A stretch of 64,000 nt of DNA from Branchiostoma floridae (lineage: Eukaryota > Chordata > Leptocardii > Amphioxiformes > Branchiostomatidae), in the NCBI RefSeq assembly GCF_000003815.2, contig NC_049993.1, forward strand, positions 11,813,436 to 11,877,435, read 5' to 3'. Positions 1 through 64,000 of the stretch are shown one piece after another. Each line of letters begins with the position of its first letter. Position 1 is the stretch's first letter. The notes beneath the pieces were generated by a model. The model made no database searches, was not told the DNA's origin, and saw only the letters and a list, made by a program, of their open reading frames with translations. Both the position numbers and the translations under genes were made by a program.

Positions 1-3000
1 ACACACTCCCCTCCCTTCCACACTCGGACTGTCCGGTCCTCTCCTGATGTCACAAAGTCCTGACCATTGGGCAGCATGGCCAGAGAGTACACATAGTTGG
101 TGTGTCCATAGTAAACCTGTAATGATCAATGAAATACACATATCATCCACCTACAATTGTTTGAATGTAACAAAAATTCAAATACATTTGTAAAAGCAGG
201 TATTTTTCCCACAAGGCCAAAAGTCCCTAGGAAAATAGTGCCAAACATTCATCAGACTTTCATAGTTTTCCTTTGTTTTACCAACCTGAAGCTAGCAGTC
301 TATTCAGAAGCCAAGTTAGCAGCCAATTCAACACCTGATTCTAAAGAAAAGCTAACATCATGGGAAAAAAAGATGTTACGGACCTGTGAACATTCTCCTG
401 TGGTTAGCCAGCGTCGGATCGACCCATCATTGCTGGCTGACAAGAACTCCACATTGGAAACCACAGCAAGACTCCTAACACAGTCTTCATGCCCTGGAAA
501 ACATTTGTGGGAAAATCGTAAAAACTGATGACATTAAGTGGATATGAAAGATGAACATCCGAATCCAAAGAAATTGCTCAGAACATTTGAAAAAGAAATT
601 AGATAAACAGTTATGAGATACCGACCTGTGAAAGTCAGTTCACACTTCCCTGTGCGCCACATCTTGATGGTTTTGTCGGCGGACCCTGTCAGCATGATTC
701 CGTGTTCCGGCATGATGGCGACGGCCCACACCGCGGCCTCGTGTCCGGACAGCGTCATCATGCACCTGTCCTTCAGCCACACACGCGCAGTCTTATCCCA
801 CGAACCGCTGAGGAGGGTGCCAAACTTTCCTGCTGCTAGAGAACAAACTGCAACAACAACAAGTGTAAGACTCTATAGTTTACCATTACATTAGAAAATC
901 AACTTCATCAGTTCCAACATGAGAGAGGGCTAAGGTCTTAGACTGAATGAACAAAAGATACATATGCTAGATGATTATCTGAATCAGAAAAAAAAGTCAT
1001 GAATCTGGATCCAATTCCAAGGATCCGTGGGCCTGAGTTCAATCCTAGGGTTGGCTCAGCTCGGACATGTTTTAAGGGATTGCATTCGTTTTTCGAAAGG
1101 AACGTGAAATGGGTGTCCCGTGTTAGAGGAGGTGACTCGCGCACGTAAACAGCCTCATTACTCAGACTGGATACCTACTGGCTGCAATGATAAACCAAGG
1201 GTCAAGGGGGATACACACTTAGCCATGTTTGGGACTGCATTCTATCTGCTGAAGGGCCACAAATGTACAGTTATCATTACCTCCAAAGTACAAAACTGCT
1301 TTTATGCCTTAAAGCAGTGAACTGGTGATGTAATACAAAATGTAATACATGTATGATACAAACATAACCACCTGTGTTCTTGTGTCCGGTAAGTTTGAAG
1401 ACTGGTTCCGGGGACTCCAGACTGTAGATATGGATGCTGTGATCGTTGCTACCGGTTACGACCATCCCGTGGGGATAGTCGTCAGAAGGCGGCAGGAGAC
1501 AAACACTGGAGATGAATTTACTGTGTCCTGTCATGACGTGTGCCTCCATAAAGCCATTATCATCACTGAAAAAAACAAACAGATTTTTTCGTTATTATAT
1601 AACGTTAGAATCGCTTGTGATTTAACCTGTGTTTACACAATCTCTCCCTTGCTGGGGATAATGGAGAGCCGGCCGCTAGGAGCACAATTTATATTTGTGT
1701 GTGGTATACACTGAAAATTTCAATATTCAAAAACTCAATGTTTATGTCATTTTAACTAAATCATAACCTTACGTTTATGCAAGTCTACGAAAGCTTCACC
1801 TTCCGCACTGGTATTCCAGTGCTAATTCAATGCTCAAAGCCCCCTCAGCACTGGTTTTCCAGTGCTGAATGGCTCTGTTCCAGTGCTGAAGCTCCGTCAG
1901 GACTGGAATTCCAGTGCTGAATACTGTTCCAGCACTCGTTTTNNNNNNNNNNNNNNNNNNNNNNNNNNNNNNNNNNNNNNNNNNNNNNNNNNNNNNNNNN
2001 NNNNNNNNNNNNNNNNNNNNNNNNNNNNNNNNNNNNNNNNNNAAAACGAGTGCTGACGTCTTTTCAGCACTGGAATGATCTTCAAACCAGTGCTGAAGTC
2101 TTTCCAGAATTGCAGTGTCCTAGTGATGAGAGCGGTACTTGGTGAAGATTCGCATAAAAAAATAAGTAACCTGATGCCAAGAAACCGAAGTTGTGCAGAT
2201 GTGTAATTGAAACTTGACATATGTATAATGTATACGAGTTAGATATAATTTTGTAAAAGTACTGAGAGCAGTACTTGGCAAAAATTCTAATATAGATATG
2301 GTCCAAGTTCATAAAAAGTCCAAATCTGAGTTATTGCATTTGTTGTGTAACGTGTTGGAATTGGATTATATATCTATAAAAGATAGAATAATGTCATTAA
2401 CAATGGATTGCAAAATTTATTGTGTGTGATTTCAAATCATAATTACGGCCCTTCTGGAAATGATTTGAGTTACCAGCACGGAATATCGTCCGAGCACTCG
2501 GATTCCAGTGCTGACGCCGGCTTTTCCAGTGCTGAGAGCGCGTCAGCACAGGAAAACCAGTACTGACGAACAGTCAGCACTGGAAATCCAGTGCTGAAAC
2601 CATCTTCAGCACTGGAACCGAGTGCTGAAAAGGAGGGTGAAGCTTTCGTAGTTTTGCTACATTTATGTTTTTCACGTGAAATCATTAAGTTTAAATTATC
2701 TAATTCAAAACACATACAACGTTACGATGACATGCAAAAGTTTGTCATTGTCTCTTCTAAAGTCACAGCATATGGCAGAGGACTGGAACGGACCAAGAGG
2801 CTTAAGAGGAACTAAAAACAGCTTTAATCAGACCATAATGTAAACGGTACTGATCGCATGTGACGAAAGATAACCAACAAGCATTTCCACTATTTTGCCC
2901 CCCTCCCCCATCCAAATGACAAATGACTTGATGATACCGAAACTCTCACAAAGACTGTGCATTATCTGAATATACGTACCTGTTGGGAGCCCACAACCGC

Positions 3001-3131
3001 GCTGTTTGGTCTCTGGAGGCTGTCACAACAGCGCCGTCGGGATAGACGGCGGCGGCGACCGCCCGCACGTCCATAGAATGTCCGATAAGAGAACATCTCA
3101 GCTTGTACACGCCGGTATCACTGGCAGCCAT
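1..3131 (-). CDS. PLAA: Phospholipase A2-activating protein (PLAA), N-terminal WD40 part, partial
   Basis: Five exons on the minus strand: 2980-3131, 1372-1565, 626-847, 384-493 and 1-116, the last continuing past the window edge. All junctions are GT-AG and the frame stays open for about 264 residues. The protein starts [20 protein letters not shown] and contains successive WD40 blades (for example [32 protein letters not shown]), closely matching the N-terminal propeller of vertebrate PLAA as I remember it. PLAA is a ubiquitin-binding cofactor of VCP/p97 in ubiquitin-dependent turnover and endolysosomal sorting. The ubiquitin-binding (PFU) and PUL domains expected downstream lie outside the window. 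ATG 3131-3129 is chosen because it aligns with the family start; an upstream in-frame codon would add an unrelated extension. The next gene is divergent, about 2 kb away. Confidence 0.93.
1010..1200 (+). repeat. Diverged SINE remnant in PLAA intron 2
   Basis: Inside the intron between PLAA exons 2 and 3 lies a B-box-like stretch (gagttcaatcct, near 1039). It is followed at about 1080-1155 by a block resembling the core of the SINE at 49109-49617 (ggaacgtgaaatgggtgtcc here, ggacgttaaatggaggtccc there), with a later cacgtaaa against cacgttaaa. It reads in the plus direction, opposite to the host gene. The comparison was made by eye and the boundaries are approximate. Confidence 0.45.
1808..2640. 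repeat. Cluster of short palindromic repeats (cagcactgg / ccagtgctg) around an assembly gap
   Basis: PLAA intron 1 holds many copies of the unit cagcactgg and its reverse complement ccagtgctg, joined into palindromes such as cactggaattccagtg. They lie at 1808-1942, 2043-2110 and 2470-2640. Between the last two groups is ordinary AT-rich sequence. No coding potential is seen. Confidence 0.8.
1943..2042. other. Assembly gap of 100 N
   Basis: One hundred consecutive N, typical of a gap of unknown size. The left flank ends cagcactcgtttt and the right flank begins aaaacgagtgctg, exact reverse complements, so the gap lies at the centre of a palindrome. Confidence 0.99.
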
Positions 3132-5089
3132 TTTGCCAAGAATGCTTTTGTATGGCAAACCGCATACAAACAACATAAAATATGATAAACATCAAATTGA
3201 GCACACCTCAGTCAAAAAACTTTCAATGAATAGAAATAATCATAGAAACGAAGACCGTAATATTTTTGCGTTTTTTTTTTAAATTAACTATCAATCGAAG
3301 CAAATATTTGATTTTGCAGCATGTAGCGTTTAAATGCTTTCTTGGTGCAGGGGATTAAATTTCAAGGAATTCCCTTCATAATAAAACAGGTGCCTGATTA
3401 TTAAATCTAGTTTAAGACTACAAATTTTAGCCCACAAATTTACATCCATGTTAGCAAAAACTTAAGTCATGTGAACTGAAATTTTATGTTTACTGAGGAT
3501 TGTTCCGAGAAAAGAAAACATAGTGGCATTCAAAATTCTATTTTAGCCAGCCTATACTTAGGGTCCCGGCGGGAGTTTTCAAAATGGTGGTAAGGGATGG
3601 TGCATGATGTTTGCAAGTGGGTGGATTCTTCCTTCTCTCTCGGTTTAGGCTGTCATTTCAAACTCCAGATTATCTTGTAATCGTAACAGTTTAATCTGCG
3701 GTTTTGCATTAGGTACAAATACGCCGCAGTACTGCATCAATCAACCTTGATCCCGAATGGCTGTTGGGAACTCAGCAGCTGTAGTGAAAATGCACAGGAA
3801 GTAAAGAGTATAAAACGGGAGTTAATTATTTTTCGATGAAAGTCCAGCTAGGCCTGGGCCAAAATCTTACCCATTGTCAGCTTGAACTGTGGTTTGGATA
3901 CATCTGTTAGTTGGTGATCATCAAGAAAAGTGACCATTTCACATCAAGGATATCTGCCGTTTGTGATCCACTGCACTTCTGTGACAAGTTTCCAAAAATT
4001 ATGCAGTGTACAACAGGTAGGTATGGCTTAAGGGAGCCTAATGACCTTTCCTTCACTGATGATAGTATATTCAATGAGTCACCTGCAATAACAGTATCTT
4101 TAGTCCGAAAAGATCACAACTAAAACTGCAAAATATATATAAAGGTTAACATTTTTACAACAAGATACAAAGGCCTGAGTGATGGCCCGAATAGATATCT
4201 TTGCGCTGTAATAACCAGATTTAGCTGGAAATACCAGTTAATCCCAGCAAACAAAGACTGTCTTACCTTTCATTTTTCCCATGCACAACCAGAGAGTGCC
4301 AGATTTTTGACGGGTTTGATGGTAATGGCGATGTAGCAGCAAGCAATTGTGCATTTGTACAAATGCAATATCAAATCCTATGTGGATTGTAAGTTTTCTT
4401 GTATTGTAGAACAAAGTTACTTACTGGATGAGATCTCAACTGTGCATCAAGTAAACTGTGTCAAGGTTTAATCCTCTCTTCGGTACTACATGTATGTATA
4501 TCCTACCCTACACCATTCCTGGCAATCCTGAACAATATTGGTTTCATGGAAATCAATTTCAATGATTTTTGATCATTAGTACTATTTACCACATTGCAGT
4601 ATGCCATGTAGTCAATATCGTACTTAACCGTTATCTATTCAATGCAACACATATCCGATTTGTCAGTACACCTTCCCTCCTACCAATGAGCTTTTCTTCT
4701 ACCCACTATACTCAATTTTTATATAATATATGCATCCTGTCTTTCCAATTCCTTTTCTATACAAGTGTATTGTCTACTATAATCATCTGGTGCATTTGCT
4801 TCCAATTGATAAAATTATTTGAAGAAAATTCCCAGGTGTATTGTCTTATACTGAGTTCATCAGATACCATCCCCCAATGATAAAGCCAGTCTTGTTTGTT
4901 TGTTTGTTTGTAAAACTAAAACGTATCAAAAATTCCCCCCCTTTTCAATGGAATAGTCGAGTGACCTTTAACCCAATCACGAGGCCCAGCTAATCGGATC
5001 GACTCGCTTGGGGCTTTGTGCAAACCGCATTCCATTTCCAAGCCGCTCCCAAATCTAGTTGTATTTCGTCCGAAAACTGGCCCAAAACG
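3132..5089. other. Divergent intergenic region PLAA / trihelix gene
   Basis: About 1.96 kb between two divergent start codons. It should contain both promoters and 5' UTRs. I see no convincing ORF, TATA box or RNA gene. Sequence near 5000-5089 is less AT-rich and probably holds the plus-strand 5' UTR. Confidence 0.5.
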
Positions 5090-8000
5090 ATGGAAACCCG
5101 TGTCAAGATAGAACCACAAGCCTCACCGGAAAACTCTGACGTCATTGGCGCGAACTACGAAGACCAGAACGGTGGAAATTTCTTTGAGTCGGAAGCAGAT
5201 TCCGAGTTTGACGGGAAAGGCGCCCGCAATGTTTTTGGGATCGATGAAACCAGAGCACTCCTGCAAATCTGGGGCGAGAAGGACATTCAGGATGTTCTAC
5301 GCACGACCAAGCACAACCGGGCGATCTACGAACGCATACAAGCCCGGATGGTGGCGTTAGGATACAACCGGTGGACCGCACGACAGCTACACGACAAGTG
5401 TAAGAATCTCAGCATGGATTATAGGAGGGTCAAGCGGCAGGGCATAACGTCGGGCGGAAATGGATCCGGACGTCTCGTGTTCAAGTTCTATAACGAGCTG
5501 GACAGGATCTTAGGACAACAGACGGAGACTTGCAGCTCATCAGGGGAAGACTACCAGGGCGAGAGGACGGTGGATTCTGCTACATCGGTAGAGGACAACC
5601 AGATCGAAGGTACTCATTAGTATTCAATCTTGTTATTGTCGATTTAAAGCGAAAAAAATGCACACCCCTTGCACGTGTTTGTAATGGTACAAGCGATCAC
5701 AAGAAGAGACAGGAAAGTACATGGTATTAAAATGACGAAAATGGAATATGATTTTGATTATAACACGCATAAGGTGCTCTTTTGATTTATGAACAAAGTT
5801 GACAAGAGTTTAATATAGTACTAGTAATTGGCAAGACGTGTAAACAATGTAATGTTTTTGTAATTACTGTTTGATGAAGTGGATTACTTGTTGATTAATC
5901 GTTGCACAGTTTAGGGGCAGGATGTTTCAAAGGGTAGTAACCATGGGTCTTTATTTTTTTACAATTGTACTTGTTTTTATTCCTACCTTAACTGACCAGA
6001 TGTTTCATTTTATATCCTCAGAAAATAGTCATGGCTATACTTCGCCAGAGAATGGAAAGCTATCGTACACAGAACCCGAGGTCCCTGCAGCAAGAATTGA
6101 TGATAGTCGATACACGGATTCACCATCATACATGTACATGCAGGATGATGCTAGAAAGTTGCAGAGCAGAGCAAAGTTGCAGATCCGGTGGTCAGATGCT
6201 GAAACGATGGACCTCCTGAACATCTGGGGCAGGGACCACTTTCAGACCCTGCTGAAGGTAACACACCACAATAAACCAATCTACCAGGAGATCGAAGTGA
6301 TGATGAATGCTCTCGGACACACGCGTTCAGCGAAACAGATCCACGAAAAGTGCAAGAATCTCAGCGTGGAGTACAGGAGAGCAAGACGCACCGGGGGCGA
6401 CAACACGAGCCGACGGTTCATGTTCAAATTTTACGACAAACTGGACAAAATATTAGGACACGAGATGGAGAGTTCACCATCAGGACAGGAGTCATCTCAA
6501 GCTTCTGTGTCAGGAATGGAAGATTTGGGAGGTACAAAGTCCTTTTGTGTTCCTTTGTGTGCAATTATTTTGCAGTGTATGAAGTTGATTAAAGTTAGAT
6601 TTCTAAAATGCAGGGCTTGGAATTTATTATTGGAATTGGAGTACCTATTAAAGTAGAATGTCAGCAAAATGCTCAGTGGCTGAATGCCAGTATAGTCTGT
6701 GTACTGTATACAAGTACATTGTACCTTTACATATGTAACAGCAACACTACACTAATACCTATAGCTACTTTTTGTAGCTAGGTGCACCTACAGTCAAAAT
6801 TAGGGACACAGTTCCATTCTTGGGTGCACAAAAGTACCTATGCACCCAATACTTATTGTGTAGTAACCCTGTATCCCTGTATTGTGAAGTAAAGTTGGCT
6901 TTATTGTTTTAGAATTGTGGCTAATGTTATTTCACATGGACATTCTTGTATAGAATGAAGACTTATCAGTGTACTTTTCTCCCCCTCTCTTAAGATGACA
7001 GCTCTGGTTCTCCATACCCCGTCAGTGTTACAACAGTGGTCAGAAATACTGAGGAAGCAGAACAGCCTAATCCACATGAGAGTATTGAAGACTGTAGCCC
7101 CCACGCAATGCCAGCAAACATCAGTACGTCAGCTGACGGCGCACCCACAAGCAGTCCAGTCCCGAGCCATCAGGCCTGGCTTGGTTCTGAGACAATGGCC
7201 CTCCTAGAAGTCTGGGGACGAAAGAGCATCCAAGACTGCATCTACAATGGCAAGCATAACAGGCGCATCTTCCAGAACATTCAAAGGATTATGCAAGAAC
7301 GTGGCTACTGCAGAACTGTGGAACAACTGCAGGACAAGTGCAAGAGTTTGGCGAAGGAATACAGGAAAGTGAAACAGATGTCTACAGATGACAGTGGACG
7401 GCGGGCTATGTGCAGATTTTATGATGAGCTGGACAGCATACTCGGCCGTTTTGCCCCTTCGGAATCAGGCACTAAACAAACTAAAAGGCCGCACAGTGAT
7501 ACAATTTGTGCTGAGAAAGGTACAGAATAATGACTTTGAGTCAGTCATTCCCTGTCTGTCACGGGGGATACTTTACTGTTTACAAGATATTGCAACTATT
7601 TGTAAATATTTCTAAAAGTGGAAGAGTCACATAGGTATTTGAAAATTATTCAAAATGTTTCAAAAGGATAAATTCAAATTTTCATATTCAATTTTTGTAA
7701 AAAGTTATTACCATTATGACTTAGATATTCTTTTATTCAAAATATCTCAAAATATATCATCTAAAAACCCTCTGTGACTTGTAGTGGACTCTAAATTAAC
7801 AGCTAACAGTTTTGTAGCCTTTCCTTATGCATACATTTTCATACCACATGTACTTCCATATCTGTAACCCCTTCTCCTTGCTTTCTGTGTTCCCTTTATC
7901 CATCTCAGACCTGAATGGCAGTCTTTTCTTTTAAAGTTGATTCTAGCTGTAGACAGTATACACTAGACAGAGATTTGCACATTTGTAGAACTTTTTTGTC

Positions 8001-9601
8001 AAAATAAAAACATTTCTTTCTGCAGGAAATAGTCCCTTCCAGCCATCACTGCCCAATGGGAACGTGACCATGATGAACGGGACGGGAGTAAAACGCCGCC
8101 GGATGGAGGACTCGGAGTCTGAATCTGATGGAGGAAACTGTGAGATGATCAGCCCACGCCCGAAAACTTCATCCGTCAGAATAGTGCCAGGTTTACACTT
8201 TGCTCTGTGGAAAGATAAACAATAGAATATTGGCCATGAATTGCAAGTGGGCCATAGATAACCCGTTGGCCTGAGGGCTATAGAAATAACCTAGTATTCA
8301 GTCTACTGTAGGACAGGAGAATCTTTCTTGCTCCAAGAGTTATCTTTTACATCGAGTAGGAGTTTTGCATGGTAGAAGTCACACTGCGCAAAACTCCTAC
8401 TGCATTAAAATCCTACTGGATTATCCAGACAGCAGAGAGCTACATCTGCCTCGTAGAGAGCCTACACTAACTACGTAGGGCAAGCCACAAATAGATTGGA
8501 TACTAGGGTACTATAGAAACAGAGATTGGCTCAACCCTAATTACCAGTAGGAATAGGAAGGATTTAAACTTAACTACTGGGTAATAGGTTTGTCAGTAGC
8601 CTTCCTAAACAAGCTTTGGGGATGAGGAGACATGCTGTGGAAGCTTATAGTTTATACTCACCTTCACCCAAACCTTCACCCTAACCTTGCTGAATCATCA
8701 TTCTTGATTCTCAGAATTATAATTCTGGATTATACAAGCATAATATATGTTCCTGAGTCAAGTGATGCCTTTTTTCCATACAGGGAGGAGGTTCTTTGCT
8801 TTGAAGGCAGCAGGTTGTGTGTTCCAGTCGGAGAGCTGGCAGCCACGTGGGGAAACCCTGTACCAGCCCCTTCAGTTTGAAGTACTGGTCAATGCTACAA
8901 ACATTGAGCAGGTCAGCTTCTCTGAGGGCCTGGCCTTTGTAGGCAATGAGGCTGGAGCCTATGTCAGGACAGAGTCAGGTGTGTATACAAAGCCTGTCTA
9001 GACTTGTTTATGTTTTGTAAATACTACCAGAACTAAGAATATGTACATACCCATGAGTACTTGCCTCAGACTGCATCAAAGTCAAGCAATGTTGTGAAGA
9101 TAATGGCAAATTATGCCAAGATTGCAATTACTTAAGCAACCGGAAATGACTTTCGAAACGGTCAGACATTTCAAGTAGAAACCTGAACTGTTTCCCAATT
9201 CATATCCAGTTGCTTCAGTAATTGCTATTTGCCATATCTTATTACCTGGATGTGTAATAACCTTCATTGATGTACGGTGGCAAATTTTCTCCTTGTGCCC
9301 TCTCCAGGTCACATGATCCATCTATGGCGCCATGACAACGAACAACGTAAACTCTATGTGTCACGATCATTCCTTTTCACAAACTATCAGGTGAGCAAGT
9401 GTTGGTAATGTCTGCATACATTCCAATACATGTACAATCTTACTTTTTATCTTTCTTAGTGATAGTTTGATGTAAAATGAATTTGAATTTGAAAGATCAA
9501 ACATTGCTATGATTTATGCCACCAAAGACATTTGATTTACTGGTTATTCTTTTCCTTTACAGATGTACAGTGAAGTACGAGAGGTGCTAGAGCAGTTGTA
9601 A
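5090..9601 (+). CDS. Protein with three Myb/SANT-like (trihelix) DNA-binding domains
   Basis: Seven exons: 5090-5609, 6022-6531, 6995-7519, 8026-8190, 8784-8978, 9308-9390 and 9563-9601, giving 678 residues with consistent phase. Each of the first three large exons encodes one trihelix domain of the Myb_DNA-bind_4 type, at about residues 48-143, 230-319 and 405-493. Shared pattern: LLxIWG, a KHNR/HHNK segment, a GY/GH turn, a DKCKNL or EKCKNL helix, YRR/YRK, then FYDELDxILG. Exon 4 has a basic patch (KRRRMEDSESESD) that could be a nuclear localisation signal. The last 106 residues (exons 5-7) form a compact region I do not recognise. A sequence-specific DNA-binding role in the nucleus is inferred from the domains. 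ATG 5090 is the first ATG in frame; the open frame extends upstream only with non-ATG codons. A polyadenylation signal aataaa lies near 9629. Confidence 0.85.
8354..8404. repeat. Short inverted repeat (hairpin) in trihelix intron 4
   Basis: Arms gtaggagttttgc and gcaaaactcctac pair perfectly around a short loop. It is a small foldback, probably a degenerate MITE, with no other feature visible. Confidence 0.6.
9099..9247. repeat. MITE-like inverted repeat in trihelix intron 5
   Basis: The left end contains ataatggcaaat and gcaattacttaagcaac. The right end, read in reverse complement, contains atatggcaaat and gcaattactgaagcaac. The element is about 150 bp and palindromic overall. Confidence 0.6.
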
Positions 9602-10989
9602 AACCATCAACATCACAACATCCTGTGGAATAAACAAGAAAACAACCTAGTCTTGATAGCAGTTGTATGTTGGTAGTCTCATATTTTGACAGTAATGTAA
9701 AAGCGTGTGAATGAGTCACTCATCATTGGATATAGAGTGCACAAAATGGTGCACAATAACATTATTACCAGTAGTTGGGAAAATTTTTGTACAAAGCAAT
9801 CTCACAAAGTTTGGAATGGGAATTTGTTGCACTGAGAAGGAAGCCAACTTTGCCACAGTGATGTGACAGTACTTTTTCTAGCTTTAATACAATGTACTTA
9901 ATACAAATAACCTTAAGTAGCATTTAACCCTCTCCTCCCAAGAGATGGAAAAATCCTTCTGTGCAAGGATTTGGGTTGGAGTGCAATGATAAATGGAAGA
10001 AAGTAATGTTTGACAACTGCTACCCTCCCTTGTAGCCGTAACATATTCTGAAGTTTCAACTCCTGAACAAACAACCCTTGCTGTTTTGTTAGGAGCAAGC
10101 AAGAAATTGTGGCAATATCTGTTACAGCTCTACATGTAGGGTCCAATTTTGTAATGTCATTTGAACATTTATGATAACAGTTACCTTATAGAAACATTTG
10201 TGCCTGTGGTGCAATATCAGATACCAGTTGTGTGGTGTATTTTGCATTAAGAGACAGAGTTGTTCAGTGCAAGAATACTTTATGCAGAATTTACGTCACA
10301 AAAGAACTACAACTCCCAAATACTTACTTAGGATATTTTAGTGTGATCAATGTTGAAAACTTGATGATTTGTAGTATGTAAGCAAATAGTGAGCTAGTTG
10401 AAGAAAGTTGAGAGATTAACACCTCTCAAGACATTGTTCACCATAGGTCACACATATCTTTATGTAACGTTACATGTACATATAACATTTCATTTAGTTT
10501 TTAATGTAAACGCCTTTTGGCTACCAGTGTTATATCTGCGAACATGTTTGTGCTCAATATGATTATGACTTGCCATATAGACTAAAGTGATTTTACAAAA
10601 ACCAGAGTGTCCTTTGTTACTTCCTTGCTTTCATTATGTGTGTGTGTTAGGGGGATTTATATTTATTTATTTTATTTCAATTTCAATGATTTATATATTC
10701 ATAAGACCTTCTTCTTCATTCACTTTGAGTAGCAACAAAGCCTGAACTGGTTTCTACGTTTCTAAGATATATTTTTCAAAGGTCTAACGCCAGATAGTAC
10801 AGAAAGTGTTGGGTTGTCAAGACCTCAAGTCTCAACCTCCCCCTTGTCAGCAAAATGGGGCATATTCCTCCTAACATCTGCTTGGAGATGACGTAATTCA
10901 CTTATGACCTGTGAGGTTTCGTCCACCATCTTGGGGTCATTTATTGGTGGCCTACTTTCTGTTCGTTCTAAGTTTCTCCACGCGTAAAG
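9602..10989. other. Trihelix 3' UTR and EPHX4-A upstream region
   Basis: The 3' UTR probably ends near the aataaa at about 9629 or continues further. The rest is AT-rich with no recognised gene. The last 100 bases before 10990 should contain the EPHX4-A promoter and 5' UTR; no TATA box was identified. Confidence 0.5.
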
Positions 10990-13254
10990 ATGTCTCTCGC
11001 ACGTATCATCAGATCTGCGATGACATGGGGCATCGCAAGTTTCTACGGCTCCGTAATGCTCGTTACCATGACGCTAGGCGCTATCAGGCGCGGGCCACGA
11101 GCGTTCTTCGGCTACAAGGTTCGGCAGGACCGCCCCAAGTGTCTGGACGACCCGGAGCTGGGCACGCACGGGTACGTGCGGCTGAAGAGCAGCGGGCTGA
11201 GGTTCCACTATGTGGCGGCAGGGGAGAGGGGCAAGCCGCTCATGCTGTGTCTGCACGGCTTCCCGGAGTGTTGGTACTCCTGGAGACACCAACTCAAGGA
11301 GTTCAGGTATGCGGTAGTCACCGTACACCCGTGAGAGAGGAAACCAAATTATGCTTGGTAATTTTACCTCAGAGAGTTGATTAATAAATAAGTAGCTCAT
11401 GGCTGTGTACAAATTCTTTTTGTGTTGATACGCCTTCAAGTTGGGGATAACTTTAGTTGCATTCAAAGTGCAATGCTTAAACATTTCTGGTGATGGTATT
11501 TTGTTTTTGTGATTGTTTTTAGTATAATTATCCCCTGAGAATTGTTTTAGCCTAGGGATGGATTTTTGTTACTAGTATTGCAACCAACCTGGGAAAAAGT
11601 CAATTAGGATAAGCTAGAGGCAGTATATTTAGCCAATGAGATTCCCTTGGCCCATGTACTACATGCATGTACCTTGAAAACCTAATAATACATTGTACAT
11701 GTGTATGATCAAAAAGTGTCAATGGGTATAGCTATAACGTTATGAAAATGATAACGGAAAAAAAAAAACATCGGTCACGGGTATCTACTCCATACAAAAT
11801 CTCGAAATATATTTGGCCCAAATGTTGAATCCTTTCCATGCAAATGCAAGGAGAATTGGAAATACAGTAGACAAGCCAGTTAATTGCACAACCCTTCCTA
11901 TAATTGCACGGAATCCCAAGAAATCCGAACGGGTGCAGTCTAGCTGGATAGCTAGCATTACCACCTGGATGATTGCTGGCAAATGAGGTGTGCCATTAAT
12001 TTGATTAAACAGATTATACTGTTTTAGGAAAAATAGTTACATTTCTTTCCCTTTGGTAAAATAAGTGAACTATTATAAATGTCACACCTTTCAGGAACTC
12101 CTACCGTGTTGTCGCCCCCGACCTTCGCGGTTACGGTGAGACGGAATCCCCACAACCATTCGGTTATTGGGGATGGCCCAACTTCAGTGTGTCCCACCTG
12201 ACCAATGACGTGCGAGAGTTGATCGAGGCTTTAGGCTACAGTTCCTGTACCCTGGTGGCACATGACTGGGGCGGTGTGGTTGCCTGGCAGTTCGCTATTG
12301 ACCATCCTGATCTCGTGGACAAGTTGATCGTGATGAACATCCCACATCCTGGCATCTTTGCGAAGTACATGAGCACCCATTTCTCCCAGTTCCGCCGCTC
12401 CTGGTACATGTTTCTCTTCCAGTTGCCATGGCTACCAGAGATCTTAGTGAAATCCTTCGACTTTGAGGTAAGTGTACAGGAAGAAACTGTTTTTCATTTA
12501 AAGCTACAGGTGCCACATTGGTTCTTTCATAGTTTTACTGCAGGACAAAAATGTTCAAAGATGACCACATTGTTCCAAACAATTGTGTATGATTTGTTTG
12601 TCCAGATGATCAGTGATTGCTTCAAAGGCAAAGGGATGGGCTGCAGGCGCCGTGATGCCATAACAGACGAGGACTTAGAAGCCTTCAAGTACACCTTTGC
12701 CAGACCTGAGGCCAACATGTCTGGAGGTAGTGCATCCTATTCTTAGTGGATCCAATCTCCTCTGGGATTGGTGGAGTAGGAAATTTCCAGAGCAATGCTT
12801 CTCCTATTGGGTGACTGTTAGTGCGGTAACTCTAAGTGAGTTCAGCTTACTTTAAGTACAATTTTTGAGTACAATTAGGGAGTTGCTGTCCCAATCATGA
12901 GTGAGTTCAGTCTCTTAAAAAGTTTGCACTGAGCAAACTCGTTATTATAAGAAACATCATGTGATATGACATATGTGAAATGATTTATGCTTTCCTTCCA
13001 CTCACTTAGCCATCAACTACTACCGTGCTGCCTTCAAGGCACCCCCACCCCGCAGCTACAAGGGCACAAAGGTGACGTGCCCCACCCTGATGATCTGGGG
13101 GGACCAGGACGCGGCCTTAGAGGTGGGGCTGACTGAGGGGACGGACAAGTTTGTACCTGACTTTACTCTGAAGATGGTGCCGGGAGCCAGCCACTGGGTA
13201 CAGCAGGACCAGCCTGAGGTGGTCATTGGGATCATGAGGGATTGGCTGAAGTAG
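10990..13254 (+). CDS. EPHX4: Epoxide hydrolase 4-like alpha/beta hydrolase, copy A
   Basis: Four exons: 10990-11306, 12095-12467, 12606-12726 and 13010-13254, giving 351 residues, close to the vertebrate EPHX4/ABHD7 length. An N-terminal hydrophobic segment (about residues 10-32) is a likely membrane anchor. The alpha/beta-hydrolase core shows the oxyanion motif HGFPE (89-93), nucleophile D163 in AHDWGG, acid D304 in GDQDAALE and the catalytic histidine H332 in ASHWVQQD. Lid tyrosines are present (FKYTFA, NYYRA). The residues needed for epoxide hydrolysis are therefore intact; the substrate is unknown. It lies head to tail with copy B 2 kb downstream and is clearly a tandem duplicate. The ATG was chosen by alignment to copy B (MGFL... 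against MSLA...). A polyadenylation signal aataaa lies near 13673. Confidence 0.92.
11869..11960 (+). repeat. Dispersed repeat with attgcac motifs in EPHX4-A intron 1
   Basis: The segment contains gccagttaattgcac followed by ataattgcacggaa. A related arrangement (gccagtcaattgcac ... gtcaattgcacggaa) occurs at about 31916-31975 in GIPC intron 1 in the same orientation. This is probably one dispersed family. Confidence 0.5.
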
Positions 13255-13268
13255 ATCAATAGCAGGCA

Positions 13269-13447
13269 TCTTAGCCTGGATGCCAGGCCATTTCTAGGTT
13301 GTACACAAGCAAGCTCTTCAGCTCCTAGGGAATATTACCACAGACACCCTCAGACCCTAAGATATGGAACTGGGGAATGTCTGTGGTAAAATTTCCTTGG
13401 GGGTATGTTGGCCCTCAAACTTCCTTGTGTAGGCTGTGGGCCTATCT
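13269..13447. repeat. Foldback element downstream of EPHX4-A
   Basis: Paired segments include attaccacagac (near 13334) with gtctgtggtaa (near 13379), and tagcctgg with a matching ggccta near the right end. It is imperfect and likely to be a MITE relic. Confidence 0.5.
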
Positions 13448-13986
13448 CTAATAATGGTACAAAATGCATTCCAGCACTACCCATTGTCCTGACATACCTG
13501 AAGGCTTGGATCAATAGATCCTATTCAAGTTGCTGAAGAATTGAAATTACTAGAGTACAGAAGTGATATCATGTTTGCAGTGAGAACTTTAAAGATCATA
13601 ATCTCCTTTCTTGATAAATGGTTTTCTGGACCAAGAAATAGATTCTATAAATTTGAAGACAAATTGCTCAAGAATAAAACCTTCTAGAGTTCAGTAGTAA
13701 TTACATATTGGTGCAGTGTATGATGTTTGCTGTGTGAACTAGGATTATATTCTCCTTTCTTGGCAAATTGTTTTCTAGACAAAGAAATTAATTCTAATAT
13801 GAAGACAAAGTCTTGGGTTATTTTTTCAAATGAATGTGCAGTTCCAGAATTTCTAACAGTGACATATGAATTGATTTGTATCAATTTTGAAATTGATATG
13901 AAATCTATTGATTTGTATGAGTAGTAGTGTGTAAAAATATATTAAGATGATCACAAAAGTGGCAAACGAGTACTTCATATTCTGGA

Positions 13987-14023
13987 CAAGGAGGTTGAAT
14001 AGCTAGGGGATTCAACCTCCTTG
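13987..14023. repeat. Perfect 14-bp hairpin
   Basis: Arms caaggaggttgaat and attcaacctccttg are separated by 9 bases. There is no T tract or other transcription signal. Confidence 0.75.
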
Positions 14024-14498
14024 TTCTGGGCAAGTCAACCATCATCAAGGTACTTTTGTTACTGTAATCAAGGATCTATGAAATGGAACCTGTTTGTGAT
14101 TTAATATGGTGTATTGTAACTTGCATTGTAAATGCCAGCAGGCAAAGAATTATGAGACAAGTAATAGTTACCCCATGGGCGGGGCGAGTTTTCTGTGTAT
14201 ATCACCAGGCCCGCCTACCGAAAGTCCACAATCTTTCTTGTTATTGCTTGAAAAGCTGTGACAGACAGTGTCAGGCTGTAACAACACAAGGTCATTAATC
14301 TTGTCAAGACCTTCCAGGGCAAGGTGCCTGGAGAGACAGAAAGTCTGGTCATATTCCTCTGGGGAATTAGAAGTCTAGAGTAGGATTGGTCAGTTATCAC
14401 ATGACACAATTCTAGTCCCAGAAGATGGGCTCAAAGGTAAGCGAGGATTGGTCAGAACAGGTCACATGCGTAGATTTCTTGATATTACTAGTAGTAGT

Positions 14499-14590
14499 AC
14501 CACACTTTTCTTCTGAAATCACCACACTTTTCTCCTGATATCACCACACTTTTCTCCTCATTTGCATGAAATAGCAACACACTTTTTTCA
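14499..14590 (+). repeat. Short tandem repeat, unit about 26 bp
   Basis: About three diverged units of caccacacttttctcctga type lie upstream of EPHX4-B. They end beside an octamer-like atttgcat. Confidence 0.6.
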
Positions 14591-15209
14591 TAGCGACATA
14601 CTATGTGGATATAGCAACAGAAAATGGGGGCTTCTCATTGGCTGAGGGGAAGTAGCCATGGGCTAATAAAGGTTTTTTGAATTATAAAATCCGTTCTTTA
14701 TTCTCATGCAATTGTCTTGAGCTAAGCATCACTTAACGTTTACTGTGTCTGTAAGTTAGTAAACTAGTTGTTGTTGATGGAACCTCCTTGGTAATAATTA
14801 TGGTACACAGCCTGGAGGTAAATTAATTGGCGACAAATGTTATCTGAACGCGAACCCTAAATGATTTGGCCAACCAACTTGCCGAAGAGGTGGATTTGAT
14901 AAACGACCTGTTACCTTTGGGGTCAATGCCCTCAAGGGCGTTGGTCTGGTCGATTTGAATGTGGGGGCTACAACCGGATGAGATTAAAGTGAATATGATC
15001 CATTGTAGATTTTTTAATGCTAATTCTATTTAAAAATATGGTGTCAATTTTATTTTTAGAGTTTGCCTTCGATTAGAAATTTTGTATACATTGCACTTGT
15101 CAATGATATCTATAAACAGATATCACCACTCTAATGGTATGGTCTCACCAAGAATATTTACAACTGACCCGCAAGTTAACGTTAAGGAACTCTGAACTCG
15201 TGAGAAGAC

Positions 15210-18007
15210 ATGGGTTTCCTCAGTAATATCGTCCAAGTAGTTACAACTTGGGTCATCGCAAGTTTCTATGGTTCCTTGGTTCTCTTTTACGTGGTGCTCA
15301 GAATTATCAGGCGCGGACCCCGGGCGTTCTTTGGCTACAAGGTTCGGCAGGGCCGCCCCAAGTGTCTGGACGACCCGGAGCAGGGCACGCACGGGTACGT
15401 GCGGCTGAAGAGCAGCGGGCTGAGGTTCCACTATGTGGCGGCAGGGGAGAGGGACAAGCCGCTCATGCTGTGTCTGCACGGCTTCCCGGAGTGTTGGTAC
15501 TCCTGGAGACACCAACTCAAGGAGTTCAGGTATGCGGTATCGGGGTTTTCGGAAAACCCTGTCCAGTCCAGACAGGGAAATGGGGCGGAAAACCCTGTCC
15601 AGTCTGAAAAGAGGGTCTGCATAGGGGTTCCTGGCAATACTTAAAACTATTTAAGACAGCAGACAGCACTTTAATACACTAAATTGATACACATAACTAA
15701 CGTTTTTTTAGGTGGCGGTATAATGGCACATGGTGGAATTATGATAGTCGATGTTAACCTATTAAAGTTGCATTCAAAGTGCAATGAAAGGTTTCTGACA
15801 GAGATGGCTCATGTTGTACAGTGATCCATGGTCATGTCAGGAAATGCAAGTATGATTTCTTCCTTGAAGTATGGCATAATTTGCATAATTGATGAGGATA
15901 TTCTGTCAAAGCAGTTTTTTTTTCAATGTATCATTTGTCCCGGACAGGATATGGTCTTTACATTTAGGGGGTGATAGCATTTCATGTGAGGACAAGGTGG
16001 GGCAGCCAGGTTTGAGCCCCCTAACATTAACTTTTGGAACTGCAGAGGGATTTTTGTACCAAAAATTCCAAAGGGGATAACTGAAGAAAGGAATGATGGA
16101 ATTCCATCATTTTAGACATGCAGGTACTGTAGTGAAGGCAAAGATGCACACAGTGACATGCACATTATGCAAATGAAGACCTAACTTGCATAATCGATGA
16201 GGAAATTGTACAAATACTACAATTCCATTACTTTCCATCACAGGACTTTAGTAAACTTAACAAAATGTAATTCATGACAGGTGGAACATAGCATATATCA
16301 AACATGCAAATCAGGAACTGATTTGCATAATTCATTGATACAAAAAGTCTCAATGATAAATGATATGAAATTTGTACTTGTGATGTGTTAGTTGATGGTG
16401 AACATGGCCATGCATTGATCATGCAAATCAATGTCTGAAATTATTACATCGATTATAAAAACAGCTACAGTGAAAAGAAAAAAAAACGTGCATCACCGCG
16501 CAGGCCCATGCAGAGGACATGCTAAACTACATATGAATGTGGCAAAGGGAACATAAAGATACAGATGCGAATGTGCGTTACATGGACATAAACAATAGTC
16601 TGTTGCTGGAGGTTACCATCCGGTCACAGACTAACTAATTACTCTCTATTATAATGTATTACACCCTGTGTTCTTTCAGGAACTCCTACCGTGTTGTCGC
16701 CCCCGACCTACGCGGTTATGGTGAGACGGAATCCCCACAACCATTCGGTTATTGGGGCTGGCCCAACTTCAGTGTGTCCCACCTGACCAATGACGTGCAA
16801 GAGTTGATCGAGGCTTTAGGCTACAGTTCCTGTACCCTGGTGGCACATGACTGGGGCGGTATCATTGCCTGGCTGTTCGCTGTTGATCATCCTGATCTCG
16901 TGGACAAGCTGATCGTGATGAACGCCCCCCATCCTGGCACCTTTATGAAGTACATGAGAACCCATTTCTCCCAGTTCCGCCGCTCCTGGTACGTTTTCTT
17001 CTACCAGTTGCCATGGCTACCAGAGAACATGGTTAAAGCCTTTGACTTTCAGGTAGGTTGGGGAGATTCAGAGACAGTTTGCTCTTTTAATGGCTCTTTT
17101 TAATGACTAATGCAATGTACTGCTATAAACTGTTGAGCTATACACACTACTAAGAGAATTTGAAAGAAAGGTGCTTTTTTCAGACCCTCTAATCGAATGT
17201 CTTCTTATTTAGCAATGCAATCTGACTACTAAGATGTATATTATAAGTTTATTTGGTTGCTAGAATATGATACTACCCTACACGAGAACACATTGCAATT
17301 CCATAATCTGTAATTTCTGTCTCTGTATTCTTCAGTTAATCTACGGTGCCTTCAAAGGTAAAGGCATGGGCTGCAAACGTCGTGATGCCGTAACTGAAGA
17401 AGACTTAGAAGCTTTCAAGTACACCTTTGCCAGACCTGGAGTTAACATTTCTGCAGGTATCGGTGCTGTCTTCATTTTGTTGAAACTTCAATGGGCCTAA
17501 TCTGTATCTGTAAATTGTAAAAGGTCTCTTTTTCTTTGTCATCCAATTGGACATGTACTACTGGTACTACTATTGTTGTCAGGGCAATTTTTTACCTCCA
17601 CTCCCAAATATGAATAGATGATGTAGCATGAACAAGATAGACTCACTATTCCACAAATATGTCTTGTCTGCCCACCCTGTACTTCCTTTTTATAGCATTC
17701 TGTCTTTCTAAACTAAGGTTATATGATATAACATCCAACAATGTTTCTTCTGTTACTTTAAGCCATCAACTACTACCGTGCTATGTTGAAGCAGCCACCA
17801 CGCAGCTACAAGGGTACAAAGGTGACGTGCCCCACCCTGATGATCTGGGGAGACCAGGACGCAGCCTTAGAGGTGGGGCTGACTGAGGGGACGGACAAGT
17901 TTGTACCTGACTTTACTCTGAAGATGGTGCCGGGAGCCAGCCACTGGGTACAGCAGGACCAGCCTGAGGTGGTCAATGGGATCATGAGGGACTGGCTGAA
18001 GGCATAG
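15210..18007 (+). CDS. EPHX4: Epoxide hydrolase 4-like alpha/beta hydrolase, copy B
   Basis: Four exons at the same intron positions and phases as copy A: 15210-15529, 16680-17052, 17336-17456 and 17763-18007, giving 352 residues. The membrane anchor, HGFPE, AHDWGG nucleophile, GDQDAALE acid and ASHWVQQD histidine are all present, so it should be catalytically competent. The anchor region and exon 3 differ clearly from copy A. The second half of exon 1 and most of exon 4 are almost identical to it, and the exon 1 identity runs over the splice donor into the first bases of the intron. It ends KA after the position where copy A stops. The gene is convergent with GIPC. Confidence 0.92.
15870..16440. 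repeat. Diverged repeats with octamer-like ATGCAAAT motifs in EPHX4-B intron 1
   Basis: The phrase ttgcataat(t/c)gatgagga occurs at about 15878 and 16189. Matches to atgcaaat or atttgcat lie near 16170, 16304, 16320 and 16424. The intron appears to contain an old repeat with several copies of this motif. Confidence 0.45.
16432..16590 (-). repeat. Dispersed repeat shared with GIPC intron 1
   Basis: The reverse complement aligns with 30445-30600: gatgtaacgc, tcgcatctgtatct, gttccctttgccaca, agcatgtcctctgca and atcgatgtaataatttcag occur in the same order. The copies differ by small indels. This is a non-coding dispersed element; its family was not identified. Confidence 0.7.
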
Positions 18008-21000
18008 AAGAGGGGACAGAAAGAACAGCATAGTATATTGAGGAGGATTTTGCTTTTGCACAACATTTCCAAACCGGGGCCTGGTTGCATTAATGCAACA
18101 TTCGGAAATTTATCAAGGAATGCAAGTTCTGCTCATTACTGATTTTGTTAATTTTCTGTGCATTTTCTTGTACTTTATATGACATTTTTGTTCCAGGCCC
18201 CAGTTTGGAAATCTGACCATAGCTTTACCGTGCTTGCTGGCATAGCCTGGCGTCCATCCGTTTTGAGCTTGTGTCTGCTTTGTAATGGGCATTTCTATAA
18301 ATCCAACTGCACATACACAGGTCAAAGGTGGAGGGCCCTGACTTGTAAACAAATCTCGTCTCTAAAATGGTTTGTACATATCCAGATATGTATGGTTTTG
18401 TTTATGTCTCTTGGGGACTTTCACCTTTGACCTGCACATGCCCAGATGGATCTGTGAACAACCTTTTAGTTGCTGCTAGCCCTCAAGGTACAGCATAGGT
18501 ATATAAATTAAAAGTGATTTGCATTTGCATAGATTTGCATACAATATTTACTTTACCAGGGGCATCTTGTCACGAATCAGGACTTCATTAATATGTTTTC
18601 ATATTTTGAGAAGAAATGATACATTAGACAAAGTGTGATGAGACATTAGAGACCAGTTTGATGTTTTAGGAGATTATGTTTGAAATTGCTTGGTGATGAC
18701 AGGCTTTTGCGATTTGGCAGGTTTGACATTGTATGAGCCAGGTTGTCATTTTAAAGACAATCCAGCTTTCAATCTAATCTTGTCAAAGGAAAAATTTGCA
18801 TGGGTAAACATTTAAGCTCATAATTGTTGGTAATCGTGTACTCTTCATGAGCACTCGTGGTCTCTATACCAGTACTAGTATCCTTTGTGCAGCCAAAACT
18901 ATACTGCAAAAATAATAACACAATAAATTGCAATTTGCACATTGACTTGGGAAAATTTATTGTGGTAAAACACTTGAATTGACCAGTCCTTCCAGTTCAG
19001 TGTGTTTCAGGTACACAGGCTCTACTGGCTACAACACAGTCCAACATTATTTCTAATATATAGTCATTGCAAAAAATTTCCTCAATATTCTTCCCATTAG
19101 TTTGCAATTATTGCAAATCAGAATGTCTCACATACCAGGCTACACATTCACAATATATTCAAACATTAAATAATGATTACTTTAATAATAATTACAACAT
19201 ATTTCTTATGTTACAAGTACTACATATTACTCCTTGGTACCAACCAAAAATCAAAGACTTGACAAAGGATCTTCTCTTGTACCACAATAGATAATACAAA
19301 ACACTAGGAGATGAAATTGTCAGTGTAGAGTTGAAAGAAGGTTACAGTTGATATTTGTTCATTGTGGCTTGTTGTATTAACCCTTCTCCATACAGGCGAA
19401 CATCTTAACCAATGTAAACATGGTACCAAATAATAATCTTTGCATGAAAAAGATAAAGCATCCTGGTGTGTACTAGGTAAACTTGACTGCCCAGATGTTT
19501 TTCACTAACATTCACGTCAGAGAATGAATCTTGCAACAACTTTTTTTACCTTGTTCTTGAATCTGAACAGCACTTCAATGACATTTCTTACCGTTAGATT
19601 GTACTGAAAATGACTGCTATGTTTAAGGTTAACATGTCACAAGGCACGTGCTATTACATTTGATATGTGAAAAGACTATAAGAATTGTGTCCTCTGGCTG
19701 GTAGCAATTACAAACTTGTAAAAACTTGTTAAAGACAGCAGTGATTTTGTCTTGGATAGCTGGTACTTCTTTTTGACACGCAAAATAGTTATTATACTAA
19801 GATATTCAAACATTCATTACATAATATATTAGTCCCAGCATAGTAGATTTGGATTAGAGAAAAGACTTTTTCAAACCCAATAGGACATTGTGGATATTTG
19901 GGTAATTTTGGGTAATTTAACACAATTAATGGTCCACACAGTGGTTACAGAGCAGTCTAGAAAAAGAAAGCCAAACAGGAAAGAAGGTATGCATCCAAAA
20001 ATCCAAAATTTATGTACGAGGTTGTTGGTGGGCTAAATGACATTTGAGTTACATTACACCCTCAAAAATGCCTCTTTTGTCATAACACATTCTGTAAGCA
20101 AACTAGAAGGTTACTAGATTACTAAAAAGGCACTTTTTACAACAGGTTCTGACCAGTTGAATAATAAGCAATTGCCATTGGACAGTTCTGCTTCAAACAA
20201 CAAAAGGAACCTCCTTGGTCAAAACCATATCTTTAAGCCGTATCTTTAAGTAGTATAAGGCAACAAATTTCTTGATCTTTCTTGGTCAAAAATTGGCCAA
20301 CATCATTTTCAACTTGGTTCTAACTTGATTTCCATTTCCACACATCGGGACAATTTAGAAACATGGTCAGTGATAAGAGTAAGTTACCTTTCATGTGATG
20401 GGCAGAGCTTAGAACTAAAGCCACAATATTATTCCCTTTTCAGTCATCTCAAATCTGCCACCCCCCTCCTCAAGCTGCCAAGAACACTTCCCCCTACTCA
20501 TTCCCTTCTTCACACTTGGCATCATTCACGCTTGATTTATAATCATATTCAAGATTGCTACTTTCAAACTAACACCTATCATTACACAACACTCACAGTT
20601 ACATTATACATGTATACCAAGATTAATTTTCATCAGGCTGGATTAATAAGGCACAGATTGATTAAACTTTGATTGTCAAAGATTCTAAGATTTAAAAACT
20701 TTGTACATCCAGATCCCACTTTGATTTGCTGTAAATAACCTTTACAGACCTTTCCAGAAATTGATGTTAAAATTAATTAAAATCTTCTGAAATAATTACA
20801 TACTGTCAATTCATATATTAGAGCTTCATTGTAGGATAAATATGATCATAGTCTATTTCATTTAGTCATATTAAATGAATAGAAAAATATTGTGTTCCAA
20901 AATGGTAATTCAGTGATTGATATAAAAATGTTCCTCTTATTTCAATAAGAATAGATCTGAAACACGGATATGTTGTATGCAACTTTTAGAAAATTTAATA

Positions 21001-21360
21001 CATTCTTATGAATTATGCATTTAGATTTATCAACTCATTGTCACAAACTTGTTTGTGGAGAAAAGTGAAGCTGTTTTTTGAAATATTTCTATCAAACTTT
21101 GCTTCTGGCCAATTTTGATGAGTTTCATCCTCTCTTGACTTGAGCATCATTTAGGTCACTTTTGAATGGATTCCATCTAAAAACAGGTAGATGTTAATGT
21201 TGCCATTATGAAGAAACCATCTTTCACTTACATTATTACAAAACAGATTACTTTTCATACTTTCTACCAAAACGACTTCATTGTACAATTCTGTGTCCTG
21301 CATTAACCAAGGAGGCGGAGGTTTCTTGGTACCCTTTGTAGGGTTATAACGACCTTGTCG
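18008..21360. other. Convergent intergenic region EPHX4-B / GIPC
   Basis: AT-rich, with no recognised gene or RNA. A plus-strand aataaa near 18921 and a minus-strand aataaa (read as tttatt near 18956) are candidate polyadenylation signals. Much of the region is probably the 3' UTRs of both genes. Confidence 0.5.
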
Positions 21361-24300
21361 TCAAATCCTGCCCATCTTGGCGTCTGAGATCGCTCCCCAT
21401 ACATCAAAGATGAACTCATCTGGGAAGGCAAACTCTCCCAGCCTGTCGTCTAGTGCCTGCGCAAACTCATCTGGGTTGTTTTTCGTCTTACATATGTCCA
21501 CCATTGTCTCAGCTGCAGGGATACAAGGAACAGATTTAAATAGGTATGCAGTAACTTTATTTCCTTATTTCAGGTACTCAAAGCCATAGCAGAGAAATAA
21601 CAAAGAGTACTATACAAGTTTAAAACTGCTCTTCCTCTTATTTCTGTTGCAAGAAATGAATATAGACTAAAACACATGACATCTTAACCTAGACTTAACC
21701 TGTACAATGTGTTTTGTTTTATACATACATTTGCATTTATCAATTTCATTTGGTTTTGCCAAGGGTTCCTTACCCAGTTCCATGTCTCTGATGCCCATGA
21801 ATGACTCCAACAGGTCGTCTATCTTCCTAGCTGCCCGCTCTTCAAATTCTGTAGGCTGTTAGAAACAAAAAACACAACTATTATTTCTTCTGTACTTTAT
21901 TTGTTTGTCATTATTCTGTCCTTCAAGTAGTATGAATATTATTGCAAACTTTAAAACATCTTTTTGATGACAGCCACCTGTATATTGTCGACTGCTGCCT
22001 ACCCATGTCAGGGATCCCAGCAGCAGTATAGTCAAATACTGGGTACTAAATGTACTAACCAGTTTAGTTTTTGTATCTGTTCAAATGTTAGTAAAACACA
22101 GTTACATAGAACCATATTCCATATTGGATTTCAGTGAAATTTTTACAGAATTATAACTGTTACCAAGGATCTATGACCTGGTGACCTCTCCCTCACAAGT
22201 TAGCTGACATTTGTACTACATCACATGTACAGGATTGTTCTAGAAATGTGTACAATGTGCTGTGGTATGATGTATGTGGGAGGCTTTACTTACAGCATCC
22301 TCCACAGTAGCCGGTCCCTTGGACCTCATCCTGAGGGTCTGCTTGCCTGTTCCCACCTTCTGTGGGGCAGCTTCCGTCTGGGCACCCTGCTTACTGGATC
22401 TGGGAGCAATATCAGCTGTAGGGGAGGGGGAAATACAATGTAGGTATTTGTTTACTACTCAGTAATACATGTTAGTTTAGGTCATTCCCACATCAGTACA
22501 CCAGTGCCCAGCCCCATTGCAATAGCCCGTGGGTCACACCTTTTTTGTGCAGTAGGGGGCTTAAGTGCACTTGAAGTGGTGTGTATTTGACTATCATATT
22601 TTCCCAAATGCTGAGTACTTAGTCTGAAGTAGAGGAAGTGAACCGTTTTTGAAAGTCAAGGGTATGATGCTGCCAGGGTCAACTAAGAACCTGTACCAAG
22701 TGCATCAATTTGGTGAATGCTCTAGTCACTTGTCCATTGAGTAATACTATACATGTACTACTTACATGTTATGAATATTAATTGTATTACACTCTCACAC
22801 AAGGATCAACTTGAAAAAGTACATTGAATGCGTTGAAATAGATACAGCAGTAACTTTGTGCTTTTACTTTGGACAAGAGGTTTAAAAAGTTGTCAACAAG
22901 GACAAGTTGCATTTGCATTATCCATTCTCCTGGTAGCAGGAAAATGCCCTGACAAGAATCAATGCCCTGTGTTCTTACCGAATGCCTTTCTGGGCTCCAC
23001 CAGCCTGATGGTGAAGGTGGTTCCCTCCTGCAGATCCTTTAACCTTTTGGCCACCTCATAATGCCGAGCACCCACCTGTTGGAATATAGCAAACACGGGT
23101 TAACACATTGGCAATATCTGTATTAAAAGTAAGCCACTATATTAGTATTCAAACTCAAAGGATAGTCAGAAGTATGATGGCAGTTGTCTTCAGATCTTGA
23201 TGTAAAAAAAAAATTACCAGTTTCAACTTTTTATCAGAGAGCCTTCATCTAGTGAGGAAGAGCAAAGCCACACTTTTATGTTGTCTAAAACAGGGTAGCT
23301 ATATTCTTTCCATAAGTCATTATACTAGGATCTAAGCCAGGCAGGGCATTTTTGTAAGAATACCAATCAGAATTTGACATCTCAGTTTGCACTGACTAGA
23401 TTAGCCAATAAGCATAAAGAATGTCATATTGAAAGTAATAATTATCATAAAACACTGGACCTAAAATGTAGCTGTACAGGACAATTAGCACATAAATATC
23501 CAGTTTACAAATCTTTGTTATCAGTATGATAACAAAGGTTTGATATAATAAAACAACCTTAATGGTTCAGACGTGACACTGTGTCACCCTACACTGTGTC
23601 TCACCAAGTTGGTCCCCTGGATAGCTTCAATGTGATCTCCCACGCACACAGTCTTGACGTTGTCCATGATGGAGTCTTCCTTGATACGTTTGATAAAGGC
23701 GTAGCCGGCTCCATTATCTGTTATCGTCAGACCAAGGGCTGGTGCTGATTTTGTTACCTACATAATTATAGAAAGGCAATTAGTCTGATGTTATTGTTCT
23801 GTCATTTCCTTTTCATTTCATTTTAGTAAATATTGTAAAACAGAATCGAGTACCAACTTTGCATCTAAGAATAAACTTTACTACATGAGCTACACCAAAG
23901 GGCAGTTTTACCAGATATACATAGTAAAATACTATGCAGATATTATCAATTTGTGGATGAGAAAGAAAATTAAAGTCATAATTTTCTGGATTCGATGTTC
24001 ACTTTTTTCACTCAACACCTTCTTTCAATTCTCCTAAACAGAGCTTAAGTAAACAAAAAGAAAATAATAGTTATTCTCTTCAATGTCCGTCAACATCTAC
24101 ACAGTTTTAAAATTTGTATCATCATCAGACTACAATCAATCTGCATTTTCATCGACTTGATTCTAGGGTTTCCGGAATTGATGGGGTGGGTTAGCGGCCC
24201 AGCCTGCTAGTGCACCCCATCAATTCCGGAAACCTCTTGATTCTTTAAGTATTTCACCTCTATGTCCTTGGTCTGTCCTCTGCAGTGTGCAAAGATGAAG

Positions 24301-27300
24301 TCTTCCAGTCCAATCTGTCCCCCCAGCAGCCTGGACATGTCCAACTTGTGAGTGTTCAGGGTGCAGAATAAGATCTGCAGGGACAGAAAGATGACAGCTG
24401 TCAATCTATTTGTTTAATACGAACAAGAAATATAATCTGTACAAGTTTAGTACAACATTTTTCTTCAACAGTGTACAAAATACTTTTCTGAGTCGGGTTG
24501 CACACTGTGCAACCTGGGGTAAACACTAGGTTGCACAACTGAATTTCAAGTTGCACCACCTACAATTCACTAATTTCTGAAAAAAGGGTACAATACATGC
24601 ATGCTTGACTGATATGAAACAGAGCTACCATGGTCCATTTATTTCCTCCTGACAACAAAATTGAGTTCTGAGGCTCAAAATCTGAGTTGCACCCTGTGCA
24701 ACCTGAGTTTAGAAACAAGTTGCACCAAGCAAAAAGTGGTTGCAATGTGCAAGTGTGGAAATGGGTATTTTGCACGCTGATAACAGCCCAAATTTTAAAC
24801 AAATTTATCAATATGAAAATAAATTCTATGCCCTCTCTTTATGTCAAATAAATAAAAATAAAAAAAAAATCCCCGAAAAATATCACAGAACCTTGACATT
24901 TAGATGGGCCCCTGTATACACAAGCTGTTGAGTATAATGTACATGGTACACTCTACATGGTTTACAAGTCCTGCCTATGTTTGTTTGCTGTCCTTAAGCA
25001 GCTGTTTGTACTCTCTTAAGGCTGGAGTCTTAGTGTGACGTCTGTTCAACAGGTTCATCTTGGGTTCAAACAAGGTTAGCAGCCCTTCCCTGAGTTGTTC
25101 TGTTGTCTGCTACAAGCTTGGGCCACCAGATGGTGCTAGAGAACAGCTTATGTGGGATTTAAACTTTAACAGCCCAAGCTGGCTGCAAATACTTGACAGG
25201 GATTACCATGTAACACATGTGTCTGAAGAGGGATTGATAGAACCTTCAAAACTGTCTCTGGTATTTACAGATTTTGCCAACCACTCAGGCAGACGAGGTA
25301 TTTTTTTTCACCCAACACCAGCAGAGGAACAATTTTCTACATACACAGAGTTCTTTAAATTTGTTTTTGGGAGTATATGTACCATCAGGCACCTAACCTG
25401 AAAGTTTAGAACATTGGTGCACAAGTGGAATGTCAGAAAACTGAAGTAAAGAGTTACTGCCCCTCTCAGAATTTGAACCTAAAATTTTATACCTAACTTC
25501 AAACAATAGGTTGTAAGTGTTAAGAATATGCAGTCAATTCTACAATCAAATAATACAGCACCTTAAGAAGGTGCACCAGTACACCCTCAGTCAAAATTAG
25601 GACTGGTGTACAAAAGTGCAAATTATACACCCGGTATTTTGAGTCGTAGCCATGATGCAAACTAACATTATCCCCATATTCATATGACACCATCAATCTT
25701 AGAGTAGTCTACAAGGATTTAATATCACAGTACATGTAACTTATCCAGGTGTAAATTAATGGTTACCAGTAATCAGCACAACCGGAGCAAAAACTCCTGG
25801 CAGAAAACATTTTACCATTGACAGCCAGACAAATCATGATTACAAATTATTCATAATCAACTGAATATTCATCATATACATACTTATAACGATAGGAAAA
25901 AACAGGTCTAGGCTGGCAATAACGATATACCATAGACAAGTCATGCAGAAGTTATTTCCAGCCACACCCATGTATAGTAAACAAACTGACTAAAAGCCTC
26001 GTGCTCTACGTGAAACCTCAAAAGTTCCTTATGCTTCAGTGACCATAACATGACATTGTAAAGATATTGTGCATGAATTACCCTGTTGTAATTGCACATT
26101 TCGTTATGTGGCTCTTGAATGTATTTAATTTTCAAGTCAGGTGGATAAAATAGTGTACATGATCGTACAGTAATTACATCTTTTTTAACGAGGGGGAGGT
26201 GCTCATTATCAGTAACCCCTAATTATACCATCTGCATGTATCAACATTTAATCTGTACAATCGCTTCCCAACAGAAAATTGTGCAAAAAGTATGATTCCA
26301 AATATAGACGAAAATAGAATCGTGCAGACCAATTATTTTCAGACCGACGTATCATTTTCCAGCAACCGCCAGCTGTGCTATTTTTTTCTGAACTTTGTAG
26401 TCCAGTACTGAATAATTTCACCAACATACAGGTTTTTTAGCTCCACAAACACATTTTTTCCTGACAAACATGTTGATGACAATTGCTCATTTTTTGTTTC
26501 CACAGCCATTTGCTCTGTCATGTCTGTTATCTTTGTAGTGCAAATAAAAACTACAAAGACATGTATAAGTTTTTATTGATCAGAATTTGGTCAGTATCAA
26601 CATTATCTAGACAATGTAATGTTCAGCACTAAAATCAATACTAGTATGTCTCGGCAACCTATCATTCATTTACTAGTGTGCAGTGGTACCAAACATTTAC
26701 TGGAACAAGGACTCTGTGTGACTACAGAATAAATTTTAAATTCATAGTAACATAACGTAGAGCTCATTTAATACATTCCAGCTAGTTTTCTATACCCTCC
26801 AATCATATGTATTAAGGGCTGGCTCTGTGTTTAATAGTGTTCTTAAAGGCTTTTTATTGTCTTCCTAGAGGTCTGTGTTTTTTTTCTCTTTTCCTCCCCC
26901 TATGGAAAACACCACAAGAAGGACATATAAAAAGCCACCTTTAAAGTTACTGGGCCAGACCCTTTGTCTGCTTGGAAATTACATTTTCGAATGCTCCAAT
27001 GCAACCTACTCAACTGGCGAAAACAATCATTCCTTCCAATCAACTGATTTCTAGTACAAAAATATTATCTCAATGATATCTCTCACTGTCCTTTTGATTA
27101 ATTTTTCTGAATCCAGGTCTTATGTATGAAAAAAGTCAACATTAAATTGTAGGACAGCTGTTAAATCCACAAAAATGTCACAGGTTTTCATTTCTTAAAC
27201 ATCCCCTGAGGTCATGGCCACTTTTCCGATCAGTGCTTTCCGTGGGAACTTTACACGACACCAAATAGTCATATACCGGTAACCAACATTTAACTGTGAG

Positions 27301-30300
27301 ATACTGTAATTATTGTACAGCAAAAGACCAATTCACATACTTTATTAGAATAATATGTTAGACTTCGTTCACACCAATGTAATTTGTTGGTTCTTGACAT
27401 TACCTAGAAATAATTCTGCAAGACGTTGAGATGAAAACCAAAGACTGACCCAAACTGTTTTCATATGTACTTCTATAGTTCAACATTATCTTCTAAAATT
27501 GTGTGACTGCCAACAAATTACATGTGCATGGCTCAAGAAAATATTAACAGCAAACTGAAAGTGGTCAGTCTGTAGCAAGGAATTAGGGTGACCTTAAAGT
27601 AACTGATATTCCATCTTTCAAAAATTTCCAAATTTAACATTACCAGAATTACCTTTTAGTTGTGTTTTGCTACCTCAATAATTGTTAATACCAAGTTAGT
27701 TCAGGATAACTTGAATACTTACCTCATCTGCTGGTATATTGAAGGCTTTGGCTATTTCAGTGTAGAGTTCCTTTACATTGGTGAAACCTTCTATCCTCGC
27801 AGTTGGACTGCCATGTGCAAGCTAAATAAGAAAAAAAGAAAAGAAAAAAAGTGTAATTAATCATACTGAATTAATATATGGATACTTTAGGGCTTAGACT
27901 TGCCCAATGATGGCTGAAAGTAAGATGATATGAACGATCCTCTCGAAACGGATGTGAGGTAGTCAGGAGAATTAATTGTTTTATATTGCCATGGCGACGG
28001 GCTACCCACCCCCATCCATTTTCTTGATTGTCTGCATCTTAGGTCAACAGACAAAACAGAAAACATGATTTTCACTATTTGTAGGTTGTCAGATTTGCAC
28101 AAATCATTACATATATTTTCTTGTTTTTTTTTTAAGTATCAGGAGGATGTGAAAATATCAGGCGGACTGAAAAGACATTACATATTTAAGACACTGCTCT
28201 GTCATAATCATACTCTATGTACATTGTATACAACACTTTCTTTATTGAAGAAATTACAATACCATTGTTGATGCAAACACAAAATAAAACCTGAATTATA
28301 TTGTAGTGATTTTTTTTCAATTTTTGTGCACTATAGGTAGGCATTCGTCAGTCTCGTTAGGATAATGAATAGTACAGATTCTACACAAAATACGTTTGTT
28401 GTATGTTTTTAAGCTTTGAACGTGCAGATCTATACATTTTTTTCGTGCTAAAAAGTATTTATTGATTTATTACAAGTTATGACAATATTGTAACAAAGCT
28501 CTACCCGATATGTTAAAGTTCAATCATATGCTACAAAACCATTGATTGTCTGCCAGGTAGGAATTCACTAGCAACATCTACAAAATGTAAGATCCAGATC
28601 TCATAAATATGAAAACAACTTAATACAAGACGTTTGAATAGAAGAAAAAAAACACTTTTGAGTATCATAGAATGAATAGGATTACAAGGGGATACCATAT
28701 GACAGTGAAAATTATGTAGCCAAATAGGCTGCACGTGCCAACAAATAAGAAAAACAAAAACAGTACAGTACTATAGAAGTCAATCAAAGACAGAAAAAAA
28801 ATGTCTAGACTTATTACGATCGACACATGTCTTTGTTCTATTTTTGTAGATACATGTATTAGAAGAAATGCAATGATGATCAAAACACCACACAACAAAA
28901 GATGAGAAAAACATAGAAGTTACTCCAAACATTACCTGTGTGTGGAACACCAGTTTTGGCCTAACGTTGGGCTGCATGGGCGCGGGAACAGACGGACCGG
29001 ACATTTTGTTCTGAGCGGAGGGAGAGTTGACGGAGTTCTCTGTCCGTGCAGCCTCGGCTTCTGCTGCATTCTGCTGCTGCTGTGTGCCAGGATGAGATTA
29101 CATGTATAAATTCAGACACAGATAAGCATAAATATGTATTATGTTCGAGGGGGCTGGGACAAGAATGTATGACACATAAAGAAAAAAAAAACAATTATAT
29201 TACACAGAGTCTGAATTCGTAGAAGCATTACCATAATCATAAGATTTGCAAAATTAAAATTGATGTTGAAAGCTAGCACATGTAAGAAGCAATATCAAGA
29301 AATCTTAAGAAGCTTGTTTTTCAATCATGAAATGTTCTCATTTAAGACGAAGTACCACAGCCAATTACTGTATTCTCTGCTTAAATCGTCTCATGTTAAA
29401 ATATTGTCTTTACTGTAAACTAGTAAAGTTTACATTCTATTGTACCTACTGGTAAAAGATATGCCATTGAAAATCTACTAACTCTTCGAAATGCTAACCA
29501 CAACTGGGTCAAAATGATAACTATTGTTTGAATTCATTTTCCCACACATATATAGTATTACATGTTTCAATATCAATTTGTGGGAGGGGGGTCTTAAGAC
29601 AGATCCTTATCACCCCCGTTAAACTCCACCTCCGGTTACGCTGGGACACCTCCAGTTATGCCGCATCCACCTCCGGTTTTGCCGGGACACCTCCGGTTTT
29701 GCCGGGACACCTCTGGTGATGCCGCATCCACCTCCGGTTATGCCGGGACACCTCCGGTTATGGCATCAGCAGTTTGGTACGACAAAAGTCAGAAAATCGC
29801 CCATACCAACAAAACAGAGAAACCTGATGTCATCCTTTGCCTCCATTTCGTTGGCTAGCACCTTTTTCCGAGTTTTTGCCAAGTTTGGCGGTCCAAGACC
29901 CGGTAGTTCTCGCTAACACCCCTGACCTCCCGTCACGATACTGACCCGGAAGTAGTGTTGGAGCGCGCGCTTATTTCGAAATTCTCGGCACCGGGGGCCA
30001 TGTGGTTATAATTTGTGACTGAACAGCGGTCCCAAGTACTCGCTAGGATTCCTGACAGAATTTGGAATTAGCCATGGATATTCAGGTAACTGCTATAATG
30101 TTGTAAGACGACGTCGCTGAGAAGAGATACAGACAAGCCTTGTCACAGGAGAAACCGGAGGTGTCCCTGCCTTAGACAAGGGTATACATTAACGCCGGTG
30201 TGATAATATAGTTTTGCCTGTATTGAGTTTGCGTTCTTATAGCTAGGTGTACAAAGGCTATTTTAACTTCTGAATTCATCTATGCCACACTTTACAGCAG

Positions 30301-33300
30301 GCTCTTCCTAGCCCATTCTTTTTTTAGCGTGCATTCCCACTTGCGAAAGAGATTCTAAACTTTTCTCTGTTTGTAGAGACGATTTATCTAATCATTTTTT
30401 ACTCTGTGACAGGAGGGTAACGTCCGGCGACAGAGTATTGTTTCTGACGATGTAACGCGCGTTCGCATCTGTATCTGTATGTTCCCTTTGCCACATGAGT
30501 AGTTTGGCATGTCCTCTGCACGAAGTTGCGCCATGATGCACTTTTTTCGCAGCAGCTGTTTTTATTATCGATGTAATAATTTCAGAAATCACCCCTATTT
30601 CCTTAGTATTGTGGAACAGCTAACCAATAGGCCATGTGGTTTGGTAATTGGCTTGATGCATGTATGGGGTTATGTGTTCTCTAACGTAGGACATCTGTCG
30701 GTGCAGAGGAATCCCTAACAGGTAGGCTTTGTGTCCTGGTAAGCAATCAGTGATATAAGGGCTTCAGTTTCTTTTTTGCGTGATAATGCACTATATCTTC
30801 GCGGTAGCTTTTCTTCTAATCGATGTAATAATTTCAGAAATCACCCCTACGTCCTTAGAAGTCGAGATTTGCATTATTTCCGCGGGTTAGGCCTTGTGGT
30901 ACACATGTAGTAGATAATGCCAAGCAGATGTTACAGGATTCTCGAAATTCTCTAATCGTTTTGTGGCAAATTGTGCACGTCGTCACAGGCAACGTTTTAC
31001 AATGGTGTGCGTCTCAGGCATCCATATGTGAAACTGTGTGATTGTTTTCATTTTGTGTCGTTCTTTTGAGACGCTGATTTTGCTGCTGATGCATACAGGA
31101 TTGTGCTTTGAATTTGGCAGCTTTCAAGTACGTTTTTTTGGTATAAGTCAATGCGATATCGATATTATCTGTATGCGGTATAAACGCCACACCACAGAAA
31201 ACAACACAATCGACATAAACCATAATTACGTCAAAGAGTATGTTACCCACGATTACTTGTTTTTCATGTGATGTTATGCAAGTATTGTGACTATAGTCTC
31301 TGCATGTTGCAGTTGTGCCTTTAATATCATTCCTTCTACATGATAAAGCTGATATGCCCCTTACAACTTTCTGTTGCTCTCAGTGTGCTACAGTGTGTCA
31401 ATAGACATAGAACCATTTGAGAGCAGGCTATTGACAGCCGGCAGCCCGTCATGCCAGCCAATAAGAGCTTGTCACAAGACTTTCCCGCCATTATTCGCCA
31501 GTTTCTGGTCCGTCTCTCGTCCAAGCCAACATAGCGCTGAATATGGGCGCTGAATTTTCTACTTGGGCCAAGTTCAGTGCAGCGCTTGAAGCGTTCCAGG
31601 AAGCCAACCATGTTGAGTGAGCATAGTGACTTCTTAGACGGTGGTAAATGAGAATGGCAAGCTGCAGAAAACGTTGACAAGTCTATAGGGCAGAGGAACA
31701 TGTCTACAGCGCAGCAAAATTTGGATGTGTCAATCATTGCAAACCACGATGTTTATTATTGCTAAAGCCAATGGATTAACATCACATGCAGCTATATATT
31801 GTTGTTAAGTTCAGGATGATAGTGAGCCAATATCAATAGACATATGATTTTTAGACTTACTTGAAGCCTTTGTTGTAGTAAAAATGATTTATCACCAAAT
31901 ATGTGGAATAGTGGAAGCCAGTCAATTGCACGTCGGATCGGTCAATTCGGTCAATTGCACGGAAGCACAAAATCCCAAACCGGCTCCTATCACTCAATTT
32001 TAAGTGACTTCGCTTATCTGCACGACGAAAAGTCACCAATGACGGAATATTGCATGAAAATTTGTAAATAAATTTGTAAATAAATAAAATTTGTCAAACA
32101 TCGTCGACAAATTGACTGAAAATGCGTGCTAAATATCGTCAAACACGGTACAAATAAGCCGATAACTGTTAATATGCTACGTGAGATGAAACTATCTCAG
32201 TAACTTTGAATGCAGATGTTATAGCCTCTCTGAGGCCTTTTTAGTCTTTTTTTTCGGCTCGTAATACACTTTTGCTGGCCATTTCTTTTTGTACTTTTTG
32301 TTAAGAATTGCTTAATAACTAGGAAAAATATATATGGATATGCAAAACCATTTTAGTAGAAAATATATAGAGGGGCCAATGTGGTGCTGTCCGTGTTTTA
32401 AGAAGTTTTTTGTTGTCATATCAATTGTGGGAAAGATATTATGATATATGTAGAAATGACATTCTTTGCAAAATACTGTCCAGTTGTAATCAGGTAGACA
32501 GGATGTCTTAAGATGTCCACTTCCAGCCATTAACTGTTCTATGAACTATCTCATTGTATGTTAGGCACCTCTTTAATACGCACCCGGTGCCTCTGAAACC
32601 GCACCATCAGTGAGCTGTCTGAACAATAGAAAGGCACCAGGACAGTTCGGCACATGGACACTTCGGTCCGGACATTTCGGTCCCAAGTTCAGGACACTTC
32701 GACCTCAGGTTCAGGACTGATTTCGGGCCCGGGTCCAGGCCTCGATAGTTATCTACCACGTGGCCCGAGTCGACTGAATAACGAATAGTCTTAGGGCGTA
32801 TAATTTTACAGTATCATATACTGTTCTCCTGTCTACTCGAGGAATTCGCAATTAGTTTGGCCCTGTTACTTATGTGTACATACATGCTATACAATGTACA
32901 AATTAATCATAAAATTTTGTGGAATAATGATAAAATGTTAAACATTAAGTCTTGAACCATAGCAAACACACTGACCTACCACATTTACATCTGACACAGC
33001 AAAGAAGCTCGCCCGTAAAATCAAACCAATTTTTTCGTTGTCGGTCATGGTCGGTAACGATCAGCCATAGACGGGACGCTCGGAACTAATGCCGGCAGGT
33101 ACCTGGCATCTCCGAACGCTTTCCAATATAGCAACCCGGTAGTTGAACATTAAAAAGAATATTTGTAACAAGTCGCGTTGTGGTGTACTTTAAAATCATC
33201 ATCATGACAACATTACTTGACGCTTGGACTAGCTATTTCTTCATTTTTGTTTTTTTGTTTAATTTGAACAAGGCAGTACATTGAATTTGAGTTGACTCTG

Positions 33301-34479
33301 AGTTTTGTTGTCAATTTGACAATCATCCACACCATGGCAAAATGCAATGATTACTATCACAAGGACACCCCCGTTAATGTCCACCTCCGGTTATGCCGGG
33401 ACACCCCCTGTGACAAGGCTTGTCTGTATCTCTTCTCAGCGACGTCGTCTTACAACATTATAGCAGTTACCTGAATATTCATGGCTAATTCCAAATTCTG
33501 TCAGGAATCCTAGCGAGTACTTGGGACCGCTGTTCAGTCACAAATTATAACCACATGGCCCCCGGTGCCGAGAATTTCGAAATATATAAGCGCGCGCTCC
33601 AACACTATTTCCGGGTCAGCATCGTGATGGGAGGTCAGGGGTGTTAGCGAGAACTACCGGGTCTTGGACCGCCAAACTTGGCAAAAACTCGGAAAAAGGT
33701 GCTAGCCAACGAAATGGAGGCAAAGGATGACATCAGGTTTCTCTGTTTTGTTGGTATGGGCGATTTTCTGACTTTTGTCGTACCAAACTGCTGATGCCAT
33801 AACCGGAGGTGTCCCGGCATAACCGGAGGTGGATGCGGCATCACCAGAGGTGTCCCGGCAAAACCTGCTTATTGGCACATGACAAAAGTCACAAAACGTC
33901 ATTTTATACACATTTAAAGGAATTATACAACGAAGATTTATGTTATAAAAACATAAACACAATTTATTGACTGATCGTACCATCTTTAATGATTTTGCAG
34001 AAACAATGGTGAACTTTGAACCCGTGTAGATTTCACAAACCTTGGACCAAAACTACAGAGTACAGGAAGTGGCCTTAATCCGCTTTAGAGAAAGGCTCCA
34101 GACCTGTGTATTTACGACATTTCTTAGTCCTTTAATGGAAATCTAACACAACAGGTAGGGTATTTTTCGGAAGGTATTGTGCTATGGATAATGCTTTTAC
34201 TAGAAGAATGTTGTCTGCTCCGAAATGCGCTATTCTTAGACTAGTGTTTCCTTGGTAACATTATAAGTTGAGAAGGGAACAGTTCATCAAGAAATACGAT
34301 ATCGGGCGAAATCCTTACGTCTATGATTTGTCCAATCCCCACATTTGAATTCATATTTATTTAATGCTTGTTGAATTTTCAACAGCCTAAGGAAAAAAAC
34401 AGGCATATACCGTTAACGTTATAAACCATTCACAAACCTTCATCTTCTTCTTGGACTTTTTCCCGAACAGACCGGACAT
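21361..34479 (-). CDS. GIPC: GIPC family PDZ-domain adaptor
   Basis: Nine exons on the minus strand: 34438-34479, 28936-29079, 27723-27821, 24258-24374, 23605-23757, 22979-23075, 22294-22415, 21774-21855 and 21361-21512, giving 335 residues, the usual GIPC size. The N-terminal GH1 region includes [19 protein letters not shown] and [12 protein letters not shown] single PDZ domain follows at about residues 135-215 with carboxylate loop ALGLTI and the [13 protein letters not shown] segment. The C-terminal GH2 region ends [25 protein letters not shown] links the C-termini of membrane receptors to myosin VI for endosomal trafficking. Vertebrates have GIPC1-3; this is presumably the single pre-duplication gene, which is inference. 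Exon 1 is tiny (14 codons, lysine-rich) and separated by a 5.4-kb intron full of repeats. Exon 2 begins in a run of CAG triplets, so its acceptor could shift by 3 or more bases. Confidence 0.94.
24165..24235. mobile_element. 71-bp MITE with 9-bp target-site duplication
   Basis: The terminal inverted repeats are about 22 bp (gtttccggaattgatggggt and its reverse complement) around a 24-base loop. Direct repeats cttgattct flank the element at 24156-24164 and 24236-24244. It lies in GIPC intron 4, and only 22 bases separate it from the donor end of exon 24258-24374. Confidence 0.85.
24490..24745. repeat. Cluster of gttgcac / gtgcaac repeats in GIPC intron 3
   Basis: Two blocks (24495-24560 and 24685-24745) contain gttgcac(a/c)ctgtgcaacctg followed by further gttgca copies. 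The blocks are diverged copies of one short palindromic repeat. Confidence 0.6.
25570..25660. repeat. Dispersed repeat also found near 6775
   Basis: The phrase aggtgcacc(n)acagtcaaaattagg, followed by a tgcacaaaag-like stretch, occurs here and at about 6780-6860 in intron 2 of the trihelix gene, in the same orientation. Confidence 0.5.
27985..27998. promoter_or_regulatory. RFX X-box-like motif in GIPC intron 2
   Basis: The sequence attgccatggcgac matches 12 of 14 positions of the ideal X-box GTTGCCATGGCAAC. It is intronic and its function is unknown. Confidence 0.3.
29695..30149 (+). repeat. Left arm of a 455-bp inverted repeat pair in GIPC intron 1
   Basis: The arm is nearly identical to the reverse complement of 33407-33865, with few substitutions and short indels. 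Both arms are bordered by 20-bp units of ggacacctccggttatgcc type; the left border holds several tandem copies (about 29630-29760). The short ORF in each arm has no recognisable domain and looks like chance. Confidence 0.9.
30150..33406. other. 3.26-kb segment between inverted arms
   Basis: No transposase or other long ORF is seen. It contains the dispersed repeats already listed, an attgcac repeat at about 31916-31975 and a short array of ggacacttcgg-like units at about 32640-32715. The 133-codon minus-strand ORF at 31336-31737 has no recognised motif. Confidence 0.6.
30545..30860 (+). repeat. Internal direct repeat between the inverted arms
   Basis: The phrase atcgatgtaataatttcag followed by aaatcacccctanntcctta occurs at about 30568 and again at about 30820. 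The left portion (30445-30600) also belongs to the dispersed repeat found inverted at 16432-16590. Confidence 0.75.
33407..33865 (-). repeat. Right arm of a 455-bp inverted repeat pair in GIPC intron 1
   Basis: Reverse-complement partner of 29695-30149. It differs by scattered bases and a short ta expansion (ttatatatttcg against ttatttcg in the sense of the left arm). Its outer border ends shortly after 33865, where similarity stops. Confidence 0.9.
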
Positions 34480-35610
34480 CTTTACGGCTTGTTTTGTCGG
34501 CTTACAGTCGGGAAATGAAGTCCGTTAAACTTGAAATTTCAAATGATGATGTAGAGCGATGAGGGAAGGGATAAAATACACAGGATTTACGCAGATCGGA
34601 TGAGGTCTTTCGCTCCGAATGCAATGGCGGCCATGAGCTCTTGGTACCTATTCAATCAACCCTACAGGGCGCAAAGCAGCTCCTCCCGGATCCTGTTCCC
34701 CCTGGGCGCTTTATTTGCATACAGAAATTAGGCTGCAGTGCAAACCAGCGGCACGTGTTCTAAACCACCTGTGAATGGCAGCTTGTTACGCGCACTCTGA
34801 TTGGATAAGCGGCGTATACCGGTGCACCTTTTGATGACAAACTTTTTCCAGACGTTGAACATGTTACAAATTCCCGGTCACTTTTAGCTGTTGTTGAGAG
34901 TGTGATTTTTCTAGACATTCATAAGAAATAAACGAACGGCGACACACTTTTGTTTTCTCCTCCAATTCATACACAAAAATCAACCAATGCGATGTGCCGT
35001 ACCATACATGTCAACTGAGGTGTGGCTGTTTCAGGTGAGTTTTACCTGTGACCCACCTGCGGCATCACGTGACCATGTTTACCTATGGGGTTAAAGGGTA
35101 AACATACATGTACATGGAAGTTAGACAAACGCGTGGCAAAACATGATTGAAGCGAAGTATACCGTCTGAGTCGGAGTGTTCATGTTGTTCACAGGCTTGT
35201 ACCGGACTCTTACACTCATGGAAAGACGATTTTAAATCTCAGAAGCGAGAGCAGTTGCTACTAGTCTTATTATCATAGGTGAGACATCTATCACAGTTCA
35301 CTCTATACAGGTAAAAGTTGTTACACCTGTTTTTCTTTCGTACATATATATCGTTACGAGTAGGTGGGTTGTCTTGTGTTAACGAGGACTTTTCATTACT
35401 TTAGGAGTTGGAAATGGTGATCTGAAGATAGGTTTTTAAGGAAGAAAGAGGCCGCGCTGTAAGTGTATCTCAATACATGACGGAAGAGGGCACGTGTACT
35501 GTATATAGCCTCTCTGACAGATACCCCCAGTTCAGAAATGGAATAACCCTAGAAGCCATGTGGCTCATTTCTTGCGTTTTCTTTCCTGTACAGAATTTTG
35601 TATCCGTACC
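34480..35610. promoter_or_regulatory. Divergent promoter region GIPC / P4HTM
   Basis: About 1.1 kb between two divergent start codons. It contains tcacgtgac at 35065-35073, an E-box matching USF/MITF-type sites. There is no clear TATA box for either gene. 5' UTR exons may lie here but cannot be placed. Confidence 0.4.
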
Positions 35611-38600
35611 ATGACGAAAAGAGGAATGGACACATTCCACTTGATCGTCCTTCCGATCGTCCTGTTGTGTTGTGTTGTGGGGATATGTGGTGAGACGGAG
35701 GTACACGGCACATGCACGAAGGATGATGGGGTGGACTGTGGTTCAACAAGCTCGAGTTTGGAAGTTTCACCGATTATCACAAAGCTTGATGGTGTAGAGG
35801 TATGCCGTATGGGTATACATGCACATGAACTACGTTCGGTCTTTTGTGGCAAGATTTAGGCCTGCGTCACATTTACAGACTGTGGCCCGGCCGGACAGCT
35901 TTCGTGAACGAAAGTATGATATAAAAGACACACAATTACATAAGACGTAAAGAGAACAGCACGGCCGGCCCCGGTTTGGAGTGTATTGGGGGAAAACAGA
36001 CAGACAAACATCAGACAGACAGAGGGAGGGAGCCAGTGTTCGTATTTTGGGGAAATCTGATCCACTGGAAAGTTAACTACAGCCACTTTCTGTCTTAGGT
36101 CGGACATGTGCAAGATGTAATTCTTGGCGGGAAAACACATCAGATGACGACATTATCGATGAAGCCGCAAGTTCTAGGTAAGTACTAGTACTCATGTCGA
36201 CTTTCCAGATTTCAATACATGTATTTCCATTGATTATAGATTTCTTACGAGACTGTCACTTAAAGCTTCTTTGAATAGAATCTTCAAGCAGGCTGCAACA
36301 GAAGGAACCACCGACAAAAATTAAGGCCTTTTCCGGAATAAAACAATCGGCACTTGCAGCAAAATCACAAGAAAGCTCAGTTTGCCATAACAGTTAATTG
36401 CATCATGCATGCAACCATCGCACGTCGGTACGTGCCCGGGCCCTTAGTCTTAAAGTACATTTAATATAGCGCTAGCTTTTCATCAGCCTGTCTTTATCGT
36501 TTCTGGTATTCCTTACAGAGATCAAGCATTTTTTGACGGATGAGGAGTGTGATCACGTGGTCCGGCTAGCTAAGAAGGACGGGATGTTCGACAGTGTGAC
36601 CAACACTCCCACCAAGTCTGGCAGCGTCAAAGTCATGGACATGAACCAGGACACGGCTCTCAGTCTCAGGGAGGTGAGCGGCTGACGAAACTTCCTTAAC
36701 CAGCAAAAACTGAAATGAAATCGATTTATTTGAATGTTGATTTGATTATATGCATGACCAAACAGAACATATTGTGGATCTGAATAAAGTCAAGTCAATC
36801 CTCTGGGAACCCCCAAACTGATGTGAGCGTGCGAATAAAAAATAAGTTTGGCAAAACAAGTTGCTTTCAGTATGAAATCTAAGTGGTCAGAAGGGTTGAA
36901 CAAATGACTTGACACACTGAGTGAGGTATACAAAACACTAGATTTTCAATTTTGCTCTTTCACGTTTTCTATGACATTGGAATCTACTTTGGCATTTATT
37001 TAATGACATAAGTATCCGCTTCGGCATATAACTGCTCATTTTACAGCTGTTTGCAATTGGTACGATTTACAGTGTGTTTGAATTTTTTTTTCTATTTTTC
37101 GAAACGGCCGAAAATTGATGCGCGCGCGGATGTCATCCATATGATACTATCAACATGGCCTTAACAGTCGTTGCCTATTGTATGAGAATATGTGGACCAA
37201 ATATCGTTCATATGCTTACTAATAAAAGATGTCATTTTCTTTTCAATTCAGTTTATTCTGACGATCGAGAACTCATTTGACATCTATTTGGATGAGGACG
37301 ACATGCTGAAGATGTGAGTTGTTTACACATTCTGAAAGTTCCGGGAAAGTGCATTCAATCGAATGGTGTTCAGCACCAAGGACAGGTCCACTTACTCCAC
37401 TACACACTAGTGTGTGGACGTCACTGATTACGTTAACAACATTGGACCGGCCCGGACGCGCAACTAGTAGAGAGAAACAAAACTCGTGTATTTGAATTTT
37501 TGCTATATCTTTATGCATTATGATTCTCCTCTTTTACCGACATGCACCAAAGCAATATCTAAAGTCTACCACGGTTTTCTGTTGCAGGTATTCCGAATTA
37601 GGCATGGATCGCAATGGTGACAGTGAGTCAAAGGCATTCCTTATCACTTAAACAAAGTTGTTTCCAAATCTTTGAAATTTCAACTTCCGCCGTTTTTTTC
37701 AGGACTTTCCGTTCTTGTTGTAGGTCATATGGTAACTCTTTATCTTTGCTATTTCCATCGTCCATATCTCAGCGGAGATATCAAGGGAAGAGCTTCATGG
37801 GCAAGATCCAAAGTCCGTCATTGATTGGTTGACGGACTACGTTGACAAACGGCCGTACAAAAAGTCCCGGATGAGCCGACAGGCCTGGTTGTACCCCAGC
37901 AAAATTCACGACAAGATTCTGGACGAGATACAAGAGAGGTGGATTTACACGGCTTTATCATAGCATACATCGCATATTTTTTCATTTGTGTTGGTAGTAA
38001 TCATAGTACAATGCTGAACTTTCTTCACAAGATCAATACGGATGACTAAGGACGTTAAAAAAGGAATATTTTTTCAACCTCCTTGGGATGGCCAATCACT
38101 TCAGTCTTCAGAACGTAAACTCACTCGTAACACGCTTATGGGTCTGTAACTCTCGCGTTCTGAAGTGACTGGTCATCAGTATTGATCCTGAAGAATGCTA
38201 CAGTGGTCGATTAAATTTTGATCCGTGTATACCTTTGTGTCGGAAGAAAGTTTAGCACTATAGCATCTGTCTTTCCTTCAAGTGATTGAAATGGACGTAC
38301 ATGTATGTCGGGGGATAATGCAATTGTACTAAAATTTTAGTACACCTTGATGGCTAGTTTGCCTCCATACGGAATCTTAAAGATCATGTACTGAGACATA
38401 TCTTTTATCGTATAAATTTTTCCTCATCTAAATTGTTTGGATTTGCTTTCCCAGGGTGGTTAGCCTTGTGGGTTTGCCTCGCATTCTAATAGACAAGAAC
38501 GACGAGTTCCAGGTGGTACAGTACGGGCCGAAGGGGCACTACCACGCGCACTGGGACTCCGGCAGCTGGGCCGAGAAGTACCCGTGCTGTCATCACGTCA

Positions 38601-40423
38601 AGAGCGGGGCGCGATGTAAGTCCTGCAGGTAAGGATAGAACATGCGCCGCGACATTTTGCGCGATAGTCTCTACCAGGCTGACTACGCTAGCTATTGTAG
38701 GGAGAATAATTTGCCAGGAGAGTTTTGCTACCCGGAGCTGTCGGCCAACCGCGCAACGGAGGGGAAACTTGAACCTTAGTGTGGACTGACTCCCCTGGCC
38801 AATTTCCAGACTTTTTGCCGAATTCTACGATCCCCGCACCCCCATAGGAATGCCTGGTGGAGGCTAGCGCCGAGGTAAGATTACATCTGCAAAACCCTTT
38901 TCAAAGGAGGGGGAAAGGAGGAATACTTATTTGGGTATGTATTTGATCGAATGGTGTTCAGCACCAAGGACAGGTCCAGCTTACTCCACTACCGTACTGT
39001 ACTGTACTGCACTAGTATGTGGACGTCACTGATATACGTTAGCAACACCGGACCGGACGCGCGACTTGGATTTGTTCAGCTCACTTCTTCAGATTATCTA
39101 ACATTGTCTCCATAAGTACAAATTGATATTGACAGAAGATTGCGACACCTCAATTTTCTCTATCTCTTCCTCCCTCTGTTTCTCTGGTCATATTACAGAG
39201 GCCGGTGAACCGTTAACCAAATGTCTGAAAGTGCTACTTATCGATTTTTTGTATAAAAAAATTCATTCATGCCTTTCCTTTCCTTTTCTCCTACCGTAGG
39301 TTCATGACCGTGCTCCTGTACCTGAATGAAGTGGAGGGAGGCGGCGCTACTGCCTTTCCTATCGCGAACAACGAGACATTCAACGAAAATGTGAGAACCT
39401 TCTTTTAATTCACATTAGGGATTAGACCATCCTAGTATCTCACTGAAGCTGCGGTACGTTAGCGGCGTCGCTGTGGCCGAACGATTTGACAGATCTCTCA
39501 ACGATTTTTATCGATGAAAACGAACCATTTCATGAAGTTTGTTGTCTTCCAGTTATGATTTTCCATTGTAAAGTCAAGGGTAACACAAATCCATTTTAGG
39601 TGTACGGCTGCCAACGTTCAGTGAGATGCCCGGCCCGCTTTAGTAGCAAGAATATCTAAAAGGTCTTGCCCAAAGTCGTTATGCTTTGACTCTCCTCTGT
39701 CCATGATGTTGATCTTATGATCTATATATTAATCCTTATTCATCTCTGATGTGTTTTCGTCATATTTTGCTCTAGTCATTCCGGATGAGCGGTAAGATTA
39801 ACCTCCATCGGCACTGTGAAGACGCCAACTTAGTCGTCCCGGCGGAGAAGGGGAAGGCTATCATCTGGTACAACCACCACCTGGATCCTACAACGGGTAA
39901 GAACTAATAAACTATTCCTACAATATTGATATCATATTTATACCATATTCAGCATCTCTCTGTCTTAGATTTCTGCGTACAGTGCTGAAATGATACTGCA
40001 CTCGTACCCAATGCGTATAAGTGAGGGTGACACCAAAATGATGTTATGGAGAGATTCTAAATTTATATACAGGTCAATATGGCCATATCCATGATAATCA
40101 AGTTTGGTAATCTTTTGAGTGACTGTTATGTCGATTGGGACTTTCGTAAAGGCTCATAGTTTATAAAACACCATTGTCAATGAGTTTTCTTGCTGTTCGA
40201 CATACATGTATGCCATTGATAGGGTAGCATACGTGTAAATTAAAGAAATGCCAACGTCACAATTCCTGTCCTTACAGGGTGGGTGGGAGAAATGGACAGT
40301 TTCACTCTGCACGGGGGGTGTGGCGTCACCAGTGGACACAAGTGGATCGCTAACAAGTGGATACTGGTCAGCGACAAGCGAGACAAGGACCTGGACCCTA
40401 ACTTCAAACCCAACAGAGCATAA
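35611..40423 (+). CDS. P4HTM: Transmembrane prolyl 4-hydroxylase-like protein with EF-hands
   Basis: Ten exons: 35611-35799, 36099-36177, 36519-36673, 37252-37313, 37588-37622, 37773-37938, 38455-38628, 39300-39390, 39776-39896 and 40278-40423, giving 405 residues. An N-terminal hydrophobic stretch (about 9-27) is a signal peptide or type II anchor. There are two canonical EF-hand loops, DMNQDTALSLRE (130-141) and DRNGDTEISREE (169-180). The 2-oxoglutarate/Fe(II) dioxygenase core has HxD ligands H261 and D263 in HYHAHWDSG, distal H369 in FTLHGGCG and the 2-oxoglutarate lysine K379 in GHKWIANKW. This domain order is that of vertebrate P4HTM, an ER-membrane dioxygenase linked to HIF regulation, although this protein is about 100 residues shorter. 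Exon 5 is only 35 nt and supplies half of the second EF-hand. Start: ATG 35611 gives the hydrophobic N terminus. Confidence 0.93.
37353..37455 (+). repeat. Intronic repeat copy 1 with RE1-like motif
   Basis: In P4HTM intron 4. It shares tcgaatggtgttcagcacca, ggacaggtcca, cttactccacta, gtgtgg/tatgtgg acgtcactgat and ggaccgg with copy 2 at 38945-39065, in the same order and orientation. Confidence 0.8.
38086..38178. repeat. Foldback in P4HTM intron 6
   Basis: Arms around ggccaatcacttcag ... cagaacg and cgttctgaagtgactggtc pair with a few mismatches across a loop of about 45 bases. Confidence 0.5.
38945..39065 (+). repeat. Intronic repeat copy 2 with RE1-like motif
   Basis: In P4HTM intron 7, a diverged direct copy of 37353-37455. 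It carries an inserted gtactgtactgtact run in the middle. Confidence 0.8.
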
Positions 40424-43266
40424 GCTGTACGGTCAAAGATGTCCTACGTACAGTGTACACCATCTAAAACATTTCTGGAAGTGTCCTCATGACTTTTTCC
40501 TAAAACACGGACATTGTGTAGATGTATCGAACTTTCAAAGCAAAAGGGTTTGTCATTACTGGAGAGCAACAAAATAGAAATATTTTGTCAACAGCTATTG
40601 TTTAGTTGTAAGCTAAGTTTAAATGTATTTTTGTATGAAAAGAACATTGTTATGACGTACGCCTTTCTGCTTCTTCCCGTGGTTACCTTTGAAAGTACTT
40701 TCAGTCAGCACAAATTCAGCCTGTGTATGAAACTATGAATTATCAAGTTACGGCTGCAGTAGCTCTATGTACTTTTATATACAATGCAGATTTGTTACAC
40801 CCTTACAAATCTTGCAACGTTTTTTTTTTACACATTGAATGTTTTTTTTTGCAAATTTGATGTAGTGATGGTAACTGGTTAAATGTGTGCAATACTTCTG
40901 TGGTGCGGAGCTGGTGTGATGTTAACATGCATTTATGGTTGGGAGAAATACCGAAAGATTAGAACTTTAATCACTGATTTGTATGATGTCATGTGCTTCC
41001 TTAATGTTGATTGTTATCATTGTGATACAGCATCAATGGCTGACTAGGCTGGATGAAGAGTTCACAAGTTTGATATCTGGCAATGGCATTCTTGGCTAGA
41101 TGTTGTGTCCATGGGAATGGCACAAACCTATTAAAGATAGTCATCACGGCTAGATTTTCAGGCTCCAAAGTCTTTGGTTCCTTTATTCAATTCTTCTATC
41201 AAAGATACTGAAAAAGGCAGTATGTAGCCTGGAAATGGCACTTTTTCTGAGAGACTTTAAAGTCATTTAATACCTCAGTAGGGTTTGTACAACTCAGTCC
41301 ACATATTTTCAATTGTACAATTATACAAACAAATTCTAGAAAATATAATTCTACTGTTTAAAGCAAGTTGAAACATTCAACCTTTTGTTTTTCATCGTGG
41401 TTGACTCTAATAAAGCAACAAGTTTTCAAGTGTTCATCATAGTGTAATCTTTATGTATCTACATATTAATTTGTTTTATTTTGTCAAGAGCACATGACAT
41501 CAAAGTTGGCCAACTAGGACAAAATATATATAACAGCATAATATAGAAATTGTTGAGAAAATACACACAGAAAACAATGTGAAATGACATAAAAGAAGCT
41601 CCAAATATCAAACTGAAATGCTCTATTTAAAGTACTCTTGAATATAATAGCTATTCATCTGAATATTACATACACCTCCAGAAAACAAAAACTACAAAAT
41701 ATATACACATTTCCACATGCAACACAAGGGACTTACAGGAAAATACTGACAAAAAAGTACATCATTGAGTTTCTTAAAAGCCTCTAGGCTGAGCTTATGA
41801 TATCAGAGGTGAAATTTGATAGAAACACACCTCTTGGTTTGATGAGCCTATAGACCAATTTTCATTACTATATATGCGCAGCATTTTTGATTATTCTGAA
41901 CAGAAGAACATCAGGATTTCTGCAGTTCCAGGAGAAATTTGGAACAGTTTTGATATTTTTATCCAAGACTAGCATTGCATACTGAAATTTTGGCCCATCA
42001 GCAATCTGCAAATTAGTTCAAACTAAAAAATGTCAGTATCAATTACAAAGAATCACAGTAGTTGTATGTCCTGATATTCGGGTTGTGGGGACTGTTTCAT
42101 CATCCAAACATCTGCCAGAAAACATTCTGCAGCATTGTGTTATCAAAATGATTTTCTCTGTACTTATAAGGGTACAGTAAAGATTCTATACATGTGTACA
42201 GAAACCCTACCAACCTTCCTATTTTAACCTCCTTGACCAAATAAGTCAACATGATGTTTGCCTGGGCTTTTAGATCATTCTGAGATGGATCATTTCTGAA
42301 AACAAAATCGCCCTTTTTCTCATTCCTACAAAATCTCTATATAATGTGTTTATCTCCCACAAGAACTACATATACTATCAATAATGAAATTTAAACAATT
42401 GAATATGAGTGGCATTTCAGGCACTTTTCAACCTCTCCACATTGTAGCTGAATATGGCACAATGTTTTATACACATTAGAAAAGTCCTTTATATTTGCTT
42501 TTGAATGGGAAGCAAGAATTCACAAGAAGACACCAGTTGATATTACAGTACATTCAAATTGTGCATTTCCAACTAGTGTTTCCTTCACATACTTACAAAA
42601 CTATTGGCACATGGTTGACACCATCTTGTCATCATCAATGGCACTTCAATACTAGTACACTTAGTCTAGTAATCTAGTAATCTAATCTGTACAAATATAC
42701 ATGAACAATAGAATTGCTTTGTAACAAATAAACCTACCAGCAGTACTGGCACTTACTGTGTGCTTTTAAAAGTGGCATGTTTCTGTCTTGCACATTATGA
42801 CGGATGCAGAATTTCATAATGTTATGTGCTTGTGCTCTGTTTGTAGCAGATGGAATGTTGGAATGTTTTTCAACCCTAATTTTCAACCCTAATTTGATAA
42901 AAATAATTTTCAAGACAAAGGCGATGCCAGGATCTTCACTACAGGTGTAGCAGGGTATAAAACAGCCCTGGAAAGAATGCACTTGGCCAATTAATGCCAG
43001 GGGTGTTGTTTAGCCTGCTACACCTGTAACTATGTTGATCAGGATAGCATGTTAACTTAGCATTTCCTACTGTGGTAAAAACTTGCCAGAAAGTTGCAAA
43101 TTGCACGGAAAACAGGCACTGATATCCAGCATTTTGTCCATCATCGGTATCATTGCAACATGCAAGCTGGTTAACCTCGGGCATCCCAAGTTCCCAGGAG
43201 TCCAGCAGAAATCCAGTGCTGTATGGTATCCATGGAATACTGAGGGTTACTACAGTCTAATGTATT
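40424..43266. other. Convergent 3' regions of P4HTM and ZIP
   Basis: No gene is recognised. A plus-strand aataaa near 41408 and a minus-strand aataaa (tttatt near 41475) are candidate polyadenylation signals for the two convergent genes. The region is AT-rich and probably mostly 3' UTR. Confidence 0.5.
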
Positions 43267-46200
43267 CTACCTCTGCAGTACAAATGACAGTGTAGCCAGG
43301 ATACTGAACCCTACAGTCAGACACAGCACCTTGAGAAGTCTGTCCCCGTCCTTTTCCAGCTCACGCCCGAGGATCTCGAAGAACGTGACATGGATGAACG
43401 TGCCCGCGGCGAGCCCCTGGAGGATTGCACTGATCACTGCTGTCACAAACCCTGGCTGGGTCTGCGGAAACACAGTTCAATTGGTTAAAAACATGACAAC
43501 CACATCAGCTATCAAAGGCACATAGCTTAAAAGTTGATATATAGAAATGTATCAGTGGAAGAAACCATCCCAATAGTGTGCAAAAGAAACAAGGAAACCA
43601 GTCTACTTCTTTCTTCCTTATGTTCTTAATTCACTTTCCTACGTGCTAGCATTTATGCTTATTACACTTTATACTACATACGTCTGCTGATGATGTACAT
43701 AGATGTACCTTGTTGGTCTGTTTATCATCACTTTGTCTGTCACTTTTATATCATCACATGTAACTTTTTGCAAACATCTATGGCCATACTAAACTGTGAT
43801 GTCTTTCACCCACACATGCAGTTAGACACTTATGTCATTGTAGTATGTAACAAAAGGCATCCACAGTATGTGTACAGCACAATGTATGCCTCTTTTTTTT
43901 AACAACCCACCTGGATGCCCATCCCAGCGCCCATGCCGGCCGGTACCATGACACAGAACAGTAGTGCCAGTTTCACCACGGTGGGCGTCTTCATGTTAGC
44001 GGAGACCAGGTTCACGCCCAGCGCGAAGGCTGCCAGACACTCGTGGATCATCACTCCTATGTACAGGTTCACAAATACTCCCATGTCCTCCTGGAGGCCT
44101 AGACAGAAGAGAAAAATACATTTAGTACCTTGCTTTTTTAAACATAACCTAGCCTTTTCACAATATTAATGCTACAGAAAGATGAATGAACTATGATTCA
44201 AATTATACATATCATATTCAAAATTTACATAATGTCATAGGCATGCATGAACCAGAAAGAAGACATGTAAGACTGATAAAATTGTTAATTTTATGGCACA
44301 GTTACATGGACTCCAAAATAAATGATTCAGTTCTAATGTTAATGTATTATCTATTGTGAAAGTAAACTGTATGAAAAATTGAGTGCCACTGCCTCTGAGT
44401 TACAAAAACACAAAAAATTTCCTCTTTACTAATAAATAAGATACTATATCTTTTTACATGGACTAGGACTAGGTTATACAAACTACCTACTCTCTTAGCA
44501 GAGATTGTTAGGAAATGGTGCTAGCAGAAAAAAACAGGGCATATAAAAAGACAGTCACTATCTTCCCCGCCAATTGCTCAGAGACTACTCACCCATGGCC
44601 AGCCCCTCGAACACAGAGTGCACAGACAGCGCCAAAAGCAGCACATAGGAGCGGAACGAACTCAGCTCTCCCACACCCTCAAAATGGTCGTGGTGCAGGT
44701 GGCCGTTGTGCGTGCTGTAACGTAAACTCTGCTGTTCTGCATCTGATGAGGATTCGCTGTCCGAGTCCGACTCGCTACTTCTGCCCAGCCGACTGGTTTG
44801 TTTACTGACAGGAAAGAAAAACAGCATGTCAGGTGTGGCATCTGGATTGTTCCTTTCAAACAAGATATGATGGCAACAAACATTCTGCACTTTGTATAGT
44901 TTCTTCTTTGACAATTCACAATGTGCGTCTATCAGACTGAATACCTCTAGCTAAAATTTTGTAATCATATCAACAGGGCAAAGTGGTATTGTTCGACATA
45001 CATTCCTAACATTTGGTCTTGTATGAAGAATAATTTGATCAAGTACTAGAAGCTTAGATTTCTCCCCACTGCCTAACCTACATATTTGGTACCAATAGGC
45101 TAAATGTACTTTAGAAGGAGAAGGGTTAAAACTGTTGACCTGCTGAGATTTTTTTTAGCCAATTTAACCCCCCCCCCCCCCCCCCCTGAGCTGTGTGATT
45201 GATCAGATCAGTAAAATTGGACCTATTCTGTGCTGCTGCTGCAGATATACAGTACCTCCCGAATAGATGTGGTTTGCTGCGGTATGCCGCATTTAAGTGA
45301 GAAATGCCCCAAACCCAAGATACTCGACCAACATACAGGCATTATATACGTTCATATATACTTGGGTATAGCAGGACAAGGGTTAACTTAGAAATAAACC
45401 AACCACTGCAGTAGTGTAGTTAGGAAAAGCCTTACCTGCTGCCTAGTGTCTCCATCTTCAGTAAGCCTGTTCTCTGGGGTTTCTTCTGACAGGAGTGAAC
45501 CACCTGTTCTACAAACACTGACAGGAGCAGACCAACCTGGACAGGGGGAGGGGGGTGATGGGCATAGGTTACAGGAAATTAGCCTGGTATCTAAATACTA
45601 TCTATTTATATTAGCTTCACTTCAATGTTCACTTCAACCTTCACTTCAACTGAGGTAGCTGCATAGTCTTTGTAATGTACACATCACAGGGCTGTAACTA
45701 TCCCCTCGCGGCAATGTGGCATGGGCTGCTATAAGCACAATTTAATCAGGCTACTGTGCAGGGAAGTGACCATTGAATGGAATTAGAGTTAAGATGGGGA
45801 TGGATACTATGGACTTCAGGAAAATCAGACTACTACTAAAGATCAAGGTACTGAAATTTAATTGATATATGAGCTGGCTTTGCTTACCTCCCAATGCAGG
45901 CAAGCAAATTTCCTTCACTGCCTGGGAAGACTAATGTTTTGAATTTTGGAGATTTAGAATTACATTTTTAAGCATGTACGATGTAGGTTGGGATTATCTG
46001 TAATCATTATGTGGAGGCAAATAACATCAACTTACAATAGTGACTGTCTCGGCTAGCGGGTAGTTAACTTTAATGTCCTTCATGGTCAGGGCATTCTCCA
46101 CTTTCTCCCTGACCGTTGGCAACAGGCCCAGAAAACACGTGGCCAGGAATACTCCGCCAGCGAAACACGACATCAGGCCCAGCGCACGCGACGTCCGCCG

Positions 46201-46320
46201 CTGTCTCTGTCCGAAGTCTGTCTGTGGCCGAGCGACACACTTGAGTGGAATGATAGTCATAATGAAGAGGCCGATGAACGTGCCTCCCAGGCACAGGCCC
46301 TTTACTACCAACAGCTCCAT
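43267..46320 (-). CDS. ZIP-family zinc transporter, SLC39A1/2/3 group
   Basis: Five coding exons on the minus strand: 46036-46320, 45436-45536, 44593-44804, 43911-44098 and 43267-43461, giving 326 residues, the size of ZIP1-3. Eight membrane segments can be traced: three before a variable loop and five after it. The loop (about 130-176) has a Ser/Asp/Glu-rich run and a histidine cluster HNGHLHHDH (161-169). TM4 carries H191 and E195 in HSVFEGLAMG. TM5 carries H218 E219 in HECLAAFALGVNL, the metal-binding signature of the ZIP II subfamily. It should move Zn2+ into the cytosol across the plasma membrane. It cannot be assigned to ZIP1, 2 or 3 and is probably ancestral to them. The acceptor just upstream of the ATG (about 46353) implies at least one non-coding 5' exon. 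Confidence 0.93.
45169..45186. repeat. Poly-C/poly-G tract
   Basis: An uninterrupted run of about 18 C in a ZIP intron. It is a mononucleotide repeat. Confidence 0.95.
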
Positions 46321-49108
46321 GGTTTTAGTCTTCCTCCAGTTACACAGATCCTGTGAAAAAGAAATTGAGTGTTGTCAGAATGTTTGGTAACAGATAAGTA
46401 AGTAACAGATTCAAATTATGTCATGTAGTGTTTGCATATTCCTTTCACATTCTAGATGTTCAGTATCATTATCATTATTACATACATCCTCAGTACTGGC
46501 AAGGATCCTTTACAATGTAATAATGGGGGAGAATTTGCACTGGGGTGTACTTAATGATATTTTCTGTGTACTCAGCTTGTGAAAACACCAGATAATACCA
46601 TGATAAGGGTACTGTGATGGAAAAATTTTGAATGGAAAAATTGTGTAATTGCTAGTAATGGGAGAGTCAATGTTTATGATACAGTGTGGTCCGTCTGCCT
46701 TGCTTCTATATATATCATATATTGATTTCTCATTAGTACATGTACGTGTACATGATGATATCTTTTGATAAATGAGAGTAAATCTAACACATTGACTCTA
46801 AATACTAATGGCTGATAAATACTAAATACTTGTAGCAACAAAGAAATATCTTCCATAACGATAAAATTTCCATTACTACAAAGGAGTATCTCTGATTCCA
46901 CTGAAAACTGCGCATGTATGCTGTAATGTCATGTTAACAGTGGACGTTATCACCACCATGTAAGTGTTGTATCAATAAACACCTTGACTACACACTAAAC
47001 AACACGGCATGTGATTTAATCTCAACGTTTGACGTCAACTTCAACAGTCAAACTTCTGCACCAAATGCGAGATAATCTCACCAGCAAATGATGTGAAAGA
47101 CCACAAATGTTAGCATAGGAAAACAAAAAACAAATTGAGATTTTATTGCAGAAGGAGATATGAATGACTTCCCTGGTATCCAGACCTATATAACGCTAGT
47201 TCACCTTTATCCATGGGGTGACCTTTATCCGTTGTTTTTAAAAACAGTACATTTAGGGGTATTAAGTCTAAGGACTGTGATTTCAAATTTGCAATATTTT
47301 AAAAATGTTCCAATTTGAAACGACCGTCCATCCACTTCATATCCCTAAATATGCTTTTTTTTTACAAACAACGGATATAGGTTACCCTTGGATAAAGGTG
47401 AACCAGCGTTACTGATTATATTTGCTTCCTAACTACTTTTTCTACAGTTGAGAAATGTACGTGAGCTGTACATGACTGGAGACCAGGTAAATACATGACT
47501 GCTGACTGTGCTATAAGTGTAACTTCCATATAGTAACTGCTTTGTGCTATCAGCCACCTGGCTATTGTGCTGTGGTTGCTAGAAATTATCAGCTCTCAAT
47601 AATTGGGATTTGTCAAAAACCACAAAGTATAGAGGCTATAATCATGTGATAACCATGATTACAATGCTCATAATGAGTACCTACCAGTATATAGTGGTAC
47701 TACCTGGCCATATGATGTTAATTATACCAAGAACTTCTATGTAATGTTCTTGATTCTACATGTACCTGTTGCACAATACTCTCTCTCTAGTATTGCACAA
47801 ATATCCTGTTCCATTGACAGCCCTGTATGACTTTGAGTCTATTTGGACTGCAACAACACAATGCACAATGGACTTCCAGGCATGAAAAAGGGATCTTAAA
47901 CAATGAACATATTCAGCAGTATGTGACACATAATTTTGACACCTTTAGCCTACTAGGGACTTGATCTGTTTGGTTTTTAATAGTACATGTACCAGGGCTG
48001 TTTCAAGCTTAAGTTTCTTTCCATCTCACTCACTATTTGGGAGCCCATGTTGTTCAATTTGTTATCAAATCTCCAATTTTAATTTATGTCATTCCATGTC
48101 ATAGAAGTTCAGATATTTAAATGGTAGGGAGAAATTTATGTCAATCCCAGGACGGAGGGACGGATCCTCTGGAATCAGCTTCTGATTGGTTCCCATGTTT
48201 GGTAGCGGAGTCAGAGAGATGGTTAGGAGTTGAACTGGCCATTTACATGTGACGTCACTGCTGTCACACCTGTCACTTGAAGCTGAGTCAATTTGAACAC
48301 TTGTGTATAATGTGTTTACTACGTGACTGTTATTACAAATCCAATCCAAATTTACCTGGCAACTTCCACGTTCAATCATCAAGCATGGCATGGTACTAAA
48401 ATCCCCATTGTAACAGTTATAAACAGGTATGCTATATACTCAGTGTTTTCAGTGAAACAGGCAGGTGGTTACTAACATGTTGATGTCCTTGGTTTAGTTT
48501 ACACACCAGTGAATTGCAGCTTAAGCATTCAAAACTTTTTGTGTTTTAATGGCAAGTTTTCTTCTGACAATAGTTGCTTCACTGCGCGATTATCAATATC
48601 ATGCACTTAATAACAGTTCTTTGTGGGGGTCAGAAGATGATACTGTAGATGTCCAAAAATGCTTGATCCACTCAAGGAGCTTTCATCACAAATAAACCTT
48701 GATTCAATGCAATGCAAGCAGCTGCGTCCATCTCCATTTTAATTTGGTGTCCCTATGATGTCACCAGAAAATCTTTGCCATGTACAAACATGTCCCAAAC
48801 AACTCTGCTAGTAACATTTTTATCATGGCTCCTTCCCTGTAGTCGAGGATGTGAGGGAAGTTCTGGAAGATTTACAATGTAAGACTTTTATAATGTTAGA
48901 TGGTTTGATGATGACTGTGTTGGAAAGTGACATAGGCAAGTTGCTATTAAACCTGGATGAACATGAAATTGACACCTTTGCAGTGTTTATTTAGTCTGCT
49001 ACTGTGGCTCTTTTGTTGTAATATGACTCTGGTTGTTGAAAATCACCTTGATTGAATCAATGTCTAATCACAGTCATAACATACCGTTTGGGCAATTTCA
49101 CAATCTGC
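46321..49108. other. Upstream region or first intron of the ZIP gene
   Basis: Contains the MITE at 47191-47411 and otherwise AT-rich sequence with no recognised gene. If the ZIP 5' exon lies near 49740-49830 this whole stretch is intron. Confidence 0.4.
47191..47411. mobile_element. MITE with long imperfect terminal inverted repeats
   Basis: About 221 bp. The left end runs taacgctagttcaccttta then a second half with acctttatccgttg. The right end, reversed, runs taacgctggttcaccttta then acctatatccgttg. The arms pair over about 70 bases. It begins and ends in TA, which would suit a TA-inserting family, but no clear target duplication can be separated from the ends. Confidence 0.8.
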
Positions 49109-49617
49109 CGTGAGATCGTCTGGCGCAGCGGCGGGATTTGTGCCTCGTGACCGAGAGGTGGCGAGTTCGAATCCCGCTGCGTGTCACCGATCTTGTGCCC
49201 TTGGGAAAGGCACTTTACACGTATTTCCTCACTATACTCAGGTGAAAAATGAGTACCTAGCTTCGGCTAGGGCCGTCCCTCGGATAGGACGTTAAATGGA
49301 GGTCCCGTGTATGGGGAGAGTCACACCCTATGCACGTTAAAGAACCCCCACACGTGCGATGGTGCGGTGTGAGATGGAACAAACCCCTCTGTCTGGAGTT
49401 GGTGATTCACTTCAAATCACCCGGTTGGAGGCCTGGCGAACCTCCATACCGTATCAGCCAGCGAAAGGGTATATCACCCCGTAAGGGGCGGTGTAACCCC
49501 GCCGCGTGTAGACATGTGCGAACATGTGCACATGTGTGTATGGCGGCTTTGAAAAGGTGTTCTTAACACCTGTTTCGCCATACCCTCCAAATGGAGAATC
49601 CTAATAAATAAATAAAA
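49109..49617 (+). mobile_element. tRNA-derived SINE
   Basis: The head carries RNA polymerase III box A (tggcgcagcgg, near 49121) and box B (gagttcgaatccc, near 49162). The body includes cttgggaaaggcactttaca, ggacgttaaatggaggtccc and cacgttaaagaac, resembling the conserved-core SINEs known from lancelets and other invertebrates. The 3' end is an aataaataaataaaa tail. It sits between the ZIP and IFT56 genes and is clearly more GC-rich than its surroundings. The element appears full length, which suggests fairly recent insertion. The family name is not assigned with certainty. Confidence 0.85.
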
Positions 49618-49736
49618 ACAATCAACATCTTATGGCTATATTAAACATGTACACCCTTGTGTACACAAACACTTTCTACATGGAGTCGATGGACATAATC
49701 TGCATGAAACACAACAAAGAAGGTAAAGACAAACAC

Positions 49737-49840
49737 CTTGCTGATGGGCTCCGCTGTCTGCCTGGCTGCGCCTGAAAACTCCTGCTCTCAGAACCACACG
49801 CCGGAAAATCATCAACCACAACAAAAGCTTTTATACAGTT
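49737..49840 (-). promoter_or_regulatory. Possible ZIP promoter and 5' non-coding exon
   Basis: On the minus strand a TATA-like tataaaag (49828-49835) is followed by about 90 bases ending in a plausible donor cagcaag|gtgttt. This could be the first, untranslated exon of the ZIP gene, joined to the acceptor near 46353. Evidence is limited to these signals. Confidence 0.3.
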
Positions 49841-50806
49841 CAGCTGGAGCCTGCTGAGTGCTGTGGTACACCTGAAAAGAAAATGGCCGTCTAAAACTCC
49901 TGAAATACCAGGTCTTTCCTTTCCTTTGTAACGTTGTCGTTTTCCTCAGTAGCTAGGTTTCCGACATAGGTCCGGGTTCTCTAAATAAGTCTTTGCACTT
50001 CGCACTCAAGTGCTCCATCTGTTGGCGCAAGTCCTCGTGCTAGAACCGCGGTCAATTTGTCCATATGTACGTGTCCCAATAATCCACACTACTACATCGA
50101 CCTGCAGCCGGATTTCACTGACGTAACCCGGAAGTTTACGGTGATGTTGGAGACCGAGCAGAAGCGCCGCCTAGTGATGCAATGATGTAACACAGTATGT
50201 AAGTTCTGAGCGGTGTATGAGTGTGTTCTGTCCATTTGATACGTCGATTTAACTTGCTTTCACATGACAAGCAAGTTAATTAAGTCCCCGTAAAAGGAAA
50301 TTGTAGACAATGAAAAAAACGGAATGCAAAAGTGATATTAAGTAGAAAACAATAATATTTTGTGGAAATATTGCCTCTTGTTGCTGCTTGCCATGCTCTG
50401 TACGTGTATTACACATTACTGATAATTTTGCAAGGTTGCCTGTTACTGATCTAGATGTTATTTTCCTTGTTATTATTGTTTTCCTTGTTTTAAAAGAATT
50501 ATTGTGTTAGATTTTGTCACTGTGCAAAAGCGACATCTAGGCGGAATTTATGAAAAGTGCAGTACCAAACTCGCGCGAGACTCCACGAGATCCGTAACCA
50601 AGACGAGGCTGGGCGGCATTCCTCACCAGGTAACAAACCAGCCACAGGTAGAAAATGTGCTTCTCACAAACTGCGGCGTTTCTAGGATAACAGCAACGAT
50701 TAGAGTGAAGTAAATCAGCCAGACAGCGGACTGAAAAACCAGGGAAGAACTAGAAGCGAAAGAAATTTTCTACGTGCAATAGAACGGCAGAAAACCACCT
50801 GCCAAG
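49841..50806. promoter_or_regulatory. IFT56: IFT56 upstream region
   Basis: Contains an ETS-like acccggaagt (near 50128) and the 5' UTR leading to the ATG at 50807. No TATA box and no convincing X-box were found here. Confidence 0.4.
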
Positions 50807-53800
50807 ATGGTGAGTATAAGATCTGTTTCTTGTGGCTCTAGTTTAGAACTGCAAGTTTGATAATTTTGCTTCTTGTTCTCGATTTTCAGGTTGTTAGTAG
50901 CTTATTTACAAGGTTTCTTGATATACCACAATATCACAGTTTTCACCAGAACTTGTAGAAATAGAAAATGGCACTTTTAATCAATCAGTAAAGTTGTATC
51001 AATCTATAGCTCTGTAGGCTGTTATACAGCAAGAAAACGACTGTACTGGTCAAATCAGTTGCAGTGTAAGAAATCCGCCCAATCGGATCCACAAGCCACG
51101 GTGTAGAAAATGAAGATGCATTTCTGATGATGAGAGAGGACTTGATTTTACAAAGAAATGACGGGCGAGATCTGAAGCTTTATTGGGGAATACATTGCAT
51201 ATTAAGCTGTTATCAATAATATTAGTGATTTAATTTCTAAAGTCTCTCCCCTTTTCAAATTTTGAAGAAAAAAAAAAACTCCTTTGCCTGTTCTAGATGC
51301 TCTCACGAGCCAAGCCGGCCACTGGACCAGCGGCCTCCAGTCCTGCTAAGGAGTCCAGCAAGAAGAAGAAGAAACTGCCCAAACTGGAGGACTACCTGAC
51401 CAACAGGGACTACACTGGGGCCATCACACTTCTCGAGGTAGAGGACAAAATGTCATTTGAAGAGCATGATTTAATTCTCTCATTTCCAAATACCTTCGAA
51501 TTCGTACACTGTAAGACTGTAGCTATATTGATTTTGTATGTCGATATTGTTTTATGTTATTTTTTATTTATGTTTGATAATCAAACCGAGTAATGTTGTT
51601 TCTCTTGCCCCACCAGTTTAACAGATCGAGTGGTAAGGGAAGTGAAGAGGTGGACATGTGGATAGCCTACTGTGCCTTTCACCTGGGAGAGTACAAAAGA
51701 GCCATGGAAGTAAGTTACCCTTATTTCTCCAACCCAATTTGGCAAATGATCCTGTTTATCAGTACAACAAAATCTGCAAGCTTAACAGTTTTTAAGGGGA
51801 TTTTCAAGAATTAGATTTGTTGATTTGGATTGGTCCACAGTAGTTATAAGGCTAAACCTTGGGATCTTTTTCTTTTACACTACCAGTTAATCTCACCTGC
51901 TGATGTTTCGATGCCTCTCAGACATCTTCCTCAAAGCTTCTTATTGGAGTTCAACTCTATATATAGCAAACATAGGTAGCACTTCATTGGTTGTGTAAAA
52001 GAAAACCCTACTATCCTATGACCTACTAGTACCAACGTTAACCTGATGAAATTATTTTCGTATGGTTAAACCATGTTGCTAAAACTGATACCCGTCCATC
52101 CCCAGGAGTACCAGTCCATGACGAAGCGAGACGGGTGCCACCCTGACGTCTGGGTGAACCTGGCCTGCTGTGACTTCTTCCTGGGCATGTACAAGGAGGC
52201 AGACGAGGCCGCGCAGAAATGTGAGTCCTGAGGGCTGGGTGGGCGTGGGTTTCCATGGCAACGGGAAAAGTCCTTACATAGAGGATGACTCATTAGAAAA
52301 TAACATTGGACAATATTCATGCATGATGTCTTTGATTTATAGAATTATATTTCTCAGCTAAACTGTAGCAAACTTGTGAAATTTTGTTTTGAACAGTACT
52401 AACATAGCATCAATGATTGTTTGCAGTCACTTTTCCGCTATGTCTTAGATTGTTTAATCACAAACCCATAGAAAAATCTGACATTAACTTCTTTGAGAGA
52501 AAAGATTGCAGTATCTGAAATCATTGCATGACCTTATTTTGTTATAATATTTCAATTTCAAACAATGGACAGTCAAAATGGAATTATACAAAGCCTGATA
52601 GTTTAATTTGCACATGGTCATAAGACTATCTGCTATCCATTGTTAACCAACTACTAACCAGTGTTAACCACCCGCTAACCAATGTTTACCAAATGTTACC
52701 ACCTGTTGGCCATTGTTAACCACCTGCTAATGATTGTTAACCAGTTACTAACCATTGTTAACCACCCGCTAACCATAATTGTTAATCAAATGTAACTGCT
52801 AACCATTAACTTACTGATAATAGTAACTAGCTGCTCATTATTGTTAACCACCTGCTAATGATTGTAAACCAGTTACTAACCATTGTTAACCACCTGCTAA
52901 CCAGTGTTAACTACCAGTAACCATTATTTACCACATGTAACAACCTGCTTACCACTAACCACCTGCTAACCATTGTTACCAAGTGTTAATTATTGTTAAA
53001 CAAACGTTAACCACCTGCTAACCAGTGTTAACTACCAGTAACCATTATTTACCAAATGTAACCACCTGCTAACCACCTGTTTCCACATCTAGCCCCCAAA
53101 AGCCGCCTGCAGAACCGCCTGCTCTTCCATCTCTCACACAAGGTGAGCCAGAATTCCGACGTAAGCCAAACATTTGTTTTTGCCAGTTCCCTCTCACAAC
53201 TGGCTTGTACCTCATGCACCTCTGCATGGCTGACATAAAGGCTGGGACTACAAGGTCTCCCTCCCTCTGCAAGCATGCATCTACATGTATAAGCATGAGG
53301 CAATGTCTGGTACTTTTTAGGAACTGCCTGTTACAGAAGATCTTGCATGGTGCTTGAATTTTGTGACACCAAAATACGATATTTTCTTGTTATCTATACC
53401 AAGAATAGTATCATTCAATTAGCATACCGTCAAATGTTTACACCAAATACAAGCCCTACTAATGTTATTGAACCTTGCGACAATATCTTCAAGTCTGAAG
53501 AACAATTTTTTTGATGGCGCAATTTTCAATAACTCAAGGGTTTATGTATGTATTTGGTGCACACACATACGTGTATGTTGAATGAATAATACTATAATTA
53601 TAATTGTTGTGGAATATAAAAAGAAAATGGTTTCATGCCGTCCTTAAGTGAAGCTTTCATTAATTTTTGGGACAGAAACAGATGTCCTATATGTAGTGGA
53701 GGGTTTCATATCCAAACAGAATTGTTAAAAACTGAAGCCCTGCTGAAATGCTAGGAAGGAAGAAGTTACTATAAACAAAGAGAGGAATCTATATAAAGCC

Positions 53801-56800
53801 TTTGACAATGATAGTAAAACTTGCCATGTTGTGCATCATGAAGCCACACTGTGTTCATGTGTGCAGCTATCCTGTCATCACCCAACTTTTCAGTCTTTGC
53901 AACAAGCATGTGACAGCTGTGTAAAGCTCACCGCTCAAAGAAGCATGGCATTCTTCATTGTGCACTGTGATGTTTTGTGTGGTTGCACGTGAAAGCCCCA
54001 TGTCATCAAACTGCATGGATCATTCGAGCTGTGCTGTAGTATACTAGTAGTAGAATTGTGTTATTTTGTAGAAGTTGTATGGGACATCACAAGAAAAAGT
54101 AGTGAATCAAGAGCTAAGAGTTTTGCATTTTTTTTAAACGTTGGTCTTTTTTAGTATCTTAGTATCTTTTAGTATTGATTTGATGACTTTTAATGAGATA
54201 CTAAGAAAGATCCCACATCAAATATAAATGTGGAGTTTCAAAATAACTGAATATTTTTTTATCATACATTGTATGTGTGCAGATTGTACCAGCATACTAA
54301 ACACTGATATGCAATACGCATTTTGGACTCATGATATCATTTTCATAATGGAGTGCATGTTGCGTAAACTGGGAATACAAAAGTGCCCATACAAATTGTA
54401 TATGTACGAGTATATGCACTTAGTAATGTGTGGCTTGTTCAAATTTGCTTGATTTGTCTCTTCTGCATGTTTTGCTGCTTGATATCTTGTCTGTACTGTG
54501 ACTATTGTGAAACGTGTCCATGTTTTATGTGTCTATACGTGTGGCTTGTGTTCCAGTTTAATGATGAGAAGAGACTGATGCAGTACCACCAGAACCTGCA
54601 GGATATCATCGAGGACCAGCTCAGTCTGGCCTCCATCCACTACCTCCGCTCACACTACCAGGAGGCGATAGACATCTACAAGAGGATTCTCCTAGATAAC
54701 AGGTCACTTAAGATTATCACACATCTACCCAGAAATGTGATTTTCTACTGATTGAAATCTTTTCACTTGTAGCAAAAGAGATACATGATTTTGATATGGC
54801 AGTGGGAGTCAGATACTAGAAAATTGGACTATTGTTTTGAGTATCCCCCATTCACAAGTTTTCGCAAAGAAAGAGAGAGTCTGGATTGTGGCCTGATCAT
54901 CTGGACTTGAACCAGATCCTCCTTGATAACAAGTCGCTATCAATTACTAGACATTTACATACAAATGTGAGGGGAAATCTTCTCACTAGTTTACATTTAT
55001 CTATCGACAAAAAACTTTTCAGTTGTAGCAAAAGAGTTACGGGGTATCATATAGGAGCTGCATTTTTTTACTACCCTGACTCAATGTACAAAGTGTATTT
55101 TGATGAATCTAAAGCTGTAGAGAGGGATGTTGCAGTTTTGTTTCAAAGGTTATGATAAAACTCCTTCTAGGATGGGTGTAGCCGTATGTTGTACAGGGAG
55201 CTCAGCTATAAAAACATGACAACATGAGCACATATTAGATGATATCTAGGATTTCATTGTACAAAATCTATTTCTATTTGCAGTGATTTGTGAACATACC
55301 GTAATATGTTTTTTTGTTTAAGTCTAGTATTAGGTTGAAGTCAGAACATACAATGTACTTTGTTTAAAGAGTCACTGCTGATCTTTTCTGTTGTCTAATG
55401 CTACCATTATCTGCCCTACCTAACAGAGACTACCTGGCCCTGAATGTGTATGTGGCCCTGTGTTACTACAAGCTGAACATACAATGTACTTTGTTTTAAG
55501 AGTCACTGCAGATCTTTTCTGTTGTCTAATGCTACCATTATCTGCCCTACCTAACAGGGACTACCTGGCCCTGAATGTGTATGTGGCCCTGTGTTACTAC
55601 AAGTTGGACTACTATGACGTATCCCAGGAGGTGTTAGCTGTGTACCTACAGCACTACCCTGACAGCGCCATCGCTATCAACCTCAAGGCCTGCAACCACT
55701 TCAGACTCTACAACGGCAAGGCTGCTGAGGTCAAACATTTCTCTTCAACTTGTTGTCGCAAGTTTTTCTGGAAAAGCTAAAATGAGCATGTACAATGTGT
55801 AAGGTAGAGGGAAGTCATAATGACTGTGTTTTAGTGAATGCTCTATTTACCTAGTTAAAGATGGCTAAACTCTTAGGGATTTTCTCTTTCAAAAAACGGA
55901 AAAAGTAGAAGGAATGTTTAAAACTCTTCCCCCAGCCTTTCAAATGTAGTACAGTCAAACCTGTACAGGTAGCCACCATTTTATAACAATACTAACAAAG
56001 TTCTGCTAACTGTGTATTCTCTGTTGAGCATCACATCAGTTACCTCTTTACCAGGTAGACCAGTTTCAGATTCAACAAGTTTCATATGGACATTTTGGCA
56101 CAAGCATTAAGAATCCTTTCTATAGTGACCGCCGCCTGTCCACACAGACCAGATTTTATCTGTCCCATGAGTGGTCTTCTTGCACAGTTTTGACTGAAGA
56201 TTTTCCTGTATCCCACAGCAAGAGCTGAAGACCCTCTAGGAGATGGCCTCCCCCTCCTTCACCTTTGTTGCCCTTTCTGGTCTTCTTGCGCAGTTTGACT
56301 ATGGCTTTAAGATTTTCCTGTATCCCACAGCAAGAGCTGAAGACCCTGCAGGAGATGGCCTCCCCCTCCTTCACCTTTGCTAAGGAGTTGATCAAGCACA
56401 ACCTGGTGGTGTTCCGGGGCGGGGAGGGGGCCCTGCAGGTCCTCCCGCCCCTGATAGATGTCATCCCTGAGGCACGACTCAACCTCGTCATCTACTATCT
56501 CAGACAAGGTGAGATTTTGATATTTACGACTGAAGTTGTACCAGAACTAAACTTAAAGTTGTACCAGAACAGCACTTGAAGAACTCACAGTGTTCCAGTT
56601 TTCTGCAATAGGTAAGAATTCATATCTCCACATTTTTTGGTGGTCTAAAAATAGTTGCTTGATCAATTTACTTAACAAACTTGCAGAAAAAACACAAAAA
56701 TGCTATAGTGTAAGATTGAGCTATGACCATTGAAATGCAAATAGAGACACCAATATGGCACCTGCCTGCTTCATTGACATGGAATGTAAGGGAAGTAGTT

Positions 56801-59800
56801 GTTTGTTATGTACAATGCTTTTAAGCAGTGTCTTATTTCTGTCATCTCTCCCTCCCCAGATGACGTATCTGAAGCCTATAACCTGATCAAGGACCTGGAG
56901 CCAACCACGCCGCAGGAGTACATCCTGAAGGGCGTGGTTAACGCCGCCCTCGGACAGGAGACGGGATCGCGGGAACACCTGAAGATCGCCCAGCAGTACT
57001 TCCAGCTGGTGGGAGGGTCTGCCAGCGAGTGTGGTGAGTCTTACAGAGATGTTTAGGTTGATGCTGTTTTTCTGATATGGAAGTTCTTGTGTAATGGTAC
57101 AAAATGGTATGTTTTATTGACATTTACCTTTAAGTTTATAAGTACCAATGTAGCAGGCTGAACTATACTCCCAGCCAGAATATATACCCAGGTATATTTT
57201 GGCCAGGGGTGTATTATGACATGCTGCACTGGTAACAGACCAGTGCAAAGAAAGTACCATAAGAAATTAAGAATGATATAAACTTATAAAAGAACAAAAG
57301 AGACTGTGATGAAAGCTTGCTTTAAAGGGTTTTATGTTTTTGCTGATTTTTGAGATGTTGCTTATTAAAAGATCTTATTGGTCCTTAGTGTTCTTTGTTG
57401 CATGTTAAAATCACCTAGGAGAAAAGATGGTTTGCTAAGAGTGAGAAAGATAAAGAACAGTGTACCATTGACTGTATGTGTACCTTAATGCCTGTTCCTG
57501 TTCTTGCAGACACCATCCCTGGCAGGCAGTGCATGGCGTCATGTTTCTTCCTACTCAAACAGTTTGAGGATGTGCTGATCTATTTTAACTCAATCAAGGT
57601 AGATGGTAATTTCTGTCTTGTTCCTAATAGTATGGTCTTTTTGATTCTAACAAAAATCAGTTTTGGTTGCTCCTAGAATCTTAGGTTGAATGCTTGGAAT
57701 GTTTGCCATAGACCCCGCATTTGTAATTATCATATTTTTCTTACATATATTTCTCTACATATATGTCTGAAGAATCCTGAGAGTTTATTTAATTCTTCTG
57801 ATTGTGACAGATCTTAGGAAATGTTGAGGAAGAGAGGAAAAACTTCTTGGCCTTTAAGGGTAATGTCTTTTCAGTGCCATGTTTCATTGAAGTTGTGTTG
57901 TGCCTTTTGCAGAGCTACTTCTACAACGACGACACGTTCAACTTCAACTACACGCAGGCGAAGGCCGCCGTGGGAAACTTCAAGGAGGCAGAAGAGGTGG
58001 CCCTGCTTGTGCAGAACGAGAAGCTGAAGAATGACTACACCTATCTCAGCTGGCTGGCTCGCATCTGTAAGTTACACTGAAGTGTCTGTAGGGATTTTCT
58101 ACTGGGGCTCTGTTAGAATTAATTCAGAATCCTTTGTAAACAAAAGATAGCAGTTCTTTGGATCTTAGCAGGTTAAAGAAAAGAGCACTTTAGAGAGGAA
58201 TAGTACTTTAAGTATGATGTTCTTCCCCCACAGACATCATGAACAACAAGGCCCGGCTTGCCTGGGAGTTGTACCTGAAGATGGAGACTTCAGGAGAATC
58301 CTTCAGTCTCCTGCAGCTGATAGCTAATGACTGTTACAAGGTATGGAGTCTTATGGAGAGGAATAAGAATCAGATATGTAAGAACTTACAAGCACTGGAT
58401 ACATTTTCCATGATGAAAACAGAAGTTGTCTTAAAGAGATGTATTGACCATGGAAACGTAATGGAGAAGTACCTTGTCATTTTTTTGTGTGGATATAGAA
58501 AGTAATAAACAGGTTGACACTTTGTCTTGTACTGTTGTAGATGGGTTAGGTGCAAAAATTTAATGTATTACCATGCTTGCCACAGATGGGACAGTTCTAC
58601 TACGCAGCAAAGGCGTTTGATGTACTGGAGCGACTGGACCCGAACCCTGAGTACTGGGAAGGCAAGCGTGGCGCCTGTGTTGGTGTCTTTCAGCAAATCA
58701 TCGCCGGGCGGGAACCAAGGTGAGTCAGAGTTCCCACCAGAGCTTCCACGCTTCATGTAAATTCTACAATCAGCTTGTATAGAGCTTTCTGTAAGTTACA
58801 AATGGCTAGAAGTAGGGGTGGGTACCGGTACAGAAAATACAGGTATGGTCCAGACCTGAATCTGGGCCTAATTATCTGTCAAAACTTGTGAATGGGCGAT
58901 ACTCTAAACAACGGTCCATTTTGCTACAAAAGATTCTGTTTGGTGCAGCATCCAACATCCACTGGCATTTTAAAATCTTATCTTATGTAAACTTAATGTT
59001 TTAGACCAAGTTTGAGTGTAAAACTTGAGTAAACGACTATCAACTCTCCTCTACTTCCCTCGTTATTTATTTTGATCTGTAAGCCCCCAAACACCTGAAC
59101 GCCTACCAGTATAATCTGTTCAGTTTTGAATTGGTCCAAAACCAGGTCCACTGATATTTCTAGAAAAACTGGACCGTTCTCTCTCTCTCTGTTTGACCGG
59201 TTTAGCGTCCGTTCTTCCCTGTAGCAGGGGTTGGACGTAGAAAAACTGGTATTGTACCGGTACATCTTACCAGTACCCACCCCTAGCTAGAGGCCCTTTC
59301 TTTAAGACATGTGCAATGTTAAGACATGTGCAATGGCCAGAGACACTGCTGATGGCTGGCGTGTGTTTACTGCTTCACTTCAGCACCAGAAGAAACACCC
59401 TGCAGCTGGTGGAGTAATGTTAACATATCGTTTCTCAGTCTTCAAAGACAGACATGTGCAATAAAGTTTCCCTTGCGTTTTTAGGGAAACGTTGCGGGAC
59501 ATCATCCAATTGCTCCACAATACGTCTAATATGCAAGTGGAGTATATAGTGCGGACCATGAAGAAGTGGGCAAAGGACAACAGGCTGGGCATTCCATGAT
59601 GGTTAGCACAACACGTTTCCACACAAGTCGTCCTGTCACGTTGTAGGGCTATAGTCTGAGTGGTTTGTACTACAGTGTGCTTTACCAGGTCACTGATGTT
59701 TGTGGACCCAGAGCTGTGGTGTGTGGCCTACTGTATTTACCCCAATAATTGCACTCTCTCCATATAAATAATACTGTACTACTTACTATTACTACAGTAA

Positions 59801-60919
59801 CACAAATGATAATTTATTCTAACTTCAGCATGCACAGAACAGAGCTAGAAAAGATCATATCGGGTGCATAGTTTTTTTTAACAATGATTTGATGTGTGCA
59901 TTATTGGAGTAGGTATGGTAGATGTAACACAAAAGAGTCTAACTCTGTCTTCTGGTTCTAAAAGACCTGTCCAAATGAGTAGTCCTGTCCAGTTTTTCAA
60001 CATTTCTGCAGCAATTGTCAGGTAAAAGGTGGCAGCTGATCAGCCAGTGCAGCCCTGAGCACAAAGAAGGCAGCTGGTTTGAATCCTCTTTTTTCCGCAG
60101 AACCTCACGAGTCTTCCTGACTTCTCCTGTTGTAGTGTGGTGTCCTGGTCCCCCTGTGTCATCCTGATCCTCAGGTTCAGCACAGCATGGCACACTGGGA
60201 TCACCAGCACTCAGAGTCACTTCTCTCACTGCCATCTTTTCTTCTTCATTTGTTCTTTTAAAATTGGCAGTGCCTATGACTTCATGTACATTACATAGAG
60301 GAACATAAATGCCTTTGGGAGCATTCTCCTGCACAAAACCTACTTAACCAGGTGGAGGTTTCTACTTTAGTGGGCATGGCCTCTGACCAGGTAAAATTGA
60401 TTCTCTGACAGCTGACAGCCACACCCACAAAAGTGGAAATCTCAGCCCAGTTTATCAAAATCTCCCCAAGGTAGATTGTATAGGCTGTGGGCAAGGCTTT
60501 GCATGGGAGAATGCTCTTATGTGTGTTCCTTTACACATGGCAGAATGTATAGGAGCCACGCTGTCTTTTCTGTTGATGTGTGCTTGCATTTGCATTGGCA
60601 ACAAAAGTACATGTAATAGCCTGGTATGCAGCCTTGTTCAGCTAAGACCTACTTCCCAATGGTTGTTACTGTTGGGAAGCAGATGAAAGCTGGCCTGCAT
60701 ACCTAGGCTATGATATGGTCCTAGTGGTAAAGGTGTTGCAGAATCTATTTGATTGACAGAGCCCAGTTTAACCTGCAGCATATGTTGTTCTCTCCATGCT
60801 GCAGGGACAGTGTGCGAGAGATAGTCCAGCTGCTGAGGAACACCAGTAACCCACAAGTAGAGTACATCACCAGAACCATCAAGAAATGGGCAAAGGACAA
60901 CAGAGTCTCACTCAGCTAG
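50807..60919 (+). CDS. IFT56: Intraflagellar transport protein 56 (TTC26)
   Basis: Coding exons: 50807-50809, 51297-51437, 51617-51709, 52106-52220, 53093-53142, 54557-54702, 55558-55729, 56331-56508, 56860-57033, 57510-57598, 57913-58066, 58234-58340 and 58586-58719, then one of two terminal exons (59485-59599 or 60805-60919). Either choice gives 556 residues, close to vertebrate IFT56. The protein begins MMLSRAKPA and is built of tetratricopeptide helices; long blocks such as [47 protein letters not shown] are almost unchanged from vertebrates. It is a subunit of IFT complex B, which carries cargo, notably motility proteins, along the ciliary axoneme. Exon 1 contributes only the start ATG, and exon 2 begins with a second ATG that could also serve. 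The donors of the exons ending at 54702 (gtcact) and 55729 (gtcaaa) are weak. Confidence 0.95.
52249..52262. promoter_or_regulatory. RFX X-box palindrome in IFT56 intron 4
   Basis: The sequence gtttccatggcaac matches the RFX consensus GTHNYYATRRNAAC at every position. It lies 29 bases after the exon ending at 52220. RFX factors drive ciliary and IFT genes in animals; usage here is inference. Confidence 0.5.
52636..53080 (+). repeat. Minisatellite of ttaaccacctgctaaccatt units
   Basis: About 20 or more diverged units of 18-22 bp fill the end of IFT56 intron 4 and run up to the acceptor of exon 53093-53142. The unit contains gttaac and taacca. Confidence 0.9.
54912..55050 (+). pseudogene. Degraded duplicate of an IFT56 exon end and following intron
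   Basis: The segment gatcctccttgataacaag and the following bases copy the end of exon 54557-54702 (gattctcctagataacag). Similarity continues in the intron (acatttacatacaaatgtga against acatctacccagaaatgtga, and gttgtagcaaaagag against cttgtagcaaaagag). The donor gt has become aagtc. Confidence 0.6.
55344..55474 (+). repeat. 131-bp tandem duplication across an IFT56 acceptor
   Basis: The unit 55344-55474 is repeated at 55475-55605 with few changes. It includes the polypyrimidine tract, acceptor and first 48 bases of exon 55558-55729. Using the upstream acceptor (exon start 55427) without the downstream one would read into the second unit and meet a stop. Confidence 0.9.
56172..56278 (+). repeat. 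Tandem duplication across a second IFT56 acceptor, with stop codon
   Basis: Copies the acceptor and first roughly 50 bases of exon 56331-56508 (offset 112 bases at the acceptor). The duplicate reads caagagctgaagaccctctag, so the frame ends after six codons and it cannot act as a coding exon. Confidence 0.9.
58812..59286. mobile_element. Foldback element in the intron before the first IFT56 terminal exon
   Basis: The left end taggggtgggtaccggtac and the right end, reversed, ctaggggtgggtactggta, are matching termini about 475 bp apart. A second paired block is gtaccggtac. There is no coding capacity. It looks like a MITE. Confidence 0.7.
59485..59599 (+). CDS. IFT56: IFT56 alternative terminal exon a
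   Basis: After the acceptor gtttttag this exon encodes [37 protein letters not shown] and a stop. The phase fits exon 58586-58719. Its start (ETLR) matches the vertebrate C terminus I remember better than exon b does. No good polyadenylation signal was seen close downstream. Confidence 0.88.
60295..60535. repeat. Inverted repeat pair between the two terminal exons
   Basis: The segment gagcattctcctgcacaaaacc near 60319, shortened here to its core gagcattctcc, is mirrored by ggagaatgctc near 60507. Neighbouring bases are also partly paired (ggaacataaatg with tatgtgtgttcc). It is probably a MITE relic. Confidence 0.5.
60617..60710. repeat. 94-bp hairpin between IFT56 terminal exons
   Basis: The arms tagcctggtatgcagcc and ggcctgcatacctaggcta pair, as do acttcccaa and ttgggaagc nearer the loop. 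The size and shape resemble a pre-miRNA, but short MITEs of this form are equally likely. Confidence 0.6.
60805..60919 (+). CDS. IFT56: IFT56 alternative terminal exon b
   Basis: After the acceptor ctgcag this exon encodes [37 protein letters not shown] and a stop. It has the same length and phase as exon a and about 65 percent identical residues by eye. Its last residues (NRVS) resemble the vertebrate end more than exon a does. A polyadenylation signal aataaa lies near 61546. Confidence 0.88.
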
Positions 60920-61952
60920 AACATACACCAATCTGCTGACCAGCTTCTACTATGTTTCAATTATATTATAGAAAGAAAGGAAATACATTTTTATCATAGG
61001 GTATCAAGACATTGGGACTTTCTGTTCATTTTAGAAAAGAAAATTTATTAGAATCTGATATCCAAGTAAATTTTGTAACTTCTATGGCTCATTCCCTGAC
61101 ATATTGGAGAACAATATGAGCATTGTACATGTATATATTTGCATATAAAATATTGTATATGATGTAGGTTGTCATCATCTCTTCTTCTCATAACTATTAT
61201 TGGCAATCTAGAAACTATTTGGGGATTGATATTCTCATAACTTAAAAAAGTGGACAGTCTACCTGAAGGTATCAAAATTGTGTGTTTTTTATTTCTTTCT
61301 TGGTCAGATTGACAAATAGGAGTTTTTGTGGGGTGAATTCACAACATTTTCAACAGTTGTAGTTGAATCCACAATGTATAAAGCATTGTATTGCAGATAT
61401 AAGAACAAATTAATTGATGTAAGGTACAATGTATGGATGTTCCCTTCCATAGATTTGTTGAATGTTCTGTATAATTTACTTCAAGGATTTGATGCTATCA
61501 GTCATGCTGTAAATAAAATGTTCTGTACAGCAGTTTGAAACTTTGTAATAAAGATAGAACACATTTTTCTTCAACAGTTGTCTTGAGCAAATGAATCTCG
61601 TTATGTTGCTAATTGAAATTAGAGCAGCAGTCTACACATAGAAATTTAAAAGTTTAAAAACATCACATTAAAGATCAAGTCAAAATAATCTCTTCATTGA
61701 TAATTTATCTCTTCATTTTATGAAAATATACATGTACATTCTATTTGTAAAAAGATCTGGCCTTACAGTTCATTTGTAATCTGAGGTAGGAACTACCAAC
61801 ATATGACGGGATAATTAGTTCCTTCCCCACTGTTGGTAGCCTCTTTGGCACAATCCCTTTCTGCCGGGGGCTTATCGGGTCCTTCTAGAGGCCTGATCGG
61901 TCAAAGGGCTGCTAGAAGCTTGATTTAGTCAGGCTACAATGTCGGTGACCAA
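60920..61952. other. Convergent intergenic region IFT56 / IDO
   Basis: AT-rich, with no gene. The IFT56 polyadenylation signals aataaa near 61511 and 61546 fall here. A tttatt near 61706 could serve the minus-strand IDO gene. Confidence 0.5.
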
Positions 61953-64000
61953 TCAGGTGCCAGACACATCCGGCAGGAGAGCAGCAGTTGTGGTGTCTCG
62001 TACACTCTTCAGGAACGTCATGATACCTGTTTGGTACAGATAAACAGCTCAGTCATTTCCACAAACACAGTACTAGTCTATGTAATTCTTCATCCTGTTC
62101 AGTTAATCTGTAAATTTCTTGACAATTTGTATCTGTATAAGGTTTGAGGCATAGTACCTGTTCCACCCGTGCCAACATTTGCTAATCCTTCAACCTTGTG
62201 CCCCTTGGCTCTCTTGGAAGGGATGACAATGTAGCTGTAGGCCAACACATTTAATTGTTAAGAATTAATGGAAAGAAATTTTCAAAGAAGCGTCTATAGA
62301 GACACAACAGAGAAAGGTAACATTTGCAAGCAAATACTTGCAACTTTCCTTTAACCTTCACTTGGTCTAGCCTAACAAACTACAGCTATGTTTATTCTTA
62401 CTCAAACACATTGATCATATATATGGTGACCAGCCACTCTGGCTCCATCCTGCCACTTGCTACATACCAGTAATGTATTGAACACCACAGTGTGCCGCTA
62501 CTTTACAACTAACCATTTGCATGGTCATTGACCTTATTTGTTTGAAGAAGAAGAAACATAAGCTATGCAAATTAAATAACATACATGTAGCAACAACTAT
62601 GAAAACTCATAAATATGATAAGATACCTTGCAATGATACTAATATGCAGTGAGCGGAAGTCTCTGAGTGTGGACACGCAGGTATTATATGCAGTCCTCAA
62701 CTCCTGATCATCAGTGTTTGACACAAAGTTGCGTACGGACGGACCCTTGCCCACATCAGCTATGAAGTTCCTGTGAGCCGGTAGCATGTGGTCCCTCATC
62801 CTCATCAGGAAGGCACCTACAGGTGGAGGTTAATTGTTAGTCATTGGCCACATTCTTGGCTAGGAGAAACCTGTAAAATGTCATTTGTGGCAGCAGTACA
62901 TGTATTTGTACTACTTACCTTCTCTGCCATTATGTTTGATTCCGAGAAACTCATCCAGGCATTGTATTGTTGCGACTTGGGCAGCACTTCCCCCAGAAAG
63001 CTGGAACGGTTCGTCCCTAACACCCTCGTAGATCAACCCACGGGGGAGGGCGGGGTTGTCCTTCCAGCCTGACAGGAAGTACCGCAGCTGGTTGTAGAAC
63101 ACTTCCGTGTCACACTGCTCCTTCATTCTACCTAACGTCTGCTTCATTTTCTTCAGTACAGGTATAATGGCAGTGAGAGCATCTCTGGTTGACTTGGAAT
63201 TGCCTTCAAGTACCCCTTTCTGTGCCTGATCAGGTATAAACACAGAAGACTATTCAAGTTACAATGTAGTAGAATGGGGTAAATAGATAAACTCCAAGCA
63301 GATCTTGTGATGGCATAAGATAGTATCATAAGCTGGGGATGGAGTTTAGCCAGCAAAGGAGTTCTTTAGCAACTGCTTAACTCCTTCCACAGCTTATGAT
63401 ACTATCTTATGCCATCGCAAGATCTGCTTGGAGACTAGTCAATAGATCTACTACATAGCAGAATATAGAAATAAATGAGATGAACTCATAATACTTAGAA
63501 ATGTACCACCACATGATACACTGTTTATAAATTTGCTGTAAAGATGAAATGCCCTTTTTTTCAAAAGAAACATAGTCTTGTGAATGACTGTCTATATATT
63601 TGCATTTGTCACAAGTAAGACCATTGCAAAGGGCAAACAAACCTACCTCTAAAACCAGAGGTAAAGCTGCGATAAAGTCAATCTCTATTTGAAGGGGTAT
63701 CAAGGCAAACCAGGAGAAGTCTCGAGGACAGGTGATGCAGAAGAGTAATTGAAGATTGTCCAGCTCTAGCGGCCCCTTGGGATCCTTCTTCTTCCAATTG
63801 GCCAGGCTGACACAATGGTGAGAGATGATTGGTGGAACCCCGAGGTGCTCCGACACATGGTACCAGGGAACAGCGACGCTGCGGGGCAGGAAGTCTGGTA
63901 CACCTGCCTCCCCCGCCTGCCACACGTAGGCGTGGCCGATGGTGCTGAGCAACAGGTGGGCCAGGTGCCACTCCAGGGGACCCTGTAGCCGGGTGTGGTC
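61953..64000 (-). CDS. IDO: Indoleamine 2,3-dioxygenase, partial (N terminus outside window)
   Basis: Minus-strand exons: 63647-64000 (open to the window edge), 62919-63225, 62627-62816, 62158-62234 and 61953-62026, giving 333 residues; about 70 N-terminal residues are missing. Family landmarks are HAYVWQAGEAG, LPRSVAVPW, LANWKKKDP, YFLSGWKDNPALPRGLIYEG, LSGGSAAQ and the heme-ligand histidine in LPAHRNF. The distal arginine expected in QLRYFLSGW is present. IDO is a cytosolic heme enzyme that opens the indole ring of tryptophan to N-formylkynurenine, the first step of the kynurenine pathway. The protein ends with a short tail after TFLKSVRDTTTAALL. Invertebrate chordate IDOs precede the IDO1/IDO2 split, so no number is assigned. 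Confidence 0.95.
63292..63433. repeat. Large near-perfect hairpin in an IDO intron
   Basis: Arms 63292-63335 and 63390-63433 are 44 bases each, with one mismatch (core gcataagatagtatcataag), separated by a 54-base loop that itself contains short inverted segments. It has the structure of a MITE or a long double-stranded RNA source. No target duplication was recognised. Confidence 0.85.

Follow-up and report, generated by a model that had tools for sequence, protein, structure and literature searches.

The window analysed here, a 64-kb stretch of the Branchiostoma floridae genome (C15:11813436-11877435, within a 513-Mb assembly of 431 contigs), carries the gene IFT56 (TTC26/DYF13), in which a common series of exons is followed by two candidate last exons, 13A and 13B (Table 1). 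When exons 1-12 are joined in silico to either 13A or 13B an open protein of 555 residues results. Chlamydomonas IFT56 (8bd7_E, 555 aa) is matched by the form with tail A at E 1e-224 (query 5-551) and by the form with tail B at E 2.5e-224 (query 5-554), the alignment extending into the tail in both lancelet forms, and this full-length match bears out the gene assignment made in a preliminary description of the same DNA. The protein also contains Pfam TPR_19, TPR_14 and TPR_2 domains above their respective cut-offs. Searched against the genome at E <= 0.001, exon 10 gives a single match, and thus lancelet IFT56 appears to be a single-copy gene. Two near-identical partial exon repeats (143 nt at 95% and 102 nt at 89%) occur in the gene as well.

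Table 1. Features of the IFT56 locus; positions are those of the window.
Feature	Position	Strand	Remarks
IFT56 (TTC26/DYF13) start	51297	+	12 common exons, then two candidate last exons
IFT56 exons 1-12, coding	51297..58719	+	Open frame after joining; alignment with 8bd7_E
IFT56 exons 1-4	51297-51437, 51617-51709, 52106-52220, 53093-53142	+	
IFT56 exons 5-8	54557-54702, 55558-55729, 56331-56508, 56860-57033	+	
IFT56 exons 9-12	57510-57598, 57913-58066, 58234-58340, 58586-58719	+	
Common 5' splice site AAG/GTGAGT	58720..58725	+	Top-scoring GT in 58700-61560
13A acceptor AG	59483-59484	+	TAG type; TGA ends at 59599
Exon 13A, coding part including TGA stop	59485..59599	+	Own acceptor, phase, open joined frame
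Inter-copy stretch	59600..60804	+	Probable form A 3' UTR / form B intron; without AATAAA, ATTAAA
13B acceptor AG	60803-60804	+	CAG type; TAG stop ends at 60919
Exon 13B, coding part including TAG stop	60805..60919	+	Own acceptor, phase, open joined frame
Two AATAAA signals	61512, 61547 (61512..61552)	+	Probable common 3' end of IFT56

Exons 13A and 13B measure 115 nt each up to and including the stop codon, are entered in identical phase (AG/G) and supply tails of 37 residues with a 14-residue core that is identical in both. Aligned copy against copy they have 70 of 115 bases in common, with 12, 8 and 25 differences at the first, second and third codon positions; 26 of 39 codon meanings agree, the stop included, and 25 of 38 residues are identical (~65%). 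The 13A peptide retrieves 13B from the 64-kb window at E 9e-15. In the 513-Mb genome the 41-residue C terminus has two matches up to E 1, namely 13A and 13B, and no third copy of the last exon is found up to that value (this search scores only candidates that pass a loose first look, here two of two). On these comparisons the likeness of the two exons exceeds chance. Their flanks are only 28-32% identical in an ungapped comparison, and the likeness is therefore confined to the coding stretch. As in tandem duplications, the homologous copies are neighbours within one gene, on the same strand and in the same phase. A pattern search for relatives of the pair matched 18 times in genome_contigs and 8 times in viral_contigs, but tblastn recognised no relative among these matches; these collections hold bacteria, archaea and viruses and say nothing on other animals.

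The preliminary description had presented two duplicated 3' exons of equal length and phase, each with its own acceptor and stop codon and both keeping a conserved core. All of this is upheld, including the coordinates, which are exact. The length of 115 nt that it gave for the exons holds for the coding part up to the end of the stop, but not for the whole exon, because a 3' UTR must come after the stop.

Age of the duplication and constraint on the copies

By NG86 counting the two copies differ at 21.3 of 24.5 synonymous sites and at 21.7 of 89.5 nonsynonymous sites. In a profile likelihood over the 38 codons available, too few for dS to be measurable past saturation, the fit is still rising towards large dS and small omega. 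Relative to the best grid point, omega of 1 gives a 2 delta lnL of 36.5 (P 2e-9), omega of 0.5 a value of 22.4 (P 2e-6) and omega of 0.1 a value of 4.7 (P 0.03). One copy drifting freely since the duplication would bring the average omega near 0.5 or more. Since omega of 0.5 is rejected and the synonymous sites are saturated, the pair is an old duplication and both copies, judged one against the other, have long been constrained.

Comparison with the algal tail is even-handed: the copies differ at 13 sites, of which 5 agree with the alga only in A, 4 only in B and 4 in neither, so that neither copy is the faster one. The earlier impression that both exons look selected is in keeping with these results. 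Drift was also simulated with one copy unconstrained, as substitutions only and in 4000 runs. At 0.3 substitutions per site the frame stayed intact in 21% of the runs for A and 18% for B, and all 26 common positions were kept in 0 of 4000. With 0.1 substitutions per site, 53% (A) and 50% (B) of the runs still had an intact frame, which means that one copy could have been lost very recently. The exon pair likely predates the split of the living lancelets.

The explanation proposed here, which is considered probable, is that the last coding exon of lancelet IFT56 was duplicated in tandem long ago and that each copy functions as an alternative last exon. The donor at 58719 would be spliced either to the 13A acceptor (59485) or to the 13B acceptor (60805). 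With 13A selected, the protein would end at the stop of this exon and the transcript would continue to the poly(A) signals at 61512/61547, probably carrying 13B as untranslated sequence; with 13A skipped, the tail would be supplied by 13B. In this way the gene would yield two full-length forms of IFT56 whose C-terminal surface is tuned.

Predicted structure and possible role of the tails

Structure prediction from the 37-residue tails alone, with a 2-sequence alignment, gives a pair of helices at residues 3-11 and 16-31 (mean pLDDT 80, pTM 0.49), and both tails are predicted to form this same helix pair, closing the TPR superhelix. The copies differ before or in helix 1 at positions 1, 2, 3, 5, 7 and 11, in helix 2 at positions 16, 22 and 25, and at the end at positions 34-37, so that the greater part of helix 2 is retained. 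The differences are mostly conservative, and a functional change is therefore not evident from them.

It is conceivable, though hardly favoured, that both copies are used but are interchangeable, serving dosage or splicing robustness with no difference at the level of the protein. The identity of 25/38 residues, the mild nature of most changes and a helix pair predicted by alignment to be common to both tails would agree with such an arrangement, but the last four residues are all different between the tails and, as a matter of general knowledge, old pairs kept past synonymous saturation usually differ in use. Under the preferred explanation of two alternative last exons, the likeliest use of the tails would be to tune a surface concerned with partner binding or stability, and tails A and B may differ in these properties within IFT-B1. 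The preliminary description had suggested that the choice of cargo or partner by IFT complex B could differ between ciliated cells.

IFT56 belongs to IFT complex B, as established for mammals and Chlamydomonas (PMC3936282). It is placed at the outer, cargo-facing periphery of IFT-B1 and is described as required for bringing inner dynein arms into flagella (PMC10191852, PMC3936282). In the mouse hop mutant a stop at residue 430 is reported to leave a detectable truncated protein and to cause a phenotype (PMC8925726). This points to a general importance of the C-terminal part, and not to one of the 13A/13B tail specifically.

Splice sites, acceptor choice and the 3' end

With a matrix of donor base frequencies, the donor of exon 12 (58719/58720) scores 8.2 and the next GT in 58700-61560 scores 4.6. 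The best GTs between 13A and 13B (60022 and 60391) reach 3.8 vs 8.2 for the exon 12 donor, and no good donor lies close after 13A or 13B by the same matrix. GT 60022 together with AG 60101 could alternatively delimit a 79-nt intron inside the 3' UTR of form A.

The exons had previously been labelled mutually exclusive. Classic internal exons of that kind are not what is found, as both stretches end the frame and are followed by no close good donor. The survey of human mutually exclusive exons in PMC5740500 is described as keeping terminal exons separate, a usage that places 13A and 13B outside the classic kind. As far as genomic sequence tells, they are alternative last exons: exclusivity is only a by-product, the stop of 13A being enough to exclude the distal tail with no further mechanism.

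The stretch between the copies (59600-60804) contains neither AATAAA nor ATTAAA, and of 12 hexamers tested there only TATAAA (59763) and CATAAA (60304) are present. The lack of the two former signals before 13B suggests that both forms end at a common 3' end, and forms A and B would then probably compete by acceptor choice. Interspersed-repeat matches occur at about 60389-60523, and repeats are found in intron 12 and in the inter-exon stretch. A further AATAAA at 59460 is intronic, 25 bases upstream of exon 13A, and no explanation is offered for it. A different use of the two exons, in which each has its own poly(A) site and 13A ends at, for example, TATAAA 59763, is regarded as unlikely but worth consideration. 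The two variant hexamers between the copies would allow it, and the absence of AATAAA and ATTAAA from 59600-60804, set beside the two AATAAA at 61512/61547, argues mildly against it; many genes use variant poly(A) signals.

All 184 AGs of 58720-61500 were scored and ranked as acceptors. With a generic matrix of acceptor base frequencies, 13A is placed 5th and 13B 2nd; with a matrix from 11 sites of IFT56 itself 13B is again 2nd and 13A is 22nd (3.1 bits), a result to be read with the composition of that matrix in mind, since its 10 CAG and 1 TAG strongly penalise the TAG of 13A. Several non-exonic AGs outscore the 13A acceptor with the 11-site matrix. The AG at 60101 is the best of the 184 with this matrix and 4th with the generic one; joining 58719 to it would give an unrelated 21-residue tail after the joining Arg. 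The arrangement as a whole is consistent with two acceptors competing for one donor, and a weaker proximal acceptor combined with a stronger distal one would permit regulated choice.

The same scores bear on the possibility that only one copy, most likely 13B, is in use today and that the other is an intact relic, recently retired. The TAG acceptor of 13A, its low score with the 11-site matrix and the stronger acceptor of 13B fit that account, as does the simulated survival of the frame in a recently freed copy (50-53% at 0.1 substitutions per site). Against it stand an average omega well below 0.5, the lack of excess change in 13A relative to the alga, the retention in 13A of acceptor, phase, length and stop, and the bias of the matrix itself against TAG; such a relic is accordingly held to be rather improbable, somewhat more so than separate poly(A) sites or interchangeable tails. 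An assembly artefact in which two haplotypes were placed end to end is rejected for 13A and 13B as next to impossible since, although the partial exon repeats of IFT56 could be of such origin, 70/115 common bases and unrelated flanks are far beyond allelic difference.

Comparison with known systems

The Chlamydomonas protein (8bd7_E) is the same protein at the same length of 555 residues and aligns into both lancelet tails; its entry holds one tail, which is identical to tail A at 18/37 residues and to tail B at 17/37. Vertebrate IFT56 is not known to have more than one C terminus. IFT subunits are mostly regarded as fixed parts of the train. If both C termini are made in the lancelet, the make-up of IFT trains would be tunable by splicing, an idea that the genomic evidence makes testable in this animal and does not demonstrate. 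A far-reaching version, considered quite improbable, is that the pair long predates the living lancelet species, perhaps as an ancient trait of chordates or deuterostomes that was lost in vertebrates, and that the tails serve different cilia, one the cargo of motile cilia (inner dynein arms) and the other sensory or signalling cilia; were this true, a core IFT-B subunit would be specialised by splicing.

The type of arrangement is well known, and its occurrence in IFT56 appears to be a new example. No last-exon pair of IFT56 is described among the matches listed from titles and abstracts of the open-licence literature. A close likeness is offered by KRAS, where 4A and 4B are two homologous last coding exons with their own stops served by one donor; they are termed mutually exclusive last exons and are stated to have formed in jawed vertebrates (PMC9882654). 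The use of the KRAS exons is documented and their tails carry different membrane-targeting signals, in contrast to the IFT56 pair, which is known here from the genome and whose tails have a helical core in common.

Tandem 3' exons that encode homologous C termini occur in human genes and in tropomyosins as well: in a human set of 236 tandem-exon substitutions 77 are given as C-terminal, and TPM1, Tm1 and lev-11 as having three tandem 3' exons each (PMC9741552). No case of IFT56/TTC26 is seen in the relevant passages of that article. About 10% of animal genes have tandemly duplicated exons, as cited in PMC9013439.

Drosophila PGRP-LC and pip likewise have tandem alternative terminal exons, whose selection is reported to be governed by RNA structures that compete with one another (PMC9013439), whereas no such structure stood out in IFT56. 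Pairing of 58720-59484 with 59600-60804 did not rise above background in overall energy: the duplex reaches -331.5, weaker than the shuffle mean of -344.4, and 89 of 100 shuffles are as strong. As a separate observation, short inverted repeats of 12-15 nt lie on the flanks of 13A.

Candidate processing signals around the alternative last exons

Between exons 13A (59485-59599) and 13B (60805-60919), the tandem-duplicated candidate last coding exons of IFT56, an acceptor-like site at 60101 obtained the top score among the 184 AGs located in 58720-61500 when these were evaluated with a matrix built from 11 acceptors of the gene itself. This site could give rise to a third IFT56 tail, unrelated to the other two, or, in combination with a donor at 60022, to a 79-nt intron within the 3' UTR. 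An AATAAA motif occurs at 59460, in the intron and 25 bases upstream of the start of exon 13A, and could be a chance occurrence.

Repeats within IFT56

Two interspersed repeats were found around 13A and 13B. The inner part of the element in intron 12 has at least 39 other matches in the genome at 73-80% and the whole looks like a small DNA transposon; the second, located between the two exons, also has numerous genome matches and carries inverted arms (60319-60341/60494-60516). The local repeats of exons 6 and 7 each duplicate the acceptor and the start of the exon, and the exon 7 copy contains an in-frame stop; these repeats look young and partial, in contrast to 13A/13B. In intron 3, a tandem array ends directly upstream of exon 4.

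Features detected in the window, with their positions
Feature	Position	Strand	Details
Myb/SANT-like open frames, three adjacent	4994-5617, 5895-6653, 6994-7527	+	PF13837 in 3/3
Alpha/beta-hydrolase genes, two in tandem	10972-18004		
ZIP zinc transporter exon	46030-46374	-	PF02535
TGTTAACCACCTGCTAACCA-like tandem repeat array	52630-53076		IFT56 intron 3
Exon 6 local tandem repeat	55344-55486 with 55475-55616		IFT56; 143 nt, 95%
Exon 7 local tandem repeat	56172-56267 with 56278-56379		IFT56; 102 nt, 89%
Repeat with inverted ends	58813-59285		IFT56 intron 12; ends TAGGGGTGGGTACCGGTA/TACCAGTACCCACCCCTA
Second interspersed repeat	about 60340-60523		Partly palindromic; between 13A and 13B
Indoleamine 2,3-dioxygenase gene	62914-63249	-	PF01231, E 7e-29

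Other genes in the window

The Myb/SANT-like frames share a mutual likeness of 45-52% over the compared parts and may represent either tandem genes or alternative exons. Protein likeness between corresponding exons of the alpha/beta-hydrolase pair is 72-87%. The indoleamine 2,3-dioxygenase gene is the convergent neighbour downstream of IFT56.
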